Part shown: positions 1 to 64,000 of the stretch, one piece after another
Position numbering within the stretch: the stretch's first letter is position 1
Layout of the letters: each line of letters opens with the position of its first letter
Translations under genes and position numbers: made by a program
Assembly: GCF_003544935.1 (NCBI RefSeq)
Contig: NZ_CP032098.1
Location: forward strand, 1,240,001-1,304,000
DNA from: Malaciobacter molluscorum LMG 25693
Lineage (GTDB): Bacteria > Campylobacterota > Campylobacteria > Campylobacterales > Arcobacteraceae
Reading direction: 5' to 3'
DNA length: 64,000 bases
The notes under the pieces: model-generated
What the model was told of the DNA's origin: nothing
Seen by the model: the letters and a program-made list of their open reading frames with translations, nothing else
Databases searched by the model: none

Positions 1-1
1 A

Positions 2-1099
2 GATGAATATACTAGTGTAAAAAGGGGTTATTTGCCTTCTTTTGATGTAAATGCTAGTTATTCAAAAGCAAATCATGAAACTCAATCTAGACCAAATAAA
101 GATACAACAGTATCTGCATCTGTAGATTTTATAGTTTATGATGGAGGTAAAAGAGAGAGTACATTTGATAATTATAAAATGAATATTAAGAGTAGTAAGA
201 AGACTTTAGAATCAGTTAAAAATCAAATAGCACTTGATGTAACAAAATACTATTATACTTATTTGACTTTATTAGCAAAAAAAGATGCAAAAATAAAAGA
301 GATCAAACAACTTAATGCAGAACATAAAAGATTAAGTAAGTTTTTAGATGTTGGTTCTACAACAGAAGATGAAGTTCAAAAAATTGTTTCAAGAGTTGAA
401 AGATCAACTGTTGATTTACATGAAATAGAGTTAGATCTTCAAACAGTTATTCATAACTTAGAGTATATTACTGGTAAAAAAGTTGATATACAAAGTGGTT
501 CTGAGGTTAAAATGTTTGAAGATAATATAAATGAGCAAAGAGACGATATTGAAGCTTTAAAATATTCAATGAAAGCAAAACTTGAGAATGTAGGTATTGC
601 TAAGAGCGATTATTTTCCAACGATAAGCTTAAATAATACATATTCTCATTATGATATGGATTTTGATAATAGAACATTTTCTCAACCATATGATGATCAA
701 AATGTATTTTCTGTAAATTTAAAATGGAATATATTCTCTTTTGGTAAAACAAAAAATGATTATGAATCAAAATATAAAAGATATTTGAGTGCAAAATCAA
801 ATTATGAATATGAAAGAAATAAAGCAGATGTAGATTTAGAACTTGCTAAAAAATCTTATGGTATTGCAATTTTAAAAATCAAATCAGCAAAAGCAGGTTT
901 AGTTGCTGCAAATAGTGCATATAAAGTAATTAAATCTAAATATCAAAATGGATTAATAGATAATGTGGCTTTTTTAGAAGCTTTAAGTGAAAAATATGAT
1001 GCAATTAGTGTATTAAAAGAAGCAGAATATGATTTACAAGTAAAAAGAGCAAATGTAATTTACAATAGTGGGAAAGATATCAAGGATTATATTAAATGA
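2..1099 (+). CDS. TolC-family outer-membrane efflux protein (5' partial)
   Basis: This is the outer-membrane channel of a tripartite efflux pump, carrying substrate from the periplasmic adaptor to the outside. The frame is open to the left edge of the window, so the N-terminus and signal peptide are missing; 365 residues are visible. The visible start has the GYLPSFDVNASY motif typical of TolC-type proteins, and the same kind of motif recurs halfway (SDYFPTISLNNTYSHYD), reflecting the two-fold internal repeat. Long lysine/glutamate-rich helical stretches fit the periplasmic alpha-barrel. The stop overlaps the next gene's ATG by four bases (ATGA), so it is translationally coupled to the adaptor and RND genes. 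Family is clear; the exported substrate cannot be told. Confidence 0.9.
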   Translation, partial: DEYTSVKRGYLPSFDVNASYSKANHETQSRPNKDTTVSASVDFIVYDGGKRESTFDNYKMNIKSSKKTLESVKNQIALDVTKYYYTYLTLLAKKDAKIKEIKQLNAEHKRLSKFLDVGSTTEDEVQKIVSRVERSTVDLHEIELDLQTVIHNLEYITGKKVDIQSGSEVKMFEDNINEQRDDIEALKYSMKAKLENVGIAKSDYFPTISLNNTYSHYDMDFDNRTFSQPYDDQNVFSVNLKWNIFSFGKTKNDYESKYKRYLSAKSNYEYERNKADVDLELAKKSYGIAILKIKSAKAGLVAANSAYKVIKSKYQNGLIDNVAFLEALSEKYDAISVLKEAEYDLQVKRANVIYNSGKDIKDYIK

Positions 1100-2214
1100 T
1101 AAGTTTTTCAAATAAAAAAATTGTTGCTTTAGCAGTAGTAACTGCTTTAGCATTTAGTGCTTGTAGTGATGAAAGTTCTAAAAAACAAGAAGGACAAAAA
1201 GCACAACAAGAAAGACCAGCTTTACCAGTAAAAGTATATAAAACTAAAAGTGAAACACCAGTAATTTCAAAAGAATATCCTGGTTTAATAAAAGCAGTTG
1301 AAGATGTAAACGTAGTTGCAAGAGTTTCAGGAACTTTAGAAGAAAAATACTTTAAAGAAGGTGAGTTTGTAAAAAAAGGTAAACTTTTATATAAAATCGA
1401 GCAAGACGTATATAAATCAAATTTAAATATGGCAAAAGCAAATGTAAGAAAAGCACAAGCAAATTATGATAAAACATTAAAAGATTATAACAGAGCAAAA
1501 AAATTATTTAGTAATAAAGCAATAAGTCAACAAAAATATGATGAATATGTATTTTCTTATCAAGATGCACTTGCTCAATTAGAAAGTAATAAAGCAAGTT
1601 TACAAAAAGCACAGATAGAATATGATTATACAACAGTTGATGCACCAATTAGTGGTATTGTTGGAATTAAACATCGTGATATTGGTGATTATGTTGGAAC
1701 AACGACTGAGAATTCATTATTAGTCACTATTACAGCAATAAATCCAATACATGTTGAGTTTTCTTTAAGAAAAGATGATTTAAATGATATTTTACCACAA
1801 ATAAGAAGTGGAAAAACTTCTATTTCATTAGACCATAATGGTAAAACATATGAAGGGCAAGTGGATTATATTTCGCCAAAATTAGACGTAAGTACAGATA
1901 CTTTATTATTAAGAGCAAAATTTGAAAATGATGCAAATGATTTAATAGTTGGTCAATTTACAAAAATAAAAATAAATAATATTAAAATGAAAAATGTATT
2001 TATTATTCCTGAAAGTGCAGTTATGAAAACTGTAGATGGAGATTTTGTTTATGTTATTGAAAATTCAATTGCAAAAATTAGACCAGTAAAATTAGGACAA
2101 CTTCTTGACAGAGGAATTGTTATTACAAATGGATTAAAATCCAATGAAGAAGTAATTATTAGTAATATAGCAAAAACTAGACCTAATACAAAAGTACAAG
2201 TGATAGGAAAATAA
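1096..2214 (+). CDS. RND efflux periplasmic adaptor (HlyD/AcrA family lipoprotein)
   Basis: This is the membrane fusion protein that links the inner-membrane RND pump to the TolC channel. The N-terminus (about residues 1–23) is a lipoprotein-type signal ending FSAC, so the mature protein is probably lipid-anchored in the inner membrane. It then shows the adaptor order: a biotinyl-lipoyl half (VNVVARVSGTLEEKYFKEG), an alpha-helical hairpin of about 75 residues rich in Ala/Lys/Gln, the second lipoyl half (TVDAPISGIVGIKHRDIGDYV), a beta-barrel and a membrane-proximal domain. The length of 372 residues is normal. It overlaps the TolC gene and is followed one base later by the RND permease. Substrate is unknown. 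Confidence 0.94.
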   Translation: MISFSNKKIVALAVVTALAFSACSDESSKKQEGQKAQQERPALPVKVYKTKSETPVISKEYPGLIKAVEDVNVVARVSGTLEEKYFKEGEFVKKGKLLYKIEQDVYKSNLNMAKANVRKAQANYDKTLKDYNRAKKLFSNKAISQQKYDEYVFSYQDALAQLESNKASLQKAQIEYDYTTVDAPISGIVGIKHRDIGDYVGTTTENSLLVTITAINPIHVEFSLRKDDLNDILPQIRSGKTSISLDHNGKTYEGQVDYISPKLDVSTDTLLLRAKFENDANDLIVGQFTKIKINNIKMKNVFIIPESAVMKTVDGDFVYVIENSIAKIRPVKLGQLLDRGIVITNGLKSNEEVIISNIAKTRPNTKVQVIGK

Positions 2215-2215
2215 T

Positions 2216-5200
2216 ATGTTTTCTGAATTTTTTATAAAAAGGCCTGTTTTTTCTGCGGTAACTTCGATAGTTATTTTGCTTGCAGGACTTGCTTCTATGA
2301 TAAACTTACCTATTGAAGAATATCCTAGAGTAATTCCTCCTCAAATTATAGTTTCGACAAGTTACCCAGGCGCAAGTGCAGAGACAATATCAAAAACTGT
2401 TGCAGCTCCTTTAGAAGAGCAAATCAATGGTGCAAATGATATGATTTATATGAGTTCTACATCTGCTGATAATGGACAAATTTCAATTAATGTATTTTTC
2501 AAAGTTGGTAAAGATGCTAATAATGCGAAAATTGATGTAAATAATAGAGTTCAAGCAGCATTAGCTAAATTACCACAAGAAGTGCAAAGACAAGGTGTAA
2601 CAGTAAGAGAAAGATCTCCAAGTATGTTAGAAGTTATTATGCTTTATTCTCCTGATAATTCAAGAGATATTACTTTTCTTTCAAACTATGCACTTATAAA
2701 TGTTGCAGATGATTTAAAAAGAGTTCAAGGTGTTGGTGATGCGACGATATTTGGTCAAAAAGATTATGCAATTAGAGTTTGGATTGATCCTCAAAAACTA
2801 GCAAAACAAAAACTTACAACAAATGAAGTTGTTAATGCTATTAAGGATCAAAATGAACAATATGCTGCAGGTAAATTTGCAGCAGAACCATTACCAAATA
2901 AACAAATGTTTACATATACTATACAAACTCCAACAAGATTATCTACGCCTGATGCTTTTGGAAATATTGTAATTAGAGCAAATGAAGATGGAAGTTCCTT
3001 AAGATTAAAAGATGTTGCAACTATTGAACTTGGTTCTCAAAGTTATGACATGAAAACTGCGTTAAATGGTAATCCATCTATACCAATAGGTATATTTTTA
3101 CAAAATGGTGCAAATGCATTAGATACAGCAAATGCAATTGATAAAGTTTTAGAAAAAGCTAAAAAAAGTTTTCCAGAGGGAGTTACATATAAAATTCCTT
3201 ATGACACAACAAGTTTCGTAAAAATTTCTATTAAAGAAGTAATTAAAACTTTTATAGAAGCTATTATTTTAGTTATTGCTATTATATTTTTATTTTTACA
3301 AAACTGGAGAGCAACATTAATACCTATTTTAGCAGTTCCTGTATCAATTGTTGGTGCATTTGCAGGTATGTATGCTTTAGGATTTAGTATTAACTTACTA
3401 ACACTATTTGGACTTGTTCTTGCCATTGGTATTGTTGTTGATGATGCAATTATCGTAATTGAAAATGTTGAGAGGCATATGAGTGAGGGCATGAGTCCTA
3501 AAGAGGCTTCTTTTAAAGCGATGAAAGAAGTATCAGGAGCATTAATTGCTATTGTTCTTGTATTATGTTCTGTATTTATTCCTGTTGCATTTATGGGTGG
3601 ATTAACAGGGGAAATGTATAGACAATTTGCAATTACTATTGTTATTTCTATTATTGTTTCTGGATTTGTAGCATTAACATTAACACCATCATTATGTGCA
3701 ACTATCTTAAAAGATGACCATACAAAACCACAAGGGTTTTTCAAATGGTTTAATGATATGTTTGATAAAGCAACTCATGGATACTCTTTTCTTGTTCAAA
3801 AAACAATTAGATACTCTTTAATAAGTGTATTATTGTTTGGTGGATTAATATTTATATCTTATGATCTATTTAAAGATATGAGAACAAGTCTTGTACCACA
3901 AGAAGATAAGGGATATATTATTTTATTTAGTTATAACCCTCCTGGTTCATCTTTATCTAGAACAGATAAATTAGTAAAAGAGATAACAAATGTTGTAACA
4001 AGCAATAAAAATGTTAGTGATATTATCACTTTAGCAGGATTAGATTTAGTAACTTCTGCAAATAGAACTTATGCAGCAACATCATTTATTAGACTTAATG
4101 ATTGGAGTGAACGAAAAAAACCAGAACAACATGCAACTGTAATTGCTAATCAGTTCAATGGTCAGTTAATGGGTGCTACTTCAGATGGATTTACTTTTGG
4201 AGTATTACCACCACCAATTATGGGTATGAGTATTTCTGGTGGATTTGATATGTATGTACAAGATAGAACTGGTGGTACAGTTCAAGACTTAAGTAAATAT
4301 GTTAATGAAATTATTGCTAAAGCAAATAAAAGACCAGAACTACAAGGAGTAAGAACAACTTTAAATGTTAATATTCCTCAATTTAAAGTATCTGTTGATG
4401 TTGATAAAGCAAAAGCAAAAGGTATAGATGTTGCTGATGTATATAATACATTAAGTGCATCATTTGGAACATATTATGTTAATGATTTCAATTTATACGG
4501 AAGAACTTACAAAGTTGATTTACAAGCAAAGGCTGATTTTAGAAAAAGCCCTCAAGATTTAAAATTTATCCTTGTTAAGTCAAATAAAGGAGAGTTGATT
4601 CCAGTTAGTTCACTTGTAAAAATTGTGCCAACAGTTGGTTCTGATGTTATTGAAAGATTTAACCTTTTCCCTGCTGCAAAAGTTTCTGGACAACCTGCAC
4701 TTGGTTATAGTTCTGGAGATGCATTAAAAGCAATAGAAGAAGTTTCAAAAGAGGTATTGCCTGAAGGTTATACTATTAGTTGGGTTGGTACAGCATATCA
4801 AGAGAAACAAATCTCTAGTAGCAGTTTAAAAGCTTTTGTTTTCGGTGTTGTATTATTATTCTTAATTCTTGCAGCACAATATGAAAGATGGTTAATGCCT
4901 CTTTCTGTTGTTTTAGCTGTTCCTTTTGCAATATTTGGAGCTATTTTAGCAACACTTTTAAGAGGGCTTGAAAATGATATTTATTTCCAAGTAGGGCTTT
5001 TAGTTCTTGCTGGACTTGCAGCAAAAAATGCAATTTTAATTGTGGAATTTGCTATTCAAAAACAAAAAGAAGGACTTAGTTTAAAAGAAGCTGCAATTAC
5101 AGCTGCTAAAATTAGATTAAGACCTATTATTATGACTTCTTTAGCATTTACACTAGGTGTTGTTCCTTTAGCAATAAGTAGTGGTGCTGGTGCAGGAAGT

Positions 5201-5317
5201 AGGCATTCAATTGGGACAGGTGTTATTGGTGGTATGTTATCAGCAACATTCTTAGCAATTGTATTTATTCCCTTATTCTATATATTAGTATCAAAACTAA
5301 GCAAAAAAAATAAATAG
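2216..5317 (+). CDS. RND multidrug efflux permease (HAE1/AcrB family)
   Basis: This is the inner-membrane, proton-driven pump of the tripartite system. At 1033 residues it has the usual RND length and starts with the family hallmark FFIKRPVFSAV. The proton-relay aspartate pair lies in GIVVDDAIIVIENVERHM in the fourth membrane helix. Two sets of membrane helices frame two large periplasmic loops, and the C-terminal half repeats the pattern (GLAAKNAILIVEFA). Gene order TolC–adaptor–permease in one overlapping operon indicates a complete pump. No regulator gene is visible within the window; it could lie upstream. HAE1-type rather than heavy-metal type is inferred from overall resemblance to AcrB; the drug or dye range cannot be read from sequence. 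Confidence 0.95.
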   Translation: MFSEFFIKRPVFSAVTSIVILLAGLASMINLPIEEYPRVIPPQIIVSTSYPGASAETISKTVAAPLEEQINGANDMIYMSSTSADNGQISINVFFKVGKDANNAKIDVNNRVQAALAKLPQEVQRQGVTVRERSPSMLEVIMLYSPDNSRDITFLSNYALINVADDLKRVQGVGDATIFGQKDYAIRVWIDPQKLAKQKLTTNEVVNAIKDQNEQYAAGKFAAEPLPNKQMFTYTIQTPTRLSTPDAFGNIVIRANEDGSSLRLKDVATIELGSQSYDMKTALNGNPSIPIGIFLQNGANALDTANAIDKVLEKAKKSFPEGVTYKIPYDTTSFVKISIKEVIKTFIEAIILVIAIIFLFLQNWRATLIPILAVPVSIVGAFAGMYALGFSINLLTLFGLVLAIGIVVDDAIIVIENVERHMSEGMSPKEASFKAMKEVSGALIAIVLVLCSVFIPVAFMGGLTGEMYRQFAITIVISIIVSGFVALTLTPSLCATILKDDHTKPQGFFKWFNDMFDKATHGYSFLVQKTIRYSLISVLLFGGLIFISYDLFKDMRTSLVPQEDKGYIILFSYNPPGSSLSRTDKLVKEITNVVTSNKNVSDIITLAGLDLVTSANRTYAATSFIRLNDWSERKKPEQHATVIANQFNGQLMGATSDGFTFGVLPPPIMGMSISGGFDMYVQDRTGGTVQDLSKYVNEIIAKANKRPELQGVRTTLNVNIPQFKVSVDVDKAKAKGIDVADVYNTLSASFGTYYVNDFNLYGRTYKVDLQAKADFRKSPQDLKFILVKSNKGELIPVSSLVKIVPTVGSDVIERFNLFPAAKVSGQPALGYSSGDALKAIEEVSKEVLPEGYTISWVGTAYQEKQISSSSLKAFVFGVVLLFLILAAQYERWLMPLSVVLAVPFAIFGAILATLLRGLENDIYFQVGLLVLAGLAAKNAILIVEFAIQKQKEGLSLKEAAITAAKIRLRPIIMTSLAFTLGVVPLAISSGAGAGSRHSIGTGVIGGMLSATFLAIVFIPLFYILVSKLSKKNK

Positions 5318-5357
5318 AGAAATGCTACCTATATTCAGGTAGCTTCTCTATTTTTTT
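5315..5357. terminator. Bidirectional terminator between RND operon and BCCT gene
   Basis: A 14-bp inverted repeat (TAGAGAA..GCTACCT against AGGTAGCTTCTCTA) with a two-base bulge and a six-base loop is followed by a run of seven T on the plus strand. On the other side a T-rich tract serves the minus strand. The hairpin contains the last codons and stop of the minus-strand BCCT gene, so the two convergent genes share one terminator. Confidence 0.8.
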
Positions 5358-6974
5358 AACATTTGGATTTAATTCATCTATAATTGTTGCTTCTTCACCT
5401 GTATCTTCATCTAAAATCCAAGGTTCTCTAACGTTTTGTTTTTCATTACCAGAACGAGCTGGAGTTTCTTCTAAACTTAGACTTTTTAAAAGACCTGAAA
5501 TCATTGAAATCATTACAATTGAAAAAGGCAATGCAGCTGCTATAACAGCTGATTGTAGTATTTCTAATCCCCCTGCAATAATAAGTACAACAGTTAATAA
5601 AGTTAATATAATACCCCAAATAATTCTATGTAAAGATGGAGGAGTAGTAGAACCCGATGATAAAATTGTAGTAATAACTAAAGTTCCTGCATTTGCAGAA
5701 GTTATTAAATATGTTGCAATTAAAATAATCATTAAAAAAGACATTATTTCTGCAAATATACCTACATCTAAATTTTGAAACATTATAAATACTGCTGAAG
5801 ATATATCATTATTAACTGCCTCAATAATATTTTGATTCATAAATAGTTCTTCATAAAAAGCAGTACCACCAAATAAACCTATCCATATGATAGTTATAAG
5901 TGTCGGAGTAAGTAAAACTCCTGCAACAAATTCACCAAAAGTTCGTCCTCTTGATATTCTTGCTATAAACATACCAACAAATGGAGACCAGGCAATCCAC
6001 CAACCCCAAAAGAATACTGTCCATGTTGATTGCCAGTCTGAGTTATGAGTTACATTTGTAAGAAATGTTAGTTTTATAATGTTTTGTATATAGTTTCCAG
6101 TTGATTCTAAAGTCATACCAATTAAATATTGAGTAGGTCCAAAAAAAAGTAAAAATAGAAGTGCCACAATACTAAGCCAAAAGTTGCCTTGAGATAATAG
6201 TTTAACTCCTTTACTAACTCCTGATACAACTGAAATAGTTGCAATTATCATAATAACTATAGTAACAAATAACTGTAAGGATAAAGAGATATTTAATCCA
6301 ATTACTTCTTTTAATCCTGAATTCATTTGTTCAACTCCAAGTCCTAATGTTGTAGCAATACCAAATACTGTTGCAAATACTGCTAATATATCAATAATAT
6401 CGCCAAGAATTCCATCCATTTTACTTCCAAATATTGGATACAAAGCAGAGCGAATAGTCAATGGATAATTATGTCTATATGAAAAATACGCCATTGTAAT
6501 TGCAATAAAAGAAAAAATTGCCCAACCATTTAATCCCCAATGAAAAAAACTAAGGCTCATCGCCATAGTTGCAGCTTCGGGAGTCATTTGTACACCAGTG
6601 AAAGGATTATTTTGAAATTGCATTATTGGTTGTGCAACTGACCAAAATAAAATACCAACACCAGTTCCTGCTGCAAATAACATAGAAACCCAAGTAAAAA
6701 ATGTAAATTCTGGTTGTTCTAAATCTCCTCCTAATCTTATATTTTTATACCTTCCCATTCCAAGCCATATCATTAAAGCTAATAAAAAAGCAACTAGTAA
6801 AACATAATACCATTCTAAAAAAGGATTTAATATTTCTCTTACATTTTTCAAAACATTAGAACTTTTTGTTGGGAAATAACCAGTTAATGAGATGCTAATT
6901 AGTATTAAAATAATACTAATAATAGACATCTTTTTATTCATACCTTTAAATATACCACTAGTTGCAACTTTCAT
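5325..6974 (-). CDS. BCCT-family betaine/choline/carnitine-type transporter
   Basis: This is an inner-membrane secondary transporter for quaternary ammonium solutes such as glycine betaine. About twelve hydrophobic segments are visible in 549 residues. Family signatures are AAGTGVGILFWSVAQPIMQF and the tryptophan-rich box WGWWIAWSPFVGMF followed by ARISRGRTFGEF. The first signature carries G-T-G-V-G where sodium-coupled BetP has G-M-G-I-G, so coupling ion and substrate are uncertain. The start is supported by AAGGAG a few bases upstream of the ATG. It stands alone on the minus strand between two plus-strand operons. Osmoprotection is a family-based inference; no regulatory site specific for salt stress is seen. 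Confidence 0.92.
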   Translation of the reverse strand: MKVATSGIFKGMNKKMSIISIILILISISLTGYFPTKSSNVLKNVREILNPFLEWYYVLLVAFLLALMIWLGMGRYKNIRLGGDLEQPEFTFFTWVSMLFAAGTGVGILFWSVAQPIMQFQNNPFTGVQMTPEAATMAMSLSFFHWGLNGWAIFSFIAITMAYFSYRHNYPLTIRSALYPIFGSKMDGILGDIIDILAVFATVFGIATTLGLGVEQMNSGLKEVIGLNISLSLQLFVTIVIMIIATISVVSGVSKGVKLLSQGNFWLSIVALLFLLFFGPTQYLIGMTLESTGNYIQNIIKLTFLTNVTHNSDWQSTWTVFFWGWWIAWSPFVGMFIARISRGRTFGEFVAGVLLTPTLITIIWIGLFGGTAFYEELFMNQNIIEAVNNDISSAVFIMFQNLDVGIFAEIMSFLMIILIATYLITSANAGTLVITTILSSGSTTPPSLHRIIWGIILTLLTVVLIIAGGLEILQSAVIAAALPFSIVMISMISGLLKSLSLEETPARSGNEKQNVREPWILDEDTGEEATIIDELNPNVKKIEKLPEYR

Positions 6975-7113
6975 TATAACTCCTTATTTTATGTAGTCAT
7001 TATGTAAAAAATAACATAAAAAGTTTTATTTTTATCTAAATCATAAAAATTTAGCAGAATTATTTTCTGTTTTTTTTGAAAATTTTTTTAATACATTCAT
7101 TAGAAAATTTTAG

Positions 7114-7120
7114 ATAAAAT
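7114..7120 (+). promoter_or_regulatory. Putative -10 box for the aroB operon
   Basis: The sequence GATAAAAT lies about 28 bases before the aroB ATG, after a strongly A/T-rich stretch and without a clear -35. This matches the G-N-TATAAT-like -10 element used by the main sigma factor in Campylobacterota. It is the only good candidate in the 170-base divergent gap with the BCCT gene. Confidence 0.45.
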
Positions 7121-7148
7121 CAGGCAAATTACACTAAATGGATTTTTA

Positions 7149-8186
7149 ATGATAGTAAATATAACTTTACCCGATAAAACGACTTATGATATAACTATTG
7201 AACAATTAAATAATATATATTTTGATACAAAAGTAGTAGTTGTAACAAATCCAACTGTAAGTGGATTTCATCTAGATTATTTAAAAAATAAATTAAATGC
7301 AAAAGAGTTAAGTATTGTAACTATTCCGGATGGAGAACAGTTTAAAAATATGAGTACAATTGATATGATATTAGATCATTGTTTTGAACATAGACTTGAT
7401 AGAAAATCTCTTTTAATTGCATTTGGTGGTGGAGTAATTGGAGATATGACAGGTTTTGCTGCTTCTATTTATCAAAGAGGAATCTCTTTTGTACAAATAC
7501 CAACAACACTGCTTTCACAAGTTGATGCAAGTGTGGGAGGTAAAACAGGTATAAATAATAAATATGGAAAAAATTTAGTTGGTGCATTTCATCAGCCAAA
7601 AGCTGTATATATTGATCCATACTTTTTATCAACTTTACCAAAAAGAGAGTTTGGTGCAGGTGTTGCAGAAATTATAAAAATGGCAGTTACATTTAATAAA
7701 GATTTCTTTTTATGGTTAGAGCAAAATGATTTAACAAAAGAAGAAAATATTAAAATAGCTATAAAAAAATCTGTTGAAACAAAAGCAAATGTTGTAATAA
7801 AAGATGAAAAAGAGAATGGAATTAGAGCAGCTTTAAATTATGGACATACTTTTGGTCATGTAATTGAAAATGAAACAAATTATAATACATATTTACATGG
7901 TGAAGCTGTAGGAATTGGTATGATTATGGCAAATGCACTTGCAGTAAAACTTGAACTTATGAATAAAGATGAAGAAAAAAGAGTAAAAATTTTACTTGAA
8001 AAATATGATATACCAACTTCATACAAAATAAAAGATATTGAAGATTTTTATTCTCATTTCTTTTTAGATAAAAAATCATTAGATAATAAAATAAAATTTA
8101 TACTTCCAAAATCGATTGGTGATTGTTTAATCACAAATGAAGTAAAAAAAGAGGATGTAATTGAAGTATTAAAGGGTTTTAACTAA
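7149..8186 (+). CDS. aroB: 3-dehydroquinate synthase
   Basis: AroB converts DAHP to 3-dehydroquinate, the second step of the shikimate pathway, in the cytoplasm using NAD and a divalent metal. The 345-residue length is normal. The NAD-binding region contains IAFGGGVIGDMTGFAAS, followed by the characteristic PTTLLSQVDASVGGKTGIN. Metal ligands are in NYGHTFGHVIE (near residues 229–239) and LHGEAVGIGM (about 252). It opens a tightly packed operon: its stop overlaps the start of the mechanosensitive channel gene. The linkage of aroB with an MscS-type channel and an MtaB-type enzyme is recalled from other Campylobacterota. Confidence 0.96.
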   Translation: MIVNITLPDKTTYDITIEQLNNIYFDTKVVVVTNPTVSGFHLDYLKNKLNAKELSIVTIPDGEQFKNMSTIDMILDHCFEHRLDRKSLLIAFGGGVIGDMTGFAASIYQRGISFVQIPTTLLSQVDASVGGKTGINNKYGKNLVGAFHQPKAVYIDPYFLSTLPKREFGAGVAEIIKMAVTFNKDFFLWLEQNDLTKEENIKIAIKKSVETKANVVIKDEKENGIRAALNYGHTFGHVIENETNYNTYLHGEAVGIGMIMANALAVKLELMNKDEEKRVKILLEKYDIPTSYKIKDIEDFYSHFFLDKKSLDNKIKFILPKSIGDCLITNEVKKEDVIEVLKGFN

Positions 8187-9865
8187 TGAAAAAAAGCTTT
8201 ATTTTGAAGACCCTTTTTGTATTAATTATATTAAATATTAGTTTATTTGCACAAACTTCTACAAATGAAGATAGTGAAAAAAATCTTACTATTCAAGAGA
8301 AACAAAATAAACAAATAGTTGCAAAACAAAAAGCATTAGAACAAAGGAGTATGAAAGATTTAGCTCAAATTGGTGTATTAAGAAATAAAATAGAAAATCT
8401 TGATGAAAAATTAAAAGATAATATTTTATTAAAAAGATATAGTAATTATATTGCCTATAGAAAAATTTCAAAAGAGTTAGCACTTTTACAAAAGAGTGCA
8501 AAAAGAAGAAAAAGTAAAACTGATGAAAGTTATTCTCAATTAAATAACAAAATAAGAATAAAACAAAATGAGTTAGAACTTATTTCTGAATATAAAGGCT
8601 CACCCATAGGAAGTCTTTTAAGTCCTCCTGAAATAGGAAAATATGAAGAAATAACTAATCCTTTTGGGATAATAAATGCTCTTTCTTATATAAAAAAACT
8701 TGAAAATGATAAAAAAGAATTTATTGAAGTTGAAAAAAATCTGAAAAAATTAGTTGCTTTATTAGAAGAAAAAGTTTTTTTATATCTTGAATTGTATAAT
8801 TTAGATCAACAAAAAGAGTACAAAGATATTCTAAGTTTTTTAGATAAGCAAAAAAAAGATTTTAATATGGTACTAGAAATAGTATCAACAACAGAAGAAG
8901 TATATACAAGAAAAGTAGAACAAGTAACATTAGAGATAAAATCTCAAATTTCAAATCAAGTTGAAAAGATATTTGGTTTATTAATTTTTATATTTTTACT
9001 TTTCTTTATTACTTTTTTAATTAAATTAGCATTGAAAAAGTATTTTTCTCAAAATGAGAATTACTATTTTACAAATAAAATAATAAACTTTTTAGTTGTA
9101 TTAACTATTGTGTTTATTATTCTTTTTTCATATATAGACAATGTATCTTATGTTGTTACAATCTTGGGATTTGCATCAGCTGGTATTGCAATTGCTTTAA
9201 AAGATTGGTTTATGTCTATATTTGGATGGATGGTTATTGTAACATCTGGTTCTATTCAAGTAGGAGATAGAATCAAAGTTACAAGAAATGGTCTTGAAGT
9301 TGTAGGAGATGTTCTTGATATTTCATTATTTAAAATGACAATAAGAGAAGATATTACTCTTACATCATATACTGTAAATAGAAGAACTGGAAGAATCTTT
9401 TTTATTCCAAACAATTATGTTTTTTCTGAAATGATTGCAAATTATACACATTCAGGATTAAGAACTGTTTGGGATGGAATAGATATAACAATCACTTTTG
9501 ATTCAAATTATAAAAAAGCACAACATATAGCAAAAGAGATTTTAAAACATTATTCTAAAGGTTATACTGATATTACAAGAACACAGCTATCAAAAATGAG
9601 AAATAAATATCAACTAAGAGCAACGGGAGTCGAACCTAGAGTTTATACTTTTGTTGAGCCTTATGGTATTGTTATTTCCTCTTGGTATCTTACGAATTCT
9701 TATGCAGCATTAGTTCTAAGAAGTACAATGTCGCCTGAAATTTTAAAAGCTTTTATGAAAGAAGATGATATTCATATTGCTTATCCTACTCAAAGTATTA
9801 ATCTTAATACAAAAAGAGAAAAACCAGCAGATTTACCAGATGTAGAAGAAGGCAAAACTATATGA
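8186..9865 (+). CDS. MscS-family mechanosensitive channel with long periplasmic N-terminus
   Basis: This is an inner-membrane channel that opens under hypo-osmotic tension. It has 559 residues: a signal peptide (ending near SLFA, about residue 22), a long charged region of some 235 residues with strong coiled-coil character that should be periplasmic, membrane segments near 262–284 and 300–360, and the MscS pore and beta domain (ASAGIAIALKDWFMSIFGW, then GDRIKVTRNGLEVVGDVL). The C-terminal cytoplasmic part holds an extra segment that small MscS proteins lack. It overlaps aroB upstream by one base and mtaB downstream by four bases (ATGA). A second, shorter MscS gene lies at 26451. Confidence 0.9.
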   Translation: MKKSFILKTLFVLIILNISLFAQTSTNEDSEKNLTIQEKQNKQIVAKQKALEQRSMKDLAQIGVLRNKIENLDEKLKDNILLKRYSNYIAYRKISKELALLQKSAKRRKSKTDESYSQLNNKIRIKQNELELISEYKGSPIGSLLSPPEIGKYEEITNPFGIINALSYIKKLENDKKEFIEVEKNLKKLVALLEEKVFLYLELYNLDQQKEYKDILSFLDKQKKDFNMVLEIVSTTEEVYTRKVEQVTLEIKSQISNQVEKIFGLLIFIFLLFFITFLIKLALKKYFSQNENYYFTNKIINFLVVLTIVFIILFSYIDNVSYVVTILGFASAGIAIALKDWFMSIFGWMVIVTSGSIQVGDRIKVTRNGLEVVGDVLDISLFKMTIREDITLTSYTVNRRTGRIFFIPNNYVFSEMIANYTHSGLRTVWDGIDITITFDSNYKKAQHIAKEILKHYSKGYTDITRTQLSKMRNKYQLRATGVEPRVYTFVEPYGIVISSWYLTNSYAALVLRSTMSPEILKAFMKEDDIHIAYPTQSINLNTKREKPADLPDVEEGKTI

Positions 9866-11130
9866 TATTTTCAAACACTAAACCAAAAGTATATTTTAAA
9901 ACTTTTGGTTGTAGAACAAATGTATTTGATACTCAAGTTATGATGAGTAACTTAAAAGATTTTGAAGTTGCAAAAGATGAAAAAGATGCTGATATTGTTG
10001 TAATTAATTCATGTACAGTTACAAATGGTGCTGATTCAACAGCAAGAGGATATATAAATCAGTTAAATAAACTTCCGAAAAAACCAAGAGTAGTGTTCAC
10101 AGGATGTGGAGTTTGGACAAAAGGTGAAAGTTTATTTAATGAAAATAAAGTTGATTCTTTATTTGGACATAGTGAAAAAGAGAAAATAAATGATTTATTA
10201 AAAGATGAAAATAGATTTTTTAAAGCTGGTGATTTAGAACATATTGATGAAACTATTGTAGAAGAGTTTATTGGTAAGAGTAGGGCCTTTATTAAGATAC
10301 AAGAAGGGTGCGATTTTAGATGTAGTTACTGTATTATTCCTTATGTAAGAGGTGATGCAAGAAGTTACAATGAAACAAAAATATTAGAACAAGTAGAAAA
10401 ACTTGCAAATAATGGTTTTGGTGAATTTATTTTAACTGGAACAAATGTAGGAAGTTATGGGAAAAAACAACATACATCTTTAGCTAAACTTCTTAAAAAG
10501 ATGTCTCAAATAAAAGGTGTAAGAAGAATTAGAATGGGTAGTATTGAACCTATTCAGATTGATGATGAATTTAAAGAAATAATAAATGAACCTTTTATGG
10601 CAAAACATCTACATATCGCACTTCAGCATACATCTAAAGAGATGTTGCAAATAATGAATAGGAGAAATAAAGTTTTAAAAGATTTAGAACTTTTTGAATT
10701 TTTAAGAGATAATGGTTATGCTTTAGGAACTGATTTTATCGTAGGTCATCCAGGCGAAACAAATCAAATTTGGAAAGAAGCCATAGAAAATTTACATAAT
10801 TTTCCTCTTACTCATGTTCATGCATTTACGTATTCAAAAAGAGATGGAACACCAAGTGCAACTATGAAAGATATAGTAAAAGGTGATGTTGCAAAAGAAA
10901 GATATAAAGAACTTGTATCTATAATAGATAATAAAAATTATGAGTTTAGAAAAAATAATAAACAAACATTAGAAATATTAATAGAACAACAAAAAAATGG
11001 AAAATATGTAGGACTTGATCAGTTTTTTAATCATATTGAGGTTGATAGTTCTGTTGATTTAACTGGTGATTGGATTTTCTTAGATAAATATGAAGTGAGG
11101 CAAGATACAAATGTCGCAAAATTCGAATAA
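9862..11130 (+). CDS. mtaB: tRNA t6A37 methylthiotransferase MtaB
   Basis: This is a radical-SAM enzyme that adds a methylthio group to N6-threonylcarbamoyladenosine at tRNA position 37. The N-terminal methylthiotransferase domain shows its three cluster cysteines in FGCRTN, NSCTVTN and TGCGVW. The radical-SAM cluster motif CxxxCxxC is in GCDFRCSYCIIPYVRG. The TFGCRTN start and the NSCTVTN motif favour the MtaB branch over MiaB or RimO, and the 422-residue length agrees. The C-terminal part looks like a reduced TRAM region. It overlaps both neighbours, so the operon is translationally coupled. Confidence 0.92.
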   Translation: MIFSNTKPKVYFKTFGCRTNVFDTQVMMSNLKDFEVAKDEKDADIVVINSCTVTNGADSTARGYINQLNKLPKKPRVVFTGCGVWTKGESLFNENKVDSLFGHSEKEKINDLLKDENRFFKAGDLEHIDETIVEEFIGKSRAFIKIQEGCDFRCSYCIIPYVRGDARSYNETKILEQVEKLANNGFGEFILTGTNVGSYGKKQHTSLAKLLKKMSQIKGVRRIRMGSIEPIQIDDEFKEIINEPFMAKHLHIALQHTSKEMLQIMNRRNKVLKDLELFEFLRDNGYALGTDFIVGHPGETNQIWKEAIENLHNFPLTHVHAFTYSKRDGTPSATMKDIVKGDVAKERYKELVSIIDNKNYEFRKNNKQTLEILIEQQKNGKYVGLDQFFNHIEVDSSVDLTGDWIFLDKYEVRQDTNVAKFE

Positions 11131-12595
11131 AAATTTAGATAAAAATTTTAAATTGATGATACTTTCTGCAACCATATTGGTTGTTTTATTTTTTTATACA
11201 ATGTACAAAAGTAGTACTCAAATTGAAGGAAGCTCTTACTATGTAGGGCTTCTTTTTTTATTTTTATTACTAGTCGTTGCAATCTTTTTAAAATTAAAAC
11301 AAGACAAAATAAAAGATTATTTTGATAAAAGAGGTATAAAAACAAATAGTGCTTTTGAAAATGAACTACAAAAACAAAACTCAAAAGACGATATAACAGT
11401 TAAAAATCATGAATTTGAAAACTCAAATATAAAAGCAGTAACTTCAAATATTACATTTAAAGATGTTGCAGGTATTGCTGAAGTAAAAGAAGAGCTTGAG
11501 GAAATTGTTGATTTTTTAAATTCTCCTAAAAAGTATATCTCTCATGGTGTAAAACTTCCAAAAGGTGTACTTTTAGTAGGTCCTCCAGGTGTTGGTAAAA
11601 CTTTAATCGCAAGAGCAGTTGCAGGAGAAGCTGATGTCCCATTTTTTTATCAAAGTGGAGCAAGTTTTGTTCAAATATATGTGGGAATGGGTGCAAAAAA
11701 AGTAAGGGAACTTTTTATAAAAGCAAAAGCTAGTGCACCTGCAATTGTTTTTATTGATGAAGTTGATGCAATTGGTAAAAAAAGAACTGGAACATCAAAT
11801 GATGAAAGAGAAGCAACTCTAAATGAACTTTTAACACAAATGGATGGATTTGAAGGTGATAGTGGAGTTATAGTTATTGCTGCAACAAATAAAATAGATG
11901 TTCTAGATGATGCTCTTTTGAGAGCTGGAAGATTTGATAGAAGAGTATTTTTAAACTTACCAAATATAGAAGATAGAAAGCAGATTTTAAATCTTTATTT
12001 AAAAGATAAAAAAATAGATTTTGATATGGATAAATTAGCTGATAACACAGCAGGGTTTTCTTCAGCTGCACTTTCTACTTTAGTAAATGAAGCTTTATTA
12101 AATATGATAAAAAGAAAAGCAAAAATTTTAGAACAAGTTGATATTGAAATAGCAAAAAATAAACTTCAATTTGGTAAAAAACAAATGAAAATATTAAATG
12201 AAGAACAAAAAGAGATATTATGTATTTATCAAGCAAGTAAAGCTTTTGTTTGTAAAAGTAAAGTAGCACTTTTTGATGAAGCTGTTCCTTTATTATCATC
12301 AACTTATCCATCATATAATGAACTAATAGAAAATATAAAAAGATATTTAGCTGGTAATATTGGTGTTGAAGTAATAAAAAGACAACAATATGCAGTAAAT
12401 AGTGAAGATTTAAAAAATGCATTAAAAATTGCAACAGATATGGTAGAAAAGTATAAAATGGCAAATGATGCAAATGAACTAATAAACAGAGTTAAAAATG
12501 AGTTACGTTCAGAGTTATCACATAATGCAAATGAGATAAATAAATTAAAAGAAATAATGCAGAGAAATGAGGTGATTTTAGAAAATGAGTTTTGA
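11111..12595 (+). CDS. FtsH-like membrane AAA ATPase lacking the metalloprotease site
   Basis: The 494-residue protein has FtsH architecture: two N-terminal membrane helices (about 13–30 and 43–60), then an AAA module with Walker A GPPGVGKT (157–164), pore loop SFVQIYVGMGA, Walker B IVFIDEVDAIG (212–222) and the second region of homology ending LLRAGRFDRRVF. The C-terminal domain still aligns with the FtsH peptidase (ends resembling KIATDMVEKYKM), but the zinc motif HExxH is replaced by IYQASKAF (372–379). Both histidines and the glutamate are gone, so it should be an ATPase or chaperone without proteolysis. It overlaps mtaB by 20 bases and the next gene by 11. A similar membrane ATPase sits in this operon in other Campylobacterota, as far as I recall. 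Confidence 0.88.
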   Translation: MSQNSNKNLDKNFKLMILSATILVVLFFYTMYKSSTQIEGSSYYVGLLFLFLLLVVAIFLKLKQDKIKDYFDKRGIKTNSAFENELQKQNSKDDITVKNHEFENSNIKAVTSNITFKDVAGIAEVKEELEEIVDFLNSPKKYISHGVKLPKGVLLVGPPGVGKTLIARAVAGEADVPFFYQSGASFVQIYVGMGAKKVRELFIKAKASAPAIVFIDEVDAIGKKRTGTSNDEREATLNELLTQMDGFEGDSGVIVIAATNKIDVLDDALLRAGRFDRRVFLNLPNIEDRKQILNLYLKDKKIDFDMDKLADNTAGFSSAALSTLVNEALLNMIKRKAKILEQVDIEIAKNKLQFGKKQMKILNEEQKEILCIYQASKAFVCKSKVALFDEAVPLLSSTYPSYNELIENIKRYLAGNIGVEVIKRQQYAVNSEDLKNALKIATDMVEKYKMANDANELINRVKNELRSELSHNANEINKLKEIMQRNEVILENEF

Positions 12596-13097
12596 TTTTT
12601 ATAGTGGATTTTGTTTAAATAAAGAAAAAGAACTTTTTAGTGAATATATAATAGAAAATGATTTTACAATAAGTGGATTTTCTTATGGTGCAATAAAAGC
12701 TTTTAAAAAAGCACTAGGTACAAATAGAAGAGTAGATCTACTTCAAATGTTTTCTCCTGCTTTTTTTCAAGATAAAGATAAAAAGTTTAAAAGAACTCAA
12801 CTTATGTATTTTAAAAAAGATTCAACTGCATATTGTGATACTTTTATGAAAAATGTAATATTTCCTAAAAAAGTAGATATTTCAAAATATTTTGAAATTG
12901 GGAGAGCTGAACAATTAGAAGAATTATTAAGTTATGAGTGGACAAAACAAAGCTTAGAAACTTTACAAAAAAAGGGCACTAAAATAGAAGTTTATTTAGG
13001 TGCAAAAGATAAAATAATAAATTCAAGAGAAGCTAAAGAGTTTTTCAAAGATTTTACAACAGTCTATTTCTTTAATGAATTAGGTCATATATTATAA
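12585..13097 (+). CDS. bioV: Small alpha/beta-hydrolase, probable pimeloyl-ACP methyl ester esterase (BioV-like)
   Basis: This 170-residue protein has a minimal alpha/beta-hydrolase layout. The nucleophile elbow is GFSYG (Ser33), an acid candidate is Asp142 in LGAKDKII, and the histidine is His168 in the terminal ELGHIL. The size and truncated N-terminus match BioV, the Helicobacter esterase that releases pimeloyl-ACP from its methyl ester in biotin synthesis, but no other biotin gene lies in the window. It starts inside the end of the FtsH-like gene, and mog begins ten bases after its stop. Hydrolase fold is well supported; the BioV function is inferred from size, motif layout and lineage. 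The alternative is an uncharacterised esterase. Confidence 0.6.
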   Translation: MSFDFYSGFCLNKEKELFSEYIIENDFTISGFSYGAIKAFKKALGTNRRVDLLQMFSPAFFQDKDKKFKRTQLMYFKKDSTAYCDTFMKNVIFPKKVDISKYFEIGRAEQLEELLSYEWTKQSLETLQKKGTKIEVYLGAKDKIINSREAKEFFKDFTTVYFFNELGHIL

Positions 13098-13106
13098 AGG
13101 ATTAAA

Positions 13107-13646
13107 ATGGCAGATACTATAGCAAAAATTGGAATTGTAACAGCAAGTGATAGAGCAAGCAAAGGTGTTTATGAAGATATAAGTGGTAAAGCAATTGTTG
13201 ATACAATGAATGATTATTTAATATCTCAATGGGAACCTGTTTATAGATGTATTGAGGATGATCAAAAAACAATTGAAGATACATTAAAACAGTTAGTTGA
13301 TGAAGAAAAATGTTGTTTAATCGTTACAACAGGTGGAACAGGTCCCGCTGCAAGAGATGTTACTCCTGAAGCTACAGAAGCTGTATGTGATAGAATGATG
13401 CCAGGTTTTGGTGAACTTATGAGAGCAGAATCTTTAAAGTTTGTTCCTACTGCAATTTTATCAAGACAAACAGCAGGTTTAAGAGGAAGTTCTTTGATAA
13501 TAAATTTACCTGGAAAACCAAAATCTATAAGAGAATGTTTAGATGCAGTTTTCCCTGCTGTTCCATATTGTATTGATCTAATGGAAGGACCATATTTAGA
13601 CTGTAATGAGGCTATAATTAAACCTTTTAGACCTAAGCAAAAGTAG
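13107..13646 (+). CDS. mog: Molybdopterin adenylyltransferase
   Basis: Mog adenylylates molybdopterin before molybdate insertion in the cytoplasm. The 179-residue protein shows the family signature TTGGTGPAARDVTPEAT and the N-terminal GIVTASDRASKGVYEDISG, both close to MogA. NLPGKPKSIRECLDAVFPAVPYCIDL completes the MoaB/Mog fold. It is the last gene of the aroB operon, with GGA upstream of the ATG and a ten-base gap from the esterase gene. MoaB is the main alternative, but the PAARD motif and the length favour Mog. Confidence 0.92.
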   Translation: MADTIAKIGIVTASDRASKGVYEDISGKAIVDTMNDYLISQWEPVYRCIEDDQKTIEDTLKQLVDEEKCCLIVTTGGTGPAARDVTPEATEAVCDRMMPGFGELMRAESLKFVPTAILSRQTAGLRGSSLIINLPGKPKSIRECLDAVFPAVPYCIDLMEGPYLDCNEAIIKPFRPKQK

Positions 13647-13851
13647 CACTTTTGGAGCATATGTTCTTTTTAAATGTAATTAAAATGTGGCTATTATGTG
13701 TTATTTATGTATAATAATTTTTTTATGTAACTTTATGTAATAATTCAATAATTAGGAAAAAGATTTTTTTTAAAATAAAAGCTATATTAGTTTGTAAGAA
13801 TTAAAATATACTCATATGAACTATAAGCAAATTTTATTTTAAAGGAATATT

Positions 13852-15186
13852 TTGAAAAAATTATTGACCACTGTGATTTTGACAGTAGCCACATTTTTGA
13901 TAGCTAACATGGCTTTTAGTGTACAACATTCTATACTGTTATCAATTATTGTGTTACTAGTTACTTTATGGACAAATGAAGCTTTACCTTTAGGTGTTGT
14001 TTCTTTACTTCCTATACTTTTATTTCCCTCTTTTGATATATTGAGTACAAATGCAACAACTGTGAACTACTCAAAATCTATTATTTTCTTATTCTTGGGT
14101 GGTTTTATGATTGCAATTGCAACTCAAAAAACTGATTTACATAAATATATAGCAAATAAATTATTAACACTTTTTCCTAATACTCCAAGAGGAATTATTT
14201 TTTCTCTTGCTATTACATCAGCTGTTTTAAGCTCTCTTATCTCAAATACAACAACTGCTTTGTTATTAATACCAATCGCAATGTTTTTGACAAAAGATAT
14301 GAAATTAAAACTTAGACTTGTTTTATCTATTGCATATGGTGCAAGTATAGGTGGTATTTTAACTCCTATTGGAACTCCTCCTAACTTAATTTTATTAGGA
14401 TTTATGGAACAACACAATATGGAACCAATAGCATTTGTTCAATGGATAGTTTTAGCTTTACCATTAGTTGTTATTATGCTGGTTTTAATTCCATTTGTTT
14501 TATCTCTTGGAGTTAATCACCTAAAATTTGATACTCATTTAGAACAAAGAGAACATCTTACTAGTGATCAAAGAAGATTACTTTATATTTTAGGAAGTTT
14601 AATTGTTTTGCTTTTTGTAAATTCAAAAATCGAACCATATTATTCAGGTTTAGGAATAAATGAAAAAGGTATTTTATTAGGATTTGGATTATTAATGTTT
14701 ATTCCAAAAATAGGATTTTTAAATTGGGAAGATACAAAGAAAATTCCATATGAAATTATATTTTTATTTGGTGCAGGTTTCTCTATTGCTGCTGCATTTT
14801 CATCAACAGGACTTGCAAATGAAATTGCAAATTATTTACTTGCTTTAACACATATGCCTGTAATTTTATTAATCCTTCTTGTTGCATCTTTAATAACATT
14901 TACAACTGAAGTTACATCAAATACTGCACTTATTTCTATAGCATTGCCAATTATTTATTCATTAGGTAAAGCTGCAAATATAGATGTTAATTTGATTTTA
15001 TTTGTTTCTACTATCTGTGCTTCATATGCATTTATGCTTCCTATTGCAACACCTCCAAATGCAATTGCTATGAGTAGTGGTGCAGTAAAAGTAAAAGATA
15101 TGGCAACATTTGGTTTAATTTTTAATTTCTTAGGAATTATTTCTATAACAATAGTTGCTTTAGTATATTGGCAATTTTATTTATAA
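13852..15186 (+). CDS. DASS/SLC13-family sodium:anion symporter
   Basis: This is an inner-membrane symporter, probably sodium-driven, for dicarboxylates, sulfate or a similar anion. The 444-residue protein has about twelve hydrophobic segments and the two inverted-repeat signatures of the family: ISNTTTALLLIPIAM with IGTPPNLILLGF in the first half, and VTSNTALISIALP with ATPPNAIAMSSG in the second. The start is TTG, preceded by AAAGGA with eight bases between. It is transcribed alone and followed by a hairpin. The 205-base gap before it is A/T-rich with no other gene. Substrate is not determined by sequence. Confidence 0.88.
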   Translation: MKKLLTTVILTVATFLIANMAFSVQHSILLSIIVLLVTLWTNEALPLGVVSLLPILLFPSFDILSTNATTVNYSKSIIFLFLGGFMIAIATQKTDLHKYIANKLLTLFPNTPRGIIFSLAITSAVLSSLISNTTTALLLIPIAMFLTKDMKLKLRLVLSIAYGASIGGILTPIGTPPNLILLGFMEQHNMEPIAFVQWIVLALPLVVIMLVLIPFVLSLGVNHLKFDTHLEQREHLTSDQRRLLYILGSLIVLLFVNSKIEPYYSGLGINEKGILLGFGLLMFIPKIGFLNWEDTKKIPYEIIFLFGAGFSIAAAFSSTGLANEIANYLLALTHMPVILLILLVASLITFTTEVTSNTALISIALPIIYSLGKAANIDVNLILFVSTICASYAFMLPIATPPNAIAMSSGAVKVKDMATFGLIFNFLGIISITIVALVYWQFYL

Positions 15187-15188
15187 AA

Positions 15189-15219
15189 AAGTTATAGTCT
15201 CTTGACTATAGCTTTATAA
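15189..15219 (+). terminator. Hairpin terminator after DASS gene
   Basis: An 11-bp stem (AAGTTATAGTC against GACTATAGCTT, one G·T pair) with the loop TCTT begins three bases after the DASS stop. The tail is TATAACAT rather than a clean T-run, so the terminator may be weak. The rest of the 198-base gap up to the ankyrin genes is A/T-rich with no visible gene. Confidence 0.55.
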
Positions 15220-15384
15220 CATAAAAAACTCATTTTTTTACAATTAAAAACCAAATCTATTATTTAATATTGTAACTTAAACTAGAAAAAAATAAAAAAA
15301 TAAAAAATTTTTGCAGCTACTTGATAATATTAAAAGTTAATAATAGATACAATTTATGAAAAAATAATAAATTTAAGGTTAAAT

Positions 15385-18300
15385 ATGTCTTTTTTTAAAA
15401 AATTTTTAAGTGGTAACTCAGAACCAACAAGTGATGAACTAATCGATGCAATTAAAAGTGATAATGTAAATAAAGTTATAAAAATATTACCTTTAGAAGA
15501 TATTAATAAAGAAGATAATAATTTTGAAACACCAATTAATTTTGCATTAAAATTTTCAAGTTTAAAGGTTTTAAAATATCTATTAGAAAATAATGCAACT
15601 TTAGAAGAAACAATTGATGGGCAAAGTATTATTACTTATTTGATTTCAAAAAAAGCTTCTTTAGAGATGATTAAATATATGCATGAGTATGGAGCAAGTA
15701 CTGAATCAAAATATGGTTCTTTACCTTTAGAAATGGCGTTCCAAGTAGGAAGTCCTTTTGAAGTATTTGAATATATTTTTAAGAATTTTGGAACTTCAAG
15801 AACAGAAGATAATAAATATTTAATTCACGATATTGTTGATAGTGAGATCATAGATTCTGATACAAAAGGAAAACTTTTAACTCTTCTTGTAGAAGAGTAT
15901 GATTTTGATATAAATGAAGAACCAGGAAAGCATCTTCATATCTCTTCAAAACTTTTAAATAATAGGAATCATGATTTATTAAAAGTTGTAATTAAATTAG
16001 GGGCAAAAGTAAATTCTATAGCGGAATTTCTAGAAGAAAGAATAGGTGCAAAAGAGATTAAAAAACTTTTACCTTATATATTAAAATCACCTCAAAATAA
16101 AATGGAATATATCACTTGTCTTTTAGATTTTAAATCATATAAAGAGTATATACAAAGTTTGGATACAGCAAAAGATAAAGGGCTTGTATTAGATATTACT
16201 TTAAATAAATCATTTCATGATAAAGAAAAAATAGAATTACTTAAACTTATTTTAGAAAAACAAGCAGATATAAATGAATTATCAAATGAAGAACACCCAA
16301 GAAATGCTCTTTGGAATTTCACAGCAGAATTTGCTATAGGAAAAAATACTCTTTTATTAGATTTTTTAATTGATTCTGGTTGTACAATTGAAACTGAAAA
16401 ACATTCAGCTCTTTTTATCCCTATTTCAGATAATGATCTATTTTTAGTAGAACATCTTTTAAAAAAAGGTGCAAATGTAAATTTTGTAAATTATTTTGAT
16501 AATACAGCTTTAAATTATGTTATTTGGCCAAAAGCAAAGTTTTCAAATGACAAAGAACGAATAGAGATGTTAAAATTGCTTCTTGATTATGGTGTTGATA
16601 TAAATATTCCACTTTCTCACTATAAAGACTCACCTACAAATAATACTTCTTTTTTTGAAGCAGCTATTAATGTTTGTGGTTCTGAGTTTATTGATTATAT
16701 TATAGACAGATTTCCTGATTTTAAAGCAACAGATGCTTGTATTAGATTTGCAATAGAAAATGATTTAAATTTGGAAACTTCAAAAAAAATTATTTCAAAA
16801 AATCCTTATGTTTTATTTGAAAATGAAGTATATTGTAAACTAAGAGAAAAGTCTTTTGATGAGGGAATACTATATTTAGCATTGTTAAAGAATAAAGAGG
16901 ATTTAGCAAATTTTATTATGGATAATTTTCCTGATGTAAAATCTTATTGTGATACTTATCCTTTAGTTTTAACTGCTTTATATAAAGAATTTAGTTTTGA
17001 TACTATTAAAAAATTGATTGCTTTTGATAAAGATATAAATAGATTATATTATTGTGAATCAGAGGGTGGTGAAACTTATTCTTTGGTATCGTATCTCCTG
17101 GATGCTTATGGAAAAGATCTTACAGAAGATGAAAAAATAAATTTTTTAAATGTTATGATTGAAAATGGTGTTGATTTATCTATTCTTACTAATTCTTTGA
17201 ATCCTTCAAATCAATCATTAAATAATAAGGGTATTTTTGTATTACATGCAGTGTATTCAAATACTTTTGAAAATAGAGTAATAGATTTACTTCTTGAAAA
17301 TGGTATTGACCCATATGAGCCAGTAGCAAATTTAAATGAATCTCAAATGCACACTATAATAAATAGATATAGGAATGTATCTGATGAAAAATGTTTACAA
17401 TATTTAGAGTATTTAGAACAAAAAGGTTATAAAATTGATCTAGAACATAGAAATACAATGGGTACAGATATTTTACTTGGCGCTTGTATGATGAATAGAC
17501 CAAAAACTTTAAAATGGATTATTGATAAAGGTGCAAACATTCATGTGATAGGTGGTTTTGATAATTCTCCAGCTTTACATAAATCAATTTCAAATTATTC
17601 TCATTTTATAGATCCATTATTAAGAGCTCAAACAGTAAAAGTTTTAATAGATGCAGGTTGTGATATAGAACAAATAGATTCAGAACAGTTTACACCTTTA
17701 ATGAGTGCTGCAAATTATGGTTGTTTTGAAGTAGCAAGAGTTTTAGTAGATGCAGGAGCAAATATAAACTTTTATAATGAAGCTAAAGAAAATATTGCTC
17801 ATAGGGCTATTATGACTGATGTTGAAGCATATGATGATAAAGAAAATTCTAATTTAGTATATTCAAAAATTTTAGCACTTTTAAAAGATGCAGGATTAGA
17901 TTTAAATAAATCTTCAGATGAAGTTGTACCTCCATTACATTTAAGTATTCTTTATGGTAAAAAAGAGATTTATAATGTATTGTTACAATTGGAACTTGAT
18001 TTAAATGCAAAAGATATGCAAGGTAGAACACCTCTTATGCTTGCAATTTGTTATGCTGATATGTATTATGTAAATAGTTTAATGAGTAAAGGTGTAAAAA
18101 TTGATATTATAGATTCATATAATGAATCTATACATTATTATGCCATTAGAAGAGAAAATGAAGATGAGAGTGTAAAAATGCTTAAATATTTCCTTTCTCA
18201 AGATATAGAAATAGGAAAAGGATATAATAATAGAGACCTTCTTCATATTTCTGCTTATTATGTAAATCTTCAAGCTTTATATATAATAAAAGATATGTTT

Positions 18301-18606
18301 GATGATTTTAATCAAAAAGATTTAACTGGTTTTACCCCTTTACATTGGGCTTGTTATAGTAATTTAGATATTGATCAAAGCAAAAGAATCGAAGTAGTGA
18401 AATTTTTAATTGAAAATGGTGCTAATATAAATGAAAGACATCCTGATGGAGGAAATGCTTTATCTTTTGCTGTTTTAGCAGGACTAAAAGATTTAGCAGA
18501 TCAATTAATAGATTTAGGTTCTGATGTTCAAGTAGCATTAAACAGTGTAAAAAATGTAGAAGGTATAGCTCCTGAAGCAATAGCATATCTTGAGAGTAGT
18601 TTATAA
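15385..18606 (+). CDS. Giant ankyrin-repeat protein (first of a tandem pair)
   Basis: The 1073-residue protein is built largely of ankyrin-type repeats, protein-binding helix pairs of about 33 residues. Clear repeats include TPINFALKFSSLKVLKYLLE near the N-terminus, TPLMSAANYGCFEVARVLVD, GRTPLMLAICYADMYYV and TPLHWACYSN near the C-terminus, with G-A-N-I-N or D-I-N loops between them. The middle repeats are more diverged. No signal peptide or membrane segment is seen, so it should be cytoplasmic unless it is secreted by a signal-less route. Its stop overlaps the ATG of a similar 1087-residue gene. No catalytic domain is recognised; binding partner and role are unknown. Confidence 0.85.
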   Translation: MSFFKKFLSGNSEPTSDELIDAIKSDNVNKVIKILPLEDINKEDNNFETPINFALKFSSLKVLKYLLENNATLEETIDGQSIITYLISKKASLEMIKYMHEYGASTESKYGSLPLEMAFQVGSPFEVFEYIFKNFGTSRTEDNKYLIHDIVDSEIIDSDTKGKLLTLLVEEYDFDINEEPGKHLHISSKLLNNRNHDLLKVVIKLGAKVNSIAEFLEERIGAKEIKKLLPYILKSPQNKMEYITCLLDFKSYKEYIQSLDTAKDKGLVLDITLNKSFHDKEKIELLKLILEKQADINELSNEEHPRNALWNFTAEFAIGKNTLLLDFLIDSGCTIETEKHSALFIPISDNDLFLVEHLLKKGANVNFVNYFDNTALNYVIWPKAKFSNDKERIEMLKLLLDYGVDINIPLSHYKDSPTNNTSFFEAAINVCGSEFIDYIIDRFPDFKATDACIRFAIENDLNLETSKKIISKNPYVLFENEVYCKLREKSFDEGILYLALLKNKEDLANFIMDNFPDVKSYCDTYPLVLTALYKEFSFDTIKKLIAFDKDINRLYYCESEGGETYSLVSYLLDAYGKDLTEDEKINFLNVMIENGVDLSILTNSLNPSNQSLNNKGIFVLHAVYSNTFENRVIDLLLENGIDPYEPVANLNESQMHTIINRYRNVSDEKCLQYLEYLEQKGYKIDLEHRNTMGTDILLGACMMNRPKTLKWIIDKGANIHVIGGFDNSPALHKSISNYSHFIDPLLRAQTVKVLIDAGCDIEQIDSEQFTPLMSAANYGCFEVARVLVDAGANINFYNEAKENIAHRAIMTDVEAYDDKENSNLVYSKILALLKDAGLDLNKSSDEVVPPLHLSILYGKKEIYNVLLQLELDLNAKDMQGRTPLMLAICYADMYYVNSLMSKGVKIDIIDSYNESIHYYAIRRENEDESVKMLKYFLSQDIEIGKGYNNRDLLHISAYYVNLQALYIIKDMFDDFNQKDLTGFTPLHWACYSNLDIDQSKRIEVVKFLIENGANINERHPDGGNALSFAVLAGLKDLADQLIDLGSDVQVALNSVKNVEGIAPEAIAYLESSL

Positions 18607-21600
18607 TGTCGTTTTTAGATAAGTTATTTGGAGAAAATAAAGAGGAAAAAGAACTTGCCTCAAATGAACAGGAGAGTACAAACTTTTTTGATATTGATAA
18701 TATAAAAGATACAGAAACTATAGAACAGATTATAAAATATAATGATTTTAATATTTTAAAAACAAAAATTAATAGTTCTAATTGTAGGCAAGCAGATAAT
18801 AATTTTAAGATGCCTTTATATTATGCAACAATTAATAAAAGAATTGAAGTTATAAAATATCTTTTTGAATTAGGTTGTGATTTTGAAGATGCAAAAGGGA
18901 TGCTTGGAGGTAGTGCAATAATTACTATCATAAGTACAGGTAATAAAGAAATTTTAAAAACTTTTATTGAAGCTGGATATAAAGTAATCTCAGGTAAAAG
19001 TGCTATTATGGCAATTTCAGTTGAAAATGCACCATTAGATTTTATAGAATATTTGATTGAACTTGATGTTCCTATGGATAGTTTAGAAAGAAAAATATCT
19101 AAAGATTTAATTGACGAAGATACAAAAGAGCAGTATGAAAAATATACACCTTTAGAACTTGCAGTATTTAATAATAGAGAATATGAAGTTTTAGAAGCTT
19201 TAATCCAAGCTGGATGTCCTTTAAATGAAGAAAAAAATATCAATTTTGTTTCAAGAGTAATAAACACTAGTCTTAGTCCTTCTACGAAAGCAAAAACTTT
19301 ACATTTGTTAAATAGATTAAATAAATTGGATTTAAATATAAAAGATGAAGAAGGAAATAATCTAGTCAAACAAGCTATTAATGTAGGTGATACTAGATCT
19401 TTAAAAGAGTTGATTTTATTAGGGGCCGATTTCTCCGATTATATTTATACAATAAATGATATGCTAACTATAAAAGATTTAGAATATATTATAGATTCTA
19501 TTAAAAGTCAAGGTAAAAATATAGATGACTTTTTATCTTTACTTGTAAAATCAAGAATAGAAAGTTATATGCAAGAGTATGATGATTTAAGTCATAAAAA
19601 TATTATATATCAGATTGTTATAAATACTAGATTAGAAGAGAATGAAAAGGTTGAATTATTACAAATAGCTCTTTCAAAAAAAGCTGATATAAATTTTACT
19701 TTGTGTGATGATAAAAATACACTATTTATAGTTTGTAAAAATTTATTTATAGGAAAAGATATTTGTGTTGCCAAATTTTTATTGGAAAATGGTGCAGAGA
19801 TTGAATATGGTGGAAATAGTGCTCTATTTCATGCAATTAGTGAATATAATATTCCTTTAATAGAACTTCTTTTATCTTTTAATGCAAATACAAATTTTGT
19901 AAATAATGAAAAAGAAGGGGTAATTAATTATTTTTATAAAGAACATATAAATTTAAATAGTGTAGTTAAAAAAAGAGAAGTTTTACAACTGCTTGTTAAT
20001 TCAGGTTTAAATATTAATACTCAAGTTAAATATGAAACAAAAGATAAAAAATTCGAAGATGAACTTATATCTTTTTTTGCTATTTTTTGTATTGAAAATG
20101 AGTTTAGACTTATTGATTATATTTTTGAAAATAATATTGAAATTAAAGATGAAGAGTCTATTTATTATGCAATAAAATATCTTAAAAAAGATATTTTATT
20201 AAAAGAGATTATTAAAATAAATCCTTCTTATGAAAGAAAAAATTATTATGAAAGATTAGGTGAAAAATCAAATGCAAATATTATACATTTAGCTTTTGAA
20301 AATTATTTATCTGAAGAGTTTATTTATTATGTTTTAGAAACTTATCCTACTATAAAAGCATACAATGAAATTGAACCTATTGCTTTACATATCATTAAGT
20401 CAAGTTTCTATTCTTTGGAAATTTTTGAAAAAATTATTAAAAAAGATAATAATATTAATAGATACTACTCTTTTCAAACTAATGATGAGATAGGTGAATA
20501 TATATCAAAAGGTACATTATTATTATGTCTTGCCAGATTAGCTAAAGATTTAGATAAGAATAATAAATATTTTAAAGCTATAAAAATTCTTTTAGAAAAT
20601 GGTGTTGATATTAATTTGGCTTATAAATTTGGACATAATAACAAAGTATATCCTAAAGGGCATTCTGTTTTTATTAGTGCGATAAATAAAAATAGATTAA
20701 ATAAAGAGTTATATGATCTATTTTATGAATATGGCGGAAGTTTGATAAAACCAGTAAAAGAGTGCTTTAATGAATCTTCTATTCATTCAATACTTAGATT
20801 TTTGGATGATGATAATGTTATTATTGAATATTTAGATTATTGTTGGGAAAAAGAACCTTTTGATTTAGAATATAAAAATAGTATGAATTCTACTATCTTA
20901 TTAAATGCTGCTATGAGTTGTAATGCAAAAGTTATAAAATGGCTTGCAAATAAAGGGGCAAATGTTAATATTGTAGGTGGTTATGATAATTGTTCTGCTT
21001 TACATAAAGCAATCGATAATTACTCTTTTATTGATCCATTACAAAGACTTGATACTGTAAAAACATTACTTGACTTAGGTGTAGATATAGAGCAGTTCGA
21101 TAGTGAACAAAAGACACCTTTAATGGTTGCTGCAAATGTAGGAACAACTCATGTATTAAAAGAATTATTACAAAGAGGTGCAGATGTAAATCATGTTAAT
21201 GAAAACAATGAAAGTGCAATACATTTTGCTGTATTAGGTAAATATAGTTATGATTTGGATTTTAGATTTGAAACAATAAAAAGTAAAATAATTACTGACT
21301 TGGTAAATGCAAAAGCAGACATAAATTTAGTAAGCGATAATGGAGCAACAGCTCTTATATATGCTATAGATTATGGATATAGGGAAATTTTTGATACTTT
21401 AATTAATTTTGATGCTGATGTTAATCAGGCTTGTTCACATGGTTATACTCCTTTATATTATGCAACTTTAATTAAAGATAGATATTTTATAAATAAACTT
21501 TATGCTACAAATAAACTTGATGTAAATAAAGTAAATGAATTTAATTTTACAGTTTTACATCAAATAGTAAACTTAGATATACCAAATGAAGTGTTTAAAA

Positions 21601-21869
21601 ATATGCTTATTAAACTTATTGAAATGGGCCTAGATATAAATTATCATAAAAATATTGAACCTGCACTTTTAATGTATATAAAAACAATGGAATTTGTAGG
21701 AGATAGACAAGTTGGATTTGTGTCATCAAAGAAAAAACCAAAAGAGATAGAACATAAAAAAGTTGAGATTTTTATAGAATATGGTGCAGATTTAAATTTA
21801 TGTTTAGAGTTTGCAAAAAAACAAAATGAACCAAAAGATATTTTTGAATATTTAGAAAGCTTAATATAA
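18606..21869 (+). CDS. Giant ankyrin-repeat protein (second of a tandem pair)
   Basis: The 1087-residue protein is a diverged paralogue of the gene before it. Both start with a short MSF..K.F/LFG-like leader, and both keep a stretch with IDPL.R..TVK.L.D.G.DIEQ.DSEQ.TPLM.AAN near the same distance from the end. Ankyrin repeats such as TALIYAIDYGYREIFDTLIN and TPLYYATLIKDRYFI are clear; the N-terminal two thirds carry more degenerate repeats. It has no signal peptide or membrane helix. The start overlaps the first gene's stop (TAATG), so the two are made together, perhaps as partners. Duplication followed by divergence is inferred. Confidence 0.85.
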   Translation: MSFLDKLFGENKEEKELASNEQESTNFFDIDNIKDTETIEQIIKYNDFNILKTKINSSNCRQADNNFKMPLYYATINKRIEVIKYLFELGCDFEDAKGMLGGSAIITIISTGNKEILKTFIEAGYKVISGKSAIMAISVENAPLDFIEYLIELDVPMDSLERKISKDLIDEDTKEQYEKYTPLELAVFNNREYEVLEALIQAGCPLNEEKNINFVSRVINTSLSPSTKAKTLHLLNRLNKLDLNIKDEEGNNLVKQAINVGDTRSLKELILLGADFSDYIYTINDMLTIKDLEYIIDSIKSQGKNIDDFLSLLVKSRIESYMQEYDDLSHKNIIYQIVINTRLEENEKVELLQIALSKKADINFTLCDDKNTLFIVCKNLFIGKDICVAKFLLENGAEIEYGGNSALFHAISEYNIPLIELLLSFNANTNFVNNEKEGVINYFYKEHINLNSVVKKREVLQLLVNSGLNINTQVKYETKDKKFEDELISFFAIFCIENEFRLIDYIFENNIEIKDEESIYYAIKYLKKDILLKEIIKINPSYERKNYYERLGEKSNANIIHLAFENYLSEEFIYYVLETYPTIKAYNEIEPIALHIIKSSFYSLEIFEKIIKKDNNINRYYSFQTNDEIGEYISKGTLLLCLARLAKDLDKNNKYFKAIKILLENGVDINLAYKFGHNNKVYPKGHSVFISAINKNRLNKELYDLFYEYGGSLIKPVKECFNESSIHSILRFLDDDNVIIEYLDYCWEKEPFDLEYKNSMNSTILLNAAMSCNAKVIKWLANKGANVNIVGGYDNCSALHKAIDNYSFIDPLQRLDTVKTLLDLGVDIEQFDSEQKTPLMVAANVGTTHVLKELLQRGADVNHVNENNESAIHFAVLGKYSYDLDFRFETIKSKIITDLVNAKADINLVSDNGATALIYAIDYGYREIFDTLINFDADVNQACSHGYTPLYYATLIKDRYFINKLYATNKLDVNKVNEFNFTVLHQIVNLDIPNEVFKNMLIKLIEMGLDINYHKNIEPALLMYIKTMEFVGDRQVGFVSSKKKPKEIEHKKVEIFIEYGADLNLCLEFAKKQNEPKDIFEYLESLI

Positions 21870-21897
21870 AAAATAAAAGATTTGTATTTATAAAAGT

Positions 21898-21919
21898 ATT
21901 ATAGCCATTTGGCTATAAT
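21898..21919 (+). promoter_or_regulatory. mutS2 promoter embedded in a palindrome
   Basis: A perfect inverted repeat with nine-base arms, ATTATAGCC – ATTT – GGCTATAAT, ends in the -10 hexamer TATAAT (21914–21919), preceded by G-C as in Campylobacterota promoters. The expected start of transcription, seven bases further, falls one base before the mutS2 ATG. The palindrome could be an operator, a terminator of the ankyrin operon, or both. Confidence 0.6.
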
Positions 21920-21926
21920 TCGCCCT

Positions 21927-24122
21927 ATGCAAGATATAATAAAAAAACTAGACCTAACAGAATATTTAGAAACATTTCAAGAACTTTTTTCAAGAAAAAA
22001 AAGTATTGTTATTGAAGGCGATATTCATTTACATTATAAATTAATAGAAGAACTATCAAAGTTTGATTTCAATGCACCAAAAGAGGTTGCAAATTTAGAT
22101 AACTGCTTAATACATATTCAAAAGCAGGGAATTTTAAAACTTTATGATATCTATGAGTTTACTAAAATTATCAGATATTTTTTATATTTAAAAAGATTTA
22201 ATTTTGAAGGAAAATTAAAAGAGTGGATTGATAAAATAGTTGTGCCTAATGATATTTTGGAACTTGATAACTATTTTGATTCTAAAGGAAATTTAAAACA
22301 AGGGATTGATGAGGATTTTGATAATATTCAGGATGCAATTTATAAAAATAAAGAATTAATTAGACAAAATCTTTATAAATTAATTAACTCATCAAAATTA
22401 AAACCATATTTAGTTGATACTCAAGTACACTTAATAAATGATCAAGAAGCTATCTTGGCAAGAGGTGGTTTTAATCATGTTGTTAAAGCAACAGTTATAC
22501 ATAGATCGAATTCAGGATTTTTCTATATTGTCCCTCATACTATAAGTGAGTTAAAACAAAAAAGAAGTGATCTTATAAATAAGCAAGAAGAAGTTATTTT
22601 AAAACTTTGTAAACAAATATCATCTATGTTTGAAAAAAACTTACTATTTTTAAAATTTATAAATAAAGAATTTGATAGATTTGATCATTATCAAGCAAGA
22701 CTATTTTTTGCAAAATCACAAGATAAAAACTTTTTATTGCCAAGTAAAAAAAACAATTGTAAGTTAATAGATTTTAAGCATCCTGCCTTATCAGGGGCAA
22801 AACCTATTACTGTTGATTTCTCAAAATCAGTTATCATGATTACTGGTGTAAATGCTGGTGGTAAAACAATGATGTTAAAATCAATTTTATCTTCAGTTTT
22901 TATGTCTAAATATTTGATTCCTTATCATGCAGATAAGTCATCTCAAATTGGCAGTTTTAAAAATATTTTGGCTGTTTTGGATGATCCTCAAAGTGTAAAA
23001 AATGATATTTCTACATTTGCGGGAAGAATGGTAGAGTTTTCTTCTTTATTTACACAAAGAAATGCAATTGTTGGAGTTGATGAGATTGAGTTGGGGACTG
23101 ATTCTGATGAAGCCGCAAGTTTATTTAAAGTAATAATCGAAGAGTTAATAAAAAAAGATATTAAAATAATCATAACAACTCACCATAAAAGACTAGCTGC
23201 ATTATTAGCATCAAATGATGATGTTGAGTTAATAGCAGCACTTTATGATGAAGAAAATCGAATACCAACTTATGAATTCTTACAAGGAACTATTGGAAAA
23301 TCATATGCTTTTGAAACGGCAAGTAGATATGGAATTCCCCATAATATTGTGAAATTAGCAAAAAAAGTATATGGTGAAGATAAAGATAAGTTAAATGAAC
23401 TTATTGAAAGAAGTAGTGAACTTGAAAGAGAGTACAAACAAAAAATCCAAAAACTTGATGAAGAGTTAGAAAAAACAAATAGATTACAAAAAGGTTTAAA
23501 AGAGCAAAGAGAAAACTTAGATCAGTTAATATATTCGGAAAAGTCTAAACTTCAAAGAGAGTATAAAGATGCTAGGGATGAAGCAAAAAAAGCAATTAAA
23601 GCGAAGATTTATCAAGAAGGTCATAGACATTTAAATACAGCACACTCTAAAGCTTCAAGTATTAAAACTCAAAGTGTAAAAGAGTATGAAGAGTTAAAAG
23701 TAGGTGATAGAGTAAAATATAGAACTTCTAAAGGAGTATTAGTCTCTATAAAAGGTAAACAAGCATTTATAGAAAATGATTCAGGAATGAAAATGAAAGT
23801 TCCTTTGTCAGAGTTATCAAGAAGTGGGAATATCCCAAAAATAAAACCCAAAACAACTGTAACTATATCTAAGCCAGAGACAGGAAGTGTTACTCTTGAT
23901 TTACATGGACAAAGAGTCGAAGAAGCTTTAGAAAATTTAGATAAGTTTTTATCTGATGCTTTAATTGCAGGGTTTGATGAAATTTTAGTTTATCATGGAA
24001 TAGGAACAGGAAAATTAGCAGCAGCAGTTAAAAAATATCTTGATAAACATCCAAAAATAAAATCATATGAAGATGCACATCCAAGTAGTGGTGGTTTTGG
24101 AGCAAAAGTAATTAAATTATAG
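21927..24122 (+). CDS. mutS2: MutS2 endonuclease / ribosome-rescue ATPase
   Basis: MutS2 is a MutS-like ATPase with a C-terminal Smr nuclease domain; in other bacteria it suppresses recombination or splits collided ribosomes. Visible parts are a MutS core with Walker A GVNAGGKTMML and the downstream GVDEIELGTDSDEAAS, a long charged coiled coil (about residues 490–570), and an Smr domain with LDLHGQRVEEAL and YHGIGTGKLAAAV at the C-terminus. I place the start at the ATG at 21927 (731 residues); an in-frame TTG at 21909 lies inside the promoter palindrome. There is no ribosome binding site and the -10 box is seven bases upstream, so the transcript may be leaderless. Confidence 0.92.
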   Translation: MQDIIKKLDLTEYLETFQELFSRKKSIVIEGDIHLHYKLIEELSKFDFNAPKEVANLDNCLIHIQKQGILKLYDIYEFTKIIRYFLYLKRFNFEGKLKEWIDKIVVPNDILELDNYFDSKGNLKQGIDEDFDNIQDAIYKNKELIRQNLYKLINSSKLKPYLVDTQVHLINDQEAILARGGFNHVVKATVIHRSNSGFFYIVPHTISELKQKRSDLINKQEEVILKLCKQISSMFEKNLLFLKFINKEFDRFDHYQARLFFAKSQDKNFLLPSKKNNCKLIDFKHPALSGAKPITVDFSKSVIMITGVNAGGKTMMLKSILSSVFMSKYLIPYHADKSSQIGSFKNILAVLDDPQSVKNDISTFAGRMVEFSSLFTQRNAIVGVDEIELGTDSDEAASLFKVIIEELIKKDIKIIITTHHKRLAALLASNDDVELIAALYDEENRIPTYEFLQGTIGKSYAFETASRYGIPHNIVKLAKKVYGEDKDKLNELIERSSELEREYKQKIQKLDEELEKTNRLQKGLKEQRENLDQLIYSEKSKLQREYKDARDEAKKAIKAKIYQEGHRHLNTAHSKASSIKTQSVKEYEELKVGDRVKYRTSKGVLVSIKGKQAFIENDSGMKMKVPLSELSRSGNIPKIKPKTTVTISKPETGSVTLDLHGQRVEEALENLDKFLSDALIAGFDEILVYHGIGTGKLAAAVKKYLDKHPKIKSYEDAHPSSGGFGAKVIKL

Positions 24123-24131
24123 TAAATAAGT

Positions 24132-24190
24132 AGAGGAAAGCGATGACTCTATATAGTGACGAATAAGAAGGAAGAATCATCATAGCCTCT
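24132..24190 (+). other. Imperfect hairpin in the mutS2–TerD-like gene gap
   Basis: The gap has paired segments AGAGG (24132–24136) with CCTCT (24186–24190), and GATGACT (24142–24148) with AATCATC (24175–24181, one mismatch), enclosing a purine-rich loop. There is no T-run directly after it, so it is not a textbook terminator. It may be a structured leader of the downstream gene or an accident; no known RNA family was recognised. Confidence 0.3.
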
Positions 24191-24230
24191 TAACCAATTA
24201 TACAATAAATATTAAAAAGGTAATATTAAA

Positions 24231-26363
24231 TTGATTGATTTTTTTGAAAATCCAATACAAAATATCTTAGATCATCAAAAGATTGCTATTAGAAAAAAAC
24301 AAGCTTTGTTTTTGACAAAACAAGATAAAAAGCATGAAGAAATTAAAACAGTTGGTGTAAGACTTCAAATGGAAGCTATGCAACTAGGTTTTGTTTTTAC
24401 AAATGAAGCTTTGAATTCTTTATTAAATGAAACAACAGTTTTAAAAAAAGAGATTTTGAATTTATTTAGTCAATTAACTGGTGCAAATAATATTTATAGA
24501 CCTTTTTATGAAAATTTTCCTTCTGAAGTTTTAGATCAAGATGATAGTGTTTTATACTTTAATGCCATTTTACACTATTTGTCACAAGGTATTTGGAGAC
24601 TTCCTTATCTTAAAAAAAATAGAGTTGATTTACCCTTAAAAGATATAGAATATAAAATAATAGATTTGATAAATGTAAATGATTATTTAGTATTATTTGA
24701 AAATTTATTATCTTCTGTTAGTTCTATCTCAAAAGATGATATGAAAAGTTTAGAGTTTTTTATTCGTGATTTTGATAGTGAAACACTTAAGAAGTTTTTA
24801 CCTAAACAAATAGTCTTTAAAGAAATACTTTGTAGCTTTTTTGGTCTTTGTCTTTTATATGAAAAAAATGATTTATTAGAAAACTTTGAATTAAAAACTT
24901 CAACAGATATTTTAAGAGTAGCTACTTTTATTAGTGGTGGAGATATATCATTAACTACAAATACAAAGTTTAAATTAAAAAGAAAAGTTAGAAAATATTT
25001 AATAAATAATCTAGAAAAAGTAATAATTATTGAAGATATTAAAAGACATGAAAAAAAATGGAAAAGACTTTTTCATTGTTTACATATTGGCGAATATAAA
25101 AATGCAAAAAAGTGTAATCAAATAGCTGATTTACTTAGAAATGAAAAATTAAGAACAAATAATTATATAATTGAACAAGCTTTGTTGGAATTAGATTTTG
25201 AAAAACTTATGGAATTTGTACCTCAAAATAGTGGAGAATTTGCACGAAGACTTGATCATTTGCTTAGAGTTTTTGATGAAAATAAGGCTAATAAAATTTT
25301 AGAAACTTTTAATAATAAGATTTCTAAAATCAGTAGTAAAGTTTTATATCAGTTATTAGCTCATTTTAGAGTTAGAAATAATAATCAAGAAAATATAATG
25401 CATAAGGAATTGTTAGATTTTAGAACAAGAGTTATTATGCCAAAAGGTGATGTTGGAAAAGTAAAAATATTAAAGTCAAAATTACCTGCAATATCTCAAA
25501 TTATTGTAAATAATATAATAAATGTAATCAAACAAGAACTTTTAAATAGATATAAAGATTTAGGAAATTTAGGAAAAGTCTGGATAAGTCCAAGTTTAAA
25601 AAATGCTCCAATACCTTTACAAATGAGAAGTTCTTCAGAAGGCTTAAAAGTAATTCAAAGAGGTACTAGATTGCCAATAAAAAAAGATAAAAATATTTTA
25701 AGATTTTTTGTTCATTGGATTGGTTTTGATATAGATTTAAGTGCTTGTTTTCTAACAAAAGATTTTTTATTGTATTCTCAGATTGCTTATTTCAATCTAA
25801 AGGGGAATGATTATAAAGCAGTTCATAGTGGAGATATTACTTATGCACCAGCACCTAATGGAGCTTGTGAATTTATTGATATTGATTTATCTTCTATAAA
25901 AGATAAAAAAATAAGATATATAACATTAGATGTTAGAGTATATAGCGGACCTTCTTTTAAATATCAAAATGCCAATGTAGGATGGATGTTTAGAGATAAA
26001 TTAGCAGATGAAGGTGAGATTTTTGATGCAAGAACAGTAAATCAAAGAATTAGTATAACAAATGAAAGTCAAAAAACATGTTTAGTAGCAGCTTTTGATA
26101 TTTTAAAAAATGAAATTATTTGGTTAGATTTAAAGGGAAGTTCTTCTTGTTTAGTTTCAGGAAATAATGTATTAAGTAATGTTACAAATATTAGAGAACT
26201 TTTAAAATCAACAGTTGATTTCAAAGAGATAAGTTTATATGAATTATTTTATTTTCATGCTAATGCAAGAGGAGAATTGGTAGAAAATAAAGAAGATGCC
26301 AATACTGTTTTTGATGAGGATATGATTTTTAAATATGAAGAAGTTTTAGCAAAGTATATTTAA
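24231..26363 (+). CDS. Large protein with C-terminal TerD-like domain
   Basis: The 710-residue protein has a long helical N-terminal region without recognised motifs. From about residue 490 it has a TerD-type (tellurium/stress) domain: FFVHWIGFDIDLSACFL, then VHSGDITYAPAPNGACEFIDIDL and YITLDVRVYSGPSF. The aspartate-rich turns fit the calcium-binding motifs of TerD proteins. The order resembles the MXAN_6230/SCO0854-type family, in which a TerD-like domain ends a large protein; I cannot see a RING-type cysteine cluster at the N-terminus. The start is TTG after AAGGTAA. No other ter genes are nearby, so it is a stand-alone member. Function is unknown. Confidence 0.7.
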   Translation: MIDFFENPIQNILDHQKIAIRKKQALFLTKQDKKHEEIKTVGVRLQMEAMQLGFVFTNEALNSLLNETTVLKKEILNLFSQLTGANNIYRPFYENFPSEVLDQDDSVLYFNAILHYLSQGIWRLPYLKKNRVDLPLKDIEYKIIDLINVNDYLVLFENLLSSVSSISKDDMKSLEFFIRDFDSETLKKFLPKQIVFKEILCSFFGLCLLYEKNDLLENFELKTSTDILRVATFISGGDISLTTNTKFKLKRKVRKYLINNLEKVIIIEDIKRHEKKWKRLFHCLHIGEYKNAKKCNQIADLLRNEKLRTNNYIIEQALLELDFEKLMEFVPQNSGEFARRLDHLLRVFDENKANKILETFNNKISKISSKVLYQLLAHFRVRNNNQENIMHKELLDFRTRVIMPKGDVGKVKILKSKLPAISQIIVNNIINVIKQELLNRYKDLGNLGKVWISPSLKNAPIPLQMRSSSEGLKVIQRGTRLPIKKDKNILRFFVHWIGFDIDLSACFLTKDFLLYSQIAYFNLKGNDYKAVHSGDITYAPAPNGACEFIDIDLSSIKDKKIRYITLDVRVYSGPSFKYQNANVGWMFRDKLADEGEIFDARTVNQRISITNESQKTCLVAAFDILKNEIIWLDLKGSSSCLVSGNNVLSNVTNIRELLKSTVDFKEISLYELFYFHANARGELVENKEDANTVFDEDMIFKYEEVLAKYI

Positions 26364-26450
26364 TATAATAAAATATAAAAGAATAACAAGATTTAATACT
26401 GTAAAATATATAAGTTTAAAAGATATTTTATTATTAATAAAAGGTTTGTA

Positions 26451-27275
26451 ATGCAAGAAGAATTAGAATCTATACAAAAAGTATATAATGTATTGATTGA
26501 GTTTTTTATGAATTATAGTTTCCAATTATTGGGAGCTATAATTATACTTATCTTGGGTTTTTTTGTAGCAAAAAAAATATCTCAAGCTGTTGAGAAACTA
26601 TGCTTAAAAAACAATCTTGATATAACTCTTACAAAGTTTATTGTAAATGTTGTTCGATTCACAATTATTATTGGTGCTGCAATTATTGCTATTGGAAAAC
26701 TTGGTATCACATTAACCCCATTTATTGCAGGTATTGGTGCTGCATCACTTGGTGCGGGATTGGCGTTGCAAGGAACATTATCAAATTATGGTGCAGGATT
26801 ATCTATAATAATTACAAGACCTTTTATAGTTGGTAATACAATTAGTGTGAAAGATGTTTATGGAATAGTAGAAGAGATAAAACTTGCACATACTATTTTA
26901 TTAACTGAAGATGGTGAAAAAATAACTGTACCAAATAAATATATTATTGGTGAAGTTATTGTAAATTCTTTTGATTATCGTATAGTTGAATCTACTATTG
27001 GAATAGCATATAATAGTGATGTAGAGAGTGCAATAACACTTATTTTAGAAGAATTAGAAAATTATAAAGACTTGATTTCAACTGAAGCTAAACCACAAGT
27101 TGGAATAAAAAATTTTGGTGATTCCTCTATAAATATTGAATATAGATATTGGGCAAAAACTGATAGTTATTTTGAAATACAGTATAAAATAAATCTCGCT
27201 ATATTTAATACTTTAAAGAAAAATTCAATTGAGATACCATTTCCAATTAGAGATGTTTTTATTCATAATACTTAA
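26451..27275 (+). CDS. Small MscS-type mechanosensitive channel
   Basis: This is an inner-membrane small-conductance mechanosensitive channel, 274 residues, close to E. coli MscS length. Three membrane helices are seen (about 18–40, 62–84 and 88–115). The glycine/alanine-rich pore helix reads GAASLGAGLALQGTLSNYGAG, followed by the beta domain GNTISVKDVYGIVEEIKL and VPNKYIIGEVIVN. It lacks the periplasmic extension of the larger MscS gene at 8186. A ribosome binding site AAAAGG precedes the ATG. It is followed by a strong terminator and appears monocistronic; the 87-base gap before it is A/T-rich. Confidence 0.93.
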   Translation: MQEELESIQKVYNVLIEFFMNYSFQLLGAIIILILGFFVAKKISQAVEKLCLKNNLDITLTKFIVNVVRFTIIIGAAIIAIGKLGITLTPFIAGIGAASLGAGLALQGTLSNYGAGLSIIITRPFIVGNTISVKDVYGIVEEIKLAHTILLTEDGEKITVPNKYIIGEVIVNSFDYRIVESTIGIAYNSDVESAITLILEELENYKDLISTEAKPQVGIKNFGDSSINIEYRYWAKTDSYFEIQYKINLAIFNTLKKNSIEIPFPIRDVFIHNT

Positions 27276-27278
27276 AAA

Positions 27279-27305
27279 AGAAGCAAAGAAATTGCTTCTT
27301 TTTAT
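27279..27305. terminator. Bidirectional terminator between mscS and minus-strand operon
   Basis: A perfect stem GAAGCAA – AGAAA – TTGCTTC (27280–27298) is flanked by six A on one side and five T on the other, so it works in both directions. It separates convergent genes. Confidence 0.85.
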
Positions 27306-27808
27306 TTAATAGATACAAAAGATTTAATTACACAATTTACTCTATCTTCTAATTCATCTATATTAGAATCTTTAAATTCTGTTTTTATTTTATAAATAGT
27401 TTGATTATCAAATATAAAATCAAATGAAATATATCCATTATTTGAATCTATATCTTTTTCCCTGAATGATGAGTTAATTGTTATATATTTTATAGCATTA
27501 TGTTCGTATTCTTCTTCGTAGTTGTCTAAAACAGAATCAAGTATATGTTTAAAATCCGATTCTGAAAAGTAAGATTTAATATCACTTTTCTTAGCATAAT
27601 TCATAGATATATTTAGTTTATAATTACCAGCAGATAAAAGTTCTTTTGCTTTTGCAATAGTTTTTTTATCATAGATTTCCTCGTATGTATTAGTTACATT
27701 TTGACAAGTTAATCTATTTGGTTTTTTACTACTGTTTGTTTGATTATATATGACAAATATAATTACAATAAAAACTAATATAAAAATAGAATATAAAAAC
27801 TTGTTCAT
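27302..27808 (-). CDS. Membrane-anchored hypothetical protein
   Basis: This 168-residue protein is not recognised. Residues 4–21 form one hydrophobic helix with a short cytoplasmic end, so the rest should lie in the periplasm anchored to the inner membrane. The soluble part is charged, with two cysteines (in LTCQNV and VNCVIK) that could form a disulfide. It begins 31 bases after the DUF748 gene on the same strand with a ribosome binding site (AAGGAAGGGAATG), so the two are probably co-transcribed. It may assist the DUF748 protein; that is inference from position only. Confidence 0.65.
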   Translation of the reverse strand: MNKFLYSIFILVFIVIIFVIYNQTNSSKKPNRLTCQNVTNTYEEIYDKKTIAKAKELLSAGNYKLNISMNYAKKSDIKSYFSESDFKHILDSVLDNYEEEYEHNAIKYITINSSFREKDIDSNNGYISFDFIFDNQTIYKIKTEFKDSNIDELEDRVNCVIKSFVSIK

Positions 27809-27839
27809 TCCCTTCCTTCTTTAAATATAAAAGAGGTTT

Positions 27840-30578
27840 TTATTTTGGTAAACCAACTTCTAATTTAAAATTTGTATATTTTGTTTTTGAGTTTTCAATA
27901 GTTTTATTATCTATAATAATAACTCTATTCTTTGATATTTCTTTAGTCGTTACAATGTAGTTTATGATATTTTGATTTCTTTGTTCTTTTAGTTCTTGTA
28001 ACTGTTCAGGTAATACTTCTTGTTTAGTTGTTATTATACCTTTTAAATACTGTAAATATTTAGTTTTATCAAGATTATTTTTATCATTTGTAAATCTATG
28101 TTTTATCTTATCTATATTTTCATTATTTTTATAAGATGAATATAGCTCTTCTATTGCTAAAAGATAGTTTTGTTTTTCATTTATTTTTTTCATTTTTTCT
28201 TTTATAAGTTCATCTGTTTTAAACTCTTTTAATTTATTTATATCTTCAGCTGAAATTGTTGAATTTATTTTTATAGCAATATTTGGTCTTTTTTTCATTA
28301 TTTTTGCTATATTATCTAATGTTTCTAACTCTGAAGGTAGAAGTTTAGAATTTCCAAAAGCAAACTCTATAGATTTTATTTTTTCAGCTTCTATTCCTAA
28401 TAGTGATGCTAATAGATTAAATGGAGAACTTACTGCTTTTATTATAATATTTTTAAAAGCTTGCCAAACAATAGGAGTGATGGCGAATTTAGGATCATCA
28501 ACATTTCCAGTAATAGGAATATCTAAGTCAATTATTCCATTTGGATCTTCAAGTAATGCTATTGCTAATTCTAAAGGTAAAGATGTTGCATCTTTACTTT
28601 TTACTTCTTTCCCTAATTTGATATTACTTATTATTATTCTATTTTGTGCATCAAGATTGGATTTTTTTATGTTGTATTTTAAATCAAGATTTAATTTCCC
28701 TTTTTCTATTTCTCTTCCTACAAATTTACCAGAATATGCCGAAAAATTTTTAATCGTTAGATTTTTAAATATCATATTTATATCAGTTAATTCTTTCAAA
28801 TTTTTTTCATTTACTAACCCTGTTATTTTTGTATATCCATATTTATCAACTTTACCTTCAACTCTAAAAGTAGCAGGTTTTAAATTTGATGAATTAAGTT
28901 CACTAAATTCACCATTAAGTTTAGAAATCAATGTTTTAAAAGGAATTGGTAAGTTTTTATCTTCAAAGTATAAATTTGCATTTGATATGTTCATAGGCCC
29001 AAAGTCAAAAATGATTGAGTTTGAACTTTTTTTATCTTCTTTTATCTTAGGTTTTTCTTCATCTTTTTTTAGTTGCTTTTTTTGATCTATTTTTGCTAAA
29101 GTTATTCCTACATAAGGATTTTTTACAACTGTTCTTTCTAAAGATAATTTATTGTTATTAAATCCTAAGTTGCTTACTGTTATATCTAAATTCTTTGTTT
29201 GTATATGGTTTTTTTTCTCATCTATTATTGCAAGAAGTTCTTTATTTAAATGTATCTGTTTTATAAGTAGTTTCTTTTTCTCTTTTGATATATCTTTTGC
29301 AGATATTTTTAGATTTGTTACTTTTGTGTTTAGAGATGTTTTTGTGTTTGTATAAGCTATTTTTGGCTCATTTATTTCTAATTTATCTAAAAATAAATCA
29401 TTGTTTTTTAAAGCAACATTATTTGAAAGTATTGATAAGTCTTTTACATTTATGTTATCTTTTGATATTTTATTATTATAAGATATATTTGTTTTGTTTA
29501 TATTGATATTTTTTATATTTATATCCCAAGGTTTTGAATCTTCATTTTTATTTATTTTTGTTTCTTGTCTTTTTTGTTCATTTATCAAAGTTAATAAATT
29601 TAAATTATTATTTTCATCAAAAATAATATCTGCATAAAAGTCATCAAGATTTATAGTATTTATTGATACTTTTTGTTTAGGATATAAAATATTCAAATTT
29701 TTTATATTGAAATTTTTTAGTTTTACTAATGATTTTTTGTTTTGATTTATATTTATATTATTTACATCTAGATTTAGTTTGTTTACTTTTATATTTAGTT
29801 GTTTGTCTAAACTTACTTGGTAGCCAAAATCTAAATTTATATTTGCATTTTTATTAATTTGGAAATTTAACATACTTTTTTTAAAAGGTAATATTTCATA
29901 TGGTTTTAACCTTTTTAAACTCACATTACCATAAAACTCTAATGGAACTATTCGAAATCCGCCTTTCATTTCTAAAAGAGTATCATTATTTATAAGTGTA
30001 TGTAAATTTTGAGAAGCAGTCATATTTTTAAAACTTCCTAAATCATAAAAAATATAATTTAGGTTTTTAAATTGTATATGAAATGGTTCTTTTTTGCTGA
30101 TTTTTTTATAATTAATAGTTGCATTTTCTAATTCAGTTTTTGAAATAAGAAAATTTATCATATTTGATGTTTGTGTCTGATTTTTTTCTTTTTTAGAAGA
30201 AGTGTTACTTTTTATAATAGAATTTAAATTTATCTTTGAATTCTCATTTTCAATTATATTTATCACTGGATTTTCTAATTCTATGTAAGAAAATCTTATA
30301 TGTTTTTTATCTATTGATTTAAAAAGTGAAAAATCAATATATAATTTATCAAAAGATATAATAACTTCTTTATCATCTTTTAGTGTGAAATTTTTTAATG
30401 TAATTTTGAATGTAAATGGATTAAATCTTAATTTCTCTAAAGATGCCTGTTTTGTGATATTGTCATTTATTATTTCCACTAATTTTGATTTTAAAAAGAA
30501 TGGAATTACAAGAAATCCAAGTATAGAGTAAATAACTAAAATCGATAAGATTATTTTTAAGAATTTATTACTTTTCAT
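27840..30578 (-). CDS. DUF748 / AsmA-like periplasmic protein
   Basis: The 912-residue protein has one N-terminal membrane helix (about 8–28) and a very long periplasmic part with repeated beta-rich segments, such as the KLNGEFSELNSS and FRVEGKVDKYGYTKITG stretches typical of DUF748. The region LPLELAIALLEDPNGIIDLDIPITGNVDDP is the strongest family signature and is shared with AsmA-type lipid-transfer proteins. A C-terminal segment (IEFAFGNSKLLPSELETL) resembles an OmpA-like peptidoglycan-binding domain. A bridge-like role in moving lipids or maintaining the envelope is known for AsmA relatives and is only inferred here. It leads a two-gene minus-strand operon. Confidence 0.85.
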   Translation of the reverse strand: MKSNKFLKIILSILVIYSILGFLVIPFFLKSKLVEIINDNITKQASLEKLRFNPFTFKITLKNFTLKDDKEVIISFDKLYIDFSLFKSIDKKHIRFSYIELENPVINIIENENSKINLNSIIKSNTSSKKEKNQTQTSNMINFLISKTELENATINYKKISKKEPFHIQFKNLNYIFYDLGSFKNMTASQNLHTLINNDTLLEMKGGFRIVPLEFYGNVSLKRLKPYEILPFKKSMLNFQINKNANINLDFGYQVSLDKQLNIKVNKLNLDVNNININQNKKSLVKLKNFNIKNLNILYPKQKVSINTINLDDFYADIIFDENNNLNLLTLINEQKRQETKINKNEDSKPWDINIKNININKTNISYNNKISKDNINVKDLSILSNNVALKNNDLFLDKLEINEPKIAYTNTKTSLNTKVTNLKISAKDISKEKKKLLIKQIHLNKELLAIIDEKKNHIQTKNLDITVSNLGFNNNKLSLERTVVKNPYVGITLAKIDQKKQLKKDEEKPKIKEDKKSSNSIIFDFGPMNISNANLYFEDKNLPIPFKTLISKLNGEFSELNSSNLKPATFRVEGKVDKYGYTKITGLVNEKNLKELTDINMIFKNLTIKNFSAYSGKFVGREIEKGKLNLDLKYNIKKSNLDAQNRIIISNIKLGKEVKSKDATSLPLELAIALLEDPNGIIDLDIPITGNVDDPKFAITPIVWQAFKNIIIKAVSSPFNLLASLLGIEAEKIKSIEFAFGNSKLLPSELETLDNIAKIMKKRPNIAIKINSTISAEDINKLKEFKTDELIKEKMKKINEKQNYLLAIEELYSSYKNNENIDKIKHRFTNDKNNLDKTKYLQYLKGIITTKQEVLPEQLQELKEQRNQNIINYIVTTKEISKNRVIIIDNKTIENSKTKYTNFKLEVGLPK

Positions 30579-30629
30579 TGAAATCCTTTTTTATGGATTA
30601 ATATATTATAACAAAATAAACATAACTTC

Positions 30630-30637
30630 GCTAAAAT
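30630..30637 (+). promoter_or_regulatory. Putative -10 box for dapE
   Basis: GCTAAAAT lies 25 bases before the dapE TTG start, with no clear -35, as usual in this lineage. The AGGAGAGG ribosome binding site follows. Confidence 0.4.
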
Positions 30638-30661
30638 CCATTTTAATAAAAGGAGAGGAAT

Positions 30662-31762
30662 TTGACAGTTATAGAGTTATTTCAAAAATTATTAAGATTT
30701 AAATCAATTACACCAAATGATGATGGAGCTTTTGATTTTATAGAAGAGTATTTGGGTGATACTTGGTCATGTATAAAAGTTGATATGGAAGGTGTAAAAA
30801 ATAGATTTTATTATAAAAAATTCAACGATAAAAAACAACACTTATGTTTTGCAGGACATATTGATGTTGTACCTCCAGGTGAGGGTTGGGATGTTGATCC
30901 CTTTGCTGCTGATATTATAGATGGAGTAATTACAGCACGTGGAACACAAGATATGAAAAGTGGTGATGCTGCTTTTTTATATGCTTGTAAACATGCAGTT
31001 GATTTTGATGGAACTTTAAGTATTTTGATGACAAGTGACGAAGAGGGCGAAGGAACTTATGGAACTATCAAAATGCTTGAACACCTAAAAGAAATAAACT
31101 TTATACCAAATTATGCAGTGGTAGCAGAACCAACTTGTGAAGAAGTTTTTGGTGATGCAATTAAAGTAGGACGAAGAGGAAGTATCAATGGCTATATCAC
31201 AATAAAAGGTAAACAAGGACATGCAGCATATCCTGAAAAATGTATAAACCCAGTACATAATTTTGCAGAGATTTTACCAAAATTAGCTGGACATAACCTT
31301 GATGATGGAGATGAATATTTTGCTCCTTCAAAAATGGTAATCACTGATATAAGAGGTGGTATGCAAGTAACAAATGTAACGCCAAATGAACTAAAACTTA
31401 TGTTCAATGTAAGAAATTCAACTAATACCACAAGAGAGTCTGTAGAAGAGTTTATCCATAAAAACCTAGAAGGTTTAGAATATGATTTTAGAACAACACA
31501 AGGCTCATTTCCATTTGTGACAAACAAAGAATCAAAAGTGGTAAAAGCTATGGAAAATTCTATAAAAGAGGTTTTAGGAGTAACAACAAAACACTCAACA
31601 CATGGTGGAACTTCTGACGCCAGATATTTTGGAGCCTTTGGAATAGAAGCCATAGAGTTTGGAGTTATAAATGATACTATTCACTCTGTAGGTGAGAGAA
31701 CAACTGTTAAAGAAGTAGAGGGATTAACTGCTGTTTATGAGGATTTGATTAAAAACTTTTAA
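30662..31762 (+). CDS. dapE: Succinyl-diaminopimelate desuccinylase
   Basis: DapE hydrolyses N-succinyl-LL-diaminopimelate in lysine and peptidoglycan precursor synthesis, using two zinc ions in the cytoplasm. Family M20 motifs are present: FAGHIDVVPPGEGW (first metal His and Asp), DMKSGDAAF, and TSDEEGEGTYG with the catalytic glutamate pair. HGGTSDARYF near the C-terminus matches DapE. The 366-residue length is normal. The start is TTG directly after AGGAGAGGAAT, a strong ribosome binding site, which decides it. The gene stands alone between the divergent DUF748 gene and the ORF6N gene. Confidence 0.95.
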   Translation: MTVIELFQKLLRFKSITPNDDGAFDFIEEYLGDTWSCIKVDMEGVKNRFYYKKFNDKKQHLCFAGHIDVVPPGEGWDVDPFAADIIDGVITARGTQDMKSGDAAFLYACKHAVDFDGTLSILMTSDEEGEGTYGTIKMLEHLKEINFIPNYAVVAEPTCEEVFGDAIKVGRRGSINGYITIKGKQGHAAYPEKCINPVHNFAEILPKLAGHNLDDGDEYFAPSKMVITDIRGGMQVTNVTPNELKLMFNVRNSTNTTRESVEEFIHKNLEGLEYDFRTTQGSFPFVTNKESKVVKAMENSIKEVLGVTTKHSTHGGTSDARYFGAFGIEAIEFGVINDTIHSVGERTTVKEVEGLTAVYEDLIKNF

Positions 31763-31844
31763 ATTTAATTACATTATGTAATATTTTTTATTATTTCTAA
31801 AAAACATTGATAGAATTACTTTATATTCATTATGGAGTAGTTCT

Positions 31845-32430
31845 ATGGAAAACTTACCAAAACAATTGATTGAAAATCAAATCTATGATATTCGTAACTT
31901 AAAAGTGATGTTAGATAGTGACTTGGCAACTCTTTATCAAGTAGAAACTAAAAGAATAAATGAAGCTGTTAAAAATAATCTTGATAAATTTCCTGAAGAT
32001 TTTTATTTTGAATTGACAAAAGAAGAGCTTGAAGTTTTGCGGTCACAATTTGTGACCACAAAGTTTTCCAAAACAAGAGCTATACCATACGCTTTTACCG
32101 AGCAAGGCGTCTATATGCTTGCAACTGTACTAAAAAGCAAAGTTGCTACAGAAGTCACTATAAATATCATGCGTACCTTTACAAAGCTTAGAGAGTTTGC
32201 ACTTACATATAAAGATATAGTAATAGAATTAAAAAATCTAAAAGAAGATTTGAAACTAAATAAAAATCAAACAATAGAAAATACTAAACATATCAAAACC
32301 GCCTTTACAGGAAACTTTTTGCTAAAGCAAAACCGTATATACTAGTTTTGAACTGCTCACTCAAATACTTGAAGATACAAAAAAGACAGATGATAAAGTG
32401 ATGGGGTTTAGACCTGAGAAAAAAAAGTAA
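31845..32430 (+). pseudogene. ORF6N-domain protein, frameshifted near the C-terminus
   Basis: The ORF6N domain is a DNA-binding module common in phage antirepressors and mobile regions. The N-terminal 110 residues are typical: IYDIRNLKVMLDSDLATLYQVETKRINEAVKNN... and TRAIPYAFTEQGVYMLATVL. The open frame stops at 32345 after KTAFTGNFLLKQNRIY. A normal family C-terminus (FELLTQILEDTKKTDDKV, then MGFRPEKKK) follows in another frame and stops at 32430. The two join smoothly if about 43 bases (32307–32349) are removed, so a short insertion seems to have broken the gene. A shortened 166-residue protein could still be made and might bind DNA. A ribosome binding site (GGAG) precedes the ATG. Confidence 0.75.
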
Positions 32431-32437
32431 TTTTTGT

Positions 32438-32443
32438 TATAAT
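32438..32443 (+). promoter_or_regulatory. -10 box for the 1245-residue protein gene
   Basis: TATAAT lies 25 bases before the ATG, after a T-rich run and the end of the ORF6N remnant. AAAAGGG supplies the ribosome binding site. Confidence 0.55.
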
Positions 32444-32468
32444 AGATATATCTAAAAAAAGGGATTAG

Positions 32469-35400
32469 ATGAGTTGGAAAGTTACTGCAAATGATATAAA
32501 AAATTGGTCTCTAACAAATTCTAGAGAAGCACAAGAAACATTACCAAAATTAGTTAAAAATCTTATATTAGCTACTTCAAGTCCAAAGTATATTGATTTA
32601 CCATCAGGTGATAGTATTCAAGTTGGTGGATGGGATGGTGTCTTAAATGTAGAAGAAGGTAATAGTTTTATACCAAGTGGAGAATCTCGTTGGGAATTTG
32701 GAACAGATAAGAATATCAACCCTAAAGCAGAAAAAGATTATAAAAAAAGAACAGATAGTGAAGCGAATTTAAATCAATCATATATATTTGTTACAACTCA
32801 AATTTGGAATAAAAAACAAGAATTTGAAAAAAATAAAAATCAAGAAAATAAATGGAAAGAAGTTCGAGGTATAAATGCTAGTGATTTGGAAACTTGGTTA
32901 GAACTTGCACCAGCAGTACATAGATGGTTTTCAAAGTCGATTGGAAAAAGACCAGAAAATGCTTTAGATATAAAAGAAGCATTTAGTAGGTGGAGTAATC
33001 AAACAGAGATTAAACTGTCAAAAGACTTAGTAATTTTATCAAGGGAAGAAGATAAGAAAAAACTGATAGAGTTTTTAGAAGATATACCTTCAAAAATAGT
33101 GATAGTATCACAAAGTGAACAGGAGAGTTATATCTTTTCTATATCTGCATTGTTAGATGAAGAAAAATTTTCAAATAAAGTTTTAATTGTAGAGTCCCAA
33201 AATGAATGGGATAATTTAATTTCATCAAAATATAGTTTAATTTTAATTCCTCAGAATTTTTCACCAGTCAATATAGGTCAAGCAGTAGCTAATGGTCATT
33301 TTGTAATACAGGCAGAGGAAGAAATAAATTCTAAAGAAGATAGCAGTAAAAAAATAAATCTAAAAAAAATATGGAAAGAACAAAAATCAAAAGTACTAGA
33401 AGATATGGGTTTGGATATACATAAAGCTTATGAACTTTTAAATGAAACTAAAGGTTTTTTACATGCCATTGAAAAACATAGATTTTTAAAACCTATAGAA
33501 AGTTATCATATTCCTTTGTGGGTAGAAGAGTTTGATATAAATATTTTATCGACAATACTATTTATAAATAGCTGGAATGGTGAGAATGAACATGATAAAA
33601 AAATATTAGAGTCATTATCTGAGTTAAGTTATTTAGAGTTTGAAAAACATTTAGAGTCACTAAAGGTCAAAAAAGAATCTCCAATTAGAAAAGTTGGTAA
33701 TATATGGCAAGTTATATCTAAAGTCAATCTTTGGGATTTAATTTCAAATAGAATACCAACTAATCAAATTGATAAACTAGAAGATATTTTAATTGAAATT
33801 TTTGGTGAAATTGACCCAATATTTGCAGTGGATAAAAAGAAAAGATTTTATACTTTTGATAAAAAATTAAAATATAGTGGTTTGATTAGAGAAAGTTTGG
33901 CAGATACAATATGCTTAATATCAGCATTAGGAAAAAATAATTTGTCATATTCAAAGGATATTAATAAGACACTTTCCAACTGGCTGGAAAAGCTATATAA
34001 TAAAAACCTAAATGTAGAGTCTTGGTATTCTTATCACCATCAACTAATATTATTAGCAGAAACTGATCCTAGTAGTTTTTTAACAGCTTTAGAAAAAACT
34101 ATTGATAATGCAAAGAATCAAATTGAAAAACTTTTTGAGAGTGAAGATTTTATGACTCAAGGATGTGACCATTGTGATTTAGTATGGGCATTAGAAACTA
34201 TATCGTGGAATGATGAATATATTATAAGGATAGTTAGACTTTTAATTAAACTAAGTAAAATAGAAATTAAAATGAATATATCCAATACTCCTTTTAATAC
34301 ATTAATACATATTTTTTTAGGTTGGATAAATTATAGTAGCTTGAATTATGATGAAAAGATTCAAATACTTGAAAATATAATGCTAAAAGAAGATTTTGAT
34401 ATTACTTGGAAGCTTTTAATAGAGCTTTTACCAGATAGGTTTTCATCTGCATCTCCCCTTCATACACCAAAATATAATATATGGAATGAAAAGCTACCAT
34501 TAGAAGTATTTCAATCTGATTATTATAATTATGAAAATGAAATATGTAGAATACTTTTAGAAAATACAAATGAAAATGTAAATAAATGGGCTAATATATT
34601 TGAAAATATAGATAAGTTTACAGATGAATATTTTATTAAAGTAAATGAATCTTTTTGTAAATTAGATATAAATACATTTAGTGAAAAAGATAAATTAAAA
34701 ATAGCTACAATTATTAGAGAAAATATTCATAATCATAAAAAATATGCTAATTCAGATTGGACAAGGGAAAAAGATGAGATTGAAATTTTGGAAAAATCTT
34801 TTTATTTTATAGAACCACAAAATTTAGTTTATAAATATAAGTATTTATTTGAAGATTTTTATCCAAAAGTATTAAATCTAAAAACTAGAGATGATGATTT
34901 TGAAAGAGAGGACAGAGAGTATGATTCATTACGAATAGATGCTTTAAAAGAAATATTAAAATATAAAGATTTTGATACATTATTAAATTTTATTAGTGAA
35001 TGTAAGTATCCAAATATTATTGCAAAAACTTTTGCAAAAACTGATGTAACTAGTTTAGATAGTAAAATTTATGATTTAATAAAAAGTGAGGATAAAAGAT
35101 TCTTAGAATTTGTACAAGTGTATATAAGTAGTTTGTATTTTAATAATAAGCTTGAAATAGATAATGAGTTTTTATCCAAATATGCAGATGAAGAACAAGC
35201 AAAAGTTTTATTATCATTGAATTTTAAGTCTAAAATATTTGAACTTTTAAAAGAGTGTAGTGAAAAAACACAAGAATATTACTGGCAAAATAACAATAAT
35301 TATTTTTTATTAGACGATGGAGATTTAGATTATTTTAAATGGGTATTTGAACAGTTGTTAAAGTTTAATAGACCTATGAAAGCAGTTGATTTTGTTTATA

Positions 35401-36206
35401 TGGTTTTACAGTTAGAAAAAAAAGGGAAAATTATAAATATTGATTTAGATTTAATACATCAAGCATTAATTTTGTTAGCTACAAAGGACAATGGAGAAAA
35501 TTTAACTCATTATGAGATTCATGAAGTTTTAGAATATTATCAGAACAATAGTACAAATATTAACAAAAATATTGAGCTTGAATGGATATATGTAAGTTTT
35601 GATGATTTTAAACCTTTAAATATAGAGCAAAAAGTGATAGAAAGTCCAGAATTTTTTGTCGAGTTAATATCGTATATTTATAAATCAGATAGAGGGCGAG
35701 AGAAAGAAGAAAATTTAACAGATGAGCAGATAAAAATTAGAGCTGAAACAGCTTGGAAGGTTTTAGAAAAGCTTTCTTTATTTTCTGACCATATTAAAGA
35801 AAAGAGTTTAAATAGTGATTATTTAAAAGATTGGGTTATAAAAGCACAGGAATTGTTTAAAAAAGTTGATAGAGTCAAGATAGGTGATGATAAAATAGGA
35901 CAAATATTATCAAAATCTCCTAAAGGAAAAGATGATATATGGCCTTGTGAATCAGTAAGAGAAGTATTACAATTGAGCTGGAATAAAACAATAGAAACAG
36001 GATTATTAGTAGGTAAAAAAAATCAACGAGGATTTGTATGGAGAGATAAAGGTGGAAAACAAGAGTACAAGTTAGCAAAACAGTATAAGGATGATGCACA
36101 AAAAATAAAATATAAATATCCAAAAACTTTTGAACTTTTAATCACTCTTTCAAAGTGGTATGAAGATGACGGTAAAAGAAAAGATTTAGAAGAAGAATTA
36201 AGATGA
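32469..36206 (+). CDS. 1245-residue hypothetical protein, nuclease-like N-terminus (defence candidate)
   Basis: The protein is not assigned to a known system. Its first 165 residues hold conserved-looking islands: VGGWDGVLN (Asp56), SRWEFGT (Glu76), a lysine-rich stretch to residue 93, and YIFVTTQIWNKK. The spacing of acid, Glu and Lys resembles a PD-(D/E)xK nuclease core, and I recall similar N-termini on very large uncharacterised proteins. The region about 205–280 has the shape of a Rossmann-like domain but no Walker A motif. The remaining 950 residues are helical and repeat-like. No membrane segment is seen. It lies in an accessory strip after a broken ORF6N gene, which suggests a mobile or defence role; that is inference. 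Confidence 0.6.
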   Translation: MSWKVTANDIKNWSLTNSREAQETLPKLVKNLILATSSPKYIDLPSGDSIQVGGWDGVLNVEEGNSFIPSGESRWEFGTDKNINPKAEKDYKKRTDSEANLNQSYIFVTTQIWNKKQEFEKNKNQENKWKEVRGINASDLETWLELAPAVHRWFSKSIGKRPENALDIKEAFSRWSNQTEIKLSKDLVILSREEDKKKLIEFLEDIPSKIVIVSQSEQESYIFSISALLDEEKFSNKVLIVESQNEWDNLISSKYSLILIPQNFSPVNIGQAVANGHFVIQAEEEINSKEDSSKKINLKKIWKEQKSKVLEDMGLDIHKAYELLNETKGFLHAIEKHRFLKPIESYHIPLWVEEFDINILSTILFINSWNGENEHDKKILESLSELSYLEFEKHLESLKVKKESPIRKVGNIWQVISKVNLWDLISNRIPTNQIDKLEDILIEIFGEIDPIFAVDKKKRFYTFDKKLKYSGLIRESLADTICLISALGKNNLSYSKDINKTLSNWLEKLYNKNLNVESWYSYHHQLILLAETDPSSFLTALEKTIDNAKNQIEKLFESEDFMTQGCDHCDLVWALETISWNDEYIIRIVRLLIKLSKIEIKMNISNTPFNTLIHIFLGWINYSSLNYDEKIQILENIMLKEDFDITWKLLIELLPDRFSSASPLHTPKYNIWNEKLPLEVFQSDYYNYENEICRILLENTNENVNKWANIFENIDKFTDEYFIKVNESFCKLDINTFSEKDKLKIATIIRENIHNHKKYANSDWTREKDEIEILEKSFYFIEPQNLVYKYKYLFEDFYPKVLNLKTRDDDFEREDREYDSLRIDALKEILKYKDFDTLLNFISECKYPNIIAKTFAKTDVTSLDSKIYDLIKSEDKRFLEFVQVYISSLYFNNKLEIDNEFLSKYADEEQAKVLLSLNFKSKIFELLKECSEKTQEYYWQNNNNYFLLDDGDLDYFKWVFEQLLKFNRPMKAVDFVYMVLQLEKKGKIINIDLDLIHQALILLATKDNGENLTHYEIHEVLEYYQNNSTNINKNIELEWIYVSFDDFKPLNIEQKVIESPEFFVELISYIYKSDRGREKEENLTDEQIKIRAETAWKVLEKLSLFSDHIKEKSLNSDYLKDWVIKAQELFKKVDRVKIGDDKIGQILSKSPKGKDDIWPCESVREVLQLSWNKTIETGLLVGKKNQRGFVWRDKGGKQEYKLAKQYKDDAQKIKYKYPKTFELLITLSKWYEDDGKRKDLEEELR

Positions 36207-36225
36207 TGAATAGATAGGAACAAAT

Positions 36226-36462
36226 ATGCCATTTTCAAAAGAAGAAAAACAAAAGCTTTTAGAAGTAAAGTTTGTGGGTGAAACCGTTATAAGAAGATTC
36301 GAGCAAATAGGTATTGATTCTTTAGAGGTTTTATCTAAAAGTAGTGTGGAAGAGATTACGGATATTGTTTCAGATATTTTGGGAAGCAGTTGTTGGAAAA
36401 ACTCTCCCCAAGCTAAAAAAGCGGTGCATAATGCCATTGATTATGCTAAATCTATCCAATAA
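36226..36462 (+). CDS. Small helix-hairpin-helix protein
   Basis: This 78-residue protein is one helix-hairpin-helix domain: LLEVKFVGETVIRRFEQIGIDSLEVL carries the hairpin, and SSCWKNSPQAKKAV is a conserved tail in related small proteins (the Cdd1-like pathogenicity-locus group). Such domains bind DNA without sequence specificity or act as protein adaptors. It starts 20 bases after the large gene before it, so co-transcription is possible. Exact role is unknown. Confidence 0.75.
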   Translation: MPFSKEEKQKLLEVKFVGETVIRRFEQIGIDSLEVLSKSSVEEITDIVSDILGSSCWKNSPQAKKAVHNAIDYAKSIQ

Positions 36463-36492
36463 ATTTAAAAATTAAAAAAGAGTTAAACAATA

Positions 36493-36846
36493 ATGAACTT
36501 AGAACAAATAGAATCTATATTTATGGCTAAACAAGGTGCAACAAAAGATTTTCCTTTTGGTGATGATACTATGGTTTTTAGAGTTATGGATAAGATGTTT
36601 GGTCTTATTAGTTTAAAAACAACTCCATTAAATATAAATTTAAAATGTGATCCCAATGATGCAATAGCCTATAGAGATATTTATGAGTGTGTAAATCCAG
36701 GTTATCATATGAATAAAAAGCATTGGAATACTATAACCTTAGATGGGACTATGAAAGAAGAGACAGTAAAAGATATGGTCAATGAATCATATGATTTAAT
36801 AGTATCGAAACTAACAAAAAAACAAAGAGAAGAGTTACTTTTATAA
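36493..36846 (+). CDS. MmcQ/YjbR-family protein
   Basis: The 117-residue protein matches the MmcQ/YjbR fold, often described as DNA-binding by fold similarity. Signatures are the N-terminal KDFPFGDDTMVFRVMDKMFGL, the LKCDPNDA motif, and PGYHMNKKHWNTITLDG. It has a start after AAAGAGTTAAACAATA and lies 30 bases after the helix-hairpin-helix gene. No partner is known; biochemical function in the family is not settled. Confidence 0.85.
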   Translation: MNLEQIESIFMAKQGATKDFPFGDDTMVFRVMDKMFGLISLKTTPLNINLKCDPNDAIAYRDIYECVNPGYHMNKKHWNTITLDGTMKEETVKDMVNESYDLIVSKLTKKQREELLL

Positions 36847-36915
36847 AAAATATAAATACGAGAAAGTACTCCATCACAAAAAGTGCAGATGATTTTTATG
36901 AGTTAAAGGAATTAA

Positions 36916-37374
36916 ATGCAAATAATAAAATATGATAAAAAATATAAAAAAGAGATTCCAGAACTTTTTACAAATACTATTCATAAAACATGCAATAAAG
37001 ACTATACAAAACAACAATTAAACGCTTGGGCAAATTTGCATATTGATTATAAGTCTTGGGAAGAAAGATTAAATAAAACAAAACCATATTTGGCAATACT
37101 TGATGAAAAGCTTGTAGGTTTTGCAGAGTTTTATGAGGATTATATTGATTGTTTTTATGTACACTATGAGTATCAAGGTTTTGGTGTAGGGAAAATGCTT
37201 TTAAATCATATTTTTAAAATAGCAAAAGAGAAAGAACAAACTTTATTAAGAGTAGATGCAAGTATCACTGCAAAGCCATTTTTTGAGAAGTCTGGTTTTA
37301 TAGAAGTAAAAAAGAATAAAGTCATAAGAAATAATATAGAGTTAATAAATTTTAGTATGCAAAAAGTATTATAA
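36916..37374 (+). CDS. GNAT acetyltransferase (YafP-like)
   Basis: This 152-residue protein is a GCN5-type N-acetyltransferase. The acetyl-CoA binding loop is in EYQGFGVGKMLLNHI, preceded by the usual beta strands (LVGFAEFY, DYIDCFYV) and followed by FFEKSGFIEVKKN. The N-terminal pattern TNTIHKTCNKDYTKQQLNAWA is like YafP. Acceptor substrate cannot be inferred. The ATG follows AAAGGA. In the 69-base gap before it, another frame reads TRKYSITKSADDFYELKE, perhaps a remnant of a lost gene. Confidence 0.85.
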   Translation: MQIIKYDKKYKKEIPELFTNTIHKTCNKDYTKQQLNAWANLHIDYKSWEERLNKTKPYLAILDEKLVGFAEFYEDYIDCFYVHYEYQGFGVGKMLLNHIFKIAKEKEQTLLRVDASITAKPFFEKSGFIEVKKNKVIRNNIELINFSMQKVL

Positions 37375-37401
37375 TTAAAAGGCAATGAGTATTTATACTC
37401 A

Positions 37402-37938
37402 TTATCCTTCATAATCTTCTATTTTAAAACTATTAAAAAGTATGTCTGTTGCATACATTCTTGCACCATGATTTAAGGCATCTAATATATCTTTATCACT
37501 CCAACTTTGTGCTTTTAGTTCATTTATTATGTTTTCATCTACTTTGTGTGGATTTTTAACTGAATCAATTACAAATTTTAAAAGAGTATTTTCCTCTTTT
37601 GTTAATTTTTTACTATATATTTCATTTTTTAAAGTATTTATATCTTCAATACTCCATTTTGCCTTATTTATAAGAAGTGCAGAATTAAAATCAATACAAA
37701 AGCTACATCTTTCTTGATTAGATACACAAACTCTGATACTTGCAAGTAAAGGCATCGATAAAGTTTCATGATTTGCATAATATTTAATAAATTCAAGTTG
37801 TTGTCTTAATAATTCAGGACTAGAACTAAAAAGTTTAGCATTGTTTCCTATTTCACCTCTTAGTTTTATTATCTCTTCATATATCTCTTGTAATTCACCA
37901 GTTGCTTCTTCTTTTTCATAAGTTTTAATTAATGGCAT
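37402..37938 (-). CDS. AhpD/carboxymuconolactone-decarboxylase-like protein
   Basis: The 178-residue protein is all-helical and carries the family's redox pair CSFC (Cys78 and Cys81) in QERCSFCIDFNSA, as in AhpD-type peroxidase partners. It is probably a cytoplasmic thiol peroxidase or a related detoxifying enzyme; substrate is unknown. GAGGAATAAAT precedes the ATG. It is transcribed divergently from a TetR regulator, with a palindromic operator between, so the regulator probably controls it in response to an electrophile or oxidant. A shorter CMD-type gene with the same redox motif occurs at 54942 next to another regulator. Confidence 0.85.
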   Translation of the reverse strand: MPLIKTYEKEEATGELQEIYEEIIKLRGEIGNNAKLFSSSPELLRQQLEFIKYYANHETLSMPLLASIRVCVSNQERCSFCIDFNSALLINKAKWSIEDINTLKNEIYSKKLTKEENTLLKFVIDSVKNPHKVDENIINELKAQSWSDKDILDALNHGARMYATDILFNSFKIEDYEG

Positions 37939-37979
37939 ATTTATTCCTCATATTTAACTAGTAAAAGAATAATACAATA

Positions 37980-37999
37980 ACTTGACCTACTTGTCAAGT
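37980..37999. promoter_or_regulatory. Palindromic operator for the TetR-type regulator
   Basis: A perfect inverted repeat with seven-base arms, ACTTGAC – CTACTT – GTCAAGT, lies between the divergent genes. It is next to the minus-strand -10 (TATTAT on the minus strand, 37974–37969) and in the -35 region of the plus-strand -10 (TATAAT, 38009–38014). A TetR dimer bound here could repress both. Binding is inferred from position and symmetry. Confidence 0.7.
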
Positions 38000-38008
38000 A
38001 AAAAATGT

Positions 38009-38014
38009 TATAAT
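38009..38014 (+). promoter_or_regulatory. -10 box of tetR, five bases before the ATG
   Basis: TATAAT is followed by ATTTA and the start codon. No ribosome binding site fits between, so a leaderless transcript is likely. Confidence 0.6.
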
Positions 38015-38019
38015 ATTTA

Positions 38020-38592
38020 ATGGAAAAAAGAACAAGAAATAATTTAATAGATTCAGCTTTTAAAGAGATATATGAAAAGGGGTACCAAGGTGCTTCTATG
38101 ACAACTATTTTAAATAATGCAAAAGTGCATAAAGGATCAATGTATCACTTTTTCGCAAATAAAAAAGAATTAGCATTAGTGTCTATAAAAGAGAAAATTT
38201 ATGCAAAATTTGTACAAAGATATACTTCAATTTTACAAAATGAATCAAACTATTTAGAAACTTTTATTGAAAGTTTAAAAGATATTACCCAAAGAGATTT
38301 TAATAAAGGTTGTCCTATCGCAAATGTAATACAAGAGATGTCAAATCTTGATAGTGATTTTAAAGTTTTGATGGAAAAAATTTATTTGTCTTTTAGAAAA
38401 AATATAAAAGATATTTTAGATAAAGCAGTTGAAAAAAAAGAGATGAAGCAATGTGATACTACAAAACTTGCACTTTACATAGCTTCAACTTTAGAAGGTG
38501 CAATACTTTCTGCAAAAGCAACAGGAAATATACAAGACTATTTAGATGTAGTAGAAATACTTTCTACTTATATTTTATCTTTTCGTTTATAA
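38020..38592 (+). CDS. TetR/AcrR-family regulator
   Basis: The 190-residue protein has the TetR N-terminal helix-turn-helix: KEIYEKGYQGASMTTILNNAKVHKGSMYHFFANKKELAL. The C-terminal ligand domain has a QRDFNKGCPIANVIQEMSN stretch like regulators of the NemR/YcdC-type branch, with one cysteine (in KGCPIAN) in a position that could sense electrophiles. It is divergent from an AhpD-like gene with an operator between. The -10 box is five bases upstream of the ATG, so translation is probably leaderless. Its stop lies directly against the remnant of a kinase gene, marking a deletion or insertion junction. Confidence 0.9.
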   Translation: MEKRTRNNLIDSAFKEIYEKGYQGASMTTILNNAKVHKGSMYHFFANKKELALVSIKEKIYAKFVQRYTSILQNESNYLETFIESLKDITQRDFNKGCPIANVIQEMSNLDSDFKVLMEKIYLSFRKNIKDILDKAVEKKEMKQCDTTKLALYIASTLEGAILSAKATGNIQDYLDVVEILSTYILSFRL

Positions 38593-38957
38593 AGGAGTTA
38601 TATCCCGATGAAATAAAAACCATTGAAGATTATATAAAGTATTCAAAAAGATTAAAAGATACGATGTTTGACTTTATTGTTGAACTTTTAAAAAAAGGCA
38701 ATGAAGTTGTTTTAGACTTTCCAGCAAATACTGTTACTCAAAGGCAGTGGTTTAAAGATATATTTGAAACAGCAAATGTTGAACATATTATGTATTATGT
38801 AAAAAGAAGTGATGATGTGTGTAAAGAGCAACTAAAAAAAAGAAATGAAAATTTACCAAAAGATGCTCCTTTGATAGATGAAGCAACTTTTGATGCAATT
38901 ACAAAATATTTTCAAGAACCAAAAGAAGAGGAAGGTTTTAATATAAGGTATGAATAA
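38592..38957 (+). pseudogene. N-terminally truncated AAA/zeta-type kinase remnant
   Basis: An open frame without a start runs from the tetR stop: KELYPDEIKTIEDYIKYSKR, then an internal ATG at 38664 and the region VVLDFPANTVTQRQWFKDIFE and MYYVKRSDDVCKEQLKKRNE. This is the middle and C-terminal part of a predicted AAA_33-type ATP-binding kinase. The P-loop half (about 45 residues in relatives) is missing, replaced by tetR. A 97-residue product from the ATG at 38664 would have no nucleotide-binding loop. It ends by a hairpin shared with the next gene. I call it a gene remnant. Confidence 0.7.
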
Positions 38958-38961
38958 AATA

Positions 38962-38986
38962 GGACAATATTTTTAAATTATTGTCC
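38962..38986. terminator. Convergent hairpin
   Basis: GGACAATA and TATTGTCC form an eight-base stem around a nine-base A/T loop between convergent genes. The minus-strand side is followed by a T-rich tract. It contains the stop codon of the minus-strand gene. Confidence 0.6.
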
Positions 38987-39496
38987 CATTGCCGATTTTG
39001 TTGCAAAAATCACTATTCCTATAGCAAATAATAAAACTATTAAAAGTAAAATTATTTTATAAAAAGAGAATTTTACAGATATGTTTTCATTGTTTTTAGT
39101 TTCAATATTATTGTATTTTATGCATAAACCTATTAATATAAAAGCAATTACTGTACTAATAGTTTCTATAAAAAATAGGGTTGATGACATTTCTACGGAA
39201 CTTGTAGGGAAGATTTTAAATAAATCAAGTAGATATACAAAAATATAAAGAAGTGCAAAAAAAGCACTTAAAACAATAGAATATTTTTTCTTTTTTGCTA
39301 TTAAGAAAGCTACAACAAAGCTCAAAAGTCCCAATGTTGTAAGAAAGATATTAAACAAAGTCAAAACAGTTTCACTATAGTGAGAAAAATCTCTTGTTTC
39401 TATTGGACCGCCTGGAACTAAAATTGTCAATAAAACAGACAACGTAGCAAGTAAAAATGCAATAATGTAATGAATATTGTGATTGTGTGATAGCAT
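38978..39496 (-). CDS. Five-helix membrane protein of unknown function
   Basis: The 172-residue protein has about five hydrophobic helices (near residues 9–28, 43–63, 70–92, 103–123 and 146–166) and a short positively charged loop AKKKKYS. No family is recognised. I place the start at the ATG at 39496, which has AAAGGA five bases upstream; the TTG five codons earlier overlaps that site. It is convergent with the kinase remnant and divergent from the transglutaminase gene. Nothing around it indicates a role. Confidence 0.6.
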   Translation of the reverse strand: MLSHNHNIHYIIAFLLATLSVLLTILVPGGPIETRDFSHYSETVLTLFNIFLTTLGLLSFVVAFLIAKKKKYSIVLSAFFALLYIFVYLLDLFKIFPTSSVEMSSTLFFIETISTVIAFILIGLCIKYNNIETKNNENISVKFSFYKIILLLIVLLFAIGIVIFATKSAMGQ

Positions 39497-39587
39497 AAAT
39501 ATCCTTTGCAAATAAGTAAATATATTTTACTAAAATGATATTTTATATAGATTAAAAAAATTATAAACAAAAAAAATAAAAGGAAAT

Positions 39588-40586
39588 ATGTTGATGAATT
39601 TAAAAGATTATTTAAAAGAATTAACAATTATTGATTTTAAAAACCAAGAGATACAAGATTTGGCTAAAAATTTATCAAAAAACTGCAATAGTGATGAAGA
39701 AATAGTTAAAAATTGTTTTCTTTATGTAAGAGATAAAATATCTCATAGTGGAGATATAAAAGCAGATATAACTACTTGTAAAGCAAGTGATGTTCTAAAA
39801 TATAGAACAGGATGGTGTTATGCAAAGTCTCATCTTTTAGCGGCACTTTTAAGAGCAAATAATATTCCAACTGGATTTTGTTATCAACGTATAAGTTATT
39901 GTAATATGTATTGTTTGCATGGTTTAAATGCAGTATATTTAGAAAAATATGGTTGGTATCGTATTGATGCGAGAGGTAACAAAAAAGATGTTCATGCACA
40001 ATTTAATCCACCTATTGAAAACTTAGCTTTTGAATTAAAAGATTATGAATATGATTTAGCACAAATATATGCTAAACCACTTGATGTGGTGATAAATAGT
40101 TTACAATTCTTTAAAGGTTTTAATCAAATGTCAAAAAATCTTCCTCTAACTAATGAGTTTATAAGAAGAGGGAAATTAAAAGATGCAAAAGATTTAAATG
40201 TATTAGTTACAAGTTTATTACCATATATTTTTGAACAAACTCCATCTTGGTTTAAAGAAGAAATAAGTGAAAAGAGTTTTAAAGATAGGCTAAAAAATAA
40301 AAACTACAAACACTATATTTATACTATAGATGAAAAGATAGTAGGGTTTTTATCTATAAAAGAAGAAAATAAACTATTTCATTTGTTTGTTGATGAAGCT
40401 TTTCATAAAAAAGGTATCGCAAAGAAACTTTTTGAGTGTGTAAAAACAAATATGGATATAACAGATATGAAAGTAAATGCTTCTTTATATGCAGTAGCAT
40501 TTTATGAAGCATTAGGATTTGAAAAAAGTGGGAAACAAGAACATTTTAAAGGTTTAGATTATCAACCTTTGATTTATAATAAATAA
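39588..40586 (+). CDS. Transglutaminase-like domain fused to a GNAT acetyltransferase domain
   Basis: The first 180 residues form a transglutaminase-like cysteine-protease fold with a complete catalytic triad: Cys77 in GWCYAK, His111 in LHGLNAVY and Asp127 in RIDARG. From about residue 185 a GNAT domain follows (TIDEKIVGFLSIKEENKLFHL, FHKKGIAKKLFECV, YAVAFYEALGFEKSG). The two halves are in one uninterrupted frame of 332 residues. Such a fusion is unusual to me; it might couple amide bond cleavage or transfer to acetylation of the product. A ribosome binding site (AAAGGA) precedes ATG; a second in-frame ATG lies two codons later. It is followed closely by a GyrI-like gene. Confidence 0.82.
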   Translation: MLMNLKDYLKELTIIDFKNQEIQDLAKNLSKNCNSDEEIVKNCFLYVRDKISHSGDIKADITTCKASDVLKYRTGWCYAKSHLLAALLRANNIPTGFCYQRISYCNMYCLHGLNAVYLEKYGWYRIDARGNKKDVHAQFNPPIENLAFELKDYEYDLAQIYAKPLDVVINSLQFFKGFNQMSKNLPLTNEFIRRGKLKDAKDLNVLVTSLLPYIFEQTPSWFKEEISEKSFKDRLKNKNYKHYIYTIDEKIVGFLSIKEENKLFHLFVDEAFHKKGIAKKLFECVKTNMDITDMKVNASLYAVAFYEALGFEKSGKQEHFKGLDYQPLIYNK

Positions 40587-40607
40587 AAATAAAATAAAGA
40601 GATACAA

Positions 40608-41054
40608 ATGAAAGTAAAATATTTAGATAAATTTTATGTTGCAGGTCTTACAGTAAGAACAAATAATAAAACAGAGTTAGATGAACAAGAAGCAAAGATT
40701 CCAGATTTATGCCAAAGGTATTTAGATGAAAACATTGAAAGAAAGACTTTCAACAAATCAAAAAGTATGGCAATGTATGGAGTTTATAATAAGTATGAAA
40801 ATGATGTAAATTCAGATTATGATTATACTATTGGTGTTGAGGTTACTAAAGCTAAAAATGCTATTACTATAGAAAAAGATAGATATTTAGTATTTTCAAA
40901 ACAAGGTGAAATTCCCGAGATTGTTATGGACGCTTGGCATGATGTTTGGAACTATTTTGCTTCAAGTGAATGTAAATATGAAAGAGCATATAATTTTGAC
41001 TTTGAAAAGTATGAAAAAGAAGATGAAATAGAAATATATATCTCTATAAAATAA
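40608..41054 (+). CDS. GyrI-like effector-binding domain protein
   Basis: The 148-residue protein is a stand-alone AraC-type effector-binding (GyrI/SOUL-like) domain, seen in VKYLDKFYVAGLTVRTNN at the start, YDYTIGVEVTK in the centre and YLVFSKQGEIPEIVMDAWHD later. Such proteins bind small hydrophobic molecules or toxins and some hydrolyse them. It has no DNA-binding part. It lies 21 bases after the transglutaminase fusion and may be co-expressed with it. Ligand unknown. Confidence 0.82.
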   Translation: MKVKYLDKFYVAGLTVRTNNKTELDEQEAKIPDLCQRYLDENIERKTFNKSKSMAMYGVYNKYENDVNSDYDYTIGVEVTKAKNAITIEKDRYLVFSKQGEIPEIVMDAWHDVWNYFASSECKYERAYNFDFEKYEKEDEIEIYISIK

Positions 41055-41126
41055 ACTCTTTGTTTAAATAATTTTTTAATTTATTTTTAGATAATATTTT
41101 CTATTACTTTTATAAAGGCTATTTTT

Positions 41127-43616
41127 ATGTCTAGCAAAATAGAAAATATTACTAAACAACTGCGATCAGAAATCAACCAAAACATAAAAGCAAGAATAAG
41201 ACTAATAAACTATAGAAGTGACTTGCCAGATATACTAAATGAGAGTTTGAGTGTATATAAACTAAATGGTATTAGTAAAGTAAATAGTCCATATGAATTT
41301 GAAGTAGTATTTGTAAGTGAAGAGTTTATAGAAATAGAAGATATAGTAGATACAGATGTAGAACTAATAATACAAGATGAAATAAACCCAATAGATAAAA
41401 AAAGTATCTATGGAAAGATTTATGAAGCAAGTGAAGATAGTGTAGTAGCAAAAAAATACCTTTATAAAATAAAAATAGTATCTCCTTTGTATTATCTTGG
41501 ATTAAATAATAGATATGAGATATATCATGAAAAAAAAGTAAGTACAATATTTAGTGAAATAATAAATAAATATAACCAACTGTTAAATATAAATGTAGAT
41601 GTAAAAATAGATATAAAAAATGAAGTAACAAGAGAATATACAACCCAATATAATCAAAGTGATTTAGAATTTCTAACAATGCTATGTGAAGAAGAAGGTT
41701 ATAGCTTTATAGTAGAATACTCATCAAATAATCCATATAATATAGTGCTTTGTAAACTAACAGAACATGCAATAATAAATAGCTATAGTAGTGTAAGCCA
41801 ATTTAATCATAGTAAAAGATTCACAGCAACTAATATAATAGAAGATTATTATGATTACTCAAATCCAAGCTTGGAATATAAGATACAAACAGGAGCAGCA
41901 ATAACTTCTAGTATAAAAGATAATCAATCAACAAGTCAATTAAGAGTAGATATAAAAAGAAATAACCTAAGAGATAAACTAAATGTGCTAGATGAGAGTC
42001 TTTATAAAGATTTGGATAAATATAATAAAATAGAAGCTAAAAGAGAATATGTAAAATCAAACTTGATAAAAGGAACTAGCCAAGAATTAGTAATAAATGA
42101 TAGTTTGAATATAGAATTAGAAGATGAAAGAGCAAAAAAAGTATTTGATGTAATTATCCTTGAAGTAAAATATAATGGGATCTTTCCAAATGCATTGGAT
42201 GAATATATACAAAATGTAAATGAAAAGAAAAAACATGAACTGCAATATGAAGTAGAATTTACTTCAATTCCAAAAGATATAGATTATGTTCCAGCATATA
42301 CAATAATAAAACCAAAAATAAACTCAGTACAAACAGCAATAGTAGCAAGTAGTAATAGTAATACAAAAGAAGATGCGAATACAATAGATGTAGATGAACA
42401 AGGAAGAATAAAAGTATTGTTTCACTTTGAAGAGAATAAAACAATATCTTGTTATTTAAGATACTCAAACTTCTTTGCAGGTAATAATTATGGAGCACAA
42501 TTTCTACCAAGAGTAAATAGTGAAGTAATAGTAAGCTTTGTAAATGGAGATGTAGATAAACCAATAATAATAGGAAGCTTGTATAATGGAGAGAATAAAG
42601 TACCATATAACCTTCCAAAAGATAAAACAAAGAGTTATATCAAAACAAACTCAATGCCACAATATGAACATAAACAAGGGTATAATGAGATATTGTTTGA
42701 AGATAAACAAGGTGAAGAGTTACTATCATTTAGAGCACAAAAAGATTTAAAAACCCATGTGTTAAATGATGAATATAAACATATAGAGAATAACTCAAAA
42801 CTATTAGTAGAAAATGATAAAGAAGAGACAATTCAAAAAGACTCAATCATAACAGTAGGAGAAGAGGAAAGAAAGAGTATAAAAGCAAACAAGATTTTAA
42901 CTGTTGAGAAAGAATCTATTACTACTATTAAAAATGATTGTGAAGAACACTATAAACAAAACTTAGAAACACTAATAAAACAAAATGAAAAGACATATTT
43001 AGAAAGAGATGTAGAACTTAGAATCAAAAATATCTTGCATAAATATATTCAAAAAGATGTAACAGATAAATACTTACAAAACCTATTTGTAAAAATAGGA
43101 AAAGAACTAAGAGTTGATATAGAAGATGGCTTTCATCTAAATACAAGTGATTTGAAAGTACAAGCTTCAGATAATTGCTTATTTGATGGAGCAAATGGTA
43201 TAAGCTTTAAATGTGGAAGTAATATCCTAACAGTAGATGCAAGTGGTATTCACTTTAATACTCAAAACTTTGTAGATAATAGTGCTAATGGTGGAGTAAG
43301 TGTTGAGGATGTAATAAATAAAGGTGCGATTATTGATTTAAGAGCAAATGATTCTTTTAGAGACTACATCTATGATATACAAGAAGATGAATATGTATTA
43401 AGAGCTAACTCTTCATTAAAAGATGGAACAAAAGTAGAAGCTTCTTGCTTTATTTTAGGTAAAGAAAAAGAGATACTTGCAAAAGAGATTAAAACAATTA
43501 GTGTTGAAAACTCTAAATTAGAAGCAAGATTTGATTTAGATGAAATAATTCATTTAAATCAAATACCAGAAAGTAAGATCAAAAATATAAAAGGAATATT
43601 TTCATGGCAGAATTAA
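41127..43616 (+). CDS. vgrG: Type VI secretion tip protein VgrG with C-terminal extension
   Basis: VgrG forms the trimeric spike tip that carries effectors into target cells. The 829-residue protein shows the gp27-like N-terminal half (LSVYKLNGISKVNSPYEFEV, YEIYHEKKVSTIF, QYNQSDLEFLTMLCEEEGYSF), the gp5-type OB domain (VDEQGRIKVLFHFEEN, then FLPRVNSEVIVSFVNGD), and a long needle repeat region rich in charged residues. After about residue 730 comes a further beta-rich extension of 100 residues, probably the docking site for the cargo encoded next. No tssA–M, hcp or PAAR gene is in the window, so this is an orphan vgrG island. The stop overlaps the effector gene by 13 bases. Confidence 0.94.
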   Translation: MSSKIENITKQLRSEINQNIKARIRLINYRSDLPDILNESLSVYKLNGISKVNSPYEFEVVFVSEEFIEIEDIVDTDVELIIQDEINPIDKKSIYGKIYEASEDSVVAKKYLYKIKIVSPLYYLGLNNRYEIYHEKKVSTIFSEIINKYNQLLNINVDVKIDIKNEVTREYTTQYNQSDLEFLTMLCEEEGYSFIVEYSSNNPYNIVLCKLTEHAIINSYSSVSQFNHSKRFTATNIIEDYYDYSNPSLEYKIQTGAAITSSIKDNQSTSQLRVDIKRNNLRDKLNVLDESLYKDLDKYNKIEAKREYVKSNLIKGTSQELVINDSLNIELEDERAKKVFDVIILEVKYNGIFPNALDEYIQNVNEKKKHELQYEVEFTSIPKDIDYVPAYTIIKPKINSVQTAIVASSNSNTKEDANTIDVDEQGRIKVLFHFEENKTISCYLRYSNFFAGNNYGAQFLPRVNSEVIVSFVNGDVDKPIIIGSLYNGENKVPYNLPKDKTKSYIKTNSMPQYEHKQGYNEILFEDKQGEELLSFRAQKDLKTHVLNDEYKHIENNSKLLVENDKEETIQKDSIITVGEEERKSIKANKILTVEKESITTIKNDCEEHYKQNLETLIKQNEKTYLERDVELRIKNILHKYIQKDVTDKYLQNLFVKIGKELRVDIEDGFHLNTSDLKVQASDNCLFDGANGISFKCGSNILTVDASGIHFNTQNFVDNSANGGVSVEDVINKGAIIDLRANDSFRDYIYDIQEDEYVLRANSSLKDGTKVEASCFILGKEKEILAKEIKTISVENSKLEARFDLDEIIHLNQIPESKIKNIKGIFSWQN

Positions 43617-44809
43617 AAGTAACTCAAAGATATAATCCTAAAAGAAGAAGAGTAAAACTCTGTGTTGATTTGCCTAAATTTGAGATGTATAAAGTTCGAT
43701 TTGAAAAAGAAGATAAAACAAATAAAAAAAGAGTTGGAATAAAATGTAATAATGAATATTATACACCCAATTATAATTTTAAAGCAAAAGAGCCATATGT
43801 ATTAGAAATAGATAGTGGATTTATAGGAAATATTTATATAGAAAACCAAGAAAATACGCTAAGCTTTCCAATTTTACAAAGAGGTGAAGAAGAGATAACA
43901 TTAGCCTTAGTTCAACCAAAAGAGAATATTAATAAAAATAATAAAGATTTAAATAAAAAGAAAAATTCTTTTACAAAAGAAGATAACTTAACTTTTTTTC
44001 AAACAACAAATGAATATTTTAAAAATTTAAGAAATGAAGTATATTCAATAACTGATGAAATGAAAGAACAATTTATTATATTGTTTAAAGAGAATAGAAA
44101 TGTAATTTATGGAGTTGTTGGAGATGTATCTCAAGAGTTTTCTTCTTTAAAAGATGGAGTATGGAAAGATATAAAAGAACTAAAGTTTTATATTAAAGAG
44201 ATAAAAGGAAAATCATATGTTATACTTAAAGGATTTGCAGGATTAAGACAGACACTAAAAGGAACAAAATATCTTTTATCAAATCCACAAGTAGGAGCAT
44301 TTGCAGTTACTACAAAAGATATAGTAACATGGAGTTCAATTCTAAATGGAACAAAGATAACTATATTAATTAGTTCAGCATTTTCATTAATTGATTATTT
44401 CACCACAAAAGACGGGAAAGCAGATTTTACAGATATTGCAGTTAATCTTTTAACTGGTATTGGAAAAGCTTTGATTTCTTATTGGGTTGGAACGGCCGTT
44501 GGACTATTAGCAATGCCACTTGTAACTGCAGGTTTTATAGGTGCTTTTGGAATTTTCATAATAGGTGCAGCTATTTCAATTGGTGTAGGAATAAGTTTAA
44601 ATTTATCAGATGAAAAATATGGGTGGACAAAGTCTTTACAAGAAAAAATAAATGAACTTCAAGAATCGTTTAATAAAAAAATAGAACAAATAGAAGAAGA
44701 TGTTGATAATGCAATTTATAAATTTTTTAGAGACCTTGAAAGAGAATTTTGGAATTGGGTTAGTGCAAATGGAGGAACAACACCTTATGACTATGGTATT
44801 AGGTATTAA
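43604..44809 (+). CDS. Type VI effector, probable pore-forming toxin (full length)
   Basis: The 401-residue protein overlaps vgrG and should be its cargo. Residues 1–105 are beta-rich and probably bind the VgrG extension or spike; 105–210 are helical and charged. The C-terminal 190 residues hold hydrophobic segments near 250–268 and 283–335, with a glycine/alanine-rich membrane hairpin between conserved flanks TKYLLSNPQVGAFAVTTKD and TKSLQEKINELQESFN, ending NWVSANGGTTPYDYGIRY. This layout fits membrane-disrupting effectors of the glycine-zipper type. The next gene encodes a multi-pass membrane protein, as expected for immunity to a pore former. The toxin part recurs twice downstream without residues 1–210. 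Activity is inferred. Confidence 0.75.
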   Translation: MAELKVTQRYNPKRRRVKLCVDLPKFEMYKVRFEKEDKTNKKRVGIKCNNEYYTPNYNFKAKEPYVLEIDSGFIGNIYIENQENTLSFPILQRGEEEITLALVQPKENINKNNKDLNKKKNSFTKEDNLTFFQTTNEYFKNLRNEVYSITDEMKEQFIILFKENRNVIYGVVGDVSQEFSSLKDGVWKDIKELKFYIKEIKGKSYVILKGFAGLRQTLKGTKYLLSNPQVGAFAVTTKDIVTWSSILNGTKITILISSAFSLIDYFTTKDGKADFTDIAVNLLTGIGKALISYWVGTAVGLLAMPLVTAGFIGAFGIFIIGAAISIGVGISLNLSDEKYGWTKSLQEKINELQESFNKKIEQIEEDVDNAIYKFFRDLEREFWNWVSANGGTTPYDYGIRY

Positions 44810-44856
44810 AGAATATGGAAAAATTTGAAGAAATATTAAGTCTATTTATTAAAAAT
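44252..44856 (+). repeat. Toxin-module repeat, copy 1
   Basis: From ACACTAAAAGGAAC through the toxin C-terminus and the first 42 bases of the immunity gene, this DNA is nearly identical to 45735–46363 and 47215–47816, except for a variable core of about 150 bases (44476–44630 here). Confidence 0.85.
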
Positions 44857-45702
44857 CCTTATATTCATATACAATTATCTAAAGAATTTTTAAATAGTTT
44901 TAGAGAAAATTTCTTTATACAATTAATTTTATTGCCCATTATTATGGTCATTTTATTAAGTATCTCTATTTCTGTAATCATTACTACTCTAAAGTTTGAC
45001 TTATTTATATATTATCATAAGTTAGCAATATTTTTATATTTTTATATTTTTATATTTTTATTTGGTTTAATATATTATTTTTTTATACTTATTAGAAATT
45101 ATTTTCATTTAAAATATAGATTATTAAGTATTAAAAGTTTTTATATAAAATATATATTTTATTTTACAATGCTTTTACAATTATTTTCTTTATCTTTAAT
45201 TTTTATAATTAAAGGAATACAACCTATTACAATATATTTATACTATCTTACAGCAATTATACTTTTTATTATTTATTACTTTTATTATAAAAAAAAATGG
45301 CAAAAAAATATTTTTATAGATAATTATATTAAATATAAAAAAGAAATATTTAAACTTAATTTTCCAGAAAATTCTTTAAATGGTAAGTTTCAATTGGATT
45401 TAAAAGAAAGTAAAAAAGAAAAACCTATATTTACAAAGATATGGGAACTATTAACTATGCTAATACTTAGGTTTGGTCTTACTTTACCTGTATTAGCATC
45501 TGTTTTTGGAAGTGGTAGTATTAAAAACTATGATGCTACTATTTATTTTTGTGTTTATATTTTTATGTTTATGATACCTGTTTTTGCAAAGAGCATCACA
45601 GGACAAATAGTATTTTATAATTTTATAAAACAAATAGAAAAAGAAGAAAATGTAACTATTTATAACGGTAAATTAAAAACTTTGAATAGTGAAAATAAAT
45701 GA
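44815..45702 (+). CDS. Multi-pass membrane immunity protein 1
   Basis: The 295-residue protein has about six hydrophobic helices and starts five bases after the effector gene. It shares its first 14 residues (MEKFEEILSLFIKN) and a C-terminal stretch ending KQIEKEENVTIYNGKLKTLN with the two later copies, while the middle differs strongly. A polytopic membrane protein paired with each hydrophobic toxin is the classic arrangement for immunity to pore-forming toxins, where specificity comes from contact with the toxin's membrane helices. It would protect sister cells in the inner membrane. No sequence family is recognised. The stop overlaps the next ATG (ATGA). Confidence 0.7.
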   Translation: MEKFEEILSLFIKNPYIHIQLSKEFLNSFRENFFIQLILLPIIMVILLSISISVIITTLKFDLFIYYHKLAIFLYFYIFIFLFGLIYYFFILIRNYFHLKYRLLSIKSFYIKYIFYFTMLLQLFSLSLIFIIKGIQPITIYLYYLTAIILFIIYYFYYKKKWQKNIFIDNYIKYKKEIFKLNFPENSLNGKFQLDLKESKKEKPIFTKIWELLTMLILRFGLTLPVLASVFGSGSIKNYDATIYFCVYIFMFMIPVFAKSITGQIVFYNFIKQIEKEENVTIYNGKLKTLNSENK

Positions 45703-46363
45703 ATTTTATAAAAAAATTTTTAATACTTAGAGAAACACTAAAAGGAACAAAATATCTTTTATCTAATCCACAAGTAGGAGCATTTGCAGTTACTACAAAA
45801 GATATAGTAACATGGAGTTCAATTCTAAATGGAACAAAGATAACTATATTAATTAGTTCAGCATTTTCATTAATTGATTATTTCACCACAAAAGACGGGA
45901 AAGCAGATTTTACAGATATTGCAGTTAATCTTTTAACTGGTATTGGAAAAGCTTTAATTTCTTATTGGGTTGGAGTAGCAATAACAGCTTTAATTGTAGG
46001 TGGTGCCACATTTGTAGGAAGTGTACTAGGAGTAACAGTTGCATTACCTGCATTAGCTATATTTGCTATTGGAGCTACAGTTTCAGTTATTGTTGGTGCA
46101 GTAATGAATTGGCTAGATGAAAAATATGCTTGGACAAAGTCTTTACAAGAAAAAATGAATGAACTTCAAGAATCGTTTAATAAAAAAATAGACCAAATAG
46201 AAGAAGATGTTGATAATGCAATTTATAAATTTTTTCAAGACCTTGAAAGAGAGTTTTGGAATTGGGTTAGTGCAAATGGAGGAGCAACACCTTATGACTA
46301 TGGCATTAGGTATTAAAGAATATGGAAAAATTTGAAAAAATATTAAGTTTTTTTATTAAAAAC
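45628..46363 (+). repeat. Immunity-tail plus toxin-module repeat, copy 2
   Basis: The block begins in the last 75 bases of immunity gene 1 and runs through the orphan toxin into the start of immunity gene 2. It recurs at 47108–47816, 1480 bases later. The core that encodes the membrane hairpin differs between copies. Confidence 0.85.
45699..46316 (+). CDS. Orphan toxin module 2 (effector C-terminal domain only)
   Basis: The 205-residue protein is nearly identical to the last 190 residues of the full effector, but lacks its delivery half. The first ten residues (MNFIKKFLIL) are new; from RETLKGTKYLLSNPQVG the match is almost exact until ISYWVG. Then the membrane hairpin is different (AITALIVGGATFVGSVLG), and identity resumes at about LDEKYAWTKSLQEKMNE and runs to the C-terminal YDYGIRY. 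It starts within the previous stop (ATGA). Without an N-terminal domain it is probably not loaded on VgrG itself. It may be a reserve for recombination into the full gene, or be made to keep its immunity gene selected. Confidence 0.75.
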   Translation: MNFIKKFLILRETLKGTKYLLSNPQVGAFAVTTKDIVTWSSILNGTKITILISSAFSLIDYFTTKDGKADFTDIAVNLLTGIGKALISYWVGVAITALIVGGATFVGSVLGVTVALPALAIFAIGATVSVIVGAVMNWLDEKYAWTKSLQEKMNELQESFNKKIDQIEEDVDNAIYKFFQDLEREFWNWVSANGGATPYDYGIRY

Positions 46364-47182
46364 CAATATACACACATTAAATTGACTATTTCATTTAAAA
46401 AAAACTTTAGAAAATTGTTTTTATTTAGTTTTTTATTAATTCCTCTTGGAGTGATGCAGATAATACTAAGTTATCCATATAGTGCTAAATCTTTTAATAA
46501 TGATTCTTTAGAAATCATCAACTATATACATACATATATTTGCTTGGGCATATTAATTATCTTTTATTTATATTATACATTTAACTATTTTTTGATTAAG
46601 TATATAACTATAAATTCAATAAAGATGGGTGCAATTCTTTTATATTTAATGTTTATAATTATTTTTTTTATACCTCTTTCTGGATTATTTTTAATAAAAA
46701 ATATTCAATTCTCAACAGTTTTTATTTATGATTTTATATTTATTTTTTTAATTGTTTTTTACAGTTATTACTACTATAAAAAATGGAAAGATTTAATTAT
46801 AAAAAAATATTACGAACTAATAAAGAAAAAACTAGAAAATAATAACTATTTTTTTAATTCAGATGAAAAAATATTCAACTTTGATTTAAAAGAAGAGGAA
46901 AAAGATAAGCCAAAACTTACTAAAATAGCAGAAATAGTTGTAGGTTTTATAATAAGATTTGGGTTTACGATTCCTATATTAGCAGTTTTATCTTCTAATG
47001 GAGTAGGAGGCAATGGTATGATTTATTTTGCAATATATTTAATGTTTTTTATTATACCAGAAATAATGAAAATACCTGCAAAACCTTTTGCCATATACAA
47101 AATTTTAAAACAAATAGAAAAAGAAGAAAATGTAACTATTTATAACGGTAAATTAAAAACTTTGAATAGTGAAAATAAATGA
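46322..47182 (+). CDS. Multi-pass membrane immunity protein 2
   Basis: The 286-residue protein has about six hydrophobic helices. It starts with MEKFEKILSFFIKN and ends KQIEKEENVTIYNGKLKTLN like immunity 1, but the central helices are unrelated in detail. It shares FIIRFGFTIPILAVLSS and GVGGNGMIYFAIYL with immunity 3 rather than with immunity 1, in parallel with toxin 2 resembling toxin 3 in its membrane hairpin. This pairing supports specific recognition. It starts five bases after the orphan toxin stop and overlaps the next one. Confidence 0.7.
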   Translation: MEKFEKILSFFIKNQYTHIKLTISFKKNFRKLFLFSFLLIPLGVMQIILSYPYSAKSFNNDSLEIINYIHTYICLGILIIFYLYYTFNYFLIKYITINSIKMGAILLYLMFIIIFFIPLSGLFLIKNIQFSTVFIYDFIFIFLIVFYSYYYYKKWKDLIIKKYYELIKKKLENNNYFFNSDEKIFNFDLKEEEKDKPKLTKIAEIVVGFIIRFGFTIPILAVLSSNGVGGNGMIYFAIYLMFFIIPEIMKIPAKPFAIYKILKQIEKEENVTIYNGKLKTLNSENK

Positions 47183-47816
47183 ATTTTATAAAAAAATTTT
47201 TAATACTTAGAGAAACACTAAAAGGAACAAAATATCTTTTATCTAATCCACAAGTAGGAGCATTTGCAGTTACTGCAAAAGATATAGTATCATGGAGTTC
47301 AATAGTTAATGGAACAAAGATAACTATATTAATTAGTTCAGCATTTTCATTAATAGATTATTTCACTACAAAAGATGGAAAGGCTGATTTTACAGATATT
47401 GCAGTTAATCTTTTAACTGGTATTGGAAAAGCTTTAATAAGTTATTGGGCAGGGGTTGCTATTGTTGCTGGTACATTGGCTCTCTTTACAGGAGTTGCAT
47501 TACCTGCATTAGCTATATTTGCTATTGGAGCTACTGTTTCAGTTGTTGGTGCAGTAATGAATTGGCTAGATGAAAAATATGATTGGACAAAGTCTTTACA
47601 AGAAAAAATGAATGAACTTCAAGAATCGTTTAATAAAAAAATAGACCAAATAGAAGAAGATGTTGATAATGCAATTTATAAATTTTTTCAAGACCTTGAA
47701 AGAGAGTTTTGGAATTGGGTTAGTGCAAATGGAGGAGCAACACCTTATGACTATGGCATTAGGTATTAAAGAATATGGAAAAATTTGAAAAAATATTAAG
47801 TCTATTTATTAAAAAT
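47108..47816 (+). repeat. Immunity-tail plus toxin-module repeat, copy 3
   Basis: This is the third copy of the toxin module with the shared upstream immunity tail. The variable core (about 47455–47580) is shorter by nine codons than in copy 2. A degraded trace of the immunity tail follows once more at 48573–48600. Confidence 0.85.
47179..47769 (+). CDS. Orphan toxin module 3 (effector C-terminal domain only)
   Basis: The 196-residue protein repeats the arrangement of orphan module 2, including the ten-residue leader MNFIKKFLIL and the ATGA overlap. The variable membrane hairpin here is AGVAIVAGTLALFTG followed by VALPALAIFAIGATVSVVG; the second half is close to module 2, the first half is different. 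The conserved C-terminus WVSANGGATPYDYGIRY is kept. Two in-frame length changes relative to module 2 leave the frame open, which suggests selection to keep it intact. Confidence 0.75.
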   Translation: MNFIKKFLILRETLKGTKYLLSNPQVGAFAVTAKDIVSWSSIVNGTKITILISSAFSLIDYFTTKDGKADFTDIAVNLLTGIGKALISYWAGVAIVAGTLALFTGVALPALAIFAIGATVSVVGAVMNWLDEKYDWTKSLQEKMNELQESFNKKIDQIEEDVDNAIYKFFQDLEREFWNWVSANGGATPYDYGIRY

Positions 47817-48626
47817 GAATACAATAATATAATATTAAGTACGGATAACAAATATAGACTTAAAAGTTATATATTAAGTTTTTTTATTTTAGCTTTATTA
47901 AATATTTTATCATTAACTATTGGGCAGATATTAATTAATTTATTAATTGAAGAAAATAAGCTATATAAACAATTAAATATTATATATTATATTTATTATT
48001 TTTTACAATTTTTTACTTTTAGTACACTCATATATCTGCTATATAATTATTTTCATATTAAATCAAAAACAATACATACAATTTATTATAGTTTTTTATT
48101 TTCATTAATTATAAATATTTTATTACCATTAATTCCTTTAAATGGATTATTTTTAATTAATGATATTCAATTATCAACTATTTATACTTTCTTCTCAGTT
48201 TATTTATTATTAATTATTTATTATAATTGGCAATATTACAATAAATGGAAAAAAAATATTTTACAAAATGATTTTAGAAAAATAAAAGAAGAGTTAAGAA
48301 AGAATAACTATTCTGTCGAGTTAAATATCTTCTTTTCTAAATTTGATTTAAATGAGGATAGAAAAGATAAACCAAAACTTACAAAAATTGCTGGAATAGT
48401 TGTTAGTCTTATGATACGATTTGGTTTTACTATTCCTATATTAGCAGTTTTATCTTCTAGTGGAGTAGGAGGCAATGGTATGATTTATTTTGCAATATAT
48501 TTAATATTTTTTGTTATTCCTGAAATGTCTAAATCTACTTCAAAGCAACTATCTTTATATAATGCCTTTAAGCAAATAGAAAAAGAAGAAAAGGTAACAA
48601 TCTATAATGGAAAATTTAAATTATAA
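47775..48626 (+). CDS. Multi-pass membrane immunity protein 3
   Basis: The 283-residue protein has about six hydrophobic helices and begins MEKFEKILSLFIKN. Its C-terminal third (LMIRFGFTIPILAVLSSSG) is almost that of immunity 2, whereas residues 20–190 differ. It ends KQIEKEEKVTIYNGKFKL, seven residues short of the others, because the array stops here: the shared tail is interrupted and the LRR gene begins within its last codons. This marks the right border of the cassette array. Confidence 0.7.
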   Translation: MEKFEKILSLFIKNEYNNIILSTDNKYRLKSYILSFFILALLNILSLTIGQILINLLIEENKLYKQLNIIYYIYYFLQFFTFSTLIYLLYNYFHIKSKTIHTIYYSFLFSLIINILLPLIPLNGLFLINDIQLSTIYTFFSVYLLLIIYYNWQYYNKWKKNILQNDFRKIKEELRKNNYSVELNIFFSKFDLNEDRKDKPKLTKIAGIVVSLMIRFGFTIPILAVLSSSGVGGNGMIYFAIYLIFFVIPEMSKSTSKQLSLYNAFKQIEKEEKVTIYNGKFKL

Positions 48627-48639
48627 ATTGCTAAAAAAG

Positions 48640-49652
48640 ATGACAAAAATATTTATACTATTCATATTATTGACAAATATATTATTTGCAAAAGGATTAG
48701 CAAATAAAAAAGAGTTTATGAAAATGTGTAAAGCTCCAACTCCCTCTCAAAAAGTAACTCTTGAAGCAATAGTTAAAAAGGATAGTTATAATATAGGTTT
48801 GAAAAAATTCAATATAAATGCTTGCAATACAATAAAACAATATTTAAATACTAAAAAACTTCTAATTTTAAGAGGAAAAGATATAACAGACTTAACACCT
48901 CTTCAATTCTTTAAAAATATTCAATCTTTAACTATTGATGAAACAAGTATAACAGACTTAAGCCCCCTAAAAAATATGATAAACTTAAAAGAATTATATA
49001 TTTCATATAATCCTATAAAAGATATATCTGTATTAAAAAACTTTCATAAATTAAAAAGCTTATCTTTAAATTTAAAAAACATATCTAATATTTCCTCTAT
49101 TAGTAAACTTACAAATATAAACTTTATTAATTTTATTAATATTAAAATAGTAGATTTTAAATATTTAGAAAATTTAAAAAATTTAAAAGATTTAAATATT
49201 TCATATAGTAAAACAAAAAATCTTTGTTCTTTAAATCAATTAAATCAATTAGAACAATTAAGATTATCAGATACAAATATAAATAATATATCATGTTTAA
49301 AGAATTTAAAAAAACTTAAAATTTTAGATTTGGGTCTAACAATATAACTGATATAAGTAGTATTAAAAACTTTACAAATTTAAGAGAATTACAATTATTT
49401 CAAAACCCAGTTAGTAATCTTTCTGCTTTATTAAAATTAAAACATTTGAAGTGGCTAGGTTTAGATTCAACAAAAGTAGATGATATAAGTATATTAAAAC
49501 CATTATTACCAACATTAAAAGAAGTTCGTTTAGGAATTACAGAAGTAAAAAGATGCTCTGCTAAAAATGTAAAAGAATTAATTAAAGGGAAGTCATGCCT
49601 TAATAAAGATGGTACACCAAAAGTATTTTGGAAACAATGGTTAGGGTTATAA
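48640..49652 (+). pseudogene. Leucine-rich-repeat periplasmic protein, split by a frameshift
   Basis: The first part (to 49347) starts with a signal peptide, MTKIFILFILLTNILFAKG, and then holds about eight LRR units of the NLKELYISYNPIKDISVL type, a fold for protein binding. It stops after LKKLKILDLGLTI. From about 49329 the +2-shifted frame continues with GSNNITDISSIKNFTNLREL and LKWLGLDSTKVDDIS to the stop at 49652. One missing base near TTTGGG (49329–49334) explains the break, by mutation or read error. I choose the ATG at 48640; an ATG at 48607 overlaps the immunity gene and would precede the signal peptide. A link with the toxin array is inferred from position only. Confidence 0.75.
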
Positions 49653-49737
49653 TGTAAAATTATTTTACTGTTTAGTTTAGTAAGATTGAGACTTGCAGCT
49701 TTATATTATAAGTAAATCAACAAAGAAATAAAATAGT

Positions 49738-50100
49738 CTAACTATTTAAAAGTCTCTGATTACCAAGTAATATAGTACATATACCTATAAATATTATAAA
49801 AGCTCCAATAATATCATATTTTGTAAAGCTTTGTTTTTCTACAAAATATAGCCAAAATAAAGAAGAAACGATATAAATTCCACCATAAATAGCATAAGCT
49901 CTACCTGCAAAATCTAAGTTTACTTTAGTCAGTAAAAAAGCAAAACAAATAAGTGAAATAGTTCCTATAAAAATCCAAAAAGATGATTTATTAAGTTTAA
50001 ATACTATCCAAAAACTATAACATCCAAATATTTCAAAAAATGCAGCTAAAAAATAGATAAAAAAATCTTTTATCAAGAATACTCCTAAATATATAATCAT
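49738..50100 (-). CDS. YnfA/UPF0060-family membrane protein
   Basis: The 120-residue protein has four membrane helices and the UPF0060 signatures LAAFFEIFGCYSFWIVFKL and FAGRAYAIYGGIYIVSSLFWLYFVE. Members are small inner-membrane proteins related to drug/metabolite exporters; YnfA is linked to efflux of cationic compounds in some enterobacteria. It stands alone, with an A/T-rich 197-base gap to the dehydrogenase gene that shows no other gene. Substrate is not known. Confidence 0.9.
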   Translation of the reverse strand: MIIYLGVFLIKDFFIYFLAAFFEIFGCYSFWIVFKLNKSSFWIFIGTISLICFAFLLTKVNLDFAGRAYAIYGGIYIVSSLFWLYFVEKQSFTKYDIIGAFIIFIGICTILLGNQRLLNS

Positions 50101-50297
50101 AAAAATACTATAAATAATAAAAAAATTAGCTTTTAAAAGGAAATTAATAAATATTGATTTAGAATATAAAGACTATTAAAAGCCTTTAAATACAAACATT
50201 TATACTATATAAATTCTACAAATAAATATTTTAATTAAGTCCTTTTGATAGTTAAAAAATCTATAAATTTTAAAGATATATATGGGAGAAAAATTTT

Positions 50298-51287
50298 ATG
50301 CACACAAATAAATTAGTTGTAGTAGGTGCAGGACATGTTGGGTCTTATGTTTTAGCAGATGCCATGAAAATAGGGTTATTTGCAAAAATTGGAGTGATTG
50401 ATATTTTAGATAATGTTGCTTATGGTGAAGCAGTTGACCAAGCACAAGCAACAGCAATGACATATATGAATAATATTGATGTTACAAGTGGCGGATATGA
50501 GCAATGTAGTGATGCTGATGTTATTATTGTTGCTGCAGGACCTAGTGTAATACCTGATAAAAAGGATATAAATGCACAACCAGATAGAGCATCTTTAACA
50601 AAAATAAATTGTGAAGTAATAAGAGAAGTTATGACAGGAATAACAAAATATACTAAAGATGCAATTATTATACTTATTACAAATCCTTTAGATACTATGG
50701 TTTATATTGCTGAAAATGAATTTAATTATCCAAAAGGAAGAATTTTTGGTACAGGAACTATGCTTGATTCTGCAAGATTAAGAAAAGTAATTGCAGATAT
50801 GTATAATATAGATCCAAAATCAGTGATTGGATATATGATGGGAGAACATGGTAAAACTGCTTTTCCAGTATTGAGTAATTTAAATATATCAGGTATTAAG
50901 TTTGAAGATTTAACAGAATATTTTGAAGTAAAAGATTCAATTTCTAATCCAGAGGATATTCAAAAAGAGATAATTAGTGCAGCATATAAAGTAATGAATG
51001 GCAAAGGTTGGACAAACGCAGGAGTTGCACAAGCTGCTGTTACTATGGCAAAGGCTGTTTTATTAGATGAAAGAAGTGTTTATCCTGCTTCTACTACATT
51101 AAGAGGTCAATATAATCACGATGGTGATGTTGCTTTAAGTATGCCTTGTATCATTGGAAGAGAAGGTATAATAAAACAAATACCAGTAAAATTAAATGAG
51201 TGGGAAACTAAGAAGTTAGAAGAGTCAATTGATTATATTAAACTTGCTATGAAAGATGCAAAAACAGGTCTTGAGTATTTAAAATAA
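50298..51287 (+). CDS. Lactate/malate-type dehydrogenase
   Basis: The 329-residue protein is an NAD-dependent 2-hydroxyacid dehydrogenase of the LDH/MDH family. The Rossmann motif is VVGAGHVGSYVL; the substrate-binding arginine is in GTGTMLDSARLRK; the catalytic histidine is in MMGEHGKTAFPVL. The GT.LDSARLR motif leans toward lactate dehydrogenase, but the specificity loop (PSVIPDKKDINAQPDRAS) has an insertion and I cannot place the Gln/Arg that separates lactate from malate. GGAG lies 12 bases before the ATG. The DASS transporter gene is convergent next to it, which may indicate use of a hydroxy- or dicarboxylic acid. Confidence 0.85.
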   Translation: MHTNKLVVVGAGHVGSYVLADAMKIGLFAKIGVIDILDNVAYGEAVDQAQATAMTYMNNIDVTSGGYEQCSDADVIIVAAGPSVIPDKKDINAQPDRASLTKINCEVIREVMTGITKYTKDAIIILITNPLDTMVYIAENEFNYPKGRIFGTGTMLDSARLRKVIADMYNIDPKSVIGYMMGEHGKTAFPVLSNLNISGIKFEDLTEYFEVKDSISNPEDIQKEIISAAYKVMNGKGWTNAGVAQAAVTMAKAVLLDERSVYPASTTLRGQYNHDGDVALSMPCIIGREGIIKQIPVKLNEWETKKLEESIDYIKLAMKDAKTGLEYLK

Positions 51288-51290
51288 AAC

Positions 51291-51317
51291 AGAAGATAGA
51301 TTATTTTTCTATCTTCT
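51291..51317. terminator. Convergent terminator after dehydrogenase and DASS genes
   Basis: A perfect ten-base stem AGAAGATAGA / TCTATCTTCT with a seven-base T-rich loop lies between the two stops. The minus-strand side runs into GTTTTATTTT, so it serves the DASS gene best. Confidence 0.7.
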
Positions 51318-52671
51318 ATAAATTCAAATATTTTATCCAAAAGTATTCTAGTGGGTATAAAAATAGTGTAGTAATAATTGCAGTTGTAATTAATATTTTT
51401 AATACATATTTTTGTTTTATTTTTGCAAGTGCTAATCCTACAATCAAAGGTGGGGCTTGATGAGAAAGGAATATATTTGAATATGCTGCTACTTGCATCA
51501 TAAATATTTGACTTAAATTAAATCCTGTAACATCACTTATATGTTGGGCAAGCGGTGTAAAAATAGCAGGGATAGTTGGTTGTGTTGTAAATATTCCCGT
51601 TAATGACATAAATAAAGTTACTTTTAGATAGTTTATTATTTCATATTTTGATGGTTCATAAAAATCAATAATATTAGATAATAATGTTCTAATAAAATCG
51701 CTATTAGCAACAACACTTCCTAGTCCAATAATTGTAGCTACAAATAGTAAAGATGAAAATTTTACACTATTTAAATCTTCTGTTTTTATAATACCAATAA
51801 AAGGTAATCCTAGAAATAATATTCCACAAATAGCAATAATACTAGGTGAAATTTTGTGAATAAAATCAGTAGCCCAAAATAGAATCATTATAAATATAGT
51901 AATAAGTACAATTATTTCGTTTTTATCAAATTTGACTTTTGTTCTGTTTTTATTTGTTATTTTTGGTTTATCATTGAAAAAATAATAAAGTAAGCCTACA
52001 ATAATTATATTTTTTAAAAAACCTAAAATCACAAAATTAGTTACTAAATAGTGCGAATATAAGATTTCATAGTTATAAATTTGTGATGCAAGACCAGAAA
52101 GAATCATATTTGGTACATTTGCAGGAAGAATAGTAAATCCTGACATAGATGTAGTTAAAATAAAAGCAAGAAGTATTCCAATATAGCCTTTATCATTCTC
52201 TTTAAATCCAAAACTATTTGCAACAGCAATTGAAATAGGAACCATTAATACAACTCTTCCAACACTAGAAGGCATAATAAAACTAAAAATTGTAGAAAAA
52301 ATTGTAATAGATATTATTAGATTTAGATAACTAACATTTTTTAAATTTGAAAAATATTTTGAAACTCTATTTGTAAGATTTACGTTTTTTATTGCAGTTG
52401 CTATTAACATTCCTGCAAAAACTAACCAAAAGGCAGAAGAAGAGAAACCTGAAAATATGATTTCTTTTGAACTTAAAGAAAAAATAATACAAGAAAAAAG
52501 AAATAATAAAGAACTAAGAAAATTAGGTATTAAATTTGTAGCCCAAAATATAATAGTTGTAGCAATAGTAGTAATAAGAATAATATCTTTTTGATTTACT
52601 ATAAAATTTGATAAAATTAAATAAATAAAAATTGGAATAACAATAATTGAAATATTTTTTATGATATGAAT
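51316..52671 (-). CDS. DASS/SLC13-like permease without a normal start codon
   Basis: This is a membrane permease with typical DASS features: IFSGFSSSAFWLVFAGM, SFIMPSSVGRVVLMVPI, ILPANVPNMILSGLA and, in the second half, TTQPTIPAIFTPLAQ. The conserved N-terminal helices (SIIVIPIFIYLIL, ITTIATTIIFWATNLIP) are intact in frame up to 52671, but no ATG, GTG or TTG occurs there; the first ATG (52410) would give 364 residues and lose them. AAAGGA stands just upstream, so either ATC/ATT near 52665–52671 is used or the start codon has been mutated. Full length would be about 450 residues. Substrate is unknown. Confidence 0.7.
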   Translation of the reverse strand: MHIIKNISIIVIPIFIYLILSNFIVNQKDIILITTIATTIIFWATNLIPNFLSSLLFLFSCIIFSLSSKEIIFSGFSSSAFWLVFAGMLIATAIKNVNLTNRVSKYFSNLKNVSYLNLIISITIFSTIFSFIMPSSVGRVVLMVPISIAVANSFGFKENDKGYIGILLAFILTTSMSGFTILPANVPNMILSGLASQIYNYEILYSHYLVTNFVILGFLKNIIIVGLLYYFFNDKPKITNKNRTKVKFDKNEIIVLITIFIMILFWATDFIHKISPSIIAICGILFLGLPFIGIIKTEDLNSVKFSSLLFVATIIGLGSVVANSDFIRTLLSNIIDFYEPSKYEIINYLKVTLFMSLTGIFTTQPTIPAIFTPLAQHISDVTGFNLSQIFMMQVAAYSNIFLSHQAPPLIVGLALAKIKQKYVLKILITTAIITTLFLYPLEYFWIKYLNL

Positions 52672-52834
52672 TTATCCTTTTATATGATTATATTAATTAG
52701 CCTTTATAGTTTTGCAAATGATTTTACAGTAATAAAAATCTCATTTTCATTAAATTTTATTATTTTCAAATATTTTTCTATTTTTTATAAATTATTTGAT
52801 AGAATTTATAATATAACAATTTGTTAGGAAATAT

Positions 52835-53467
52835 ATGAATATAGGAAAATTAAGAGATTTAGAATCTGAATTTTATGATCAATATCCTAAAGGTTTTAAA
52901 GATGAAAGACTTTTATGTCTTTTGAAAAAGTTTAATCCTGAAAAATTAGAAGAAGTAGCAAAAAATTATTTTCAAAAAGAGAACTTTTCTCAACCTCAAT
53001 TAATTTGTGAAGGTTTTATGAAAGTTATTTCACGCTCACCCATGGTTTCACTTTTTGATAAAGCGAAATTAAGAGATGCTTTAAAATCAATGGATATTTA
53101 TCAAAAAGATATGTTAAGTATTGAGTTATATGAATTAATTTATGGAAATAAAAAAAATGGTTTTAATGGATTGGTTGAATTTTTAAAAGAGTATAACCTT
53201 GCAAAATGGACTTTAGTTACTTTAATTCCATACGCATTAAAAAGAAAAAAAGAGTATTTTATTAAACCTACAACAACAAAAATGATTATAAATTTTTTAG
53301 AGTTAGAAAATTTAATATATAAACCAAAACCAAGTTATGAGTTTTATAAAAGTTATTCAAAAGTTTTAAGTGTATTAAAAAAAGATCTTAAAAAACCAGT
53401 TTTATTAGATAATGCAGCTTTTACAGGTTTTTTAAAAATGGGAATAGAAATATGTGAAGAAGATTAA
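52835..53467 (+). CDS. Hypothetical cytoplasmic protein
   Basis: The 210-residue protein is not recognised. It is helical and charged, without signal peptide or membrane helix. It starts MNIGKLRDLESEFYDQYPKG and has a conserved-looking MVSLFDKAKLRDALKSM and LVTLIPYALKRKKEYFIKPTTTK. A ribosome binding site AGGAAA precedes the ATG and a TATAAT box lies about 24 bases upstream. It is convergent with the MocR gene two bases after its stop. No function is proposed. Confidence 0.7.
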   Translation: MNIGKLRDLESEFYDQYPKGFKDERLLCLLKKFNPEKLEEVAKNYFQKENFSQPQLICEGFMKVISRSPMVSLFDKAKLRDALKSMDIYQKDMLSIELYELIYGNKKNGFNGLVEFLKEYNLAKWTLVTLIPYALKRKKEYFIKPTTTKMIINFLELENLIYKPKPSYEFYKSYSKVLSVLKKDLKKPVLLDNAAFTGFLKMGIEICEED

Positions 53468-53469
53468 TT

Positions 53470-54855
53470 TTATTTATTTTTTTGTTCTTGCCAAAGAGTA
53501 TAAAATATCTCAAGAGCTTTTTTTAAATCATTCTCTTTAAAACCTCCAAACCCCATAGATAAAACTTCTTCTTTTGTATTTAGATTTCTTAAATACAATT
53601 TCATATAATTGTTTTGTGCTTCTTTTTTTAATATTTCTAAATCTATATTTATTTTTGGTTTTATTAAAATATTTAGTCCACTTCCTTCTCTTAAAATCTC
53701 AATTTCATCTATCATTTTTGAATATAAGAAATTTTTCATAATATCATGTTTCTTTTTATTTTGAGTTCTTACTTTTCTTAAGTGCCTTTCCCAAAATCCC
53801 TCTTTTATAAATAAAGCAAGAGTTTTTTGTATATCAATAGGAATATTTGAAAAATAATAATCAAACTCTTTTTTGTACTTTTTTAATAATTTAGTAGGTA
53901 AAACTAAATAAGCAACTCTAATTGAAGGGGAAAATGATTTAGAAAAAGTTCCTGTATATATTACTTGTTCATTGTTATTTATACCTTGCATAGCTGGAAT
54001 AGGTCTATTATTGTAACTTAATTCACTATCATAATCATCTTCAATGATATAAGAGTTATTATCTTTTGCCCAATTTATTATTTCAATTCTATTTGCAATA
54101 GGAGTTGTCACTCCAAAAAAGTATTGATGGGATGGCGTTAGATATAGAAGTTTTGCATTGGATTTTTTTAATTGATTTAGATTTATACCATTTTGTTGTA
54201 CTTCAATCTCCTCAATCTCAAAATTATGTTGTTCAAAAACTTTTTTGGCAACTCTATAACTTGGAGTTTCAAACGCAATTTTTTTAATTTCATCTTTTAA
54301 TATTTTTGAAACTATAAACATAGAATCTGCAAAACCACTTGTAAGAACAATATTATCAACTGTACAGTTTACACTCCTTGAACTTTTAAGATATTTTACA
54401 ATTTGTTCTCTAAGTTCAATATCCCCTTGATTGTTGTGATATATTCCAAGATTTAAAGAGCTTTTTAAAACTTTATTATAAAGTCTTAGCCAGATTTTTT
54501 TTGGAAAAGTATCAGCACTTAAACAAGCTGGATAAAAGTCATATTTGATAATATCATCTGTTGTTTTATTTTCTAAATCAACTTCTTTTTCTTTTTTAAA
54601 ACTATCATAAAGATTTTCACTTACAAAATATCCACTTTGAGGAATACTCTCTATATAACCCTCTGCAAAAAGCTGATTATAAGCTGTTTGTACAGTATTT
54701 TTACTAATTTTATAATCTGTGGTCATTTTTCTAATAGAAGGCAGTTTTTCTCCAGCTTTTAGATTTGTTTGAATATCTTTTTTTATCTCTTCATAAAGTT
54801 GAAGATAGATTGGTTTTTTTAATTTTGAATCTATATTATACAAAACTGTCTCCAT
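53470..54855 (-). CDS. MocR-type regulator (GntR helix-turn-helix plus aminotransferase domain)
   Basis: The protein begins with a GntR-type winged helix (PIYLQLYEEIKKDIQTN, then KLPSIRKMTTDYKISKNTVQ) followed by a PLP-dependent aminotransferase fold (LTSGFADSMFIVSK; PLP lysine in YTGTFSKSFSPSIRVAYL). MocR proteins use PLP or its amino-acid adducts as ligands and do not catalyse in most cases. I choose the ATG at 54855, giving 461 residues; an ATG 12 codons earlier would include the promoter. On the minus strand TATAAT (54867–54862) lies six bases before this ATG, so the transcript may be leaderless. It is divergent from an operon with an AhpD-like, a flavin and a GNAT gene, its probable targets. 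Confidence 0.9.
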   Translation of the reverse strand: METVLYNIDSKLKKPIYLQLYEEIKKDIQTNLKAGEKLPSIRKMTTDYKISKNTVQTAYNQLFAEGYIESIPQSGYFVSENLYDSFKKEKEVDLENKTTDDIIKYDFYPACLSADTFPKKIWLRLYNKVLKSSLNLGIYHNNQGDIELREQIVKYLKSSRSVNCTVDNIVLTSGFADSMFIVSKILKDEIKKIAFETPSYRVAKKVFEQHNFEIEEIEVQQNGINLNQLKKSNAKLLYLTPSHQYFFGVTTPIANRIEIINWAKDNNSYIIEDDYDSELSYNNRPIPAMQGINNNEQVIYTGTFSKSFSPSIRVAYLVLPTKLLKKYKKEFDYYFSNIPIDIQKTLALFIKEGFWERHLRKVRTQNKKKHDIMKNFLYSKMIDEIEILREGSGLNILIKPKINIDLEILKKEAQNNYMKLYLRNLNTKEEVLSMGFGGFKENDLKKALEIFYTLWQEQKNK

Positions 54856-54861
54856 AAAAAA

Positions 54862-54867
54862 ATTATA
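54862..54867 (-). promoter_or_regulatory. -10 box of mocR with inverted repeat nearby
   Basis: TATAAT on the minus strand is followed by six T and the start codon. The inverted repeat TTGTA – GTAAG – TACAA (54877–54891) lies just upstream, between the divergent starts, and is a candidate MocR site. Confidence 0.5.
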
Positions 54868-54941
54868 ATTTGTATCTTGTAGTAAGTACAATTTATTGAT
54901 ATTATACGTAAAACAACTTAATAGATATTAAAGGATATAAA

Positions 54942-55391
54942 ATGGATAAAAGAATAAATCTAGGTAAAGAAGCACCACATATGTACGATAAATTAATATC
55001 TTTAAAGCATGATATGCAAGCTTTGATAAAAGATGCAAATATCAATGAAGGATTTAGTCATCTATTATTACTTAGAGCTTCACAAATAAATGGTTGTGCT
55101 TTTTGTGTAAGACTTCATACAAAAGATTCTTTAGATACAGGTGAAACTATAGAAAGAATAAGTGTACTTCCAGCTTGGAGAGAAACACAATATTTTAATG
55201 AAAAAGAAAGAGCAAGTTTAGAGTTAGTTGAGGCAATTTGTTATATCAAAGATACACATATTCCAGATACTCTTTATGAAAAAGCAAAAGAAGTTTTAAC
55301 AAAAAAGGAAATTTTGGCAGTTGAATGGTTAGCACTTGTAATAAATGCTTTAAATATATTAGCTATAAGTAGTAGGTTGGAAGTAAAATAG
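54942..55391 (+). CDS. AhpD-like carboxymuconolactone-decarboxylase-family protein
   Basis: The 149-residue protein has the family's redox motif in NGCAFCVRLHTKDS (Cys52, Cys55, His59), the arrangement used in AhpD-type peroxidase activity. LPAWRETQYFNEKERASLEL is also typical. It heads an operon of three genes divergent from MocR: the flavin-binding gene begins ten bases after it. A role in peroxide or carbonyl detoxification is a family-based inference. A longer relative lies at 37402. Confidence 0.9.
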   Translation: MDKRINLGKEAPHMYDKLISLKHDMQALIKDANINEGFSHLLLLRASQINGCAFCVRLHTKDSLDTGETIERISVLPAWRETQYFNEKERASLELVEAICYIKDTHIPDTLYEKAKEVLTKKEILAVEWLALVINALNILAISSRLEVK

Positions 55392-55400
55392 GAAACATAG

Positions 55401-55997
55401 ATGAGAAAAAGTGAATTTGAAATAAAAAACAAAGAGATTATTGAAGAGATTTTAAATAGCAGTGAATATGCAACATTGGCACTAGCTTACGATAATAAAC
55501 CTTACAGTGTACCTGTAAATTTTGTCCATGATGGAAATGTTGTATATTTTCATGGAGCAAAAAAAGGTAAGAAAAAAGAGTTTATTGTATCAAATTCTTA
55601 TGCTGCTTTTAGTATTGCTTTGCCTTACTCTTTAATACAATCATATTTTAGTAGCAATGATGAAATGGCTTGTCCTGCTACACAATTTTTTAGATCAGTT
55701 TGTGCAAGTGGACAAATTTTTATAGTTGAAGATTATGATGAAAAAGTAAGAGCATTATCTCTTTTGATGAAAAAGCTTCAACCAGAAGGAAAATATAAAC
55801 CATTGAACCAAGAGGTTTATACTAAAATGATAAATGCCACAGAAGTTTTTAGGTTTGATATTGAAAACATAACAGGAAAACTAAAAGTAGGGCAGAACTT
55901 ATCTCAAGATAGATATGAAATGGTTTTAGATTACCTTGAAAAAAGAGCTTATAATATAGATAAAGAAACAATTTTAAGTATGAAGGAAAATAGATGA
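55401..55997 (+). CDS. Pyridoxamine 5'-phosphate oxidase-family flavin protein
   Basis: The 198-residue protein belongs to the FMN-binding split-barrel group: ATLALAYDNKPYSVPVNF, VVYFHGAKKGKKKEF and CASGQIFIVEDYDEKVRAL. These are closer to nitroimidazole-reductase-like (NimA-type) proteins than to true PNP oxidase. Its link to a MocR regulator, which senses PLP, makes a vitamin B6 connection possible but not shown. It overlaps the following GNAT gene by four bases. Confidence 0.85.
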   Translation: MRKSEFEIKNKEIIEEILNSSEYATLALAYDNKPYSVPVNFVHDGNVVYFHGAKKGKKKEFIVSNSYAAFSIALPYSLIQSYFSSNDEMACPATQFFRSVCASGQIFIVEDYDEKVRALSLLMKKLQPEGKYKPLNQEVYTKMINATEVFRFDIENITGKLKVGQNLSQDRYEMVLDYLEKRAYNIDKETILSMKENR

Positions 55998-56560
55998 TAG
56001 AGTGTAGATTCGCAACCTTAGATGATATAGATGAGATTTTAAAACTTCATTCACGTTATCAAGTTGATACTATAAATGAAGAGGATAAAAAAGATGGATT
56101 TATAACAACAGCTTTTACCAAAGAGCAGTTGACAGCTTTAATTGAAGATGAAAAAGGTTTATTTGTTGCTATCAAAGATAAAGAGATTGTTGCTTATGTT
56201 ATGGCAGCATCTTGGGCATATTGGTCAGCATGGCCTATGTTTGTACATATGATAAAAGATTTATCAAATGTTAAATTTCAAGGTGTTACATTAAGTGTAG
56301 ATAACTCATATCAATATGGACCAGTTTGTGTGGACAAAAGTGTAAGAGGAACGGATGTTTTAAAACTAATTTTTGATTTTGCAAGAGAAGAAATGAATAA
56401 AAGATATCCTATTTTAGTAACTTTTATAAACAAGATAAATACTAGATCATTTGAAGCTCATACAAGAAAACTTGGACTTCAAGTAGTAAAAGAGTTTGAG
56501 TTTAATAATAATAGTTATTATGAATTATGTTATGATACTTCTAAATCAATAAGCTTTTGA
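55994..56560 (+). CDS. GNAT acetyltransferase
   Basis: The 188-residue protein is a GCN5-type acetyltransferase, third gene of the MocR-divergent operon. It starts with the usual IECRFATLDDIDEILKLHSRYQ; the CoA-binding core is GPVCVDKSVRGTDVLKLIFDF, where the normal Q/RxxGxG is reduced to SVRGTD. It ends FEAHTRKLGLQVVKEFEFN. ATGA overlap with the flavin gene shows coupling. Acceptor unknown. Confidence 0.85.
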   Translation: MIECRFATLDDIDEILKLHSRYQVDTINEEDKKDGFITTAFTKEQLTALIEDEKGLFVAIKDKEIVAYVMAASWAYWSAWPMFVHMIKDLSNVKFQGVTLSVDNSYQYGPVCVDKSVRGTDVLKLIFDFAREEMNKRYPILVTFINKINTRSFEAHTRKLGLQVVKEFEFNNNSYYELCYDTSKSISF

Positions 56561-56583
56561 AACTATAATTTTTAGTTTCAAAA
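56555..56583 (+). terminator. Hairpin after the MocR-divergent operon
   Basis: Perfect 11-base arms TTTTGAAACTA / TAGTTTCAAAA with a seven-base loop overlap the GNAT stop. There is no T-run after the stem, so strength is uncertain. Confidence 0.5.
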
Positions 56584-56714
56584 CAGAATATTTTCTTATA
56601 AATATATTTAATTTATTTATTGATTAAATATTTTTACTAACTTTATGATATTATTTTCCCTTATTTAATTTATTAAATAACATCACATATACTTATAAAT
56701 CTTTGGAGAATTAA

Positions 56715-58085
56715 ATGTTTAAATTTATTAGTGTTTTGGTTCTGCTATTAACAAATGTTGCATATGCAACTAATACAGCAGAAACACCAAATTTAGTTAA
56801 TACTTGGGTTGGAATAGCAACTCTTGCAATTTTTGTTATAGGGTATTTTATTATTGCAAATGAAGAAAAATATGATGTAGATAAATCTTTACCTGCGCTT
56901 TTTGTTGGAATATTTACATTTCTATTAATAGCCCTTTATTTTATTATGAATGACTTAGATATTAAATTAGTGCATGAGGAAGCAGAAAATGTTATTTTGG
57001 AGATTGCAGAGATATTCTTCTTCTTATTTGTTGCGATGACTTATATCGAATCACTTATTCATATGGGGGTATTTGATAGATTAAAATATAATCTTGTATC
57101 TAAAGGATATAGTTATAGAAAGTTATTCTGGCTTACTGGGTTTTTATCATTTTTTATCTCACCAATTGCTGATAATTTGACAACGGCACTTATTCTTTCA
57201 ACTGTTTTAATTACAATAGAAAAAGAAAAAACTGAGTTTTTAGTTCCTGGTGCTATTAACATTGTTGTTGCAGCAAATGCAGGTGGTGCATGGTCTCCTT
57301 TTGGTGATATTACAACTCTTATGGTTTGGACATCAGGGAAAGGTCAGTTTATGGACTTTTTATATCTATTCCCTGCATCTGTATTGGGATACTTAGTTAC
57401 TGCATTTTTATTATCACTTATTGTTCCAAAAACAAAACCTGCTTTTGATGCAGATGTTGAAGTACCTCAAATGAAAGATGGTGCAAAAACAATAATTTTC
57501 TTAGGTGTTATTACTATCGTTATGGCTGTTATTTCTCATCAATTCTTAGATTTTCCTGCAATGTGGGGTATGATGTTTGGACTTGTTTTACTAAAATTCT
57601 TCTCTTTTAAATTAAGAAAAAAGTATGGTAGTGAACATTTTAATATTTTTTATTCTATGTCAAAAATTGAGAATAATACTTTGATGTTTTTCTTTGGTAT
57701 TTTAGCAGCAGTTGGTGCATTATATTTTGTAGGTTGGTTAACTTTAGCCTCTGTAGTATATCATCCAAATCATCTTGGACCAACATTATCAAATATTGCA
57801 GTTGGATTTTTATCTGCAATTGTAGATAACGTACCTGTAATGTCTGCAATTTTAAAAGCAAATCCAAATATGGATATCTCAAATTGGTTATTAGTAACAT
57901 TAACAGCTGGTATTGGTGGTTCTTTAATCTCTTTTGGTAGTGCTGCTGGTGTTGGGGTTATGGGTAAATTAAAAGGCGTTTATACATTTGGTAGTCATAT
58001 GAAATATGCATGGACTATTTTAGTTGGATATTTTGTTTCTATTTGTGTTTGGTATTTTCAGTTTGAAATGTTAAAACTTTATTGA
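56715..58085 (+). CDS. nhaD: Na+/H+ antiporter NhaD
   Basis: NhaD exchanges sodium for protons in the inner membrane, for pH and salt homeostasis. The 456-residue protein has about twelve membrane helices after an N-terminal signal-like helix. Family signatures are IAEIFFFLFVAMTYIES, PIADNLTTALILSTVLI, NAGGAWSPFGDITTLMVW and, in the second half, AIVDNVPVMSAILKAN. GGAG with six bases spacing precedes the ATG. It stands alone; the 154-base gap upstream is A/T-rich. Common in marine and host-associated Campylobacterota. Confidence 0.93.
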   Translation: MFKFISVLVLLLTNVAYATNTAETPNLVNTWVGIATLAIFVIGYFIIANEEKYDVDKSLPALFVGIFTFLLIALYFIMNDLDIKLVHEEAENVILEIAEIFFFLFVAMTYIESLIHMGVFDRLKYNLVSKGYSYRKLFWLTGFLSFFISPIADNLTTALILSTVLITIEKEKTEFLVPGAINIVVAANAGGAWSPFGDITTLMVWTSGKGQFMDFLYLFPASVLGYLVTAFLLSLIVPKTKPAFDADVEVPQMKDGAKTIIFLGVITIVMAVISHQFLDFPAMWGMMFGLVLLKFFSFKLRKKYGSEHFNIFYSMSKIENNTLMFFFGILAAVGALYFVGWLTLASVVYHPNHLGPTLSNIAVGFLSAIVDNVPVMSAILKANPNMDISNWLLVTLTAGIGGSLISFGSAAGVGVMGKLKGVYTFGSHMKYAWTILVGYFVSICVWYFQFEMLKLY

Positions 58086-58120
58086 GATATTTAATAAAAG
58101 TAGCATAACTTTAGTTATGT

Positions 58121-58126
58121 TATAAT
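58121..58126 (+). promoter_or_regulatory. -10 box of yjdM after a small hairpin
   Basis: CATAACT–TT–AGTTATG (58104–58119) ends the nhaD transcript region. GTTATAATACG (TATAAT at 58121–58126) follows, 28 bases before the yjdM ATG. Confidence 0.5.
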
Positions 58127-58154
58127 ACGAATTAAATAAAATTAAAGGAATTTG

Positions 58155-58502
58155 ATGGAACAACTACCGAATTGTCCAAAATGTAATAGTGAATATACTT
58201 ATGAAGATGGTTCATTACTAATTTGTCCAGAGTGTGCACACGAATGGTCTAAAGATGCTGTAGAAGAAGTTGAAGAAGATACATTAATTGTAAAAGATGC
58301 AAATGGAACAGTTTTATCTGATGGAGATGATGTAACAGTAGTAAAAGACTTAAAAGTAAAAGGTAGCTCTTCTGGAATAAAAGTAGGAACTAAAATTAAA
58401 GGTATTAGACTTGTTGAAGGCAATGATGGTCATAATATCGACTGTAAAGTACCTGGAGTTGGAGCAATCAAACTTAAACAAGAATTCGTAAAAAAATCAT
58501 AA
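58155..58502 (+). CDS. yjdM: Zinc-ribbon protein YjdM (PhnA-like)
   Basis: The 115-residue protein has an N-terminal zinc ribbon, [28 protein letters not shown], shown here as two Cys pairs (CPKC and CPEC), followed by the family's SH3-like part with [15 protein letters not shown]. The name PhnA is historic; no phosphonoacetate hydrolase activity is expected. I take the ATG at 58155; a TTG one codon earlier is less likely given AAAGGA eight to nine bases before. It is followed by a shared terminator. Confidence 0.93.
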
Positions 58503-58510
58503 AATTATAA

Positions 58511-58538
58511 GCAACAAAGAGTTTTAACTCTCTGTTGC
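58511..58538. terminator. Bidirectional terminator between yjdM and ribB
   Basis: Twelve-base arms GCAACAAAGAGT / ACTCTCTGTTGC with one mismatch and the loop TTTA enclose the stop of ribB. Convergent genes share it. Confidence 0.7.
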
Positions 58539-59159
58539 CCTTCTGTAATCTATAATATCTTCCACACTAAGAATTGGCATATCAAATCTTTTTGCAAAGT
58601 TTTTTATATCTTCTCCTTTTGTCATTGACCCATCAGGATTTGTAAGTTCACATAAAACTGCAAGTGGTTCTAAATTTGAAAGCTTCATTAGATCAATACT
58701 TGCTTCTGTGTGACCTTGTCTTTCAAAAACACCATTATCTCTAGCTCTTAATGGAAAAACATGACCTGGAGATACAATATGATTTATACCATCTTTTTTT
58801 ATTGCTGATTTTATTGTTGTTACTCTATCTTTTGCACTAACACCTGTTGAAACATTCTCTTTTGATTCAATTGTTACTGTAAATGGAGTTTGATATTTTG
58901 AGTGATTTGCTTCTACCATCATAGGAAGTTGAAGTTCTTTAACTTTTTGTGAAGTTAAACATAAACAAACAATACCACTACATTCTCTAATTAAAATAGC
59001 CATTTGTTTTTCTGTTATAGTATTTGCGTAGAAAATTATATCTGCTTCATCTTCTCTATTTTTATCATCAGTAACGATAACACCATTCCCATTTTTAAGA
59101 GCTTTTATAGCAGCTTGAACATTTTGTTTAAAATTTGAATTTGAAATTTTTTGATTCAT
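58524..59159 (-). CDS. ribB: 3,4-dihydroxy-2-butanone-4-phosphate synthase
   Basis: RibB makes the four-carbon unit of riboflavin from ribulose 5-phosphate. The 211-residue protein has the key VTDDKNREDEADIIFYA acidic loop (metal and substrate), the ECSGIVCLCLT motif, STGVSAKDRVTTIK, and GHVFPLRARDNGVFERQGHTEASIDL near the C-terminus. It is a single-domain enzyme without the GTP cyclohydrolase II part of RibBA. An FMN riboswitch lies in its leader, so it is controlled by flavin. It may supply FMN for flavin proteins generally; no other rib gene is present. Confidence 0.95.
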   Translation of the reverse strand: MNQKISNSNFKQNVQAAIKALKNGNGVIVTDDKNREDEADIIFYANTITEKQMAILIRECSGIVCLCLTSQKVKELQLPMMVEANHSKYQTPFTVTIESKENVSTGVSAKDRVTTIKSAIKKDGINHIVSPGHVFPLRARDNGVFERQGHTEASIDLMKLSNLEPLAVLCELTNPDGSMTKGEDIKNFAKRFDMPILSVEDIIDYRRATES

Positions 59160-59270
59160 TAGTTAATTCCTATTTTTGAATTAAACTTATTGAATCAGGG
59201 CTCAATATAGTAAGTCATACAAACTAAGTGTATTATTTATATTAAAATAACAGTAGTAAAACTTTTATAT

Positions 59271-59404
59271 TCTCTTTCATCCAGACTTTAACTGTTGGTT
59301 TTGGATTCTCACCAAATCTGCTTGACCTTTACAAATGTAAAGCGCTCGTGGACTTCTATATTTTATAGTTACCACCAGTAAGGAATTTCACCTTGCCCTG
59401 AGAA
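59271..59404 (-). promoter_or_regulatory. FMN riboswitch (RFN element) of ribB
   Basis: Read on the minus strand, the leader starts TCAGGGCAAGGTGAAATTCC and continues with ACTGGTGGTAACTATAAAA, CCACGAGCGC, GGTCAAGCAG and AATCCAAAACCAACAGTTAA, ending GTCTGGATGAAAGAGA. These are the conserved blocks of the six-helix FMN aptamer. It ends about 110 bases before the ribB ATG. The expression platform could be translational, since no terminator hairpin was found in the intervening A/T-rich part. Confidence 0.95.
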
Positions 59405-59467
59405 ATAAATTTATATGATTTTATCTAAAGCTAGCTTATTTGAATGTTATAAAAAACTATTAGGCAG

Positions 59468-59497
59468 TTGACTTTTTATATTTGATTTTTGTAATAT
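59468..59497 (+). promoter_or_regulatory. Promoter of the AraC-family gene
   Basis: TTGACT (59468–59473) and TAATAT (59492–59497) are separated by 18 bases, and the ATG comes six bases later. There is no ribosome binding site, so the mRNA is probably leaderless. Confidence 0.55.
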
Positions 59498-59503
59498 TCT
59501 TTT

Positions 59504-60400
59504 ATGAATAACAATATTGAAAATATAGAAGATTTTTATAAACATAAGTTTAACTCTCTTCCTTTAACTTTTGCAAATGAACTAGGGCATTTTAATGTAT
59601 TTAAAAGGGGTCCTTCAAAAATAAAGTCTATAAAATTTGGGAGAAGAGATTTTTTTAAAATATCTTTATTAAAAGGTAAAATAAAGATTAATTATTTGGA
59701 AAAAAGTATTATAAGTGATAAATATGTATTACTTATTTCTGATCCATTAGTTCCATATTCTTGGGAAACTTTAGAAGATAGTTTAGGTGGTGCTTATTGT
59801 ATTTTTAGTAAAGATTTCTTTTTTGATTTTGTTGATATTAGAAAATATCCTTTATTTAAATTAGATGCAAAAAAAGCTTTTTTATTAAATGAACAAAATG
59901 TTATAGATATTGAAAATATCTACGAAAAGATGTTTAAGGAAATAGAATCAATTTATATTTATAAATATGATGTATTAAGAAATCTTGTATTAGAATTAAT
60001 TCACTATGTTATGAAATTAGATTTAAACTCATTAATTCATAAAGATATAGATACAAATATAACTATAACAACAAAATTTAATGAAATACTTCAAAGACAA
60101 TTTCCTATTGAATCGCCATATCAAAGAGTTGAGTTAAAAACACCAAGTGATTTTTCAAATGTATTAAATATACATACAAATCATCTAAATAAAACATTGA
60201 AAACAACAACAGGAAGAACAACATCAGAACTTATTGCAACTAGATTTGCCCAAGAAGCAACTGCTTTATTGAAACATACTTCTTGGACAATAAGTGATAT
60301 TGCTTATGCTTTAAAATTTGAAGAGACTTCACATTTTATAAATTTTTTCAAAAAACATTTTAATCAAACTCCAAAAAAATTTAGAGACTTAATAAAATAA
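59504..60400 (+). CDS. AraC-family regulator (upstream of MFS transporter)
   Basis: The 298-residue protein has a C-terminal AraC/XylS domain of two helix-turn-helix units (SDFSNVLNIHTNHLNKTLK, then TSWTISDIAYALKFEETSHF and FFKKHFNQTPKKFRDL). The N-terminal half looks like a cupin-type sensor. It is followed after 99 bases by an MFS gene in the same direction and probably regulates that gene and the YciI gene. The promoter leaves no room for a leader. Ligand unknown. Confidence 0.9.
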   Translation: MNNNIENIEDFYKHKFNSLPLTFANELGHFNVFKRGPSKIKSIKFGRRDFFKISLLKGKIKINYLEKSIISDKYVLLISDPLVPYSWETLEDSLGGAYCIFSKDFFFDFVDIRKYPLFKLDAKKAFLLNEQNVIDIENIYEKMFKEIESIYIYKYDVLRNLVLELIHYVMKLDLNSLIHKDIDTNITITTKFNEILQRQFPIESPYQRVELKTPSDFSNVLNIHTNHLNKTLKTTTGRTTSELIATRFAQEATALLKHTSWTISDIAYALKFEETSHFINFFKKHFNQTPKKFRDLIK

Positions 60401-60499
60401 ATTATTTGATTTTTGCAATTTTTTGATTGAATATTGTATATAGAAAATACAATTTCTTTGATAATATTCTTTCCAAATAAATTATAAAGGTTAAATAAA

Positions 60500-61657
60500 T
60501 TGATTACTAAAAAACAAATTTTTGTAATGTCTGCAACAGCAGGTATTAGTGTAGCAAATATATATTATAATCAACCAATTTTAAATGATATTGCAAAGGA
60601 CTTAAATGTAAGTCATTTGGCAGTAGGAAATTTACCTACATTTTCTCAAGTTGGTTATGGATTAGGGCTATTTTTTGTAACTGCACTTGGTGATAAAATT
60701 GATAGAAAAAAACTAATTAATATTTTACATGTTTTATTGGGTCTATCTTTACTTGGACTTGCATTTATAAATAATATTTTTGGTTTATATGTATTAAGTC
60801 TATTAACTGGTCTATTTTCTGTATCATCTCAAGTTGTAATTCCAATGGCAGCTTCAATGAGTGGGAAAGAAAAAGGAAAAGTTGTAGGAACAATATTTAG
60901 TGGATTATTAGGTGGAATATTATTATCAAGAACATTAAGTGGATATATAACACAGTGGTTTGATAATTGGCATATGATATTTGCATTATCTGCTTTTTTT
61001 GTATTTATTATTGCTATATTTATTTCAAAAACTTTACCATGTATGCAAGCGCATTTTTCTGATAGCTATTTGTCATTATTAAAGTCTTCTGTTTTTCAAC
61101 TTAAAAGATTTTCTTTACTTAGAAGAAATACACTTTTAATTGCCATATCTTTTGGTTTATTTTGCTCTTTTTGGACAACTTTAACTTTCAAATTAAGTCA
61201 AGCACCTTTTAATTATGATAGTGATCAAATAGGCTTATTCGGGATATTAGCAACAGCAGGAGTATTACTTTCGCCTTATATTGGTAAAGTATCAGATAAG
61301 ATAAATGCAAATGTTATAAAATTAATCTCTGTTGTTATGATTATGGTTTCAGTGTTTTTAATGAGATTTTTTGATACTAGTTTGTATGCTTTTATTATTG
61401 CAATATTACTTTTAGATGTGGGATTTCAAGCTGTACAAGTTAATAATATTTCTCAAATTTATACATTAGATGAAAAAGCACATAGCAGAATAAATACAGC
61501 ATATATGTCTTGTATGTTTCTTGGTGGTTCAATTGGAACTTTTATTGGGGTGTTGTGTTGGGAAAAGGGTGGTTGGAATTTTGTAACATTACAACTTTTA
61601 TTATTATCTTTTATCTCATTAGTTATCGTTGTATTTAGTCATAAAATAAAAATTTGA
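60500..61657 (+). CDS. MFS transporter
   Basis: The 385-residue protein is a twelve-helix major-facilitator exporter of the DHA1/YnfM-like type. It starts TTG with AAAGG upstream. Signatures are SVANIYYNQPILNDIAKDL, the loop motif GDKIDRKKL in the first half and GKVSDKINANVIK in the second. It lies between an AraC regulator and a YciI gene. It most likely exports a drug or metabolite; substrate cannot be told. Confidence 0.88.
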   Translation: MITKKQIFVMSATAGISVANIYYNQPILNDIAKDLNVSHLAVGNLPTFSQVGYGLGLFFVTALGDKIDRKKLINILHVLLGLSLLGLAFINNIFGLYVLSLLTGLFSVSSQVVIPMAASMSGKEKGKVVGTIFSGLLGGILLSRTLSGYITQWFDNWHMIFALSAFFVFIIAIFISKTLPCMQAHFSDSYLSLLKSSVFQLKRFSLLRRNTLLIAISFGLFCSFWTTLTFKLSQAPFNYDSDQIGLFGILATAGVLLSPYIGKVSDKINANVIKLISVVMIMVSVFLMRFFDTSLYAFIIAILLLDVGFQAVQVNNISQIYTLDEKAHSRINTAYMSCMFLGGSIGTFIGVLCWEKGGWNFVTLQLLLLSFISLVIVVFSHKIKI

Positions 61658-61757
61658 GATTTTAATAATAATTTTTCTATAATACCAAATAGATAAATAA
61701 ACTACTTCTAAAGTATTTTTTTATCTTAATTATATACTATAAAAGGATAAAAATATT

Positions 61758-62057
61758 ATGTTTATTATAAACTTAACATATATAGAACCTCTTGATATAG
61801 TTGATAGTTATCTTGAATTACATGTAAAATATTTAGAAGAACAATATTCAAAAAATAATTTTATTGCATCAGGAAGAAAAGTTCCTAGAAATGGAGGAGT
61901 AATTCTTTCTTTAATCTCTTCAAGAAAGCAATTAGATGAAATAATATCACAAGATCCTTTTTTTAAAGAAAAAATTGCAAAATATGATATTATTGAGTTT
62001 ATTCCAAGTATGACTTCAACTGAATTTGAAACTTTAAAACCAGAAATTAGCATTTAA
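61758..62057 (+). CDS. YciI-family protein
   Basis: The 99-residue protein has the YciI ferredoxin-like fold: LTYIEPLDIVDSYLELHVKYL, FIASGRKVPRNGGVIL and KYDIIEFIPS. The conserved His in ELHVKYL and Asp in SQDPFFK are present. Function in the family is mostly unknown; some members act on chlorinated aromatics. AAAAGGA precedes the ATG by several bases. It converges with the NmrA-like gene over a shared palindrome. Confidence 0.88.
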   Translation: MFIINLTYIEPLDIVDSYLELHVKYLEEQYSKNNFIASGRKVPRNGGVILSLISSRKQLDEIISQDPFFKEKIAKYDIIEFIPSMTSTEFETLKPEISI

Positions 62058-62067
62058 TGCTAATTTC
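62043..62067. terminator. Convergent palindromic terminator
   Basis: Perfect 11-base arms GAAATTAGCAT / ATGCTAATTTC with the loop TTA contain both stop codons (yciI TAA in the loop region, NmrA-like TAG at 62060–62062). Confidence 0.65.
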
Positions 62068-62926
62068 TTGATTCTTTTGCTTCTTCTAAAAAAAAATCTT
62101 CTAATCTTTTATCTCCATATGTAGAAGCAATATTGTCTTTTGCTAAAAGAGTTAAAAAAAATTCAATTGGGCCATATACTTTAGAAGAAGTGAAAATTCT
62201 AAGAAGTTTTATAATAAGAACTCTAATAAAATCAGGTAAATGTATTATTTTAATATCTTTATTCCAAGCTTTTAGTGCAAGTTTTGCTATTTCATTTTGA
62301 GTTAATATATCTGGACCTCCTACTTGTTCTTCTTCATTTTCATTTGAGATTAATTTATTTATACAAAATTTAGCTAAATCTTCTCCATGAATTGGATTGA
62401 GTTTATATTCTCCATGAGAAAACAGATATACCTTCCCATTTTTTGCCATATTTAAAAAGTCTTTCATATCTGAAAAAAAACCATTTGGTCTTATAATACT
62501 ATACTTTAAAGGTGATTTTTTCAATTCATCTACAAACTTCTCTTTTGCTTCAAATATTTTTAGATCTCTAAATTTATCTCCATCTATTGCCGAAATATAT
62601 TCAAATTTAATTATATTTGATTTGATTGCTTCATTTAGTAAATTTTTATTACCTTGATAATCAACATCCATATAAGTTAAACCATCTTTTTGTCTAGTAA
62701 TACCAATACTTGAGAAAATATAATCAATATTATTTGCTATATTATTTAATGTTTTAGGTTTTGTAACTTCTGCAATAAAAAATTCATCTACATTTGAAAA
62801 TAATTTCTTTTGTTTTTCTTCTCTTATTATTACTCTTACAAAGTGACCTTGCTTTTTTAATTCTTTTACAATATATTGACCTAAATATCCTGTCGCTCCT
62901 GCAACTAAAAATCTTTTTTTCTCCAA
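62060..62926 (-). CDS. NAD(P)-binding NmrA-like oxidoreductase
   Basis: The 288-residue protein is an atypical short-chain dehydrogenase. The nucleotide-binding loop is VAGATGYLGQYIVKEL, and YSIIRPNGFFSDMKDFL is typical of the NmrA/YesF type. The catalytic Tyr-x-x-x-Lys is not clear; there is YISAIDGDKF in that place, so it may be a redox sensor or ubiquinone-related protein rather than an active dehydrogenase. It is divergent from the last AraC gene, which may control it. Confidence 0.88.
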   Translation of the reverse strand: MEKKRFLVAGATGYLGQYIVKELKKQGHFVRVIIREEKQKKLFSNVDEFFIAEVTKPKTLNNIANNIDYIFSSIGITRQKDGLTYMDVDYQGNKNLLNEAIKSNIIKFEYISAIDGDKFRDLKIFEAKEKFVDELKKSPLKYSIIRPNGFFSDMKDFLNMAKNGKVYLFSHGEYKLNPIHGEDLAKFCINKLISNENEEEQVGGPDILTQNEIAKLALKAWNKDIKIIHLPDFIRVLIIKLLRIFTSSKVYGPIEFFLTLLAKDNIASTYGDKRLEDFFLEEAKESRN

Positions 62927-63128
62927 GATAGTTTCCTTAGATTGATTATTTGTTTTGTTTTTTAATAATATAATTTTTTTAATTTAGATGGTATAAAAAA
63001 TTCATTATTTTTATAAAAATTTGTAATTATTAGATTTAACAATTATATCTTTAGGAATAATTTTATATAGTTATATAAATAAGTAATATTTAACAAAATA
63101 TTTTATCATTAAAAAAGGAAAAGTTATT

Positions 63129-63980
63129 TTGACATATGTGGTACCCAATTATTTTATTGAAAATCAATATTCAAATCTTTTAAAAATAGATAATTTATTA
63201 TGTCTAAATTATATTACTAAAACACAAAATACTAACGTCTATGCTAGAACAACAATGCATAGTATGGGGATTGTAATTGAGGGTTCAAAAGTAGTTCATC
63301 TTAAAAATAAAGATATAAATATAGAAAAAATTGATATATTTTTTCTTACGCAAAATAACTATTATATGAGTGAGCGGCTAGTTAATGATTCTAAATATAA
63401 GTCTTTATTAGTATATTTTGATGATAAGTTTATATTTGATTTTATAAATAAATATAATATTCAAATCAATACAAAAGATGAACAAAGTACAATTAAAATA
63501 AACTATAAAAGTGATAAATTATTCAAAAATAGTGTACAAACTTTTCAAGAATATTTAAAAGTTGATTTTAATGAAAATCTTTTAAAACTTAAAATTGAAG
63601 AGATATTTTTACAAGCAATAAAACAAAATAAAAAACAGATGTATTCTTTTTTTAACTCAATTTTAATTACAAGTAAAAACCGTATCAAATATATTTTAGA
63701 ATCAAATATAGACCTTATACAAACCCTTGATGATATGTGTAGTATCACAAGATTATCAGAAAACAAGATAAGAAGATATATCAAAAAAGAGTTTAATCAA
63801 ACTCCAAAAATATGGCTAGACACAAAAAGATTAGAAAAAGCAGTTTTACTTTTAAATAATACAAATAAAAGTATCTCTGATATATCTACAACTTGTGGAT
63901 ACTCTACTGTTTCATGGTTTATTTCTCAATTTAAAAAATATTACAATCTAACACCTAAAGAATTCCGACACAAAATCTAA
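63129..63980 (+). CDS. AraC-family regulator (divergent from NmrA-like gene)
   Basis: The 283-residue protein has the AraC DNA-binding end: QTLDDMCSITRLSENKIRRY, TNKSISDISTTCGYSTVSWF and FKKYYNLTPKEFRHKI at the C-terminus. The N-terminus is a cupin-like sensor without known ligand. The start is TTG after AAAAAGGAAAAG, a good ribosome binding site. The 202-base gap to the divergent gene is very A/T-rich and shows no other gene. It is distinct from the AraC protein at 59504. Confidence 0.88.
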   Translation: MTYVVPNYFIENQYSNLLKIDNLLCLNYITKTQNTNVYARTTMHSMGIVIEGSKVVHLKNKDINIEKIDIFFLTQNNYYMSERLVNDSKYKSLLVYFDDKFIFDFINKYNIQINTKDEQSTIKINYKSDKLFKNSVQTFQEYLKVDFNENLLKLKIEEIFLQAIKQNKKQMYSFFNSILITSKNRIKYILESNIDLIQTLDDMCSITRLSENKIRRYIKKEFNQTPKIWLDTKRLEKAVLLLNNTNKSISDISTTCGYSTVSWFISQFKKYYNLTPKEFRHKI

Positions 63981-64000
63981 GATTTCTTGTACATATATAT

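Follow-up and report, generated by a model that had tools for sequence, protein, structure and literature searches.

A predicted leaderless mutS2 mRNA in Malaciobacter molluscorum and its conservation among Arcobacteraceae

Background

Leaderless mRNAs are already known in Campylobacterota, where they have been described in Campylobacter jejuni and Helicobacter pylori (PMC3847290). Most of the mapped transcription starts of C. jejuni lie 4-8 nt after a gnTAnaAT element, and the leaderless genes share this layout (PMC3847290). The same work describes leaderless status as little conserved in the phylum, with one exception, and predicts cj1247c/hp0820 to be leaderless in every species that has it (PMC3847290). 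The string 'mutS' has no occurrence in the main text of that report, and PMC3656092 contains no match for leaderless, mutS or Cj1052. A literature search on mutS2 and leaderless returned a match on archaea only and no report for mutS2, and adding Helicobacter pylori returned none. For leaderless mRNAs or transcription starts in Arcobacter, the search led to PMC3847290 and to work on tuberculosis, with none on Arcobacter among the matches listed elsewhere. Leaderless mRNAs as such are thus not new to the phylum, but we found no report of a leaderless mutS2.

Here we analyse a stretch of 64,000 nucleotides (the window), which covers positions 1,240,001-1,304,000 of the 2.80 Mb chromosome of Malaciobacter molluscorum LMG 25693. 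The G+C content of the window is 25.5%, and the same figure is given for the genome. An original prediction for this DNA held that four genes, mutS2, tetR, mocR and araC, share one promoter arrangement and are transcribed into leaderless mRNAs.

Results

The promoter and start codon of mutS2

The layout claimed for mutS2 is exact in the sequence: TATAAT is followed by seven bases and ATG (21927-21929), and the absence of a ribosome binding site also holds, as no SD-like or purine-rich sequence precedes the ATG. The elements are as follows.

21898-21919, no strand assigned: inverted repeat ATTATAGCC-ATTT-GGCTATAAT with perfectly matching 9-bp arms, the right one containing the mutS2 -10 box
21914-21919, plus strand: -10 element TATAAT of the mutS2 promoter
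21920-21926, plus strand: G+C-rich discriminator TCGCCCT
21927-24122, plus strand: mutS2 coding sequence with a predicted leaderless mRNA

Transcription is predicted to start where the discriminator ends, on the A of the ATG or one base earlier. The TTG at 21909, from which the listed open reading frame begins, was rejected as the true start, since it lies above the promoter and its frame is not kept. Motif frequency was likewise rejected as evidence for the promoter, being at chance level both in the window (5 copies of TATAAT-N7-ATG vs 3.66 expected) and genome-wide (181 vs 190 for a reversed control). The copy at mutS2 stands above chance because it lies at a conserved start and is retained in relatives. 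On the 3' side of mutS2, an ORF of 710 aa (24231-26363) has no Pfam match at E 0.001.

Distribution of the arrangement in Arcobacteraceae

The gene is present in 98 of 104 Arcobacteraceae genomes; the comparison of upstream DNA covers 90 of these, window included. The aligned start is ATG in 81/90. A box is found 5-7 nt before the start in 60/90 genomes, the window among them, as TATAAT in 52 and TACAAT in 8, and this conservation supports the claim that mutS2 is leaderless. Spacing from box to start is 5 in 5 genomes, 6 in 35 and 7 in 20, and the layout is seen in 10 of the 19 genera represented, while the sequences upstream of the promoter differ between genomes. The variable spacer shifts the reading frame above the ATG, and therefore no conserved start of translation lies higher up. 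SD is absent in all 60 promoter-bearing genomes, although partly by construction, because the -10 box fills that place.

The leaderless-type arrangement is missing from 30/90 genomes, and in 7/90 the codon aligned with the first residue is neither ATG nor GTG nor TTG. Among the 83 with a usable start, 23 are without the box, and one of these (G035) has TATACT at the same place. In 18 of the 23 box-less genomes, the longest upstream frame ends no more than 22 nt from mutS2; for this reason, mutS2 seems to switch between a leaderless-type promoter of its own and a position within an operon, much as reported for cj0153c (PMC3847290). Loss of SD in the box-less genomes is too weak to be claimed (SD-like match in 10/23 vs 439/688 genes, p = 0.04). 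Outside the family, among 20 genomes that represent 11 further families of the order, two (L222 and L234) have the leaderless layout and nine an SD-like match. Judged from these genomes, the arrangement is mainly one of Arcobacteraceae.

An insertion just upstream and the inverted repeat

In all five congeners (G001-G005) mutS2 closely follows a transporter frame that ends in YWQ, and the transporter was confirmed there as a full ORF in one congener, L010. In the window, by contrast, 6.7 kb with other genes separate the end of the transporter from mutS2.

13852-15186, plus strand: gene of the citrate/sodium-symporter family (Pfam CitMHS), with the C-terminus YWQFYL shared with L010
15188-15215: strong hairpin with a 12-bp stem (z -6.58) that directly follows the transporter gene
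15385-21869, plus strand: two long ankyrin-repeat genes between transporter and mutS2, not there in the five congeners

Directly before mutS2, about 42 bases of the window match congener G005, with 3 mismatches over 42 bases and 22 over 70, and they contain the whole mutS2 promoter. The promoter has hence stayed with mutS2 despite the insertion just upstream. A search for direct repeats, made at each edge of the insertion apart, found none.

The perfect repeat at the promoter (9/9 pairs) occurs in 13/60 mutS2 promoters and in 0/92 ordinary ones, and the YWQ end of the transporter is near 11 of the 13. Its RNA fold has a z of -2.26. No terminator is indicated for mutS2 at this repeat, as there is no T-run on the mutS2 strand and the terminator scan lists the stem on the minus strand only. 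The repeat may serve as an operator, as a promoter in both directions or as a 3' hairpin shared with the transporter. By eye, the hairpin after the transporter in the window is similar to this repeat in sequence, and its stem seems to carry paired changes.

A G+C-rich discriminator

G and C make up 258 of the 375 bases between the -10 box and the ATG of mutS2 (69%; 60 promoter-bearing genomes). At the 92 ordinary promoter-like sites, where TATAAT lies 20-34 nt ahead of a start, the next six bases have 21% G+C; this sets many genomes for mutS2 against one genome for the ordinary sites. The per-genus means for mutS2 also exceed the ordinary sites (10 genera, p = 9e-6). One genus, represented by a single genome, has a discriminator without any G or C. 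In the sampled DNA, 15 of the 653 TATAAT sites outside called genes have at least four G/C in the next six bases; the 15 include mutS2 and one site before tRNA genes. In L187, tRNA genes Asp-Val-Glu-Lys stand in tandem repeats, and in the copy whose promoter is visible (TTGACA, TATAAT) the box is followed by TTCCACTCC.

Two readings of the mutS2 discriminator are suggested by its composition. One is a promoter sensitive to growth rate or ppGpp; the other is that the discriminator makes the A of the ATG the best starting base, and C or T stands directly before the ATG in 44/60 genomes. The property is not general to leaderless-type starts, because six other discriminators of this type following TATAAT in the same genome have only 0-3 G/C.

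The tetR, araC and mocR genes

Identity of arrangement at all four genes did not hold: it is exact for mutS2, while tetR and mocR have spacers of five and six bases and araC has no TATAAT.

37982-37997, no strand assigned: inverted repeat TTGAC-N6-GTCAA over the tetR promoter, operator-like
38009-38022, plus strand: TATAAT-N5-ATG of tetR (ATG at 38020)
59492-59506, plus strand: TAATAT-N6-ATG of araC (ATG at 59504), with TTGACT upstream
54853-54867, minus strand: TATAAT-N6-ATG of mocR (ATG at 54855), for which 30 orthologues do not support a leaderless start

We took as leaderless in type a start with a sigma-70 -10 box 5-9 nt before a conserved ATG and no SD. Both traits are found for mutS2 (in the window, and at 5-7 nt in 60/90 genomes) and for tetR, where TATAAT (14) or TACAAT (4) precedes the ATG by 5-6 nt in 18 of 20 orthologues, window included, without SD. 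For araC they were read by eye: a -10-like hexamer lies 5-7 nt before the ATG in 9/9 orthologues, again with the window included, and varies among TAATAT, TATGAT, TATTAT, TATCAT and TATAAT. Layout and conservation together thus argue for leaderless mutS2, tetR and araC mRNAs, and not for mocR.

In mocR, a conserved start codon 5-9 nt after the box is lacking, since 24/30 orthologues do not have that ATG; 27/30 start downstream, with ATG or TTG, then TAT or TAC, shortly past a purine box containing GG. The conserved start in the window is TTG 54843-54841 (minus strand), behind GGAG. With GGAGACAGTT-TTG in the window, mocR most likely has a leader. Upstream of it (54860-54920, minus strand), a TGTAC...GATACA pair and TATAATATC further up recur in orthologues by eye; they are likely to be a real operator and promoter.

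TetR-family repressors with an operator over their own promoter are known. The tetR gene described here resembles them in its inverted repeat, a putative operator just above the -10 box that is conserved in 18/20 orthologues, and differs in being leaderless in layout as well. It is probably autoregulated in addition to its leaderless layout. In several orthologues there is, by eye, an apparent second copy of the repeat further up. The wider proposal that leaderless starts serve low-level or autoregulated genes is not established: the tetR repeat fits autoregulation, but mutS2 has no sign of it.

Leaderless-type starts in the genome

We called 749 genes with a simple ORF caller in a sample of 864 kb (31% of the chromosome). 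TATAAT is most frequent 20-34 nt ahead of the start (92 sites); a small group of genes has it at a distance of 5, 6 or 7 nt (2, 5 and 2 genes), and none has it at 3, 4, 9 or 10. The excess in this group is slight, with 10 at 5-8 nt vs 7.3 for every four positions in the range 40-103 nt upstream. Among its members are mocR, for which a leaderless start was refuted, and a doubtful TTG-start gene with an SD-like box. The case for a genome-wide class consequently rests on the contrast in SD: 35 of the 688 ATG genes have TAnnAT at 5-6 nt, and SD is absent in 26 of the 35 vs 223 of the 653 others (p = 5e-6). Compared with internal in-frame ATGs, TAnnAT at 5-7 nt is only about twofold in excess (42/688 vs 140/4377), a control that is blurred by the three-base rhythm of coding DNA. 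These TAnnAT and SD counts put leaderless-type starts at no more than a few per cent of the genes.

Among the candidates are recR, an Ada-like protein, a GreA-type factor, two response regulators and an S4-FtsJ methyltransferase. With TATAAT-N7-ATG and the discriminator CCGATTT (L197:1120-1180), recR would by its layout be another leaderless-type DNA-repair gene. Excluding mocR and five operon-internal cases from 31 candidates leaves 25, of which 10 are regulators or signalling proteins according to Pfam in the sampled DNA. Among 80 random genes, Response_reg, HxlR and HATPase_c each count 2 in the 25 of 158 families listed; against this background of 25 of 158 families, an enrichment of regulators is not established.

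Discussion

Origin of the mutS2 mRNA

We consider it very probable that mutS2 has its own sigma-70 promoter and that its mRNA starts at the A of the AUG or within one or two bases of it, without leader or SD. The -10 box, seven bases before the start codon, would then set the start of the mRNA; RNA polymerase with sigma-70 would begin on the A of the ATG, and the ribosome would bind the bare 5'-AUG directly, in the way established for other leaderless mRNAs. A variant with the same real promoter has transcription starting 1-5 bases ahead of the ATG, so that the mRNA would carry a very short leader without SD and be functionally near-leaderless, and it overlaps with our explanation, which itself permits one or two bases. 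Start-site choice commonly varies by a base or two, and this general variability would suit such a leader, as would the spacing of 5-7 among the relatives and the G at 21922 in the window. However, CCCT adjoins the ATG in the window and the last base is C or T in 44/60 genomes, and we regard the variant as unlikely.

Two further accounts would give the TATAAT a lesser role. Were mutS2 expressed mainly by read-through from upstream, with SD-less or coupled translation, the box would be incidental; TATAAT is indeed common in AT-rich DNA, and the 18 of 23 box-less genomes with an upstream frame ending within 22 nt agree with such expression. We still hold this to be very improbable, as exact TATAAT at 5-7 nt is kept in 52/90 genomes and, in the window, a strong hairpin (z -6.58) stands at the end of the transporter, with 6.7 kb and other genes before mutS2 is reached. 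Alternatively, the element could act first of all as an operator or as a 3' hairpin in the transporter mRNA, with its role as a promoter secondary. Such a role would fit the perfect repeat in 13/60 promoters vs 0/92 ordinary ones, with 11 of the 13 near the YWQ end, and the second hairpin of similar sequence at the transporter of the window. It would not account for the 47/60 promoters that keep box and spacing without a perfect repeat, nor for the missing T-run on the mutS2 strand and the stem that the terminator scan lists on the minus strand only, and we find it improbable. Returning to the promoter at the start codon as the preferred explanation, read-through transcripts of mutS2 may exist beside the leaderless one.

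Comparison alone, without RNA data, makes a leaderless start likely here, and the layout is kept at one gene across most of the family's examined genomes.

The MutS2 protein and a possible feedback

The product is identified as MutS2 by Pfam MutS_V (60.7 bits) and Smr (84.6 bits), both above cut-off. For a KOW/SH3 domain before Smr there is an MSSS match at residues 592-630 below threshold (20.3 bits vs a cut-off of 26.8). The translated Smr domain contains LDLHG and HGIGTG. The protein thus resembles MutS2 of Bacillus subtilis in having MutS domain V, a C-terminal Smr and the HGxG motif, but it has DLH where the latter has DLR (PMC10897456). DxH residues are described as rare in MutS2-type proteins (PMC10897456), and with them the Smr domain encoded in the window is possibly a nuclease.

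In B. subtilis MutS2 splits collided or stalled ribosomes (PMC10897456), and leaderless mRNAs are described as the known case in which 70S ribosomes initiate directly (PMC6897966); the accessible part of PMC10897456 holds nothing on leaderless expression. Taken together, these two activities suggest that a leaderless mutS2 might form a feedback, translated preferentially when intact 70S ribosomes pile up or 30S initiation fails, while the G+C-rich discriminator would make its transcription depend on growth rate or ppGpp. We give this idea little credence, but it is directly testable and, if true, would provide a physiological reason for a gene being leaderless.

Comparison with known leaderless mRNAs of the phylum

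The mutS2 start is similar to the leaderless mRNAs described in Epsilonproteobacteria (PMC3847290) in having a -10 box of the gnTAnaAT type 5-9 nt before the ATG and no SD. The set in that report likewise contains DNA-repair genes (nth and mutY), and its leaderless starts, too, are gained and lost among relatives, with the gene in an operon or behind an SD in other genomes (PMC3847290). Unlike that set, as far as it is described in the accessible part of the report, mutS2 keeps its layout in most examined genomes of one family and has a G+C-rich discriminator.

Follow-up and report, generated by a model that had tools for sequence, protein, structure and literature searches.

The locus

The window, by which we mean the whole 64,000-nucleotide stretch of the Malaciobacter molluscorum LMG 25693 genome that was analysed, contains an intact ORF of 1245 AA on the forward strand (32469-36206). 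Its parts and upstream signals are as follows.

31845..32430, forward strand: upstream ORF6N-domain gene (PADLOC candidate PDC-S05), frameshifted near its 3' end, a neighbour outside the system
32414..32443, forward strand: promoter-like site in which a TG lies ahead of a perfect TATAAT (32438-32443), by consensus match only
32460..32464, forward strand: Shine-Dalgarno-like AGGGA in the sequence, 4 bases 5' of the ATG
32469..36206, forward strand: the 1245-residue gene, encoding a predicted nuclease, a P-loop-less STAND-like domain and an alpha-solenoid (ORF, models, full-length profile match)
32469..32942, forward strand: residues 1-158, predicted FokI-like PD-(D/E)XK nuclease domain (order of fold elements, FokI match, match to the N-terminus of PD-Lambda-4_A)
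32634..32636, forward strand: codon of Asp56, predicted metal ligand, invariant
32694..32696, forward strand: codon of Glu76, predicted metal ligand, invariant and aligned with the Gln of FQxK in PD-Lambda-4_A homologues
32724..32726, forward strand: codon of Lys86, proposed relocated catalytic lysine, invariant and in the next helix (83-98 in the model)
32958..33503, forward strand: residues 164-345, AAA+/STAND-fold domain without Walker A (structural matches, no P-loop)
33105..33134, forward strand: residues 213-222, VSQSEQESYI, the ancestral P-loop site, aligned with the segment where PD-Lambda-4_A homologues have their P-loop
33504..36203, forward strand: residues 346-1245, helical alpha-solenoid, proposed sensor (model, Foldseek)

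The preliminary description had placed a protein of 1245 residues at 32438-36206; the reading frame, length and end stand, and the start moves to an ATG 31 bp downstream of 32438, a position that is the first base of the TATAAT -10 box and not a start codon. Promoter-like sites found by the same scan were, over the region as a whole, no more numerous than in shuffled sequence.

The gene occupies a variable slot 3' of dapE, and its immediate neighbours are dapE-like, ORF6N, YjbR, and GNAT genes. In sister genomes the same slot holds a PDC-S49 KAP ATPase, itself a PADLOC defence candidate, or HipBA or NACHT-like genes. The ORF6N gene is indeed broken, as had been noted, with a frameshift near the end of 31845-32345 and an out-of-frame tail to about 32430, and it is intact in three sister genomes. 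The small DNA-related genes also mentioned there are a weaker case, consisting of a 78 AA ORF (36226-36462) with a sub-threshold helix-hairpin-helix match (E 0.011), followed by the YjbR gene. Among the window neighbours scanned, the ORF6N gene gave the only meaningful PADLOC match, to a candidate family; a LeoBC match with an E-value of 0.0004 was judged to be chance.

The protein itself had no Pfam match and no PADLOC family at E-values up to 1, and searches with the protein or its profiles against Pfam, PADLOC, NCBIfam, and PDB sequences returned nothing meaningful. Matches to an arginine repressor in the PDB (E 0.39) and to a 2OG-oxygenase in NCBIfam (E 0.01) were taken as chance. Because the family is missing from these libraries, counts of defence systems built on them overlook the copies present in several phyla.

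Domain architecture

In AlphaFold models of the protein (pLDDT 91 and 85), residues 1-149 adopt the fold of the FokI cleavage domain, the order of strands and helices fits the PD-(D/E)XK core, and realignment with FokI (1fok_A, residues 395-560) gave a Z of 8.4 and an rmsd of 4.0 over 135 aligned residues. FokI surfaced only in this realignment, and PD-(D/E)XK enzymes were absent from the top 50 Foldseek matches, probably because the AAA+ part of the protein fills that list. The nuclease-like start suggested earlier thus has a modelled FokI-like fold with an invariant D/E/K set, and the features singled out at the time (GGWDG with Asp56, SRWEFGT with Glu76, and the Lys-rich stretch after them) are all present. 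D56, E76, K86, and D90 were identical in all 29 homologues inspected, which span several phyla, and these motif residues are therefore not chance.

The lysine of the classical E-x-K motif is replaced by Gly or Ser in the family, with the catalytic lysine apparently relocated to the invariant K86 of the following helix. With the classical lysine missing, the predicted nuclease could be dead and serve only to bind DNA or pass on a signal, a reading favored by the Gly or Ser found where PD-Lambda-4_A homologues have their lysine. Unlike the eroded P-loop, however, the four residues D56, E76, K86, and D90 are strictly conserved even between very distant homologues, and we consider a dead nuclease unlikely.

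The region that had been described as Rossmann-like and lacking a P-loop proved to be an AAA+/STAND fold in the AlphaFold model, spanning residues from about 162 to 345. On structural realignment it matched ClpA, RFC, NSF, Dark, and NRC2 with Z-scores of 8.4-9.8, and AVAST5 and Apaf-1 were also among its Foldseek matches. Walker A was missing from the ancestral site in all 29 homologues, where the family instead has the motif AxSxxEAxAF, with E219 kept in 29 of 30 sequences. One homologue contains a single incidental AxxxxGKS string elsewhere in its central domain. On sequence and model together, this domain is a degenerate STAND NTPase in which nucleotide binding at the P-loop is predicted to have been lost.

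The long helical C-terminus, put at about 950 residues in the preliminary description, is likewise seen in the model, with residues 346-1245 almost all helix. The best Foldseek match of this solenoid body was Avs4 bound to a phage portal (8dgf_A), followed by HEAT-repeat karyopherins, and we dismissed a HEAT/karyopherin kinship as general solenoid similarity. The layout as a whole, an AAA+/STAND fold between an N-terminal effector and a repeat-type sensor, is that of STAND/NLR-like proteins with Walker A missing.

Relationship to PD-Lambda-4_A

A search for related loci with the single protein gave no relatives, and a narrower alignment used as query did. Full-length comparison of the family profile with that of PD-Lambda-4_A homologues in hhalign gave a probability of 99.1 and a P-value of 4.4e-19 over 965 columns, with P-values of 0.31 and 0.70 for unrelated controls, and the N-terminal parts alone gave profile-profile P-values of 1.3e-10 and 6.8e-8. 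PD-Lambda-4_A (PADLOC PDLC03991) has the same length, at about 1280 AA, and the same order of a PD-(D/E)XK-like nuclease, a shared linker with many conserved Trp residues (..D...I..W...P.V..W..), a STAND-type domain, and a helical C-terminus. PD-Lambda-4 takes its name from the screen of Vassallo et al. 2022 (PMC9519451), and a P-loop NTPase is listed for PD-lambda-4 (PMC10952713).

The two families differ at both the P-loop and the nuclease site. PD-Lambda-4_A homologues have a P-loop (GLSGVGKT, GASGLGKS and, in one relative, GFSGIGKT) and nuclease residues of the form D..QxK, whereas our family lacks both and adds K86/D90. The PADLOC model for PD-Lambda-4_A fails to recognise the window protein and matches 2 of 26 aligned proteins weakly, with a best value of 1.5e-5. 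At two of the related loci a PD-Lambda-4_A gene adjoins the gene of our family; its companion PD-Lambda-4_B had no PADLOC match among the window neighbours scanned, a set that did not include every small ORF. On these sequence comparisons, the window family is a P-loop-less sister family and distant relative of PD-Lambda-4_A.

Distribution and effector exchange

The family is patchily distributed, with copies in 10-12 of 397 genomes from the phylum, and phyla are intermixed in its tree. Its genes are carried by 22 plasmids, 11 of them predicted to be conjugative, are found on viral contigs, and occur as cargo in prophages. The plasmid copies, some of which are fused to a HigA-like HTH, could mean that the gene acts against incoming plasmids or rival mobile elements and not phages, or that it is itself a selfish stability element. 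We regard this as quite improbable, as PD-Lambda-4_A, the homologue that PADLOC lists, is a family of phage defence and prophages carry the gene.

Comparison of the relatives indicates that the nuclease is an exchangeable module on a common body. In the closest relative a TM-like segment replaces it, and enterobacterial prophage relatives have a different nuclease-like N-terminal domain. GiPD474, a Gifsy defence protein (PMC12724215), was considered as a relative of this prophage variant and dropped, being a ParA-like ATPase. In two further relatives, L026 and L038, the N-terminus carries a QNHSGTGDN-type motif that is repeated at the C-terminal end of an adjacent HetE-N-type protein. An N-terminal HTH is present in 16 of the 35 nuclease-type relatives of the tree set and in plasmid copies too; in some relatives it is annotated as a transcriptional regulator.

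Several relatives lie among defence genes. The closest relative is encoded within a type I restriction locus, where its gene overlaps E2 of a CBASS operon (II-short, CapV-cyclase-E2), and others adjoin AbiE, SIR2, RES/Xre, and restriction-modification genes. PADLOC scans of about 260 neighbouring ORFs named many defence families, but reverse transcriptases and homing endonucleases swelled the lists and there was no control set, and the scans were therefore not used as an enrichment test.

Two other functions may be weighed against these data. A restriction-type enzyme that binds DNA directly, through the HTH where there is one and otherwise through the helical body, and cuts foreign DNA in cis with its FokI-like domain, without sensing infection, would agree with the N-terminal fold, the HTH of many relatives, and the type I restriction genes close to some of them. 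A TM-like segment or a short HetE-N-paired motif in place of the nuclease is nevertheless a poor fit to a DNA-recognition module, the window protein has no HTH, and a methyltransferase was not found adjoining its gene, which together make a restriction enzyme rather improbable. A family of CBASS-type effectors whose body responds to a cyclic nucleotide is more doubtful still: the overlap with the E2 gene points that way, but the operon concerned already contains the effector CapV, and a cyclase was found neither among the window neighbours scanned nor in the annotated plasmid loci.

Proposed function

From sequence and models, we conclude with a probability of roughly 0.7 that the gene encodes a self-contained antiphage receptor-nuclease, probably abortive, of a P-loop-less sister family of PD-Lambda-4_A. 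The single-gene defence effector originally proposed is supported by the modelled nuclease fold, the variable slot, the defence genes beside relatives, and the full-length homology to PD-Lambda-4_A, with the amendment that a receptor would be fused to the effector. In this model, the alpha-solenoid and the P-loop-less STAND-like domain would detect a sign of infection, either a phage protein or a nucleic acid, upon which the protein would cluster or rearrange and the N-terminal nuclease would be switched on, probably through dimerisation as in FokI. The activated nuclease would then cut DNA, and the infection would most likely be aborted. The lineage is presumably a sister of PD-Lambda-4_A in which the P-loop site no longer binds nucleotide and the nuclease site has been remodelled.

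The NLR receptors of plants, animals, and bacteria are viewed as ATP/ADP switches. We suggest tentatively, at somewhat less than even odds, that the family represents a widespread, undescribed branch of NLR-like receptors which lacks this switch, swaps effectors among a FokI-like nuclease with a moved lysine, a membrane domain, a second type of nuclease, and amyloid-type coupling to HetE-N, and signals infection without nucleotide-driven assembly. A P-loop-less family with the NLR layout, homologous over its full length to a defence protein that retains the P-loop, would make it possible to test directly what the switch contributes. Exchanged effectors give ready-made comparisons with which to look for the trigger, and at the altered nuclease site the relocation of a catalytic residue can be put to the test.

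Comparison with known systems

With the FokI cleavage domain the protein shares the fold of residues 1-149 and differs in the placement of the lysine, and a FokI-like DNA-recognition domain was not found in it. The effector-NLR pairs of BASS (PMC8086366) resemble, at the level of sequence, only L026 and L038 with their motif repeated in the adjacent protein, whereas in the window protein the nuclease is fused.

Like the NLR-like Avs4 and Avs5 (Avs/AVAST), the window protein joins an effector, a STAND fold, and a helical sensor in one chain, and Avs5 was matched along with the portal-bound Avs4. In Avs proteins the STAND NTPase is functional. The superposition of Avs4 on the window protein is weak overall (VIA Z 6.5), so that no common ligand can be claimed.

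An inactive STAND domain has been proposed as a sensor in iSTAND and iSTAND2 (Kaur et al. 2020, PMC7159879; 2021, PMC8195603). The iSTAND systems have three components, with MoxR and vWA genes as partners, whereas the window gene stands alone; such partners were neither annotated in the loci of the plasmid relatives nor present among the immediate window neighbours. What the window family has in common with iSTAND/iSTAND2 and with BrxB/BrxF (PMC12839542) is an inactive STAND domain, proposed as the sensor, combined with exchangeable N-terminal effector or adaptor domains.

Gene and genomic setting

The preliminary description had proposed a single-gene defence effector of 1245 residues, an interpretation that our analysis supports and refines to a P-loop-less sister of PD-Lambda-4_A, a PADLOC defence family. 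The gene is intact on the forward strand and its reading frame begins at 32469. The start set earlier, 32438, marks the TATAAT box of a promoter-like site, with AGGGA and then the ATG after it.

32438, forward strand: TATAAT of a promoter-like site, preceded by TG (consensus match)
32469-36206, forward strand: intact gene of 1245 codons (ORF call)
30662-38592 of the window: variable slot after dapE in the genus and its relatives (versus sister regions L097-L104)

One copy of the gene is present in the genome, a single contig of 2.8 Mb with low G+C, whose genes point to the Campylobacterota and probably to an Arcobacter-like organism. On the upstream side are a gene for a dapE-like M20 peptidase and an ORF6N gene, the latter indeed broken, by a frameshift near its end, and intact in three sisters. 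Of the small DNA-related neighbours suggested earlier, a 78-aa ORF downstream has only a sub-threshold helix-hairpin-helix match, and beyond it come YjbR, a GNAT-like gene and further genes. What follows dapE is a defence-type variable slot: the window gene is absent from all eight sister-genome regions with dapE, and a KAP NTPase of the PADLOC candidate family PDC-S49 (E 1e-156 to 1e-177) takes its place in three genomes, one of which also has HipBA, and NACHT/AAA genes in others. Some other relatives of the window gene have AbiE genes, type I restriction genes, or a SIR2 gene accompanied by RES/Xre pairs in their vicinity. Elsewhere in the window, at 41127-46316, a VgrG-like gene precedes two ORFs (43604-44809 and 45699-46316) that have a nearly identical stretch (LKGTKYLLSNPQVGAFAVTTKDIVTWSS...) in common, an arrangement resembling a duplicated cargo module of type VI secretion.

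Family distribution

The protein had no meaningful match in Pfam, PADLOC, NCBIfam or PDB sequences. A protein search detected relatives in 12 of the 397 phylum genomes, some being only fragments or weak partial matches, and relatives were also found on 28 genome contigs (Pseudomonadota, Myxococcota, Nitrospirota, Bacteroidota, Bacillota and Gemmatimonadota included), ten viral contigs and 22 plasmids (21-26% identity by tblastn; 18 of the 22 over at least 80% of the protein length). None of the three other same-genus genomes in the first sample carried the family. The C-terminal-part tree mixes phyla, with, for example, Nitrospirota grouped with Paenibacillus (100*), as horizontal spread would lead one to expect. 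Decay looks to be under way in genus g16, in which the copy is intact in genome G170 and split in G201 and G368. In three genomes of this genus (loci L106, L109 and L110) the gene apparently occupies a single chromosomal site, being whole in one, in two pieces in another and in four in the third.

Domain architecture

A nuclease-like start with Asp56 and Glu76, a Rossmann-like region without a P-loop and about 950 helical residues had been described, and all three were borne out. In the AlphaFold model of residues 1-345 (30 sequences; pLDDT 91), residues 1-149 superpose on the FokI cleavage domain (1fok_A 395-560; rmsd 4.0, 135 aligned) at Z 8.4, by itself modest evidence. D56 lies just before strand 57-61, E76 within strand 71-78 and K86 within helix 83-98, and these residues and D90 are invariant in 29/29 homologues compared. 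The usual lysine two residues past the acidic residue was not found, position 78 being Gly or Ser. Since the aligned stretch in PD-Lambda-4_A homologues reads GGxD...FQxK, the simplest reading would be a Gln-to-Glu swap with the lysine relocated into the helix. Across the phylum sample the nuclease domain occurred in 6/397 genomes, always within family copies, intact or split.

Residues 162-345 match AAA+/STAND structures (ClpA, RFC, NSF, Dark, CED-4 and plant NRC2/NRC3; Z 8.4-9.8), with Foldseek matches to AVAST5 and Apaf-1. Judging from the alignments, the P-loop loss is old, with a conserved replacement, because no homologue compared retains a P-loop at the ancestral position and the motif AxSxxEAxAF (E219 in 29/30, F223 in 26/30) stands there instead; in the profile alignment the PD-Lambda-4_A P-loop stretch falls on SQSEQESY of the window protein.

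Past the STAND-like part, the model of residues 164-1245 (pLDDT 85) forms a single long helical array. The best Foldseek match of this model was Avs4 with phage portal (E 3.4e-5), followed by karyopherins and other HEAT proteins. VIA-align Z peaked at 8.7, on the AAA+ part, and did not exceed 8.0 elsewhere, so that the predicted solenoid assignment is only general.

Effector exchange

At least three effector changes fall on the C-terminal-part tree. In the closest relative, which matches at 44% over residues 164-1244, hydrophobic TM-like segments take the place of the nuclease at the N-terminus; the ATG of its gene overlaps E2, the end of a CapV-cyclase-E2 CBASS operon within a type I restriction locus. 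That operon (L105 in G187, 4654-11001) is of type II-short, with CapV patatin, SMODS cyclase and E2, its last gene overlapping the TM-fused relative; the restriction locus also holds a RhuM-like gene. Enterobacterial prophage copies begin with another N-terminus, NPFSTGGGGVHFEAHVQASF...GQIKHS, which we tentatively take to be a different restriction-endonuclease-like domain. The E. coli variant, annotated hypothetical, occurs in 8/5426 genomes and adjoins phage genes such as tail-fibre assembly. The relatives at L026 and L038 are without nuclease or STAND-like parts, start with QNHTGTGHNVAGD or QTHSGAGHNIARD, and are preceded by a gene for a small HetE-N protein (PF20701, E 1.5e-40 for L026).

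L069:15007-18549 and L071:12007-15549: single gene associated with E. coli prophages, combining the family's C-terminal body with the other nuclease-like N-terminus
L026:7561-10652 and L038:9555-12685: HetE-N-type protein and sensor protein pairs

These HetE-N-type proteins end in a QNHSGTGDN-type motif similar to the start of the adjacent sensor, the layout of bacterial amyloid-signalling pairs, in which the effector C-terminus is matched to the NLR N-terminus (PMC8086366); the two loci may possibly encode such pairs.

Mechanism and relationship to PD-Lambda-4_A

Alongside the observed architecture, homology, conservation, effector exchange and location, analogy with NLR-like proteins such as Avs suggests that the solenoid and STAND-like domain would sense infection and that the nuclease would act once the receptor is activated. 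Activation by clustering would be in keeping with FokI, which is a dimer when it cleaves. Clustering without ATP could come from ligand-driven assembly or from nucleic-acid binding, as proposed for inactive STAND domains (PMC8195603).

A PD-Lambda-4_A gene directly follows the relatives L029 (Rhizobium) and L065 (Desulfosporosinus), with PADLOC E of 8e-66 and 0, and family profiles match these two proteins weakly. When the family was compared, profile to profile, with an alignment of both proteins and the P-loop-bearing relative L132, the result was Prob 99.1 and P 4.4e-19 over 965 columns, and P 1.3e-10 and 6.8e-8 for the N-terminal parts only; control alignments of two unrelated large ATPases, taken from related genomes, gave P 0.31 and 0.70. 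These values support a sister relationship. Both L131 and L132 are distant relatives with a P-loop; L131 has a TM-like start and adjoins SIR2-like, helicase-like and DUF1016-like genes, and L132 has an integrase-like gene and short genes of TIR-like type nearby, these gene names being assigned by eye. The experimental standing of PD-lambda-4 is taken here from its PADLOC inclusion and the table of PMC10952713, which lists it as a Vassallo et al. system bearing a P-loop NTPase domain; a text search of the original paper (PMC9519451) did not return its account of the system. PD-Lambda-4_A homologues have kept the P-loop, whereas the family of the window protein has lost it.
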